From positions 1-26,862 of IMG/VR virus record IMGVR_UViG_3300048591_000537: a stretch of DNA of 26,862 nt, one strand, 5' to 3'. This document shows, in pieces, positions 1 through 26,862 of this stretch. The position numbers and the translations under genes were made by a program. How positions within the stretch are numbered: position 1 is the first letter of the stretch; every line of letters starts with the position of its first letter. This DNA is from a virus. The notes beneath the pieces were generated by a model that had not been told where the DNA came from, ran no database searches, and saw only the letters and a program-made list of their open reading frames with translations.

Positions 1-2
1 TT

Positions 3-386
3 GCCTCCGCCTCAGTCGCGGCCGCCGCCATCGTGCCGGCCGATGGATCCGCCAGCACAGCACCCGTCGGCGCGTCCGCCGAGGCCGTCTCCGCAATCCT
101 CGCAGCCGCAGGCGCAACGGACGCGGCAACCCTCAACGCAACCGACGCCTACCTCTACTCGCTAATCTGGCGCGCCGCCATGCCCAACGGCCTGACCGGC
201 GAGCAGCAGATGATGGAGATTTACCGATTGCTTGCCGCGCTCTCGGCGTCCTGCCCTGGCGACGTGGCGACCGCCGTGCTCGCCGCCGCGCAGATCGCGC
301 CAATCGCGGCCAACGTCAAGCAGGTCAACGACGTGCCCCTGGCCGGCTCCGGCGTGCCGGGCTCCGACCCGTGGCGGCCGGCGTGA
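3..386 (+). CDS. Unknown phage protein, 5'-truncated by the window edge
   Basis: The frame is open to the first bases of the window, so the true start probably lies upstream; an internal GTG at 33 would give 117 residues. The visible protein is alanine-rich at its N-terminal side. It then has a more ordered part with a tryptophan (LIWRAAMPNG) and a predicted helical stretch around EQQMMEIYRLLAALSA, and ends DPWRPA. I do not recognise the family. It lies directly upstream of the capsid gene on the same strand, where phages of this type carry portal-proximal or head accessory genes, so a structural or packaging role is possible. That is inference from position only. Confidence 0.55.
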   Translation, partial: ASASVAAAAIVPADGSASTAPVGASAEAVSAILAAAGATDAATLNATDAYLYSLIWRAAMPNGLTGEQQMMEIYRLLAALSASCPGDVATAVLAAAQIAPIAANVKQVNDVPLAGSGVPGSDPWRPA

Positions 387-413
387 GGTAGTGGCCATCC
401 CATCCGTCCCGCC

Positions 414-641
414 ATGACAACCCCATACACCTGGCTCACAGGCGCATGGCTACCAAGCGCCTGGCTCGCCGGCTCCTGGGGCGACGAGACTGCGCTCGAC
501 GACGACGACGACAGCGCGAGCCCCTTCGCGCGCCGCGGCCGCCACTGGCGCCCCGGCGAGCTCGAGCCCCTCAGCATCCTGCCCCCGCGCAAGCGCCCGC
601 GCCGCCGCCGGCGCGAGGAGCTGCTCGTCATCGCCCCCTAG
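414..641 (+). CDS. Small unknown protein of the head module
   Basis: A 75-residue protein that I cannot assign to a family. The N-terminal third is rich in tryptophan (WLTGAWLPSAWLAGSW), followed by an acidic run of aspartates and then a very basic arginine stretch (RKRPRRRRREE). This acidic-then-basic layout suggests a small nucleic-acid-binding or capsid-associated protein, but nothing proves it. It starts 27 bases after the preceding stop and is co-directional with the head genes. The frame is short and arginine-rich, so part of its openness may reflect high G+C; position between two structural genes is the main reason to keep it. Confidence 0.5.
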   Translation: MTTPYTWLTGAWLPSAWLAGSWGDETALDDDDDSASPFARRGRHWRPGELEPLSILPPRKRPRRRRREELLVIAP

Positions 642-664
642 CCGCGCCAGCGGCTGCGGGCTAG
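638..664 (+). other. Imperfect hairpin before the capsid gene
   Basis: CTAGCC at 638-643 can pair with GGCTAG at 659-664, with inner GC pairs. It overlaps the stop codon of the 75-residue protein. No T-tract follows, so it is not a convincing intrinsic terminator; it could be an RNA-processing or stability element before the capsid gene. Confidence 0.3.
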
Positions 665-728
665 CAGCAGCCCAAATCGTCCCACTTTTCCTGGAAATGG
701 AACAGCCGCGCGCGCACAGTGCGGCACC

Positions 729-2777
729 ATGCACCCGACGCCGGACACCGCCACCGCCGCCCCCGGTGCGCGCGTGCTGCCCACGCAGCGCCGCGCCGCG
801 GCCCTCAGCCCGCAGAGCTTCGACGCCGCCGCCCGCACTGTCGATGTCGTCTGGACCACCGGCGCCCGCGTGCGCCGCTTCGACTGGTTCACCGGCCAGC
901 AGTACGACGAGGAGCTCGTCGTCTCCGACGATGCCGTCGACATGTCCCGCCTCGCCAGCGGCGCCGCGCCCGTGCTCAATACGCACTCGACGTATGACCT
1001 GAGCGCGCAGATCGGCGTCGTCACCGCCGCGTCCATCCGCGACGGCCAGGGGCTGGCCACGCTGCAGCTCAGCGAGCGCGACGACATCGCCGGCATCGTG
1101 CGCGACATCCAGTCCGGCGTCATCCGCAACATCAGCGTCGGCTACAACGTCCGCCGCTACGAAATCACCGCCGCCGCCAATCGCACCGATGGCGCCAACG
1201 TCCCGCTTTACCGCGCCGTCGACTGGGAGCCCGCCGAGCTGTCGTTCGTGCCGATCCCGGCCGACCACCTCTCCGGCACCCGCGCGGCCTCCGATCCCGG
1301 CACCCCGTGCCTGTTCGTCGCGGCGCCTGCCGCCGCCACCCGGGCACCCGCCCAACCCGCCACCACGAGGACCCTCATGGACACGACCGTCGACACCGGC
1401 GCCTCTGCCAGCAACCAACCCGCCCAGGCGCCGGCCACCGACGCCGCGGCCCTCGACCAGCGCGCGGCCGACCTCGCCGCCGCTGCCGCCGACATCACCG
1501 ACCTGTGCGTCCGCCACGGCGTGCCGCAGCTCGCCGCCGGCCTCATCCGCGCCGGCGGCGGCCTGGACGCCGCGCGCGCCGCCGTGCTGTCCGAGCTCGC
1601 CGTGCGTGACGCCGCCGCTGGCGGCCATCGCAACGTCGGCCGTATCGACACCGTGCGCGACGAAATGACCACCCGCATGGCCGGCATCGAGCAGGCCATC
1701 CTGCATCGCCTGGACCCGCGCCAGACCCTCGACGACAACGGCCGACAGTACCGCGGCCGCTCCCTGCTCGAGATCGGCCGCGAGTACCTCGAGGCGCACG
1801 GCCAGCAGACCCGGGGCCTCGACCGCGTCGCCCTGGCCACCCGCATCCTGCACTTCCGTACCGGCTACCACGGCACCGGCGACTTCTCGAGCTTGTTCGC
1901 CAACGTCGCCAACAAGCGCCTGCGCAGCGCCTATGACGAGAACCCCGGGACCTACGTCACCTGGGCCCGCCGAGGCCCCAATGCGCCGGACTTCAAGAAC
2001 ATCAGCGTCGTGCAGCTGTCGGGCGCCCCGTCGCTGCTGCAGACCAACGAGCACGGCGAGTTCAAGTATGGGACCATGAAGGACGGCGCCGAAACCTACG
2101 CCGTCATCACCTACGGCCGCATCGTCGCACTCACCCGCCAGGCCATCATCAACGACGACTTGCGCGGCTTCGAGCGCCTGGTCAGCGCATTCGGCTTCGC
2201 CGCACGCCGGCTCGAGAACCGCACCGTCTACAGCCAGCTCACCGCCAACGCCAACCTGTCCGACGGTGGCGCGCTGTTCAACGCCACCGCCATCACCACG
2301 ACGGGCGGCCACGCCAACCTGACAACCGGCGGCGGCAGCGCGTTGGCGCTCGCGGCCCTGGCCACCAGCCGCGCGATGATGCGCAAGATGCTCGGCCCCA
2401 ACGGCGAGGATCTCAACATCGCGCCGCGCTACCTCATCGTCCCGGCCGCGCTCGAGCAGACCGCGTACCAGCTCACCAGCGCCAACTACGTGCCGGCCAC
2501 CAGCGCGACGATCAACGAGTTCCGTGCCGGCGGCCGCACCGCGCTCGAGCCGGTCGTCGAAGCCGTCCTGGACGGCACCAGCGCCACCGCCTGGTATCTG
2601 GCCAGCGACAGCTCGATGGTCGACACCGTCGAGTACTGCTACCTGGACGGCGCCGAGGGCCCGGTGATCGAGAGTGATGTCGGCTTCGAGGTCGACGGCG
2701 TGTCCTACAAGTGCCGGCTCGACTTCGGCGCCAAGGTGATCGACTTCCGCGGCCTGCACCGCGCGGACGGCGCCTGA
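729..2777 (+). CDS. Prohead protease fused to HK97-type major capsid protein
   Basis: This 682-residue protein joins two head functions. Residues about 25-185 look like the HK97/U35 prohead protease: LNTH ends in the likely catalytic His86 and NISVGY carries the likely Ser136, followed by the typical WEPAELSFVPIPAD. Residues about 217-360 are Ala- and Asp-rich and helical, as expected for a scaffold or delta domain. Residues about 400-680 resemble an HK97-fold major capsid protein, ending in YKCRLDFGAKVIDFRG. In this family the protease cleaves the scaffold region after assembly so the capsid can mature. Fused protease-capsid genes are known in phages. An internal ATG at codon 217 with a GAGG ahead of it may also give a separate scaffold-capsid product. 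Confidence 0.9.
   Translation: MHPTPDTATAAPGARVLPTQRRAAALSPQSFDAAARTVDVVWTTGARVRRFDWFTGQQYDEELVVSDDAVDMSRLASGAAPVLNTHSTYDLSAQIGVVTAASIRDGQGLATLQLSERDDIAGIVRDIQSGVIRNISVGYNVRRYEITAAANRTDGANVPLYRAVDWEPAELSFVPIPADHLSGTRAASDPGTPCLFVAAPAAATRAPAQPATTRTLMDTTVDTGASASNQPAQAPATDAAALDQRAADLAAAAADITDLCVRHGVPQLAAGLIRAGGGLDAARAAVLSELAVRDAAAGGHRNVGRIDTVRDEMTTRMAGIEQAILHRLDPRQTLDDNGRQYRGRSLLEIGREYLEAHGQQTRGLDRVALATRILHFRTGYHGTGDFSSLFANVANKRLRSAYDENPGTYVTWARRGPNAPDFKNISVVQLSGAPSLLQTNEHGEFKYGTMKDGAETYAVITYGRIVALTRQAIINDDLRGFERLVSAFGFAARRLENRTVYSQLTANANLSDGGALFNATAITTTGGHANLTTGGGSALALAALATSRAMMRKMLGPNGEDLNIAPRYLIVPAALEQTAYQLTSANYVPATSATINEFRAGGRTALEPVVEAVLDGTSATAWYLASDSSMVDTVEYCYLDGAEGPVIESDVGFEVDGVSYKCRLDFGAKVIDFRGLHRADGA
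1367..1379 (+). promoter_or_regulatory. Possible internal ribosome binding site and start within the protease-capsid gene
   Basis: GAGG at 1367-1370 lies six bases before an in-frame ATG at 1377 (codon 217). This resembles the sites used elsewhere in the module, for example before 4641. Initiation here would give a 466-residue scaffold-capsid polypeptide without the protease, comparable to the lambda C/Nu3 nested arrangement. Confidence 0.45.
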
Positions 2778-2789
2778 TCCAGCAGCAAG

Positions 2790-2810
2790 CCCGGCGCCGG
2801 AAGCGCCGGG
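2790..2810 (+). other. Perfect GC hairpin between capsid and decoration genes
   Basis: CCCGGCGC (2790-2797) pairs exactly with GCGCCGGG (2803-2810) around a five-base CGGAA loop. It lies 13 bases after the capsid stop and 30 bases before the next start. No T-run follows, so it more likely adjusts transcript levels or stability between the two genes than fully terminates. Confidence 0.5.
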
Positions 2811-2840
2811 AGCTGAACCCTGACTCGGAGAGCACCCAGC

Positions 2841-3200
2841 ATGAACAACTACCAGCAGCGCGGCGCGGTGATCAGCTTCACCGCCGGCGCCACCATCGCC
2901 GCCGGCCAGGTCGTGCGCGTCGGCAACCTTCTGGGCGTCGCGCCCGCGGCGGTCGCCAACGGCGCCACCGGCGAACTGTGCATCGAGGGCGTCTTCACCG
3001 TGCCCAAGGTGTCCGGCGCCGTCATCGCCAACGGCGAGACCCTCACCTGGGACGCCAGCGCCGCGGCATTCGACGACAACGCCGCCACGCCCGCCACGGG
3101 CGACGTGACGGGCCCGGCCGCCTGCGCCTTCGAGGCCGCAGGTTCCGGCGTCACCTCGCTGGCGGTCAAGTTCACCGGCGTGCCCGGCACCGTCGCCTGA
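2841..3200 (+). CDS. Capsid decoration protein, DUF2190-like
   Basis: A 119-residue, Gly/Ala/Val-rich protein of predicted beta structure, beginning MNNYQQRGAVISFTAGA. The pattern of GQVVRVGNLLGVA, GELCIEGVFTVPK and NGETLTWDASAAAFD is typical of the DUF2190 family, small proteins encoded just after HK97-type capsid genes that sit on the capsid surface and stabilise it. CGGAGAG lies about ten bases before the ATG and supports this start. The position directly after the capsid gene fits. The family assignment is by sequence pattern; decoration function is inferred from relatives. Confidence 0.75.
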   Translation: MNNYQQRGAVISFTAGATIAAGQVVRVGNLLGVAPAAVANGATGELCIEGVFTVPKVSGAVIANGETLTWDASAAAFDDNAATPATGDVTGPAACAFEAAGSGVTSLAVKFTGVPGTVA

Positions 3201-3223
3201 TCGCCATGATCGCCTGAGCGGCC

Positions 3224-3541
3224 GTGCCCAGCCTGTTCGACGCCAGCGCGACGCGGGCCCTGGATCGCAACTTCGCGGTCTTCGGGCTCGCCGCCACCTA
3301 CACCGATCGCGATGCCGTCGCCACCGCGTGCACGGTGCTCGTCAGCCGCGACCTGACGCGCTCCGGCGAGGCCGCCGCCGCCATCGCGCAGCACACCGGG
3401 CTGGTCGAGGTGCGCGTCGCCGAGGTTCCGTCCCCGCCGCGCCGCAGCGAGACCTTCACGCTGGCCGACACCGGCGAGGTCTTCACCGTCGACAGCCTGC
3501 AGGCCTCGACCGAGTACGTGCACCGCGTCATCGTCTCATGA
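3224..3541 (+). CDS. Head-tail joining protein, gpFII-like
   Basis: A 105-residue protein starting at GTG 3224. It begins PSLFDASATRALDRNFAVFG, contains a predicted beta-rich middle and ends with ETFTLADTGEVFTVDSLQAS. This matches the small head-tail connector proteins of lambdoid phages (gpFII or Phage_attach-like), which bind the filled head and form the surface to which the tail attaches. The position fits: after capsid and decoration genes, before a minor tail Z-like gene. Its stop overlaps the next ATG (ATGA at 3538-3541), suggesting coupled translation. The exact family needs a profile search. Confidence 0.6.
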   Translation: MPSLFDASATRALDRNFAVFGLAATYTDRDAVATACTVLVSRDLTRSGEAAAAIAQHTGLVEVRVAEVPSPPRRSETFTLADTGEVFTVDSLQASTEYVHRVIVS

Positions 3542-4176
3542 CCACCGCCTACAGCGTCACCGTCGACCCGGCGCAACTCGCCGAGGCGACCAGCCTGTTC
3601 GAGTTCATCGGCGGCAATACCGACGAGGCGCTGCGCGTGGCCATCAACCAGACCACGCCGCGCACCCGCACCGCCAGCAGCAGGTTGATCCGCGAGCAGG
3701 TCCGCCTCAAGGCCGGCTACGTCAGCGAGCGCCTGACGATCATCAAGGCCACTCGGAAAGCCCTCAGCGGCCGCATCAGCGCCCAGAAACGCGGCCTGCT
3801 GCTGACACGCTTCAGCACCGATCCGCTCATCGCCGGCGACAAGGTCGGATGGATACGTCCCCCGTCGGTGCCGCCACAGGGCATCCGCGTCAAGGTCAAG
3901 CCAACCGGCTCGCCCCAGGTCGTCGAAGGCGGGCCCGACACCGCAGGCAACAAGCCCTTTTACATGGTCCTCAACAAGGGCCAGAACATCGGCATCGCGG
4001 CCCGCCTGACGGGCACGCGCAAGGTCAAGGTCTTCCACGGCCCATCGCTCAGCCAGGTCTTCGACGACGTGCGCAGCGATGTCACCCCGCAAGCGCAGCA
4101 GATCTTCCGCGAGGAGCTGATCGACGCCATGCGCTACATCCTGGCCAAGAAATACCCGCCGCAGCCGAGCGTCTGA
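3538..4176 (+). CDS. Minor tail protein Z-like tail completion protein
   Basis: Starting at ATG 3538, which overlaps the previous stop, the protein has 212 residues, close to lambda gpZ (192). It shows the features of the Minor_tail_Z family: an N-terminal helix followed by ALRVAINQTTPRTRTASSRLIREQ, a basic central part (RISAQKRGLLLTRFS), and later FYMVLNKGQ and KVFHGPSLSQVFDDV. In lambda, gpZ helps make tails able to join heads. The frame is open further upstream, but those codons overlap the preceding connector gene and look like a shadow, so the ATGA start is preferred. Confidence 0.72.
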   Translation: MTTAYSVTVDPAQLAEATSLFEFIGGNTDEALRVAINQTTPRTRTASSRLIREQVRLKAGYVSERLTIIKATRKALSGRISAQKRGLLLTRFSTDPLIAGDKVGWIRPPSVPPQGIRVKVKPTGSPQVVEGGPDTAGNKPFYMVLNKGQNIGIAARLTGTRKVKVFHGPSLSQVFDDVRSDVTPQAQQIFREELIDAMRYILAKKYPPQPSV

Positions 4177-4189
4177 CCGCGCAAACGCC

Positions 4190-4609
4190 ATGCCCGCCGT
4201 CATCCGCGAACAGCTGCTCAACGCGATCCTCGCCGCCGTCGGCGGCGAGTACGGCATTCCGCCGCCTGAGGACGAGCGCGACGTGCCCGTGACGATCGTG
4301 CAGGACGGCGTCGACGACGTCGCAACCAGCTTCGACACCCACAACGCGACCATGCCGCTGGCCATCGCCCGCGCCGAGGCCGCAGCCAATACCAACCGCG
4401 ACACCATGCGCGCGCACGCGCACGAAATGCTCGGCGCAATCGTCGCTGCCATGCACGCCGACGAAACCTTCGGCGGCCTGGCGCGTGGCGTCGACTACAC
4501 CAGCGGCGGCATCGCTATCGGTGCCGGCGCGCTCGTCTTCGCCGAAGCAACATTCCGCGTGCGCTACAGCCACGCCCGTGGCGCACTCGCCACCGCTGCC
4601 CCCACCTGA
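4190..4609 (+). CDS. Tail terminator, minor tail protein U-like
   Basis: A 139-residue protein located exactly where lambda-like phages place the tail terminator (gpU), between a Z-like gene and the tail tube gene. The N-terminus (VIREQLLNAILAAVGG) is a helix, the middle has an aspartate-rich segment (VPVTIVQDGVDDV), and the C-terminus reads as beta strand (ALVFAEATFRVRYSHA), a layout typical of terminator proteins. These proteins cap the tube at its final length and contact the head. Assignment rests on order, length and general pattern rather than a diagnostic motif. Confidence 0.58.
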   Translation: MPAVIREQLLNAILAAVGGEYGIPPPEDERDVPVTIVQDGVDDVATSFDTHNATMPLAIARAEAAANTNRDTMRAHAHEMLGAIVAAMHADETFGGLARGVDYTSGGIAIGAGALVFAEATFRVRYSHARGALATAAPT

Positions 4610-4640
4610 CCCACCCCCCACACCGCAGAGGACACGCACC

Positions 4641-5636
4641 ATGGGCGCTCCCATCATCCGCTACGAGGCCGGCCAGACCGCCTACCCGTTCGAGGCCCTG
4701 ACCGACAGCGGCGACCAGACCACCTTCGCCGCCACCTTCAGCCCGGTCAGCAATGCGTCGGGCTACGAGCCGGTCGTCGCGCCCTACGGGCTGCTCACCG
4801 GCGGCGCGCTGACCCCGCACGCCAGCAACAACACGGTCGCCGTCGCCGCGCTGACCGCCAGCATGGCCGCCGTCAGCGGCGCCGACACCAACGGCACCAT
4901 CAGCGTCAGCGCCGGCAGCGTGGCCATCACCAGGCCGGCCGGCAACGTCGCCAAGATCAACAGCATCACCATCAACAGCTCCGGCGCCATCGCGGCCGTC
5001 GCCGGCTCCGACGGCGCCGATACGACATTCAGCGAGACGCGCGGCGCCGCCGGTGGCCCGCCCTACATCCCCACAGGCAGCATCGAGATCGGCCAGGTCC
5101 GCGTCACCACCAGCGCCGCGGCCGTGCTGACGACGGCGCAGATCTACACCGTCCCAGGCCTGCATGTCGAGCGCAGCGACTATCCGGTCTACCAACTCGA
5201 CTACGCCACCGGCGAGGTCACGTTCGCCGTCGCGCTGGACGCGATCCACACCGGCGACGTGCCGAAGCTGGTCTACATGCGCGGCGCGACGCCCTTGTTC
5301 GCGCCGATCGCCAACACGTCCGACTGGGTCCCTGCCGAGGCCACCTACAGCATCAGCAGCACCAGCACCTACGACGGCCCGGTCGGCTCGGCCAGCAGCT
5401 CGCTCGGCCAGGCCAGCTTCACCGCCGTGCTGCGCGACGGCATCACCGACAGCGTGCTGACGCAGAAGGGCCGCGAAATCTGGTTCGAATTCCGACCGGA
5501 CCGCGACAAGAGCGTCCCGAAGCAACTCACGCAGGGCGTGTTCGGCGTCAGTCGCACCTTCCCGGCCGGCGGCGGCACCTTCCAGGCGTCCTGTACCGTC
5601 ACGCCGCGGGTCGAGTCGGTCGACGTCCTGGCCTAA
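4641..5636 (+). CDS. Major tail tube protein
   Basis: A 331-residue, beta-rich, Gly/Ser/Thr-rich protein beginning MGAPIIRYEAGQTAY. GAGGA about seven bases before the ATG at 4641 fixes the start; the frame continues upstream but would overlap the terminator gene. The position between the terminator and the chaperone pair is that of the tail tube subunit. The middle (about 75-150) contains Ig-like or pilus-like repeats (NNTVAVAALTASMA, NGTISVSAGSVAIT), and the C-terminal half (TYDGPVGSASSSLG through RTFPAGGGTFQASCTVTPRV) looks like the tube fold. The inserted domain may decorate the outside of the tail. Confidence 0.72.
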   Translation: MGAPIIRYEAGQTAYPFEALTDSGDQTTFAATFSPVSNASGYEPVVAPYGLLTGGALTPHASNNTVAVAALTASMAAVSGADTNGTISVSAGSVAITRPAGNVAKINSITINSSGAIAAVAGSDGADTTFSETRGAAGGPPYIPTGSIEIGQVRVTTSAAAVLTTAQIYTVPGLHVERSDYPVYQLDYATGEVTFAVALDAIHTGDVPKLVYMRGATPLFAPIANTSDWVPAEATYSISSTSTYDGPVGSASSSLGQASFTAVLRDGITDSVLTQKGREIWFEFRPDRDKSVPKQLTQGVFGVSRTFPAGGGTFQASCTVTPRVESVDVLA

Positions 5637-5654
5637 GCGCAGGCAGTTCCCGCC

Positions 5655-6119
5655 ATGGACCTGCAGCGATTCCTGCAGGCCGCGCTACAGCCCCGGCAGG
5701 CGTCGATCGACGTCCCGCTGCTCAAGACCTGGTTCGGCGACGCCGATCCGGTCTGGGTCGTGCGCGGCCTCACCGCGGCCGAAATGGCCCGCGCCAACGA
5801 GGCCGCGCTCAGCGGCCTGGACAACGTACGCGCGATGATCGAAGCGCTGGCCGGCGACGCCGCCGACAAGGCCGCCGCGTTCCGGCGCAGCCTCGGCCTG
5901 AGCGACTCCGACGTGCCGGCCGACGTGAGCCGGCGCATCGAGATGCTTACCGCCGGCGCCGTCAGCCCCGAGCTCGGCAGCGCCAACCGCGAGGTCGCCG
6001 TCAAGCTCGCCGAGTCGTTCCCGAGCGTCTTCTACGCCCTGACAAACGCCATCGTCAACCTGACGGGCCAGGGTTGCGAGCCGGGAAAGCCGCGGCGCTC
6101 TGGGCCGACCCCGCCGTAA
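5655..6119 (+). CDS. Tail assembly chaperone, G-like
   Basis: This 154-residue, mostly helical protein follows the tail tube gene and precedes the tape measure gene, the standard place for the gpG-type chaperone. It begins MDLQRFLQAALQPRQ and contains VWVVRGLTAAEMARANEAA, a motif seen in such chaperones. Gp G and the frameshifted GT product coat the tape measure protein and recruit tube subunits during tail assembly. The last ten codons (after AAG 6087-6089) are read only when ribosomes do not slip at the GGGAAAG heptamer; they form a short Pro-rich end (PRRSGPTPP). Confidence 0.78.
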   Translation: MDLQRFLQAALQPRQASIDVPLLKTWFGDADPVWVVRGLTAAEMARANEAALSGLDNVRAMIEALAGDAADKAAAFRRSLGLSDSDVPADVSRRIEMLTAGAVSPELGSANREVAVKLAESFPSVFYALTNAIVNLTGQGCEPGKPRRSGPTPP

Positions 6120-6271
6120 GGGCAGCCATGGCCCTGTGCTCAGAGCGCAACCGCTTCCTGTTCGAGGTGCGGCCGGACCTCTTCCCCGAGGGCCGCCTGT
6201 CCGAGGTCGAGACCGCACTATGGGCCCGCTGGTACGAGGACCGCCAGCGACGCAGCCGCCAGCGCAACTAG
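6074..6271 (+). CDS. T-frame extension of the chaperone, reached by -1 frameshift
   Basis: This frame lies -1 relative to the G-like gene and overlaps its end. Ribosomes slipping at 6083-6089 would continue from GCC at 6089, adding 60 residues to the first 145 and giving a 205-residue GT fusion. The added part (AALWADPAVRAAMALCSERN, then FEVRPDLFPEGRL and ETALWARWYEDRQRR) reads like a genuine helical domain with conserved aromatic residues. A TTG at 6074 could be annotated as a start, but the slippery site makes fusion far more likely than separate initiation. In lambda the T domain recruits tail tube subunits. Confidence 0.75.
   Translation: MRAGKAAALWADPAVRAAMALCSERNRFLFEVRPDLFPEGRLSEVETALWARWYEDRQRRSRQRN
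6083..6089 (+). other. GGGAAAG slippery heptamer for programmed -1 frameshifting
   Basis: In the zero frame the bases read G GGA AAG, the canonical X XXY YYZ arrangement, and are the same heptamer used by phage lambda for G/GT. A weak stem is possible just downstream (CGGCG 6093-6097 with CGCCG 6112-6116). The zero-frame stop is at 6117-6119. Confidence 0.85.
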
Positions 6272-6286
6272 GCCCGGGGCGCCGAC

Positions 6287-9058
6287 ATGGCCGACGCGCA
6301 GCAGACCATCGATCTCATCTTCAACGGCGTCGACAAGACCGGCGCCGCGACGATGGCCGCGCTCGGCAACGCCGAGAAGTTCACCGCCAGCCTGCAGAAC
6401 GTCACCCAGCCGATCGCCGACATCAGCGTCGGTGCGGTCAAGCTCGAGGCCGGGCTGCTCGCAGCCGGCCTGGCCATGACGACCTTCGCCGTCACGGTCG
6501 CGGGCGACTTCGACGCCGCGTTCCGCCAGCTCAGCACCATCATCGACGCGTCCGACGAGCAGCTCGACACGTTCCGCCAGGCCATACTCGACTATGCCGG
6601 CGGCAGCACCCAAGCGCTGGACGCCATCATGGATTCGCTCGGCGCCGCGATCGGCTCGGGCGTCGACTATGCCGACTCGATCGGCCTGGTCGCGGCCGCC
6701 GAAAAACTCGCCGTCGCCACCAAGGCCGACCTCGCGTCGACGACCAAGGTTCTGGTCAGCACCCTCAACAGCTACGGCATGGAGGTCGAGGACGTCGGCA
6801 AGCTCTCCGACGTGTTCTTCGCGATCATCGACGACGGCGACATCTCGATGAACGACCTCGCAGAGTCGTTCGCCAAAGTCGCGCCGGTCGCCAAACTGGC
6901 CGGCGTGCCGATCGAGGAGGTCGGCGCCGCCATTGCCACGCTTACTGCCGCGGGCATCAAGCCGGCCGAAAGCATCGAGGCCGTGCGTGCCGCCATCGGC
7001 AACATCATCGCGCCCAGCCAGCAGGCCACCGATCTCGCCGAGCAGCTCGGGATCGAGTTCAACGCCGCCGGCCTGCAAGCCGACGGACTGGCCGGGCTGC
7101 TCGCAACCGTCGCCGAGAAGACGGGCGGCAACGCCGAGCAGATGAAAATCCTGTTCGGCTCGATCAACGGCTTCACCGCCGCCGCGACACTGGCGGGCCC
7201 GCAGGCCGACGCCTTCGCCAAGACCCTGGCCAGCATGCAGGACGTCGCCGGCGCGACGGACGAGGCATTCGCGAAAATGGCCGGCAGTGTCGAGCTGGGC
7301 GGCCAAAAGATCGCCAACTCGCTCACCGCGCTGCTGGTCGCCATCGGCGACCCGCTGCTCGACGAGTTCGGCGGCATGGCCGATGCCGTCGCGGAAATCT
7401 TCAACGCCCTGACCGCCAGCGTCGCCGAGGGCGGACTCGGCGAGCTCGTCGCCTACATCGAAAGCGTCTTCGCCGACCTGCAGGCCGCTGTCGAGGCCGT
7501 CGCCAAGAACCTGCCGGCCGCGCTCGAACAGGCCGACTTCGGCAGCTTCCAGAAAGGCATCGAAGCCGTCATCGCCGCCTTCGACACGTTGTTCGCCGGC
7601 ATCGACATCACCACCGTCGACGGCCTGACCAAGGCAATCGAGCTTGCCGGTGCAGCGTTCCTGGGGTTGAGCAACTTCACGGCCGGCGTGATCGAGTCGT
7701 TCAAGCCGCTGTTCGGCATCCTGGTCGACATGGGCAGCGAGATCGACGGCGCCAACCTGGACTGGCTGACCTTCGCCGGCAACATCGGCGGCGCCGTCAC
7801 GCAATTCAACCTGCTGCTGGGCGGCATCAACGGCGTGCTCCCGGCGCTGGAGACCCTTGTCGGCCTCATGGTCGCCAACCAGGGCCTGAGCCTGCTCGGC
7901 GCCATCAAGTCGCTGGTCGGAATACTTCCAGGCTTTACCCTGTCACTGTCGGCTGCTGGCGCAGCCGCCGCCGGCGTTTTCGCCGCGGACCAGATCCTCA
8001 AACTGGCGGCCGCAATCCTCGACTGGAAAACCGCCCAAGAGGCGCTGACCAAGGCGCAAAAGGCGGCCGAGGGCGTACAAGAGCGCGCCGCCGACACGCT
8101 CGAGCGCTTCGCCGAAACCACAGGCATCGCCGTCGGCTCCATCGACGAGGCGTCCAAGCTGATCGACGACGGCACCGTCGTCTGGGACGAGGCAACGCAG
8201 GGCTGGGTCGCGGCCGGCAAGGCCATGTCGGACGCCAGTGCCGCCGCCGCCGATGCCGTCAACCCCTACGAAGAGGCCAACCAGGCAATGATCGACGCCG
8301 CCGTCGCCAGCGAAAAGCTGGCCGACGGCACCGCCGCGGCCGGGGCAGCGACCAAAGAGGCGACGACCTACACGATGCAGATCGTGCCCGTGCTCGACGC
8401 CGCGACCGGCAAGATCACCGGCTATGAGCAGCGACTGGTCGCCACCGCAGGCGCCGGCAAGACGCTGGCCGATACGACCGAGACGATGTCCGGCAAGCTC
8501 GCCACATCCGCCGATGTCATGACGGCGCTGGGCAAAAAAACAGACCTCACCAACGATCAGCTGATCACCCTGGCCAAAAACGTCAAAGAAGCAGAAATCG
8601 AACTGGAGAAGATCGCCAGCAACGAGCGAATCAAGTTCATGGAGTTCAAGGTCCAGTTGGACATCGCGCAGCTGGAGGCCAATGCGAAGATCGTGACAGC
8701 CACGTTCGAATCGCTGAACGCCACAATGGAAAGCACTGGCGAAGTCATCGGCGACGCCCTGGGCGCGCTCGGCGCCGTCGAGGGTTTCTACGGCCTCGAG
8801 ATTCTCGAAGTCATCGAACAACAGCTCGAAATCGAGAACAAACTGCGCCAGGAAGCCGCCGAGTTGCAGAAGGACCTGACGCGCGCCACGATCGAACAGC
8901 TCGAGGCACAAACCCGCGCCATGGACCGCGGCGATGCGCTGATCAAGATCGACGGCGCGGGGCTGCAGCCGCACCTCGAGGCGTTCATGTGGGAAATCCT
9001 CCGCGCGATCCAGGTGCGGGTCAACGCCGACGGGCTTGCCATGCTGCTTGGGGCCTGA
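6287..9058 (+). CDS. Tail tape measure protein
   Basis: At 923 residues this is the longest gene in the window and follows the chaperone pair, as tape measure genes do. Residues about 60-340 resemble the TP901 core domain (FRQLSTIIDASDEQLDTFRQ, STTKVLVSTLNSYGM, AESFAKVAPVAKLAG, IEEVGAAIATLTAAGI). Hydrophobic stretches around 480-580 (for example SLLGAIKSLVGILPGFTLSL) may be membrane-active during DNA delivery. The C-terminal third is charged and helical, likely coiled coil. The protein sets tail length and is ejected ahead of the DNA; by the usual scaling of about 0.15 nm per residue, the tail would be roughly 140 nm. Confidence 0.92.
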   Translation: MADAQQTIDLIFNGVDKTGAATMAALGNAEKFTASLQNVTQPIADISVGAVKLEAGLLAAGLAMTTFAVTVAGDFDAAFRQLSTIIDASDEQLDTFRQAILDYAGGSTQALDAIMDSLGAAIGSGVDYADSIGLVAAAEKLAVATKADLASTTKVLVSTLNSYGMEVEDVGKLSDVFFAIIDDGDISMNDLAESFAKVAPVAKLAGVPIEEVGAAIATLTAAGIKPAESIEAVRAAIGNIIAPSQQATDLAEQLGIEFNAAGLQADGLAGLLATVAEKTGGNAEQMKILFGSINGFTAAATLAGPQADAFAKTLASMQDVAGATDEAFAKMAGSVELGGQKIANSLTALLVAIGDPLLDEFGGMADAVAEIFNALTASVAEGGLGELVAYIESVFADLQAAVEAVAKNLPAALEQADFGSFQKGIEAVIAAFDTLFAGIDITTVDGLTKAIELAGAAFLGLSNFTAGVIESFKPLFGILVDMGSEIDGANLDWLTFAGNIGGAVTQFNLLLGGINGVLPALETLVGLMVANQGLSLLGAIKSLVGILPGFTLSLSAAGAAAAGVFAADQILKLAAAILDWKTAQEALTKAQKAAEGVQERAADTLERFAETTGIAVGSIDEASKLIDDGTVVWDEATQGWVAAGKAMSDASAAAADAVNPYEEANQAMIDAAVASEKLADGTAAAGAATKEATTYTMQIVPVLDAATGKITGYEQRLVATAGAGKTLADTTETMSGKLATSADVMTALGKKTDLTNDQLITLAKNVKEAEIELEKIASNERIKFMEFKVQLDIAQLEANAKIVTATFESLNATMESTGEVIGDALGALGAVEGFYGLEILEVIEQQLEIENKLRQEAAELQKDLTRATIEQLEAQTRAMDRGDALIKIDGAGLQPHLEAFMWEILRAIQVRVNADGLAMLLGA

Positions 9059-9062
9059 CGCC

Positions 9063-9416
9063 ATGCGCGCATTCCTGTCCACCCTGATCGCCGACACGTT
9101 GGGCCACGTCATGCTTCGCCTGCACGCCGGCGCCACCCAACCTGGCGCAACGGCCCGCAGGCTGACCAGGGTCTCGACGCTCGACGGGGGGGTCGTCGTC
9201 AACGACGGTGGTTTTGCCGCGGGAGACGCAACCATCGTCCTGGCCTGGGTGCCCTCCGCCGCGCAGGACGCCGCCGTGCGACGCCTCGTCGAGACCTACC
9301 CAACGCTAACGCTGTCGACGCGCGATGGCGTCTACGTGGCGGCGCCGTCGCGTTTCGAGGTCGCCGCCGGCCGGTCGACGCTGACCCTGTACGTCACACA
9401 GCGACTCACATCCTGA
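9063..9416 (+). CDS. Unknown tail-module protein
   Basis: Starting at ATG 9063, four bases after the tape measure stop, this protein has 117 residues. It begins MRAFLSTLIADTLGHVMLRL and is otherwise predicted beta strand (GGVVVNDGGF, ATIVLAWVP, VYVAAPSRFEVA, STLTLYVTQRL). I do not recognise a family. Its place between tape measure and tail-tip genes suggests a distal tail or hub-proximal component. The frame extends a few codons upstream into the tape measure gene, but no better start is seen there. Confidence 0.68.
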   Translation: MRAFLSTLIADTLGHVMLRLHAGATQPGATARRLTRVSTLDGGVVVNDGGFAAGDATIVLAWVPSAAQDAAVRRLVETYPTLTLSTRDGVYVAAPSRFEVAAGRSTLTLYVTQRLTS

Positions 9417-9434
9417 CCACCACGGAGGCTGCAC

Positions 9435-9827
9435 ATGCCCGCACCTGGTTCCGCCACCTACTCCGTCGCCGCCAAAGTCGCGGCACACCAGGCGTTTGCC
9501 AACCTGATCGACGCCGGCGCCGGCGCGGGATTGATCAAGGTGCGCGATTCCGGCGACGTGCTGCTCGGCACCATCATCCTCGACGACCCGGCGGGCAGCG
9601 TCAACGGGGGCACCGGGCAGCTGACCTTCGCGATCGACACCAACGACGCCAGCGCCGACGCCAGCGGGACGATCGCCTACGTCGAGTTCACCGACAGCGA
9701 CGGGACCGTTCACCTCTCGCTGCCCGCGCAGCAGGGCGGCAGCGCCGTGTCCGGCTACGCAGTATTCAACACCCTCACCGTGATCGCCGGCGCGCCGCTC
9801 GAGATCGTTAGCGCGACGATAGGGTGA
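9435..9827 (+). CDS. Unknown beta-rich tail-module protein
   Basis: A 130-residue protein with GGAGG six bases before its ATG, one of the best ribosome sites in the window. The sequence is Gly/Ala/Asp-rich and reads as beta strands (GLIKVRDSGDVLLGTIIL, GTGQLTFAIDTNDAS, GTIAYVEFTDSDGTVHLSL). I cannot name the family. The strong ribosome site suggests high copy number, which would fit a repeated structural subunit. Its neighbours are an unknown tail protein upstream and the LamG-domain protein downstream. Confidence 0.68.
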   Translation: MPAPGSATYSVAAKVAAHQAFANLIDAGAGAGLIKVRDSGDVLLGTIILDDPAGSVNGGTGQLTFAIDTNDASADASGTIAYVEFTDSDGTVHLSLPAQQGGSAVSGYAVFNTLTVIAGAPLEIVSATIG

Positions 9828-9858
9828 TCACGCGCCAGCCTAGGCAACGCGCTGCCCA

Positions 9859-11349
9859 ATGGCCGCCGACCCCTACTTCGCGAACGTCTCGCTGCTGCTG
9901 AGTTTCGACGGCAGCAACGGCTCGACGACATTTACAGACCGCAGCAGCTACGCGCACACGCCGTCTGCAGTCGGCAGCGCGCAGATCAGCACGACGCACA
10001 GCGTATTCGGCGGCGCGTCGCTGTACCTGGCCGGCGGCGGCTCGCATTACCTGTCGATCCCGTCACATGCCGCGTTCGACCTCGGGACCGACGATTTCAC
10101 GATCGAGTTCCGCATTCGCGTGCCCGCGTCTGGCTACGGTGGGCAGTACGCGGTAGCCGTGCAGATCGGCGAGGACGGAGCGCAGGGCGCGTTCTACGTC
10201 GCCAACGCAAGCTCAACCGCCGTCGACCTGGACCTGCAGGGATCACGGGCGAACGGCTCTTATGAGTGGCTGGCACAGCCAACCGGCACGACGCTGACGG
10301 CCAACACGTGGCACGCGTTCGCGGTCACACGCGCAAGCGGGGCGTTCCGTTGTTTTCTGGACGGCGTGACAACGGGCGCGGAAAGCCCCGCCGCGTTCGA
10401 CATCGCGCAAGGCGGCGTCTACATCGGATTCCACTATTTGGGCGACAGCCTGGGCGCGTATATCGACGAGCTGCGCATCACCAAGGGCATCGCGCGCTAT
10501 ACCGCCAACTACACCCCGGCGACCGAGGCGTTCGGCACCGACAGCCCGGCCGGCATCATCACGCTGGACGGCCCGCTTGCATCGCCTGCCGTGCTCGGCT
10601 ACACGCTCGGCCCGCCGATCGGCCAGGCGTCGGCCGACAGCCCGCTAGACCAGGCCGAGGTAGTCGGCACGGTCCGATGCGCAGGCGTCGCGGCGGCCGC
10701 ATCGCCGCTCGGCGCCGCGGTGGTGATCGGCTCGACGCTCTATGGCTGGGCGCTGGCGCCGTCGCCGCTGGCGGCGCCGTCCGCGGTCGGACATACAGAC
10801 TACACCGGCAGCCCGCTGGTGGCGGCGGCGCCAGCGCGCTACGTCATGGACATGCTCACGCCCGGCGGCACGTTGCGCGTGCCGATCTCGTCATGGCAGG
10901 CGACGCTGCGCACTGACTCGGCTAGCTACGTGCAGTGTGTCATCCCTGCCGCGGCGCCCTATCTGGACGGCGCGGCTGTCGCAACGGAGTTCGTGATCTC
11001 GCGCGTGGCAGAGCTCGGGGAGATCACCATCGAACAGGAAATGGCGCGCGCACCTGTCGACGCGGTATCGGTCGCGCAGGGTGGGTACAACCACACGGCG
11101 ACGCTCATGGGTTACGCCGCAGGCGTGCCGGCCGACGACGACCCCAGCGCATCCAACGACCGCACGCTAAGCGGGATCCGCACCATCTACACCTCGTCGA
11201 CCAGCTTGCGCGTGCGGTGCAGCATAGACTGGCTGCTACGGCCGCAGCAGCGCGCGCACCTGCCTGCCACCTCGTTCGTCGCCGACACCATCAACTACTA
11301 CGTCAGCACAAGCGACAGTTGGATGGAAGTCGCGTCCGCCGCGCTGTAG
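9859..11349 (+). CDS. Tail protein with N-terminal LamG/ConA-like lectin domain
   Basis: Residues about 8-225 form a concanavalin A-like (LamG) jellyroll: SLLLSFDGSNGSTTFTDRSS at the start, GASLYLAGGGSHYLSI, DDFTIEFRIRVP, WHAFAVTRASGAFRCFLDG and the common phage ending YIDELRITKGIARYT. Such domains bind carbohydrates, so host-surface binding is likely. Residues about 238-325 carry four or five short repeats of the form PLxxxxxVxG spaced about 20 residues apart. Residues 330-496 are a different, tail-hub-like domain (GGTLRVPISSWQATLR and later TLMGYAAGVPADDDP). The C-terminal function is unknown. It lies ten bases before the next tail gene. Confidence 0.72.
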   Translation: MAADPYFANVSLLLSFDGSNGSTTFTDRSSYAHTPSAVGSAQISTTHSVFGGASLYLAGGGSHYLSIPSHAAFDLGTDDFTIEFRIRVPASGYGGQYAVAVQIGEDGAQGAFYVANASSTAVDLDLQGSRANGSYEWLAQPTGTTLTANTWHAFAVTRASGAFRCFLDGVTTGAESPAAFDIAQGGVYIGFHYLGDSLGAYIDELRITKGIARYTANYTPATEAFGTDSPAGIITLDGPLASPAVLGYTLGPPIGQASADSPLDQAEVVGTVRCAGVAAAASPLGAAVVIGSTLYGWALAPSPLAAPSAVGHTDYTGSPLVAAAPARYVMDMLTPGGTLRVPISSWQATLRTDSASYVQCVIPAAAPYLDGAAVATEFVISRVAELGEITIEQEMARAPVDAVSVAQGGYNHTATLMGYAAGVPADDDPSASNDRTLSGIRTIYTSSTSLRVRCSIDWLLRPQQRAHLPATSFVADTINYYVSTSDSWMEVASAAL

Positions 11350-11358
11350 CCGCACGCC

Positions 11359-12897
11359 ATGGCGGTCGCGACTATCGTCAGCGTGCTAGGCGCGCGCAGT
11401 GTCCTGGTCCAGTACGACACAGGCGCCGCCGAAAAAGCCGCGGCGCTCGACGCGTTGAATGCGCGTCACGTCCAGCTCACGCTGGACATCGCGACCGCGA
11501 CGCTGGCGGCGGCCGCCGCGGAGGACGCAGAAGCGCCCGCAGCGGCCGACTACCGTGCCGCGACGGACGCCTACGCGGCAGCGTTGCTTGCCGAGGCCGA
11601 TGCGCAAGTGATCGATGCCGCGCTGACGGCGATGGAGGCAGCAAAGCAAACCTGGATGGCCTTGCAGTCGACGACGCGGCTCGCGCGCACCGAGCTGACG
11701 GCGCTGCAGCACGCCGACGCCAACGTGCTGCGGGAAATCGCTCGGTGGAACACGTTCGAGCCATCGGTCACGGTCCCGGCTACGGACGTGATGCACCGCG
11801 GCTCGCTGGGGGGCGTCTTCAGCGTCGGCATGTCGGTCGCCACGATGGAGGCCAATGGCGAGCCGCAGCAAGCGTTCGTCTCGGGCTCGACGAACATCCC
11901 GTCCGGCACGATGCGCGCGCGGCAGACGATGACGCCCGAACAGGCTTTCCTCAACGCGGCGATCCTGCCTGGCTGGCAGAAATTCAAGCCGACATACCGC
12001 GTCGCCACGGTAACGGCGGTCGATGTCCATGCCCCTAGCGTGACGGTCGCGCTAGCGGACGACGCGGCATATGGACTGCATCTCGGCATCAACCAGTCCA
12101 ACACGCTGACAATCACCGACATCCGCTATGACGGCGGGCAGGGCATCGTCCTGAGCCTCTACGCCTTTGTCCCGGGCGACAGCGTGCTGGTCGGGTTCGA
12201 CGCCCAGGATTGGACGCGACCGTTCCTGATCGGGTTCGCCGGCGCGGTGTCACGCAACGGAGCGCAGGCGTACTGGTTAGCGGAGGGCGAAATCACGCAC
12301 GAAGGAAGTTCGTCGCAGCTTTTGCGCGCTGGCCTGCTGCACGTCAACAACCCGACCGCCTCCGCCCAGGCGTCGATGCGGGAGGAGGTTGGCCTGTTCG
12401 GCAGCGCCGCCAGTCGGACGCTTAGCGTCGAGTGGGGCACTGATCCGATCTCGCCGCTACAGCGCTGGTACGTCTACACCGACTATCGTACGCACGCGCC
12501 GGAGGGCGGCCCGCGCGGGTGGAACCTGCGCGACTGGCACAGCGACCCTAGCGACCTTGACGAGCTAGGTCGAGGCAGTCTCGGCGGGGGCTGGTACGTA
12601 GTATTTGGCCCCGACGCGATCGAGTCATACGGACCGGATGGCGGCCGCATAGACGTTTACATCGACTGGGCCGTTCCGACGCTATCAGGAGGATATACGA
12701 CGTTCCCGGCGCCCACCGACGAGATCGGATTGTGGGAGCCGCTACCGTTCGACCTGACAGGCACGGCGACCAAGTTTGGCGGATTCTATGGGACCACGCC
12801 CCTATATTCATTTGACGTTACAGCTAACTACGTGCGTTACGGCGACATGAAGCAGTGGATGGTCGTCAAGACCCAATCCGCCTACACGCCGCCGTGA
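11359..12897 (+). CDS. Large tail-tip protein with OB-like middle domain, function unknown
   Basis: A 512-residue protein, the last of the structural module. Residues about 20-150 are alanine-rich and helical, probably coiled coil (AEKAAALDALNARHVQLTLD). Residues about 215-295 have an OB-like beta pattern (YRVATVTAVDVHAPSVTVAL, then GDSVLVGFDAQDWTRPFLIGF) seen in baseplate or spike hub proteins. The remainder is rich in Tyr, Trp, Gly and Asp (RWYVYTDYRTHAP, GWNLRDWHSDPSDLDELGRG), as in exposed receptor-binding parts. I do not recognise the whole protein. Base composition drops somewhat towards its 3' end, which is common in host-range genes. Confidence 0.65.
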   Translation: MAVATIVSVLGARSVLVQYDTGAAEKAAALDALNARHVQLTLDIATATLAAAAAEDAEAPAAADYRAATDAYAAALLAEADAQVIDAALTAMEAAKQTWMALQSTTRLARTELTALQHADANVLREIARWNTFEPSVTVPATDVMHRGSLGGVFSVGMSVATMEANGEPQQAFVSGSTNIPSGTMRARQTMTPEQAFLNAAILPGWQKFKPTYRVATVTAVDVHAPSVTVALADDAAYGLHLGINQSNTLTITDIRYDGGQGIVLSLYAFVPGDSVLVGFDAQDWTRPFLIGFAGAVSRNGAQAYWLAEGEITHEGSSSQLLRAGLLHVNNPTASAQASMREEVGLFGSAASRTLSVEWGTDPISPLQRWYVYTDYRTHAPEGGPRGWNLRDWHSDPSDLDELGRGSLGGGWYVVFGPDAIESYGPDGGRIDVYIDWAVPTLSGGYTTFPAPTDEIGLWEPLPFDLTGTATKFGGFYGTTPLYSFDVTANYVRYGDMKQWMVVKTQSAYTPP

Positions 12898-13070
12898 TCG
12901 GCGTCAGCGACCGCACTGTGCGCCGCTGCGTGGCAGGCGCCGCGGCGGGGCCGTCCGGGCGGTAGAGGGTGGGGAAGATTTCGCCCACCTGATCGCAGTT
13001 CGCGCCACCAAAGCGGCCAACGCACGAGGCGCGCACCTATGACGCGCGGCTCGCATGGAGCGCGCCAAAG

Positions 13071-13116
13071 GGTTGCAAATCCGTCCAGCCCGGTTCGACT
13101 CCGGGTCGCGCCTCCA
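13071..13116 (+). other. attP: Phage attachment site core: 3' half of a tRNA-Cys gene
   Basis: The bases match the 3' half of a tRNA-Cys: anticodon loop TTGCAAA (13073-13079, anticodon GCA), a perfect T-arm CCCGG-TTCGACT-CCGGG (13089-13105), acceptor strand CGCGCC and terminal CCA at 13114-13116. The 5' half does not fold as tRNA: bases before 13071 give mismatches in the anticodon stem, and the only GGCGCG upstream (13028) is about 14 bases too far away. Phages that integrate into tRNA genes carry such a 3' half so the gene is rebuilt on insertion. It lies 71 bases from the integrase stop codon. Confidence 0.82.
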
Positions 13117-13187
13117 TAAAATCAACAACTTATAGCGTCGTTCCAGATCGTGGGAAATGCCGTGGGGAGATTCCCTCCGTCCGGCCA

Positions 13188-14141
13188 TCACGACCGCCGC
13201 CTGATAGACGCCAGTGCGTCCGCCAGCCGCCGCGTGCCGTGGTGCGCGTAGCGCATGGTGCTGGCGTGGCTCTTGTGCCCCAGCACCGCGCCGACGGTCG
13301 CCAGGTCGACGCCTGCGTCGACCATCGCCGTCGCCGCGCTGTGACGCAGGTCATGCAGCCGGACGTGGTCAAGCTTGCAGGCGGTGCGCGCGAGGGGCCA
13401 GTAGTAGTCGATTTCGCTGCGGCGCGGCATGGGCACGCGCATGGCCGTGCTGATGATCGGCAGCGCGGGCACGATGCGCGGGCTGCCGTTCTTCGTGTCG
13501 GGCAAGATGAAGGCGCCGGCGGCGCGCCGCGCGGCCAGGATCTCCCCCACGCGCATGCCGGTCCAGTAGGCGATGCGGATGACGGCGCGCACGCCCCGGT
13601 GCCGGCAGGCGCGCGCCAAGTCGACCATCTGCGCGCGGCTGATGGTCACGTCGCGCGCGTTGCGCACGCTGGGCTGCACGACGCGCGCGCCCGGGTCCGT
13701 GTCGGCCATGCCGTGCACGCGCCACGCCCATCGGCAGGCGGCGCGCAGGTAGGCGATGCGGTTTGCGATGGTGGCCGGCGCCAGCGCGCCGTGCTGGTCG
13801 GCGGCGTATTCGGCGCAGACTGTCGGTAACTGCTCGATCGGCCGGCCGGTCCACCAATCGCGGGTGGACTCCAGCTCGCGCTCGGTGTTTGCGGCCGCTT
13901 TCAGCCCTGGGAGTCGCTCGCGGACGTAACGACCGACAGCCGTATCGATGTCGTGCCTAGGCTTTGCGATGCCGGCCGCGATCGCGTACAGGGCCGCGCT
14001 TTCCTGGCGATCGTAGGCGTCTGCTTGTGCGCGGGTCCACCCGGCCGGCAGAAGGACGCGCCGGCGAACGCGGCCCCCGCGGATGCGCCGGTCGAAGTCG
14101 AAGCGCCAGCGGCCGGTTCGCTTGTCTTTGTAGATCGGCAT
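13188..14141 (-). CDS. int: Phage tyrosine recombinase integrase
   Basis: A 317-residue site-specific recombinase. The N-terminus (MPIYKDKRTGRWRFDFDRRI) resembles the arm-binding domain of phage integrases, followed by a helical core-binding domain around 65-145. The catalytic domain has all expected residues: Arg197 in YWTGMRVGEIL, Lys217 in DTKNGSPR, His263-Asp-Leu-Arg266-His in HDLRHS, His289 in LGHK and the nucleophile Tyr298 in TMRYAHH. It should insert the phage at a tRNA-Cys gene through the adjacent attP core. I see no integron-integrase-specific insertion between the catalytic motifs, so it is a phage integrase, not an IntI. Confidence 0.93.
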   Translation of the reverse strand: MPIYKDKRTGRWRFDFDRRIRGGRVRRRVLLPAGWTRAQADAYDRQESAALYAIAAGIAKPRHDIDTAVGRYVRERLPGLKAAANTERELESTRDWWTGRPIEQLPTVCAEYAADQHGALAPATIANRIAYLRAACRWAWRVHGMADTDPGARVVQPSVRNARDVTISRAQMVDLARACRHRGVRAVIRIAYWTGMRVGEILAARRAAGAFILPDTKNGSPRIVPALPIISTAMRVPMPRRSEIDYYWPLARTACKLDHVRLHDLRHSAATAMVDAGVDLATVGAVLGHKSHASTMRYAHHGTRRLADALASIRRRS

Positions 14142-14296
14142 CGGGCTTTGTACGCCTCTATGTCCTCCGGGGCGAACCGCAGCGCCCCGCCGCCCGCGCC
14201 AAGCCGGTAGCAGGCCAGCAGCCCGGACGCGGCAAGATCATAGACCGCGCGCGCGCTCAGGCCGAGCTGGTTGGCGACTTGGGCGGCGGTGAGCAT
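13901..14296 (-). CDS. Excisionase-like helix-turn-helix protein
   Basis: Starting at ATG 14296, the first 60 residues (MLTAAQVANQLGLSARAVYD, then LLACYRLGAGGGALRF and APEDIEAYKARC) form a clear MerR/AlpA-type helix-turn-helix of the HTH_17 excisionase family. Excisionases bend DNA at attachment sites and direct the integrase towards excision. The frame continues 131 residues in total and overlaps the integrase start by 241 bases; its C-terminal part is low-complexity Ala/Ser/Gly and Pro-rich and may be non-functional. An upstream GTG at 14341 would add 15 residues but runs through a repeated palindrome, so it is less likely. Confidence 0.7.
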   Translation of the reverse strand: MLTAAQVANQLGLSARAVYDLAASGLLACYRLGAGGGALRFAPEDIEAYKARCRSTKTSEPAAGASTSTGASAGAAFAGASFCRPGGPAHKQTPTIARKARPCTRSRPASQSLGTTSIRLSVVTSASDSQG

Positions 14297-14315
14297 GAGG
14301 GCGCTGCGGCGGAGG

Positions 14316-14385
14316 CGGTTATGGGCGCAGGTGTGCGCCACTATCCGGTTAGGGGCGCAGTTTTGCGCCCTAGATTGCGTTAGGT
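14316..14385 (+). repeat. Two direct repeats with internal palindromes, attI-like left border of the cassette array
   Basis: Two copies of an element beginning CGGTTA lie exactly 30 bases apart (14316-14339 and 14346-14369). Each contains GGCGCA-4 bases-TGCGCC. A third GTTA element, GTTAGGT at 14379-14385, forms the first recombination core of the cassette array and is preceded by GCCCTA. Repeated GTTA boxes before a final GTTAGG core, with GCCCTA just before it, recall class 1 attI1. There is no RYYYAAC box to the left, so it is not an attC. The palindromes could instead be operators for the leftward excisionase-integrase genes. Confidence 0.5.
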
Positions 14386-14386
14386 T

Positions 14387-15106
14387 TCACAACAGCCCCT
14401 CTTGCACAGGCTGTCTCGCTTCTTCTGGCGGCAGTAGCGTGCCCTGGGCCTGGGCGCGGCTGATGCGCTCGCAGGCAATGTCGAAGTACGGGCGATGAAT
14501 CTCCACGCCTACAAAGCGCAGACCGAGGTTCATCGCCGCTACTCCGGTGCTGCCTGATCCCATGTAAGGGTCAAACGTCAGCGCGGGAAACCCGGCCAGT
14601 TCCAAGCATCGGCGCATCAGGGCAACCGGCTTCTGTGTCGGGTGCTCTAGACCGCCGCCCAAAAACGGGCACTCTTCGCCGCCGCGCTGGATGCCTTGCC
14701 ACCGCTGGCGGTGTACGCGGTTTGAGCCGAGGAAATTTGTCCACGCGGTTTCACAGTCGCCGCCCGACCACTTGCCCACAATCTGCTTGTCCCAAATGAT
14801 CCAGCCGTAGTTATCAGGCAACCTGCTGGCGTAGGCCGAAGCGCCGAACAGGATCACGCGCTTTGCCAGCGGTAGCAGTGCCACAGGGTCAAACGGCGCA
14901 TCGTCGCCGTGTATCGGGGCCGCAGCCTTGCCCCATGTCCGCGTGCCGTCTGGTTTGTACCCGGCGCTTGCCGTCGAGTCGCGGGCATAGCCAATCCCAT
15001 AGGGCGGGTCGCTCACCACGGCATCAAAGCGCGGCAGCAGCGGCAGCACCTCGCGGCAGTCCCCGTGCCACAGTTCCGCGTTCCCGATCACTACTTTCTC
15101 AGCCAT
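14387..15106 (-). CDS. DNA adenine-N6/cytosine-N4 methyltransferase, cassette 1
   Basis: Motif IV DPPYGIGY begins at residue 33 and the SAM-binding motif I FDPYMGSGST is at 178-187, preceded by HPTQKPVAL; this order (IV before I) is typical of the N6/N4 methyltransferase family (PF01555). AAGGG six bases ahead of ATG 15106 supports this start, giving 239 residues; a GTG at 15130 is possible but less good. The gene fills the first cassette between the attI-like border and attC1 and is antisense to attC orientation. There is no adjacent restriction endonuclease, so it is an orphan enzyme, probably protecting phage DNA or altering host methylation. Target sequence is not predictable here. Confidence 0.88.
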   Translation of the reverse strand: MAEKVVIGNAELWHGDCREVLPLLPRFDAVVSDPPYGIGYARDSTASAGYKPDGTRTWGKAAAPIHGDDAPFDPVALLPLAKRVILFGASAYASRLPDNYGWIIWDKQIVGKWSGGDCETAWTNFLGSNRVHRQRWQGIQRGGEECPFLGGGLEHPTQKPVALMRRCLELAGFPALTFDPYMGSGSTGVAAMNLGLRFVGVEIHRPYFDIACERISRAQAQGTLLPPEEARQPVQEGLL

Positions 15107-15137
15107 CTTCATCCCTTGTTTGCGCGCCACCAGTGAA

Positions 15138-15203
15138 ACCTAACCTGTCGCTCAAGCGGACGTGCCGCCTGCGGCGTCACGCCGCTTAGCTCCCACGTTA
15201 GAG
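15138..15203 (+). repeat. attC: attC1, integron recombination site (66 bp)
   Basis: Inverse core ACCTAAC at 15138 and core GTTAGAG ending at 15203. The inner arms GCT-C-AAGCGG and CCGCTTAGC pair with one extra C in the left arm. The central part (GCCGC...GCGGC) also pairs. It closes cassette 1 and is close in sequence to attC2. Confidence 0.88.
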
Positions 15204-15415
15204 CGCACAGGCTTGCGAGTCTCATCCCCGCAGCATCGGCCTACTTGCCCGACTCGCCCGCATTTGGTACAGCGCCACAGGTCACTTTCGTTGGCTGTAT
15301 CACACGGCTGGTCATTGCTTATCCATCGCTTTATGCCGTCGGCGCGCATGTACCAGCGGCGCGGCCTCCCGGTCACAAGGTCAATCAAGGTGCCAAATCC
15401 ACCAGTAATTCCCAT
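15152..15415 (-). CDS. Small zinc-ribbon-like protein, cassette 2
   Basis: An 87-residue protein. It begins MGITGGFGTLIDLVTGRPRR, has WYMRADGIKRWISNDQ, and then a likely metal-binding cluster WRCTKCGRVGQVGRCCGDE with two CxxC-like or CC pairs, suggesting a zinc ribbon. GAGGA lies immediately before the ATG. I cannot name the family. The last 15 codons (about NVGAKRRDAAGGTSA) are encoded by attC1 read backwards, and the TGA stop comes from the TCA of the attC left arm. Its C-terminus would therefore change with whichever attC lies next to it. Confidence 0.68.
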   Translation of the reverse strand: MGITGGFGTLIDLVTGRPRRWYMRADGIKRWISNDQPCDTANESDLWRCTKCGRVGQVGRCCGDETRKPVRSNVGAKRRDAAGGTSA

Positions 15416-15430
15416 TCCTCAATCTCCCGC

Positions 15431-15493
15431 GCCTAACCCGGCGCTCAAGCGGGACCGTCCGCGAGCGGCCGGCCCCTTAGCTCTGCGTTAGAG
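15431..15493 (+). repeat. attC: attC2, integron recombination site (63 bp)
   Basis: Inverse core GCCTAAC at 15431-15437 and core GTTAGAG at 15487-15493. The inner arms GCT-C-AAG and CTTAGC pair with one extra C on the left; the centre includes GGACCGTCCGCGAGCGGCC. It is a textbook short attC and closes cassette 2. Confidence 0.92.
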
Positions 15494-15681
15494 CGCATAG
15501 TCCGCACGTCCGACTTATGCACCAAAAAACAATCACCGTCGTGCTTTGCGCTGCCGTCTGGGTAGTCAGCGCCTTGTAGGTGCAGCCATTCGCCGCGCAT
15601 TGCGAGCAACCAAAACCACGGCCAATCGCTTGCGGGGTCGCGCCATTCAATCTGCACCAATGTCGGTTTCTTTTTTGCCAT
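15445..15681 (-). CDS. Small unknown protein, cassette 3
   Basis: A 78-residue protein beginning MAKKKPTLVQIEWRD, then DWPWFWLLAMRGEWLHLQG and DGDCFLVHKSDVRTM. It is rich in Trp and acidic residues, with no family I recognise. The gene starts three bases to the left of attC3, so the reversed core GTTAGAG lies just ahead of the ATG and might serve as a weak ribosome site. The last residues (about RSNAELRGRPLADGPA) are encoded by attC2 read backwards and the stop is the TCA of its left arm. Gene-sized and codon-like, but unsupported by homology here. Confidence 0.62.
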   Translation of the reverse strand: MAKKKPTLVQIEWRDPASDWPWFWLLAMRGEWLHLQGADYPDGSAKHDGDCFLVHKSDVRTMRSNAELRGRPLADGPA

Positions 15682-15683
15682 CG

Positions 15684-15743
15684 CTCTAACTCGTCAATCA
15701 ACCCGGACTCGCCTTCGGCGAGCCGGTTATTTCTGCGTTAGGC
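15684..15743 (+). repeat. attC: attC3, integron recombination site (60 bp)
   Basis: Inverse core CTCTAAC at 15684-15690 and core GTTAGGC at 15737-15743. The arms AAT-C-AACC and GGTTATT pair with an extra C on the left, and the centre forms a perfect hairpin CTCGCC-TTC-GGCGAG. Its sequence differs from attC1/2 and attC4/5, so it is a third type. Confidence 0.92.
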
Positions 15744-16025
15744 AGCGCCAACAGCCGCCGCCGTCGCATCGTTCATCGTCTTCTCCAGCGCCTCGGCCTC
15801 GTCGGCCAGCTCGATCAGCCGCTGGGCCGTTTCGCGCAGGGCCTTGTGCCCCGCCAGAAGGCGCATACTCGAAACCTCGCGGTCGCGCGTCAGCCCTTCC
15901 AACCCGTAGCCAAAGCGCGGCTCGCTGCAAATCAGCACCAGCTCAATCCGCGCCTTTACCTTTGGCGGCGCGTCCAAGTCGGGCGCCAGAATCAGGTTGC
16001 TTGCGTGGCCAAGTAGCTCTTTCAT
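15738..16025 (-). CDS. Small helical unknown protein, cassette 4
   Basis: A 95-residue protein, MKELLGHASNLILAPDLDAP at the start, then KVKARIELVLICSEPRFGYG and a C-terminal helix (ALRETAQRLIELADEAEALE) likely to form a coiled coil. AAAGGACAG before the ATG at 16025 is a good ribosome site. The stop codon TAA is formed by the attC3 core GTTAGGC read backwards. I cannot assign a function. It has its own leader of about 28 bases before attC4, so it may be expressed from the leftward operon by its own ribosome site. Confidence 0.66.
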   Translation of the reverse strand: MKELLGHASNLILAPDLDAPPKVKARIELVLICSEPRFGYGLEGLTRDREVSSMRLLAGHKALRETAQRLIELADEAEALEKTMNDATAAAVGAA

Positions 16026-16053
16026 GTCTGTCCTTTGTGCGCCACCAGGCGCT

Positions 16054-16156
16054 GCCTAACACTTCGGTCAACGCGACCCGCCACGGCGGGCCGCTCTATC
16101 TCGCTCCGGGTCAGTCAGTGCGCGCCGTGCCGGGCGCGTTACCTCGGGCGTTATGC
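16054..16156 (+). repeat. attC: attC4, long integron recombination site (103 bp)
   Basis: Inverse core GCCTAAC at 16054-16060 and core GTTATGC at 16150-16156. The arms GGT-C-AACGCG and CGCGTTACC pair with an extra C on the left. The long centre shares CTCCGGGTCAGTC with attC5, so the two belong to one family distinct from attC1-3. Confidence 0.87.
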
Positions 16157-16983
16157 GTGTCGAACAGCCCGGCCTGCGGGCATCCCCGCGATAGCCACAG
16201 GCTCTCCACTCGATCACGCGCTCCATCTGCATGGGCCGAAGCGTCGATGCGCTGCCACCCGTCGAACAGTCCGTCGTACAGGTCGCACCTGTAGCCGCTC
16301 ACCACCACCATGCCGCGCAGGCCCGCCAGGTGGGTCGCCAGCGCGCGGTGCTGCTGGTCGTTCATCTCGTGCCGGTAGGCCGGTGCGCGCGTCCGCATGC
16401 CGCGAGTGCTGTGCACGTAGGGCGGGTCCACGTAGTGCACGGTATCTGCGCCGTCGTGGTGGCTCATCACGTCCAGCGCGTCGCGGTTCTCGATCACCAC
16501 GCCCCGCAGGCGCTGCACCACCGCGCGCAGGTGCGCCGGGTAGTTCATCCAGTCGCTGGCAGGCGTCGTGTAGCTGCGGGTCACGCTTGAACGGAAGCCT
16601 GTCACCTGGCCGCTGATGCCGGCACTGCCAAAGCCCATGAAGCTGCGCACCAGCGTGCGCCTGGCTTGCTCCAGCGGGTCGCCGGCGGGCTCATAGGCCT
16701 GGTCGAACTCGGCGCGGGCAAATGGTGTCAGCTCGCAGGCGCTGGCCAGCGCTTCGCCCTGGTCGCGCGCCACGCGAAACAGGTTCACGATCTCGCCATC
16801 GAGGTCGTTGTACACCTCGGCGTAGCTGCGCGGCTTCTGCAGCAGCACACTGCCGCCGCCGCCGTAGGGCTCCACGTACACGCGGTGCTGCGGCAGGTGG
16901 CGCAGTATCCAGGGCGCCAGCTTCCACTTGCCACCGTGGTAGCGCACAAGGGGCCGCCGTGGTGCGCCAACAGCGCCACGCAT
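16111..16983 (-). CDS. Dam-like D12-class DNA adenine methyltransferase, cassette 5
   Basis: A D12-class N6-adenine methyltransferase (PF02086). From ATG 16983 it has 290 residues: LVRYHGGKWKLAPWILRHLP at the N-terminus, SAM-binding EPYGGGGSVLL at about 38-48 and catalytic DPPY at 186-189, followed by HSTRG. The frame is open another 25 codons upstream, but those lie inside attC5; the ATG in the attC5 inverse core is preferred. The last 15 or so residues (THNARGNAPGTARTD) and the stop are encoded by attC4 read backwards. Likely target is a short adenine-containing site such as GATC, though this is not proven. Probably shields phage DNA from host restriction. Confidence 0.88.
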   Translation of the reverse strand: MRGAVGAPRRPLVRYHGGKWKLAPWILRHLPQHRVYVEPYGGGGSVLLQKPRSYAEVYNDLDGEIVNLFRVARDQGEALASACELTPFARAEFDQAYEPAGDPLEQARRTLVRSFMGFGSAGISGQVTGFRSSVTRSYTTPASDWMNYPAHLRAVVQRLRGVVIENRDALDVMSHHDGADTVHYVDPPYVHSTRGMRTRAPAYRHEMNDQQHRALATHLAGLRGMVVVSGYRCDLYDGLFDGWQRIDASAHADGARDRVESLWLSRGCPQAGLFDTHNARGNAPGTARTD

Positions 16984-17079
16984 AACACGTCGGTCAAGCA
17001 GAGTGCCAACGGCGGCCACGCCGTCGCACTCCGGGTCAGTCTGTAGCGCCGTTGTCACCTGCTTACCTCACCGTTATGC
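16980..17079 (+). repeat. attC: attC5, long integron recombination site (100 bp)
   Basis: Inverse core GCATAAC at 16980-16986 and core GTTATGC at 17073-17079. The arms GGT-C-AAGCAG and CTGCTTACC pair with an extra C on the left. The centre includes CTCCGGGTCAGTC, as in attC4. It is the rightmost recognisable attC; none is found beyond the truncated sixth gene. Confidence 0.87.
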
Positions 17080-17366
17080 CTCGCAAGCACAGCCAGCGCG
17101 TGCGTGCCGAGGAATTCCGAATACGCTGGCGGTATCGCGTTGTTCGTGTCGCCGGTTTCCCCGCGCTTGCGGGATGCCCCGCCCGAACTTGGCATCCACG
17201 GCGTCCCTTGCGCCTCGCGCATCTTGTCTGCCGTGCGGCCTGCGCCGTGCCACGGGTCGTAAATGTCCCTGTGGTCGCACGGCGGCATCAAAAGCGGAAG
17301 GGCAAAGCTCACCTCAAAGAACCGATGCTTTGCAATCAGCAGACCGAACATCGTTCCACACAGCAT
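17055..17366 (-). pseudogene. C-terminal fragment of a C5-cytosine DNA methyltransferase, truncated cassette 6
   Basis: About 103 residues: MLCGTMFGLLIAKHRFFEVS, then DIYDPWHGAGRTADKMREAQ, SSGGASRKRGETGD and NNAIPPAYSEFLG. This is the end of a phage-type cytosine-C5 methyltransferase; the SAM-binding motifs and the catalytic PC motif, normally N-terminal to it, are missing. The homology stops at the junction with the next gene, whose TGA overlaps an in-frame ATG (TGATG at 17364-17368), so the fragment may still be translated. Its stop lies inside attC5, exactly as in the intact reversed cassettes. It most likely marks a sixth cassette cut by recombination into the operon. Confidence 0.78.
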
Positions 17367-17527
17367 CAGGCTTTCTGCTGCTGGCGTTCCAGCGTGGCGC
17401 GTAGCCGCTCGATCTCGTCGGCCATACGCTGGATCAGACATTCCGGGTGGGCGCGCTCGCAGCCCTCCCAGTGCGTGCGCTGGGTGCCGTCGATGCGCTG
17501 GCGGGCGATTTGCACGAGGTCACTCAT
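17366..17527 (-). CDS. Small phage operon protein, 53 residues
   Basis: The translation reads MSDLVQIARQRIDGTQRTHW, EGCERAHPECLIQRMADEIE and ends RLRATLERQQQKA. The HWEGCE...HPEC pattern with cysteines followed by a charged C-terminal helix is characteristic of small conserved phage proteins of unknown function. The start overlaps the previous gene's stop by eight bases (17520-17527), fitting the coupled operon. It is the last intact gene before the cassette array; its stop codon coincides with the truncated methyltransferase junction, so the original downstream gene may have been lost here. Confidence 0.75.
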   Translation of the reverse strand: MSDLVQIARQRIDGTQRTHWEGCERAHPECLIQRMADEIERLRATLERQQQKA

Positions 17528-17768
17528 CCTTGCCTCCCGCCCGCTCTGGCTGGCACAGCGGGATCAGCTGATCGATCGTGTCGCGCAGCGCTTGCCACTC
17601 ATCCGGGTCGATCTGGATTTTCCCGATGTCGACCCTGCCATGCTGGACCACTTCGACGAACTCGCCGGCCCCCTCGTCGACGATCCGCACGTGCGTCGTC
17701 AACTCACTGGTCAGTATCTCGTGCTCTGGCACGACTGCGATTTCGGTCACGCGGGTGATGTACTTCAT
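17520..17768 (-). CDS. Unknown small phage operon protein, 82 residues
   Basis: From ATG 17768 the protein has 82 residues and reads MKYITRVTEIAVVPEHEILT, TTHVRIVDEGAGEFVEVVQH and DPDEWQALRDTIDQLIPLC. It appears to be a small alpha/beta protein with a beta sheet first and a helix last. I do not recognise the family. The start overlaps the upstream gene's stop by four bases (17765-17768), which is why it is preferred over the longer frame starting upstream. It belongs to the leftward operon downstream of the repressor-controlled promoter. Confidence 0.72.
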   Translation of the reverse strand: MKYITRVTEIAVVPEHEILTSELTTHVRIVDEGAGEFVEVVQHGRVDIGKIQIDPDEWQALRDTIDQLIPLCQPERAGGKDE

Positions 17769-17983
17769 GCGATCTCCCACGCCGGCACCGTCGCTGGCGC
17801 CTGCCTCACGTTTGCAACTGGATCGAGCGCCATGGGGCGCGTCGCGCACTGCTCTCGCTCGTGCAGCTCCTCCCACAGCGCCACCATCAGCTCGCGGCGT
17901 GTGCGGCGCAGCCCGAAATAGTCCTCCAGCGCGCACAGCGCCTCCCGGCCGCGCAGCTCGCGGGCCTCGCCGACGGGAATCAT
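17765..17983 (-). CDS. Unknown small phage operon protein, 72 residues
   Basis: From ATG 17983 the protein has 72 residues: MIPVGEARELRGREALCALE, then DYFGLRRTRRELMVALWEEL, and a less ordered C-terminus ending PATVPAWEIA. The middle is a strongly helical, charged segment. I cannot assign a family or function. Four-base overlaps with both neighbours (17980-17983 and 17765-17768) indicate translational coupling and support the chosen start. Confidence 0.7.
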   Translation of the reverse strand: MIPVGEARELRGREALCALEDYFGLRRTRRELMVALWEELHEREQCATRPMALDPVANVRQAPATVPAWEIA

Positions 17984-18201
17984 CGCGACCCCAGAAACTC
18001 GTGGTGCCATCCGCCAGGCCCCTCGCAGCGGCTGATGACTCGGTCGGTGGCCTCGCTCACCATCCGCCATTTAGCGGGCCGCTTCGAGTCGTCGAGATCG
18101 CCGAGCACCTCGACCGCCTCTCGCGCTCGCCGCGTGGCTACCTCGTCCAGCCCGCGCAGCACGATGCGCCACGCCCCGGTTGTGTTCAGTTCGAGCCTCA
18201 T
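17980..18201 (-). CDS. Unknown small phage operon protein, 73 residues
   Basis: From ATG 18201 the protein has 73 residues, starting MRLELNTTGAWRIVLRGLDE, then VATRRAREAVEVLGDLDDS and KWRMVSEATDRVISRCEGPG. The pattern of strand-helix-strand suggests a small alpha/beta fold. I do not recognise it. Four-base ATGA overlaps at both ends place it firmly in the coupled operon. The frame is open further upstream but would overlap the winged-helix gene. Confidence 0.7.
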   Translation of the reverse strand: MRLELNTTGAWRIVLRGLDEVATRRAREAVEVLGDLDDSKRPAKWRMVSEATDRVISRCEGPGGWHHEFLGSR

Positions 18202-18689
18202 GACTGCCTCCTCCGCGCCATCCAGTCCTCGGTGATCGCCCCGCGCCCGGCGACGGTCGGGTCGGCCGTGTAGCGCGGGTCGGCCGGGAACGGCGCGTAG
18301 GTGTAGCGCGCCGTCGCCGGGACGATCACCTCGCCGCCAGGCGGCAGCGCGAGCCGTGCCTTTGCTACCGTCGTCGTCCGGGCGTGGGGGTCGTTGATGA
18401 CGGCCAGCGGCTTGATCTTCTTCGGCTTGGCGGCCGATGCCGGCGGCGCGTGCTCTCGCAGATACCAGCGCTGGTCGTGATAGGCCAGCGCGCGCCGCAC
18501 GACGTGCCCGTAGGCCGCGAGGCGCGCCATGCTCATGGATACGCTGCTGATCTTGACGCCGCGCCGCTCGGCAATCTCCGACACCGTGGCGCCGCGGCCG
18601 CCGGCGCGCTCCAGGATGTCCAGCACCGCGTTCATGCCGGTCTTCCACGCCTGCGCAGGGATGTCGCTGACGGGCGCGCGGCGCGTCAT
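18198..18689 (-). CDS. Winged-helix DNA-binding protein
   Basis: From ATG 18689 the protein has 163 residues. Residues about 16-78 form a winged helix-turn-helix: MNAVLDILERAGGRGATVSE, then IAERRGVKISSVSMSMARL and AAYGHVVRRALAYHDQRWYL. The remaining part is Pro- and Lys-rich and without a recognised fold (KPKKIKPLAVINDPHART). Such proteins commonly act as transcription or replication regulators in phage early operons; the target is unknown. It has ATGA overlaps with both neighbours. An alternative is a plasmid-partition or replication accessory role. Confidence 0.75.
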   Translation of the reverse strand: MTRRAPVSDIPAQAWKTGMNAVLDILERAGGRGATVSEIAERRGVKISSVSMSMARLAAYGHVVRRALAYHDQRWYLREHAPPASAAKPKKIKPLAVINDPHARTTTVAKARLALPPGGEVIVPATARYTYAPFPADPRYTADPTVAGRGAITEDWMARRRQS

Positions 18690-19030
18690 GCCGGGCTCCG
18701 CGTGATGCGCACCACGGCCGGCGTGCCGCTGGCCGGATCCTGCCACTGCACCACCTCGAGCAGGCCGCGCCACACGCCGTAGGCGATCGCCTCGCGCACC
18801 ATGTCGATCGCCTCGTCGCAGCTTTCGCGGGGGTCGAGCATGTGCCGCACGTCCCACAGGCGTTCGGAGTCGGGCCGGATGCGCACGGCCTCGCATTCGA
18901 TGTCGGCGACGACCAAACGGTCGGCCATGCGGTAGGCCAGCAGCGTCATCGGCTCGTCGGCGATGTCGGGCGCGGCGGCGGCGGATGCCTGGGCCAGGAT
19001 CGTGCAGGGCGGGGGCGGTTCATAGCGCAT
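18686..19030 (-). CDS. Unknown phage operon protein, 114 residues
   Basis: The protein starts MRYEPPPPCTILAQASAAAA, a Pro/Ala-rich segment, then MTLLAYRMADRLVVADIECE and HMLDPRESCDEAIDMVREAI, ending VVRITRSPA. The C-terminal two-thirds look folded (alpha/beta); an internal ATG at residue 28 is a possible alternative start. I do not recognise the family. It overlaps the HD-domain gene by 11 bases upstream and the winged-helix gene by four bases downstream. Confidence 0.66.
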   Translation of the reverse strand: MRYEPPPPCTILAQASAAAAPDIADEPMTLLAYRMADRLVVADIECEAVRIRPDSERLWDVRHMLDPRESCDEAIDMVREAIAYGVWRGLLEVVQWQDPASGTPAVVRITRSPA

Positions 19031-19655
19031 CGTCGTCGTCCTGATAGGTGTCTGTGGGGTGGGCGCGGCAAGCGGCCTGCAGGCCCGCGTGCTGCTGGCG
19101 GAACTGGTCGCGCCAGTCGCGCCAGTCGAAGCTGCGCTCGTCGTAGTCGGCGAGCCAGATCTCGTCGCTGGGGGCGATGCCGTGCAGCGCCGGCCAGTCC
19201 GGGCCGCCGGGGGGCATCAGGCAGCGGCGCTCGGTGGCGAGCATGCGCAGGTCGGCCGCGCGGATGGCGCGGCGGTAGCCGACCGACGCCACGCGCACGC
19301 CGAATCGGCGCTGCACCTGCGCGCGCACGCGCGACTCGACCCGCCGCCAGGCGCGGTCAGGGTCCTCGGCGTCGAGCGCGTCCTTGAGCGGCGTGGAGAG
19401 GTCGCCGATGTAGGCCTCGTGCGCGTCGTGCAGCAGGCCGGCCAGCAGCGCATGCGGGCTGTCGATGCCCATCTCGTCGCGCATGACGGCGACGACGTGG
19501 ATGCTGTGCTCGGCGACGCTGTAGGGGCGCCGGCATGCGCCGGTGAAGCGGTTCAGCTGCGCCAGGTGATGCGCGACATCGTCAATCGACAGGGCCGCTG
19601 GGTCGGCCAGGCGCAGGTCGACGCGGCGGCCGGTGGAGGTTAGGAGCCAGGTCAT
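19020..19655 (-). CDS. HD-domain phosphohydrolase, YfbR-like
   Basis: From ATG 19655 the protein has 211 residues, MTWLLTSTGRRVDLRLADPA at the N-terminus. The metal-binding HD signature is clear: His50 in YSVAEHS, His76-Asp77 in LLHDAHEAYIGDLSTPLK, with further conserved Glu80 and Asp85. Such proteins are related to 5'-deoxynucleotidases (YfbR) and are common in phages, where they may adjust nucleotide pools or cleave nucleotide signals. The substrate cannot be told from sequence. Four-base overlap with the upstream gene (19652-19655) sets the start; a frame extension upstream would overlap that gene. Confidence 0.85.
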   Translation of the reverse strand: MTWLLTSTGRRVDLRLADPAALSIDDVAHHLAQLNRFTGACRRPYSVAEHSIHVVAVMRDEMGIDSPHALLAGLLHDAHEAYIGDLSTPLKDALDAEDPDRAWRRVESRVRAQVQRRFGVRVASVGYRRAIRAADLRMLATERRCLMPPGGPDWPALHGIAPSDEIWLADYDERSFDWRDWRDQFRQQHAGLQAACRAHPTDTYQDDDDAL

Positions 19656-20143
19656 GTGTCGACCTGCGGCAGCTGCAGCTTCTTGCGCACCATCGTCTGA
19701 AGAACGCCGAACTTGGCCTGCGCGTCGGCGTTGGCTCTCCGTTCGTCGTCGGTCAGCCATTCAGTGCGGATGAACGAAACCTCGCGCACGGCCTTGTTTA
19801 GTGCGTTTGCGATTTCCGCGCCGCGGTCCTTCAACGCGAGCCGCGTTTGTTCGTTGGGCGGGATCACCATGTAGCCGACGCCTTCGACGAGCCGCAGCTT
19901 TATGCGATGGTTTTCCAGCAGGCTCTGGCACAGCTCGCCAATCGCGAAGTTGAACAGCATCTGCTGCTGCATTGCCGCCAGTCCGTTTAGGTCGCGTGGG
20001 TCCTCCACACCGAAGCCGGCGCGCAGGTAGTCCATGGGGATCGTCTCGCCGTCCTTCAGCCCTCGGGCAAGCAGGTCGCTTTCGACCTGCCGCCAGGCGG
20101 GATACAGCTTCATGCCGTCCCTGTCGCTGGCGGCAGCGCTCAT
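19652..20143 (-). CDS. Conserved phage protein of unknown function, 163 residues
   Basis: From ATG 20143 the protein has 163 residues: MSAAASDRDGMKLYPAWRQV, then GLKDGETIPMDYLRAGFGVE, MQQQMLFNFAIGELCQSLLE and DDERRANADAQAKFGVLQTM. The mostly helical middle and basic C-terminus (VRKKLQLPQV) suggest a DNA-associated early protein, but I do not recognise a family. A second in-frame ATG at residue 11 (MKLYPAW) is an alternative start. It is linked by ATGA overlaps with both neighbours. Confidence 0.72.
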   Translation of the reverse strand: MSAAASDRDGMKLYPAWRQVESDLLARGLKDGETIPMDYLRAGFGVEDPRDLNGLAAMQQQMLFNFAIGELCQSLLENHRIKLRLVEGVGYMVIPPNEQTRLALKDRGAEIANALNKAVREVSFIRTEWLTDDERRANADAQAKFGVLQTMVRKKLQLPQVDT

Positions 20144-20712
20144 TGCACGCTCACCAGGTCGAAGCGCCCGAAGCGCGGGCGGTAGTCGCCAAGGCCGATC
20201 ATGGCGCCGGTGTCGCGCACCACGCGGGTGATGTCGTCGGCCTGCAGGGACGACTCGTCGAACAGCAGCGTAAACGTCATCTCCCAGTCGCGGAAGATTG
20301 GGCGGCATCGTGTCACCTTGGACGTGCCGACCTTGACGCTGCGGATGTCCACAAAGCTCTTGTTGCCGAAGAGCTTTGCGGGGTCGCGCGGGCCGTTGAA
20401 GGTGAGCGGGACCTTGTCCTCGCGCACCAGGGCGCAGCGCTTGATCGCGGCGCCCAGCTTATGCAGCTTCCCGCCAGCCACGATGGCGGCGAAGACGTTG
20501 TAGCCGGGGACATGAATGCCGCTTTCGTCGTCGTGGTACAGGCCGCCCATCCACTCGAGGCGCGCTATCTCCATCAGGTCGTCTTCGGTCTTCTTGCGCT
20601 TGCCGGTTACGCTCTTGATTTCCTTCGTGAGCGGGTCGAACGGGTTGGCCAGCCTTTCGCTGTGCATCATCAACGGCGTGCTGCCGCGTACGGTGTAGGT
20701 CTTGGACTTCAT
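20140..20712 (-). CDS. Conserved phage protein with RAMP-like C-terminal pattern
   Basis: From ATG 20712 the protein has 190 residues: MKSKTYTVRGSTPLMMHSER, SVTGKRKKTEDDLMEIARLE, GIHVPGYNVFAAIVAGG and RDWEMTFTLLFDESSLQADD, ending with the glycine-rich GLGDYRPRFGRFDLVSVQ. The final strand-helix-glycine loop arrangement resembles RAMP/Cas7-type ferredoxin folds, but this is a visual resemblance only. Relatives appear in phage early regions without known function. GGAGCAAC lies six to ten bases before the ATG. The frame is open through the upstream repeat block, but that block is open in all frames and cannot be taken as coding. Confidence 0.72.
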   Translation of the reverse strand: MKSKTYTVRGSTPLMMHSERLANPFDPLTKEIKSVTGKRKKTEDDLMEIARLEWMGGLYHDDESGIHVPGYNVFAAIVAGGKLHKLGAAIKRCALVREDKVPLTFNGPRDPAKLFGNKSFVDIRSVKVGTSKVTRCRPIFRDWEMTFTLLFDESSLQADDITRVVRDTGAMIGLGDYRPRFGRFDLVSVQ

Positions 20713-20792
20713 CGTGTTGCTCCTGTGGTCGTGCGTCAGTGCACGAGGTAAACCACCGCTGCCGATGGCCTGCCTGCTGTACTGACAGCCCC

Positions 20793-21226
20793 TGCCTTGC
20801 CGTGCCGTGCCGCGCCATGCCCCGCCGCGCCGAGCCCGGCCAAGCCGCGCCGGGCCTTGCCTTGCCCCGCCTTGCCCTGTGGTGTTGCCACCGGCAAACG
20901 CTGGTTGCGCTTGCCGCTGAAAACAGCCCCTGCCCGGCCTGGCCATGCCGTGCCCCGCCGAGCCTTGCCCGGCCCCGCCCTGTGGTGTTGCCACCGGCAA
21001 ACGCTGGTTGCGCTTGCCGCTGAAAACAGCCCCTGCCCTGCCGCGCCGCGCCGCGCCGAGCCCAGACTTGCCGAGCCCAGCCATGCCCTGTGGTGTTGCC
21101 ACCGGCAAACGCTGGTTGCGCTTGCCGCTGAAAACAGCCCCTGCCTTGCCCCGCCGAGCCATGCCCGGCCGAGCCACGCCCTGCCGCGCCGCGCCATGCC
21201 ACGCCGCGCCGAGCCCTGCCTAGCCA
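20793..21226. repeat. Three identical 53-bp cores separated by in-phase nGCCn pentamer tracts
   Basis: The cores lie at 20878-20930, 20981-21033 and 21089-21141 and appear identical. Around and between them run tracts of pentamers with GCC in the middle: 17 units (20793-20877), 10 (20931-20980), 11 (21034-21088) and 17 (21142-21226); only one unit (AGACT) breaks the pattern. Each core can form small hairpins, TTGCC-ACC-GGCAA and GCTG-AAAA-CAGC. The block lies in the 586-bp gap 20713-21298, inside the leftward operon, and would be transcribed as a leader of the 190-residue gene. All six frames are open because the pentamer excludes stop codons, so I do not treat it as coding. Confidence 0.88.
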
Positions 21227-21298
21227 CGACCACAGGTGTGCGAACACACCGGGGAGCGCCGCACGCGACGCAGCCCGCTGAATTCCAGCCCTTGGCCA

Positions 21299-21499
21299 TC
21301 AGCAAATCCACACGCGCTCGATCTCGTCGCGCACATGGTTGAGTTCATCCGCGTACCGCTGCGCCAGATCGGCGGTGAAGCACTCCATCAGCGGCCACAG
21401 GCGAGGCGTGCAGTCGATGCGTCGCACAACCTCGAACACCGTGCGGCCGTCCTGCGCGACGACCGGGCCGCGCACGCGGTACACGGGCGCCGTGCTCAC
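21299..21499 (-). CDS. Unknown small phage operon protein, GTG start
   Basis: From GTG 21499 the protein has 66 residues: STAPVYRVRGPVVAQDGRT, VFEVVRRIDCTPRLWPLMEC, FTADLAQRYADELNHVRDEI and ends ERVWIC. A small beta part is followed by a helix. I do not recognise the family, though small phage proteins of the form VFEVVR...A..YADELN are common in early operons. The GTG overlaps the upstream TGA (GTGA at 21496-21499), which identifies the start. It is the last gene before the repeat block. Confidence 0.7.
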   Translation of the reverse strand: MSTAPVYRVRGPVVAQDGRTVFEVVRRIDCTPRLWPLMECFTADLAQRYADELNHVRDEIERVWIC

Positions 21500-21747
21500 G
21501 GCAGCACCACGGACAGGTAACCGGCCAGCAGGCTGCAGGCCACGATGACCACGACAAGGCCCACCGCGATCACCGCCGACATTGCCGGGCCGGGCAGGCC
21601 GGTGTCGTCGTCGTCGCCGCACTGGCAGGCTGCGGGCGTGGGGAACGCGCGCCGGCCCTGTGCGCACGGGCCGCTGCAATGCGGCGCGGGCAGGGTGTCG
21701 GCGAACATCGGGCGGTGGCGCGGGATGCGGGGGGGAGCGGATGTCAT
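21496..21747 (-). CDS. Small membrane protein with Cys-rich segment
   Basis: From ATG 21747 the protein has 83 residues. The N-terminal half is Pro- and Cys-containing (APHCSGPCAQGRRAF, AACQCGDDDD) and the C-terminal half is a clear transmembrane helix (AVIAVGLVVVIVACSLLAGY). The four cysteines could bind a metal or form disulfides. It is probably an inner-membrane protein; functions such as superinfection exclusion or lysis control are possible but unproven. It overlaps both neighbours by four bases. Confidence 0.7.
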   Translation of the reverse strand: MTSAPPRIPRHRPMFADTLPAPHCSGPCAQGRRAFPTPAACQCGDDDDTGLPGPAMSAVIAVGLVVVIVACSLLAGYLSVVLP

Positions 21748-21935
21748 GCCATCGCCTCCCAAATCCAAAGGGCCAGGCCGACGCCGATGGCGACGGCAAG
21801 GGCGATGTCGGCCGCGGTCTCCCAACGGCTGCGACGGCGCGGCCAGCGCTCTATGGGGTCGAAGTCGGCGGGGCGCCACGACCGCGCCCAGGTGCACGCG
21901 TGGATCACGCGCCGGTGCTCGGGAAGGCGGTTCAT
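21744..21935 (-). CDS. Small single-pass membrane protein, 63 residues
   Basis: From ATG 21935 the protein has 63 residues. The N-terminal two-thirds are basic (MNRLPEHRRVIHACTWARSW, IERWPRRRSRWET), and the C-terminal third is a membrane helix (DIALAVAIGVGLALWIWEA). The positive-inside rule suggests the N-terminus lies in the cytoplasm. I do not recognise the family. ATGA overlaps at both ends link it with the coiled-coil protein upstream and the Cys-rich membrane protein downstream. Confidence 0.7.
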   Translation of the reverse strand: MNRLPEHRRVIHACTWARSWRPADFDPIERWPRRRSRWETAADIALAVAIGVGLALWIWEAMA

Positions 21936-22264
21936 TGCGCGGCCGCCTTGACGACTGGTTTCGATGCGGCCTTGACGACGGGCTTGGCCGCGGCTTGCTT
22001 GGTCGTCGGGCGCGAGGCGATGCCGAGCTCGCCGCCCTTGGTGATGCCGATGGCGAGGTCTTCGCGCAGGTCTTCCTGCAGCTGCAGGACCTGCTGATGC
22101 CAGAACTCGGCGCGGTCTTCGGCGTCCGCGGCCAGGCCGCGCGCCTGAGAGAGCTGGTCCTCGAGGTCGTCGATCTGGTCTGAAAGCTGCCGCGCGTGGT
22201 CGCGCAGGTGCTGCAGTTCCCAGCGCTCCAGGCGCTGGCGCAGCTTGGTGAGGATCGGGTCCAT
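21932..22264 (-). CDS. Coiled-coil protein, first gene of the leftward operon
   Basis: From ATG 22264 the protein has 110 residues. Residues about 10-75 form a long coiled coil (LRQRLERWELQHLRDHARQL, DQIDDLEDQLSQARGLAAD, FWHQQVLQLQEDLREDL). The tail contains Lys/Ala/Val repeats (KPVVKAASKPVVKAAAQ), histone-tail-like. GGAGG lies five bases before the ATG, a strong ribosome site. It is the first gene after the operator-bearing leftward promoter, so it should be expressed early and be silenced in lysogens. Function unknown; a nucleoid- or membrane-associated scaffold is one option. Confidence 0.75.
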   Translation of the reverse strand: MDPILTKLRQRLERWELQHLRDHARQLSDQIDDLEDQLSQARGLAADAEDRAEFWHQQVLQLQEDLREDLAIGITKGGELGIASRPTTKQAAAKPVVKAASKPVVKAAAQ

Positions 22265-22303
22265 CTCGCCTCCACGCGGCCCGGGGTGGGCCGATGGGGC
22301 GAA

Positions 22304-22347
22304 GTGTCATCCCGCATCCGGGATGTTGTCAATCCCGTTTGCGGGAC
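22304..22347 (-). promoter_or_regulatory. Leftward early promoter with two operators
   Basis: On the minus strand TTGACA (22332-22327) is followed after 17 bases by TGACAC (22309-22304), a weak -10. Two 16-bp operators ATCCCG-4 bases-CGGGAT/C lie at 22309-22324 and 22332-22347, 23 bases apart, covering the spacer and the region just upstream of the -35. Repressor binding here should shut off the leftward operon starting at 22264. Confidence 0.72.
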
Positions 22348-22356
22348 TGTTACACT

Positions 22357-22719
22357 TTATTCGTCGGACAGGTCCTGCGGGCGCGAGTGGGCCTGTTCGC
22401 GCAGGTCTCCCAATTCGCGCACCAGACTGTCGATGCGGTGCCAGACCTTGCGCTCGGCCGCGCTGGTTCCGCGTACCAGGGGCGGGTTGTTCGGCTCCAA
22501 CCCGTCGATGAGTAGCTGCCAGGGTTCAAGCTCGAACACCGCGGCCAGCCTCTCTAGGGTGTCGATGCTGGCACCTGCCGCGCGCCGCTGAATGCGGTCG
22601 AGCGTGCCGTTCGATGGGCCGCCGGCGGCGGCGATCTTTGGCAGCGTGTCCAGGTGCGGGCGCGCATCCCGCAAGCGACGCAGGTTGTCGGCCAAGATGT
22701 CGCGCGGGCTGCGTCCCAT
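22357..22719 (-). CDS. CI-like phage repressor, short form without peptidase domain
   Basis: From ATG 22719 the protein has 120 residues. Residues about 8-70 are a XRE-type helix-turn-helix: ILADNLRRLRDARPHLDTLP, GPSNGTLDRIQRRAAGAS and IDTLERLAAVFELEPWQLLI. The rest is a helical dimerisation-like tail (AERKVWHRIDSLVRELGDL). There is no LexA-like S24 peptidase domain, so RecA-dependent self-cleavage is unlikely and induction would need another signal or an antirepressor. It is divergent from the cro-like gene and is flanked by four matching operators, so it should control both early promoters. A frame extension upstream to 22809 runs through the operators and is rejected. Confidence 0.88.
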   Translation of the reverse strand: MGRSPRDILADNLRRLRDARPHLDTLPKIAAAGGPSNGTLDRIQRRAAGASIDTLERLAAVFELEPWQLLIDGLEPNNPPLVRGTSAAERKVWHRIDSLVRELGDLREQAHSRPQDLSDE

Positions 22720-22742
22720 GCCGTAACTGTGACGCCGCGGCC

Positions 22743-22786
22743 GTCCCGAAGCTGGGATTGACGTTATCCCGAAAACGGGATTACCA
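22743..22786 (+). promoter_or_regulatory. Rightward early promoter with two operators
   Basis: TTGACG (22758-22763) and TTACCA (22781-22786) are spaced by 17 bases. Operators of the same type lie at 22743-22758 (GTCCCG...TGGGAT, imperfect) and 22766-22781 (ATCCCGAAAACGGGAT, perfect), 23 bases apart, in the same geometry as at the leftward promoter. The ATG of the cro-like gene begins only nine bases after the -10. Confidence 0.72.
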
Positions 22787-22795
22787 TGTCGTCCT

Positions 22796-23041
22796 ATGGA
22801 GTCGATCATCGTCTACCTCCGGCGCCGGTTGCGCGAGGCCGGCCCTGAGGCGTGGCCCGCGATTGCGGATGCCGCCGGGGTCGCCAAGACGCTGCCGCGC
22901 AAGATCGCCTATGGCGATCGCGACAACCCCGGCGTCGCCACGATCCAGCCGTTGCTCGATTACTTCCATGCGCTGGACCGCCGTGCGCCGCGCGGCGTGG
23001 AGGCGCCGGGCGAGCCCGCCCCGTCCCCCACCACAGCCTGA
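22796..23041 (+). CDS. Cro-like small DNA-binding protein
   Basis: An 81-residue protein, MESIIVYLRRRLREAGPEAW at the N-terminus, then PAIADAAGVAKTLPRKIAYG and GVATIQPLLDYFHALDRRAP. This fits a helix-turn-helix of the Cro/YdaS-like type in the first 60 residues and a disordered Pro-rich tail. It is transcribed divergently from the repressor and is the first gene after the rightward promoter, as in lambdoid switches. It probably binds the same operators and represses the repressor gene. No Shine-Dalgarno sequence precedes the ATG, and the predicted transcript start is only a few bases upstream, so its mRNA may be nearly leaderless. Confidence 0.8.
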   Translation: MESIIVYLRRRLREAGPEAWPAIADAAGVAKTLPRKIAYGDRDNPGVATIQPLLDYFHALDRRAPRGVEAPGEPAPSPTTA

Positions 23042-23049
23042 GCAGTTGC

Positions 23050-23127
23050 CGCGCTGCCCATGTACCCCATGGCCCTCCTCCCATGCGGGCAGCGCGTTCG
23101 ACCGGCCGGCTCGCCCGGCCGGGCTTC
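23050..23127 (+). terminator. Two consecutive hairpins after cro, terminator or antitermination element
   Basis: The first has a perfect 10-bp stem, CGCGCTGCCC (23050-23059) with GGGCAGCGCG (23087-23096), and a 27-base loop. The second has an 8-bp stem CCGGCCGG (23102-23109, 23115-23122) followed by GCTTCTTCCT, a short pyrimidine-rich tail. The second resembles an intrinsic terminator; together they may act as an attenuator between cro and the replication genes. Confidence 0.55.
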
Positions 23128-23145
23128 TTCCTCGGAGCCCGCCGC

Positions 23146-23466
23146 ATGACGACGACACGGCCGACCTCCGCGCAAATCCTGCAGCGCTGCATCGCGCGCT
23201 GCACCAGATCCCGCGACGGCCGCGGCCGCTGGCGCGCCGAGCGCGACTGCACCGCCGAGCTGGGCGGCCGCCCGCTGGACGACCGCTGCGCCGCCGCCGC
23301 GCGCCGCATCGGCGAATGGCTGGGGTCGGCGGGGCGGTATCCGGCGCATGCCGTCATTGGGCGCCAGACGGGGCCAGACGCCGTCCCCCAGGCGGGCCGC
23401 CCCGCAGGTAGGCCCCCGTCCGCGCGACCGCGGGCGCAGGTGAGGGTGGGTGCGAGACGCGCATGA
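23146..23466 (+). CDS. Unknown early protein of the replication operon
   Basis: From ATG 23146 the protein has 106 residues. The first 65 look folded: MTTTRPTSAQILQRCIARC, TAELGGRPLDDRCAAAARR and IGEWLGSAGRYPAHAVIG. Arg and Cys residues are frequent; the C-terminus is a low-complexity Gly/Pro/Arg tail that may be disordered. I do not recognise the family. The stop overlaps the next start (ATGA at 23463-23466), suggesting coupling with the TOPRIM protein. Confidence 0.6.
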   Translation: MTTTRPTSAQILQRCIARCTRSRDGRGRWRAERDCTAELGGRPLDDRCAAAARRIGEWLGSAGRYPAHAVIGRQTGPDAVPQAGRPAGRPPSARPRAQVRVGARRA

Positions 23467-24428
23467 CACCCCAGGACGTGGTGGGCCAGATGCTAGCGGC
23501 CGGGCTCGACCAGCCGCCGCTGCCGCTGGACACCGGCGGGCGCATCGTGCGCTTCGGCCCGCGGAAGCGGCAGTGGTACTGCCTGCGCGAGCAGCGCACG
23601 GCCGGCGGCAGCTACGTGACGACGGGCAGCTTCGGCGACTGGCGCGGCGGCACCTGGCGCGTCGACGTGGACTGGCGCGGCATCGGCGACGACGAGCGCG
23701 CGGCGCTGCAGGCGCAGCGCGAGCAGCAGCAGGCCGCGGCGCAGCAGGCGCGCGACGCCGAGGCGGCACGCGCGGCGATGTCGGCCGCGCAGTTGTGGGC
23801 CAGTGCGGCGCGCGCGGGCTCGAGCGAGTACCTGGCGCGCAAGCAGGTCGTGGGCGAGGCCTGCCGCTACCTGCCCGACGGCAGCATCGTGGTGCCGCTG
23901 CTGCGCTACGACGCGCCGCGCGAGGATGCGCTGCGCGCGCTGCAGCGGATCTGGCCCGACGGCCGCAAGCGCTTCACCGCCGGCTTCCAGAAAACCGGCG
24001 TGTGCTGCCGGCTGGGCCTGGCGGAGGTTGGCATGCCGATGCTGCTGTGCGAGGGCTACGCGACGGGCCTGACGCTGCGCCTGGCGGTGCGCCGCCGCAT
24101 GCCGGTGGTCGTGGCGCTGGATGCCGGCAACCTGCGCCCGGTGGCGGAGCTGATGCGGGCGCTGTACCCGGCCAGCCGCATCCTGATCTGCGCCGACGAC
24201 GACTGGCGCACGCGCGGCAACCCGGGCCGCACGGCAGCGCACAAGACGGCCCGGGCGGTGCCGGATGCCGCCTACACGTGGCCCTACTTCCGCCCCGGCC
24301 ACCGCGGGCCGAAGGACACGGACTTCAACGATCTGCACGTGCGCGAGGGCCTGGAGGCGGTGCGCCGCCAGATCGCGCACGTGCTGCCGCTGATCGGGTG
24401 TTCGGATTTGTTCAATGAAGCCGCCTGA
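23463..24428 (+). CDS. TOPRIM-domain primase-like replication protein
   Basis: A 321-residue protein. Residues about 85-110 form a Gln/Ala-rich helix; residues 120-180 contain YLARKQVVGEACRYLPDGSI and a beta segment typical of the phage primase domain with TOPRIM. The TOPRIM signature is present: Glu197 in LLCEGYATG, Asp220 in VVVALDAGN and Asp245-Asp-Asp247 in LICADDDW, which bind magnesium. The C-terminus has KDTDFNDLHVREGLEAVRRQ, seen in many phage primases. No N-terminal zinc finger is seen, but WYCLREQ and WRGGTWR occur. It is probably the primase for phage replication, acting with the adjacent helicase. Confidence 0.85.
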   Translation: MTPQDVVGQMLAAGLDQPPLPLDTGGRIVRFGPRKRQWYCLREQRTAGGSYVTTGSFGDWRGGTWRVDVDWRGIGDDERAALQAQREQQQAAAQQARDAEAARAAMSAAQLWASAARAGSSEYLARKQVVGEACRYLPDGSIVVPLLRYDAPREDALRALQRIWPDGRKRFTAGFQKTGVCCRLGLAEVGMPMLLCEGYATGLTLRLAVRRRMPVVVALDAGNLRPVAELMRALYPASRILICADDDWRTRGNPGRTAAHKTARAVPDAAYTWPYFRPGHRGPKDTDFNDLHVREGLEAVRRQIAHVLPLIGCSDLFNEAA

Positions 24429-25863
24429 CAACGTCATCCCGATGCCAGAAACCCCTCCCCCCACCGATGGAGGCGCGCCTGCGCCGCCGGGGGGTGGGGG
24501 CAAGCCGCGCCGGCGCAAGACGACGATCAACCTGGGCAACTACTCGCGCCTGATGGAGGGCTTCGCGCTGATCTATGGCACGAAGACGGCGTGGGACGAG
24601 GAGACGCACCGGATTGTTCCGATCGATGCGCTGCGGCTGGCGATGACGGGCGACAGCGTCAAGGCCTGGCTCAACTCGCCCGGGCGGCGCATGGTGATGC
24701 CCGAGCAGCTGATGTTCGAGCCGGGGCAGGATCTCGAGCCGCCGTGCGTGCAGCTCTTCGCCGGGATGGAGCTGGAGCCGCTGCGCTGCACGCCGGCCGA
24801 TGTGGCGCCGATGCTGGACCTGCTGCGCCACCTGTGCAAGGACAGCGCCGACACCCAGGCGGGGGTCGACGCGGTGGTGCACTGGGTGCTGTGCTGGCAG
24901 GCGCTGCCGCTGCAGCGGCTGGGCACCAAGATGCAGACGGCCGTGGTGATGCACGGGCCGCAGGGCACCGGCAAAAATCTCTACTGGGATGCGTGGCGCG
25001 ACCTGTACGGGCGCTACGGCGTGACGGTGGGGCAGGTGGAGCTCGAGGACAAGTTCAACGGTTGGCTGTCGCAAAAGCTGGCGATCATCGGCGATGAGGT
25101 GGTCAGCAGGCAGGAGATGTACCACAACAAGAACCGGCTGAAGCTGATCGTGACGCAGGCGACGAAGTTCCCGATCCGCGAGATCCAGCAGCCGACGCGG
25201 TGGGAGAGCAATCACTGCAACGTGGTCTTCCTGAGCAACGAGTCGCAGCCGCTGGCGCTGGAGCAGCGCGACCGGCGCTACATGGTCGTCTACACCCCGC
25301 TGGCCGACGAGGCTGGGCTGTATCTGCGGGTGCGGGACTTCCTGGCGCGCGATGGCTTGCGACGCTGGATGTACTACCTGCAGCACTACCGCACAGGCGA
25401 CTTCGACGCGCACACCAAGCCGCTGCTGACGGCGGCGAAGGTGTCGCTGGTGCAGGCCGGCTGGAAGCCCGAGGAGCGGTTCGCGCATGAGTGGGCACGC
25501 GGGTATCTCCCCCTCCCCCTGCGCGTGTGTTCAGCCGAGCAGCTGTACCGCGCGTTCCGGCGCTGGTGCGACCACAACGGGGAGCGTTTCCCGCCGTCGC
25601 AGGGGCGATTCACGGAAGGGATACGGCGGTGGGTGGCCGAGCACGCTGGGGCAGGTGCCGCGCCGCCGCTGCTGGGCTACAAGGTGGTCGCGCTGCAAGA
25701 GGTGGACGGGCGCCGCGCGGTGCGCTGCTGGATTCCGCACGGCACGCAGCCGCTGCCAGGCGTGAGCGAGGGCGCATGGGCGGCCGAGAGCGTGGGCGCC
25801 TTCGAGTCCGTGCTGCGCACGTACTGCCGCTCGGCAGGCGGCGGGGAGATCGACGGTGATTAG
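24415..25863 (+). CDS. SF3-type replicative helicase (DUF5906-like)
   Basis: A 482-residue protein overlapping the primase-like gene by 14 bases. A disordered Pro/Gly-rich N-terminus is followed by a helical region and an ATPase core: Walker A GPQGTGKN at 181-188, Walker B LAIIGDEVV at 222-230, sensor-like NVVFLSNE at 269-276 and a likely arginine finger in RDRRYMVV at about 285-292. This matches the SF3/DUF5906 helicase of P4-like and related phages. The C-terminal third has a helical, winged-helix-like region (LYRAFRRWCDHNGERFPPSQ). It likely opens the origin and drives the fork. Immediately downstream is the inverted GTTACG repeat array. Confidence 0.9.
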   Translation: MKPPDNVIPMPETPPPTDGGAPAPPGGGGKPRRRKTTINLGNYSRLMEGFALIYGTKTAWDEETHRIVPIDALRLAMTGDSVKAWLNSPGRRMVMPEQLMFEPGQDLEPPCVQLFAGMELEPLRCTPADVAPMLDLLRHLCKDSADTQAGVDAVVHWVLCWQALPLQRLGTKMQTAVVMHGPQGTGKNLYWDAWRDLYGRYGVTVGQVELEDKFNGWLSQKLAIIGDEVVSRQEMYHNKNRLKLIVTQATKFPIREIQQPTRWESNHCNVVFLSNESQPLALEQRDRRYMVVYTPLADEAGLYLRVRDFLARDGLRRWMYYLQHYRTGDFDAHTKPLLTAAKVSLVQAGWKPEERFAHEWARGYLPLPLRVCSAEQLYRAFRRWCDHNGERFPPSQGRFTEGIRRWVAEHAGAGAAPPLLGYKVVALQEVDGRRAVRCWIPHGTQPLPGVSEGAWAAESVGAFESVLRTYCRSAGGGEIDGD

Positions 25864-25876
25864 CCCCGCCCACCGC

Positions 25877-26063
25877 GTTACGCGCGTTACGCGAGCCGTT
25901 ACGCGCGAAACCCGCGTCGTTACGTGCGTTACGCGGTTTACGCGCCCTCGCGCGTATGCACGCATGTGCGCGCCTGCGCGTGCATGTGCGACCCCCCGTA
26001 ACCGCGTAAACCGCGTAACGACGCGGCCTGTGCGCGTAACACGCGCGTAACGCGCGCGTAATT
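25877..26063. repeat. Inverted array of GTTACG repeats, candidate replication origin
   Basis: Five GTTACG units start at 25877, 25886, 25898, 25919 and 25928, and the complementary CGTAAC occurs at 25997, 26014, 26035 and 26046, with CGTAAA/CGTAAT variants. The outstanding pair is a perfect 17-bp inverted repeat, GTTACGCGGTTTACGCG at 25928-25944 with its complement at 26003-26019. The centre (25949-25973 and 25975-25990) is strictly alternating purine-pyrimidine. The array lies directly after the helicase gene and contains no gene. It fits an iteron-type origin or a strong regulatory hairpin. Confidence 0.75.
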
Positions 26064-26081
26064 TCCAAGGACCAGATCCAC

Positions 26082-26339
26082 ATGAAAGAGAAGAAGGGAT
26101 CCATGAGGGACGCGATGCCGCAGACGGCGGCTTGGATCGACGAGCTGCGTGAGGCGTTGGGGCGCGAGACGATCGATGCGGCGATCCGCGCTGGCCTGAA
26201 TGCGCAGCGAGAGGCCGACCGCATCGCAGCCGCTTATGGCCCCGATGCCGCGACGCGCTGGCTGGCTGCGCAGCCGTTCCTGGACGGCAGCTTCTGGGCA
26301 GAGGAGGGCGGGGTGTCGGTAGGGGTGCGGCGACCGTGA
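26082..26339 (+). CDS. Small conserved phage protein, 85 residues
   Basis: The protein reads MKEKKGSMRDAMPQTAAWID, ELREALGRETIDAAIRAGLN and WLAAQPFLDGSFWAEEGGV. The pattern M..AMP.TA.WID.LR.A.G...ID..IRAG is a hallmark of small conserved phage proteins without known function. AAGGA lies about ten bases before the ATG. It is the only gene after the origin-like array on this strand, and it ends ten bases before the end of a convergent gene. A second ATG at residue 8 is possible. Confidence 0.78.
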   Translation: MKEKKGSMRDAMPQTAAWIDELREALGRETIDAAIRAGLNAQREADRIAAAYGPDAATRWLAAQPFLDGSFWAEEGGVSVGVRRP

Positions 26340-26349
26340 TCCGACGGCC

Positions 26350-26760
26350 CTACACCAGCACGCACGGGCGCAGCACGACCGCGTCGCCCACCGCGACGAC
26401 CCGGCCCTTGACCTGCACGGCCGTACCGCGTGCAAGCCTGCCCGCGGTGCGCATGTCGTCCCGCGGCAGCAGGCAATCGACGTTGCGCCCTAGCACGCCG
26501 ATCGACAGCACCGGCGCACCGCCGACGACGCTGACCAAATGGACCCGACCGTGGACCTGGACCACCCGACCGTCGATCCCTGCGTGGGCCGCTGCGGGGT
26601 TGCGCGCAAACCGCGTGGCAAGGTCGCTGGCCTCGTATCGCAACGGTGTTGGCGTGTCGGCGGAGACAGGCGGCCAGAACTGCCGCCAGACAAACCACGC
26701 CAACACGGCCACCGCCAGCAACGCCAGCCAACGCGGCACCCGAGCCCGAAGGTCACCCAT
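26350..26760 (-). CDS. Membrane-anchored OB-fold (tRNA_anti-like) protein
   Basis: A 136-residue protein. Residues about 10-30 are a single transmembrane segment (WLALLAVAVLAWFVWRQFW), and the rest is a predicted OB fold: YEASDLATRFARNPAAAHAG, IDGRVVQVHGRVHLVSVV, CLLPRDDMRTAGRLARG and TAVQVKGRVVAVGDAVVLRP. The repeated GxVxxV strands are typical of tRNA_anti-like proteins, which lie outside the inner membrane and have mostly unknown function. The gene is convergent with the 85-residue gene and opposite to its neighbours, as expected of a moron with its own promoter. No clear promoter or ribosome site is visible upstream. Confidence 0.75.
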   Translation of the reverse strand: MGDLRARVPRWLALLAVAVLAWFVWRQFWPPVSADTPTPLRYEASDLATRFARNPAAAHAGIDGRVVQVHGRVHLVSVVGGAPVLSIGVLGRNVDCLLPRDDMRTAGRLARGTAVQVKGRVVAVGDAVVLRPCVLV

Positions 26761-26862
26761 CGCCCGAAGTATGCGTCACCCCGCCGCGCAGTGTTGCACC
26801 ACCGCCACACTTATCCCGCCGGGTCCTTCCGACACCACCAAGCCGCAGGGGTCGCAGAGCCC

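Follow-up and report, generated by a model that had tools for sequence, protein, structure and literature searches.

The window analyzed here is the 26,862-base IMG/VR virus record IMGVR_UViG_3300048591_000537. It contains a series of predicted attC recombination sites, preceded by an attI-like site and bordered on both sides by phage hallmark genes (Table 1). To the left lie genes for an excisionase-like protein (xis) and a tyrosine integrase (int), a tRNA-Cys sequence that is the probable attP, and then capsid and tail genes; to the right lie the early operon and replication genes. This arrangement agrees with the original prediction, which placed integrase and excisionase genes on one side and an early operon on the other. 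The tRNA-Cys segment is 89% identical over 56 nt to a segment of G428, a phage contig that encodes an integron integrase (IntI). The integrase of the window is ruled out as an IntI, since its TIGR02249 score falls far below the cutoff.

Relatives of the window phage were sought via its DUF5906 helicase. All of the related contigs are metagenomic and most are partial, although one of them, G005, is probably circular, with a 158-nt terminal repeat within a repeat-containing methylase gene. Homology to the relatives ends at the xis start codon of the window and begins again near position 17378, the right junction, for contigs G003, G004, and G007. The early operon at this edge is 97% identical between the window and G003, and together these two sequences span most or all of near-identical genomes. 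A helicase search of INPHARED identified no close isolate. The host is inferred, probably, to belong to the Burkholderiales.

Table 1. Positions of the array components and of neighboring phage features in the window
Feature	Position	Strand	Details
tRNA-Cys sequence, probable attP	13044..13112	+	ARAGORN; adjoins int; segment also in IntI phage G428
int, phage tyrosine integrase, not IntI	13188..14141	-	PF00589; TIGR02249 28.5 bits vs cutoff 265
xis, excisionase-like HTH_17 protein	13901..14296	-	PF12728
attI-like site	14318..14379	+	GGTTATGGGCGCA-n4-TGCGCC, then GGTTAGGGGCGCA-n4-TGCGCCCTAGATTGCG|TT; crossover between 14379 and 14380
Cassette 1	14380..15197	+ (attC polarity)	N6/N4 DNA methylase gene 14387-15130 on - strand, PF01555
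attC1	15138-15203	+	53.0 bits, E 8e-14
Cassette 2	15198..15487	+	87-aa Cys-rich (zinc-finger-like) ORF 15152-15415 on - strand
attC2	15431-15493	+	38.3 bits
Cassette 3	15488..15737	+	78-aa ORF 15445-15681 on - strand, no assigned function
attC3	15684-15743	+	52.4 bits
Cassette 4	15738..16150	+	95-aa ORF 15738-16025 on - strand, no assigned function; coding score on - strand
attC4	~16054-16156	+	35.3 bits; model match 16058-16152
Cassette 5	16151..17073	+	Dam/D12-type DNA adenine methylase 16111-17058 on - strand; PF02086, TIGR00571
attC5	~16980-17080	+	27.8 bits, E 5e-6; model match 16983-17076
Sixth-cassette remnant without attC (favored reading)	17074..~17366	+	C-terminal ORF fragment on - strand; after attC5 core
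Phage early operon, up to cI-like ORF	17378..22809	-	Same direction as cassette genes
Phage replication helicase (DUF5906)	24415..25863	+	PF19263
G|TT boundaries	14379/14380, 15197/15198, 15487/15488, 15737/15738, 16150/16151, 17073/17074		

The attC sites were scored with a covariance model built solely from 22 chromosomal attCs of Burkholderiales. The model matches five sites in the window, all on the + strand, with scores of 53.0 to 27.8 bits (E values of 8e-14 to 5e-6); the sixth-best match reaches only 10.9 bits. A simple attC regular expression recovers the same five sites and has no match in 100 Markov-simulated windows. Both searches thus return every site named in the original prediction, which had proposed a covariance-model search of the locus as its check. 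When folded, all five sites present the R'', L'', L', and R' boxes and an extrahelical base on the + strand. An Rfam scan of the window found nothing, with no attC family at threshold. Applied to related phages, the covariance model identifies about 40 further sites, and among 811 kb from 65 other loci, viral and genomic (Dam-bearing prophages included), it matches only in L014 and L006. L014 is an array phage already among those known here.

The G|TT boundaries delimit five complete cassettes. Some of their contents recur elsewhere: the methylase gene of cassette 1 is common to the arrays of L105/G009 and G010 (93.8% identity over 640 nt in G009), and attC2 is 96% identical over 56 nt to the attC of an unrelated cassette in G007. 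Counted from attI, the Dam cassette occupies the fifth position in the window, whereas G003 has the same gene (92% amino acid identity) in first position and at another locus. The ORF fragment that follows the core of attC5 has no family match. We favor a cassette remnant at this end because an ORF fragment is present and no sequence is shared with relatives before position 17378; native phage sequence following a clean attI half is disfavored, though the matter is not settled. On this reading, the locus has the predicted five complete cassettes and one truncated cassette, the latter at the right end and lacking an attC. At the left end, a truncated attC at 14379 was considered and dropped, as the same sequence is found ahead of different first cassettes.

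We assign this left edge as an attI-like site by its position and architecture, without an assay. The element, GGTTA(T/G)GGGCGCA-n4-TGCGCCCTAGATTGCG|TT, abuts cassette 1 and is present in six further viral contigs; in each of the seven phage contigs, G|TTRRR comes next and the first cassette is a different one. It lies beside xis in the window and in G007, upstream of the portal gene in G003 and G006, and at a third locus in G005 and G008, with G007 carrying two copies. No copy was detected in 401 Rubrivivax-family genomes with up to 3 mismatches allowed, and every copy found is in a viral contig. Neither outcome that would have refuted the prediction, a lack of covariance-model matches or an unchanged block in a host chromosome without flanking phage genes, was seen. 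Searches with a wider attI pattern recovered no additional contig and no case with intI; the empty locus B of L018 has no attI hairpins, and no clean empty attI was found. Phages that encode IntI have a conserved attI beside the gene, of the form GTTACGCCGC..CTGCGGTCGAATT...G|TT and mostly ~42 nt from the intI start. The spacing from GTTA to the core is 32 nt both in this site and in the window element, and the two types match at 15 of 32 positions (shuffle p = 0.013), which is only suggestive of a common origin.

No intI was found in the window or in G003 to G008, indicating that the array is unable to mobilize itself. The array fits the CALIN criterion (at least two attCs and no intI) and fails the complete-integron criterion of intI in cis; an attI with its core at the array start is present. 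A relative, G012, encodes a full IntI (429 bits), located between the array and xis-int. A search with this protein identifies 28 viral contigs that encode IntI relatives, and the attCs of IntI contigs all occupy the opposite strand to intI, as in canonical integrons. Six contigs with a full IntI also carry terminase and portal genes (G417, G427, G428, G429, G432, and G434). In a tree of 79 IntIs, 20 phage IntIs form one clade (support 96/86, with an inner group of 19 at 100/98), and its sister is a pair consisting of one phage IntI and one bacterial IntI. No bacterial IntI from the same order exceeds 62% identity to the G012 protein. The IntI phages G416, G417, and G437 share sample numbers with G008, G007, and G006, respectively, suggesting co-resident phages as a possible source of IntI in trans. 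Supply by the host is also possible, an inference from the presence of IntI in bacteria of the likely host family (88 of 201 genomes).

The original prediction suggested searching related phages for the same locus with different cassettes, and such loci were found. Between G003 and G006, one flank is 100% identical over 510 nt and the other 99.8% identical over 630 nt, but the two contigs carry three cassettes and one cassette, respectively, and identity breaks at the cores. Similarly, G005 and G008 are 98% and 95% identical in their flanks and differ in their arrays, again with breakpoints at the cores, and G012 and L208 have flanks of 94 to 97% identity around wholly different arrays. A further pair is L221 and L222, which are 100% identical over ~1,079 nt on the intI and attI side and over 579 nt of array. 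L222 has exactly one extra unit of 523 nt at attI, which starts with TTGGGCGGC and ends in an attC up to the G. This appears to be the gain or loss of a single cassette caught in the data. The contig of L221 (G425) encodes terminase, portal, capsid, tape measure, tail fiber, and primase/helicase, and int is present on the contig of L222. The proposal that an active array would let a phage exchange single genes is in keeping with near-identical phages that differ only in cassettes, with the reservation that activity is read from sequence alone.

All cassette ORFs of the window lie on the strand opposite to attC polarity; in integron cassettes, a shared polarity of gene and attC is usual but is not a strict criterion. 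In the phage arrays, the extra base and the strand matched by the model show attCs in their usual orientation, away from attI, and the genes point toward attI. Under a longest-ORF rule, gene and attC are opposite in 52 cases and the same in 12 for phage arrays, versus 6 opposite and 32 the same for bacterial arrays (Fisher p = 7e-11). Counts limited to ORFs supported by a ribosome-binding site give same-to-opposite ratios of 17:4 in bacteria and 4:44 in phages (p = 4e-9). Each rule was applied identically to the two sets, and the ORF strand is uncertain for some small cassettes. A codon-score strand test works for cassettes from phages but fails for those from bacteria (4:2 confident), so the comparison does not rest on it. 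The gene upstream of the array has the same direction as the cassette genes in 10 of 10 arrays. We infer that the reversed genes are likely the useful ones, because expression would enter from the phage operon, at the end far from attI. The reversed polarity makes a specific, checkable prediction, namely, that the phage operon, not Pc, drives expression.

We considered whether the array could be a fragment of a host chromosomal integron that entered through a single illegitimate recombination event and now sits inert in the phage as a passive CALIN. The lack of intI in the window and the frequency of IntI in the likely host family are consistent with such an origin, and Qi et al. (PMC9892861) read several phage CALINs in this way. 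A single pickup is, however, difficult to reconcile with the same attI element at several phage positions with different cassettes, and it is contradicted by the pairs G003/G006 and L221/L222, in which near-identical phages differ exactly by cassettes. The absence of the attI element from the 401 host-family genomes and a gene polarity opposite to that of host integrons also speak against it, and we regard it as unlikely. The hairpins might instead be terminators or regulatory stem-loops between early genes. Indeed, they fall between small genes of one operon, and attC hairpins can be weak terminators (cited in PMC9892861). The asymmetric extra C, the R and L boxes, the strand-specific scoring by an attC model that was trained independently, and the exact differences between phages at G|TT leave this reading with practically no support.

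Ordinary homologous recombination by the phage between conserved attC and attI repeats, with no action of an integrase, could also reshuffle cassettes. Among these phages, unrelated cassettes often have attCs that are 85 to 100% identical over 50 to 60 nt, which is enough for homologous exchange. Against this stand the difference of exactly one TT...G cassette at attI between L221 and L222, the conservation of IntI and attI together in relatives, and the ends of the cassettes themselves. In four of the five window cassettes, the start can pair with the R'' arm of the cassette's own attC (12, 9, 13, and 10 nt), as would be the case had each cassette once existed as a free circle, whereas the same four starts match the arm of the abutting neighbor's attC over only 4 to 7 nt. 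The end complementarity of cassette 2 is just 5 nt. We consider recombination of this kind very improbable as the source of the arrays.

The reading that we prefer, with a probability of roughly 0.88, is a functional-type integron cassette array in a temperate phage, belonging to a lineage that uses integrons as a platform for gene exchange; recombination, expression, and host are inferred. We judge the locus to be a genuine and probably mobile array that forms part of a phage integron lineage, with its mobility deduced solely from sequence comparison. The proposed parts are the attI-like site (core at 14379|14380), five complete cassettes with canonical attCs, and the remnant of a sixth. Many relatives carry an intI of the distinct phage clade between the array and xis-int, and the window phage and its closest relatives have attI and cassettes without intI, which would make them dependent on IntI supplied in trans by the host or by a co-resident IntI phage. 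Cassettes, which carry DNA methylases and small early-type genes, are predicted to enter at attI by IntI-catalyzed attC × attI recombination; that IntI is the agent is an inference, as is a counter-restriction role for the methylases. Since attI faces the downstream end of the phage operon, cassette genes pointing to attI may be transcribed by read-through from the phage promoter and not from a Pc at attI, and newly captured cassettes would come to lie at the 3' end of the operon. Beyond the window itself, we think it fairly probable that these phages represent a dedicated integron class, with its own IntI clade and attI, inverted phage-type cassettes, and attI-only derivatives (several attI per genome) that need IntI in trans.

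Integron parts in phages have been described before, which the original prediction did not take into account. Qi et al. (2023; PMC9892861) reported that phage genomes contain attC clusters, frequently accompanied by DNA methylase genes, found that 5 of 6 phage attCs tested were recombined into attI1 by IntI1, and described three complete integrons in temperate phages, of Vibrio, class 1, or Shewanella types. The phages described here differ in that their IntIs form a phage clade apart, their attI is conserved and attI sites also occur without intI at several genome positions, their cassette genes are reversed, and near-identical members hold different cassettes at the same locus. Our search of open-access PMC, which did not extend to subscription papers and preprints, turned up no earlier description of a phage IntI clade, of phages with attI only, or of reversed gene polarity; within that scope, these three features appear to be new. 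The original prediction had not noted the IntI of the relatives, the attI at the left boundary, or the reversal of genes relative to attCs.

Integrons have been studied as bacterial devices, with phages thought to be occasional collectors of their pieces. Here, phages seem to own the system, with an integrase clade, an attI, a methylase-rich cassette pool, and population snapshots in which single cassettes are gained or lost. Such a system would offer phages a modular route to change counter-restriction and early genes and would be a vehicle for cassettes between hosts. The origin of cassettes also becomes testable, because phage genes that lack an attC in prophages, such as the Dam relatives, are cassettes here.

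The phage arrays resemble the sedentary integrons of Burkholderiales (e.g., that of Rubrivivax pictus W35) in attC type and intI-attI-attC geometry. They differ in that the bacterial IntIs show only the limited identity to the G012 protein given above and in that the bacterial genes point away from attI (32:6, versus 12:52 in phages). Cassettes can also enter genomes outside an integron, by attG-type insertion. In contrast to the short degenerate target of that process, the phage site is a conserved, hairpin-bearing element common to 7 contigs. In layout it resembles the attI1 of class 1 integrons, with which it shares the order of GTTA, hairpin, and core G|TT at a similar spacing (33 nt in attI1 and 32 nt in the phage attIs), whereas the phage site has no adjacent Pc or intI1 and is otherwise different in sequence. 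The attI1 string used for this comparison was confirmed in at least 5,000 plasmid records.

Reversed polarity, in which cassette genes point towards attI against the attC direction, has a sole confident exception within the window group, a segment between attCs in array A of the related phage contig G003, where several genes follow the attC direction. A phage more distant from the window carries three attCs; besides the int-xis module, it shares a handful of small genes with the window. On the bacterial side, the contig whose IntI lies nearest to the phage clade contains two attCs; it may represent either a prophage or the bacterial origin of the phage IntI clade.

In the related phage contig G005, the cassette with the D12 methylase is found at the contig ends (loci L145/L146) and contains a tandem repeat that encodes QLPHLGDAGRGVNR. 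That the contig end falls within the repeat suggests that the genome is circular, at ~38 kb. Viral contigs, some of them belonging to isolate genomes, also encode relatives of the Dam methylase (71-78%) without attC sites (L026-L036); these are candidates for the gene in its pre-cassette state. GC-rich direct repeats between early genes of the window, with ~3 copies of a unit containing VFSGKRNQRLPVATPQG, are possibly a repeat-driven spacer.

Coordinates of the features described
Feature	Locus or contig	Positions
Direct repeats	window	20740-21250
Segment of G003 array A	L007	1-770
Bacterial contig	L261 (G542:C13)	2209-4935
attCs of distant phage	L006 (IMGVR_UViG_3300028794_000183)	464-2277
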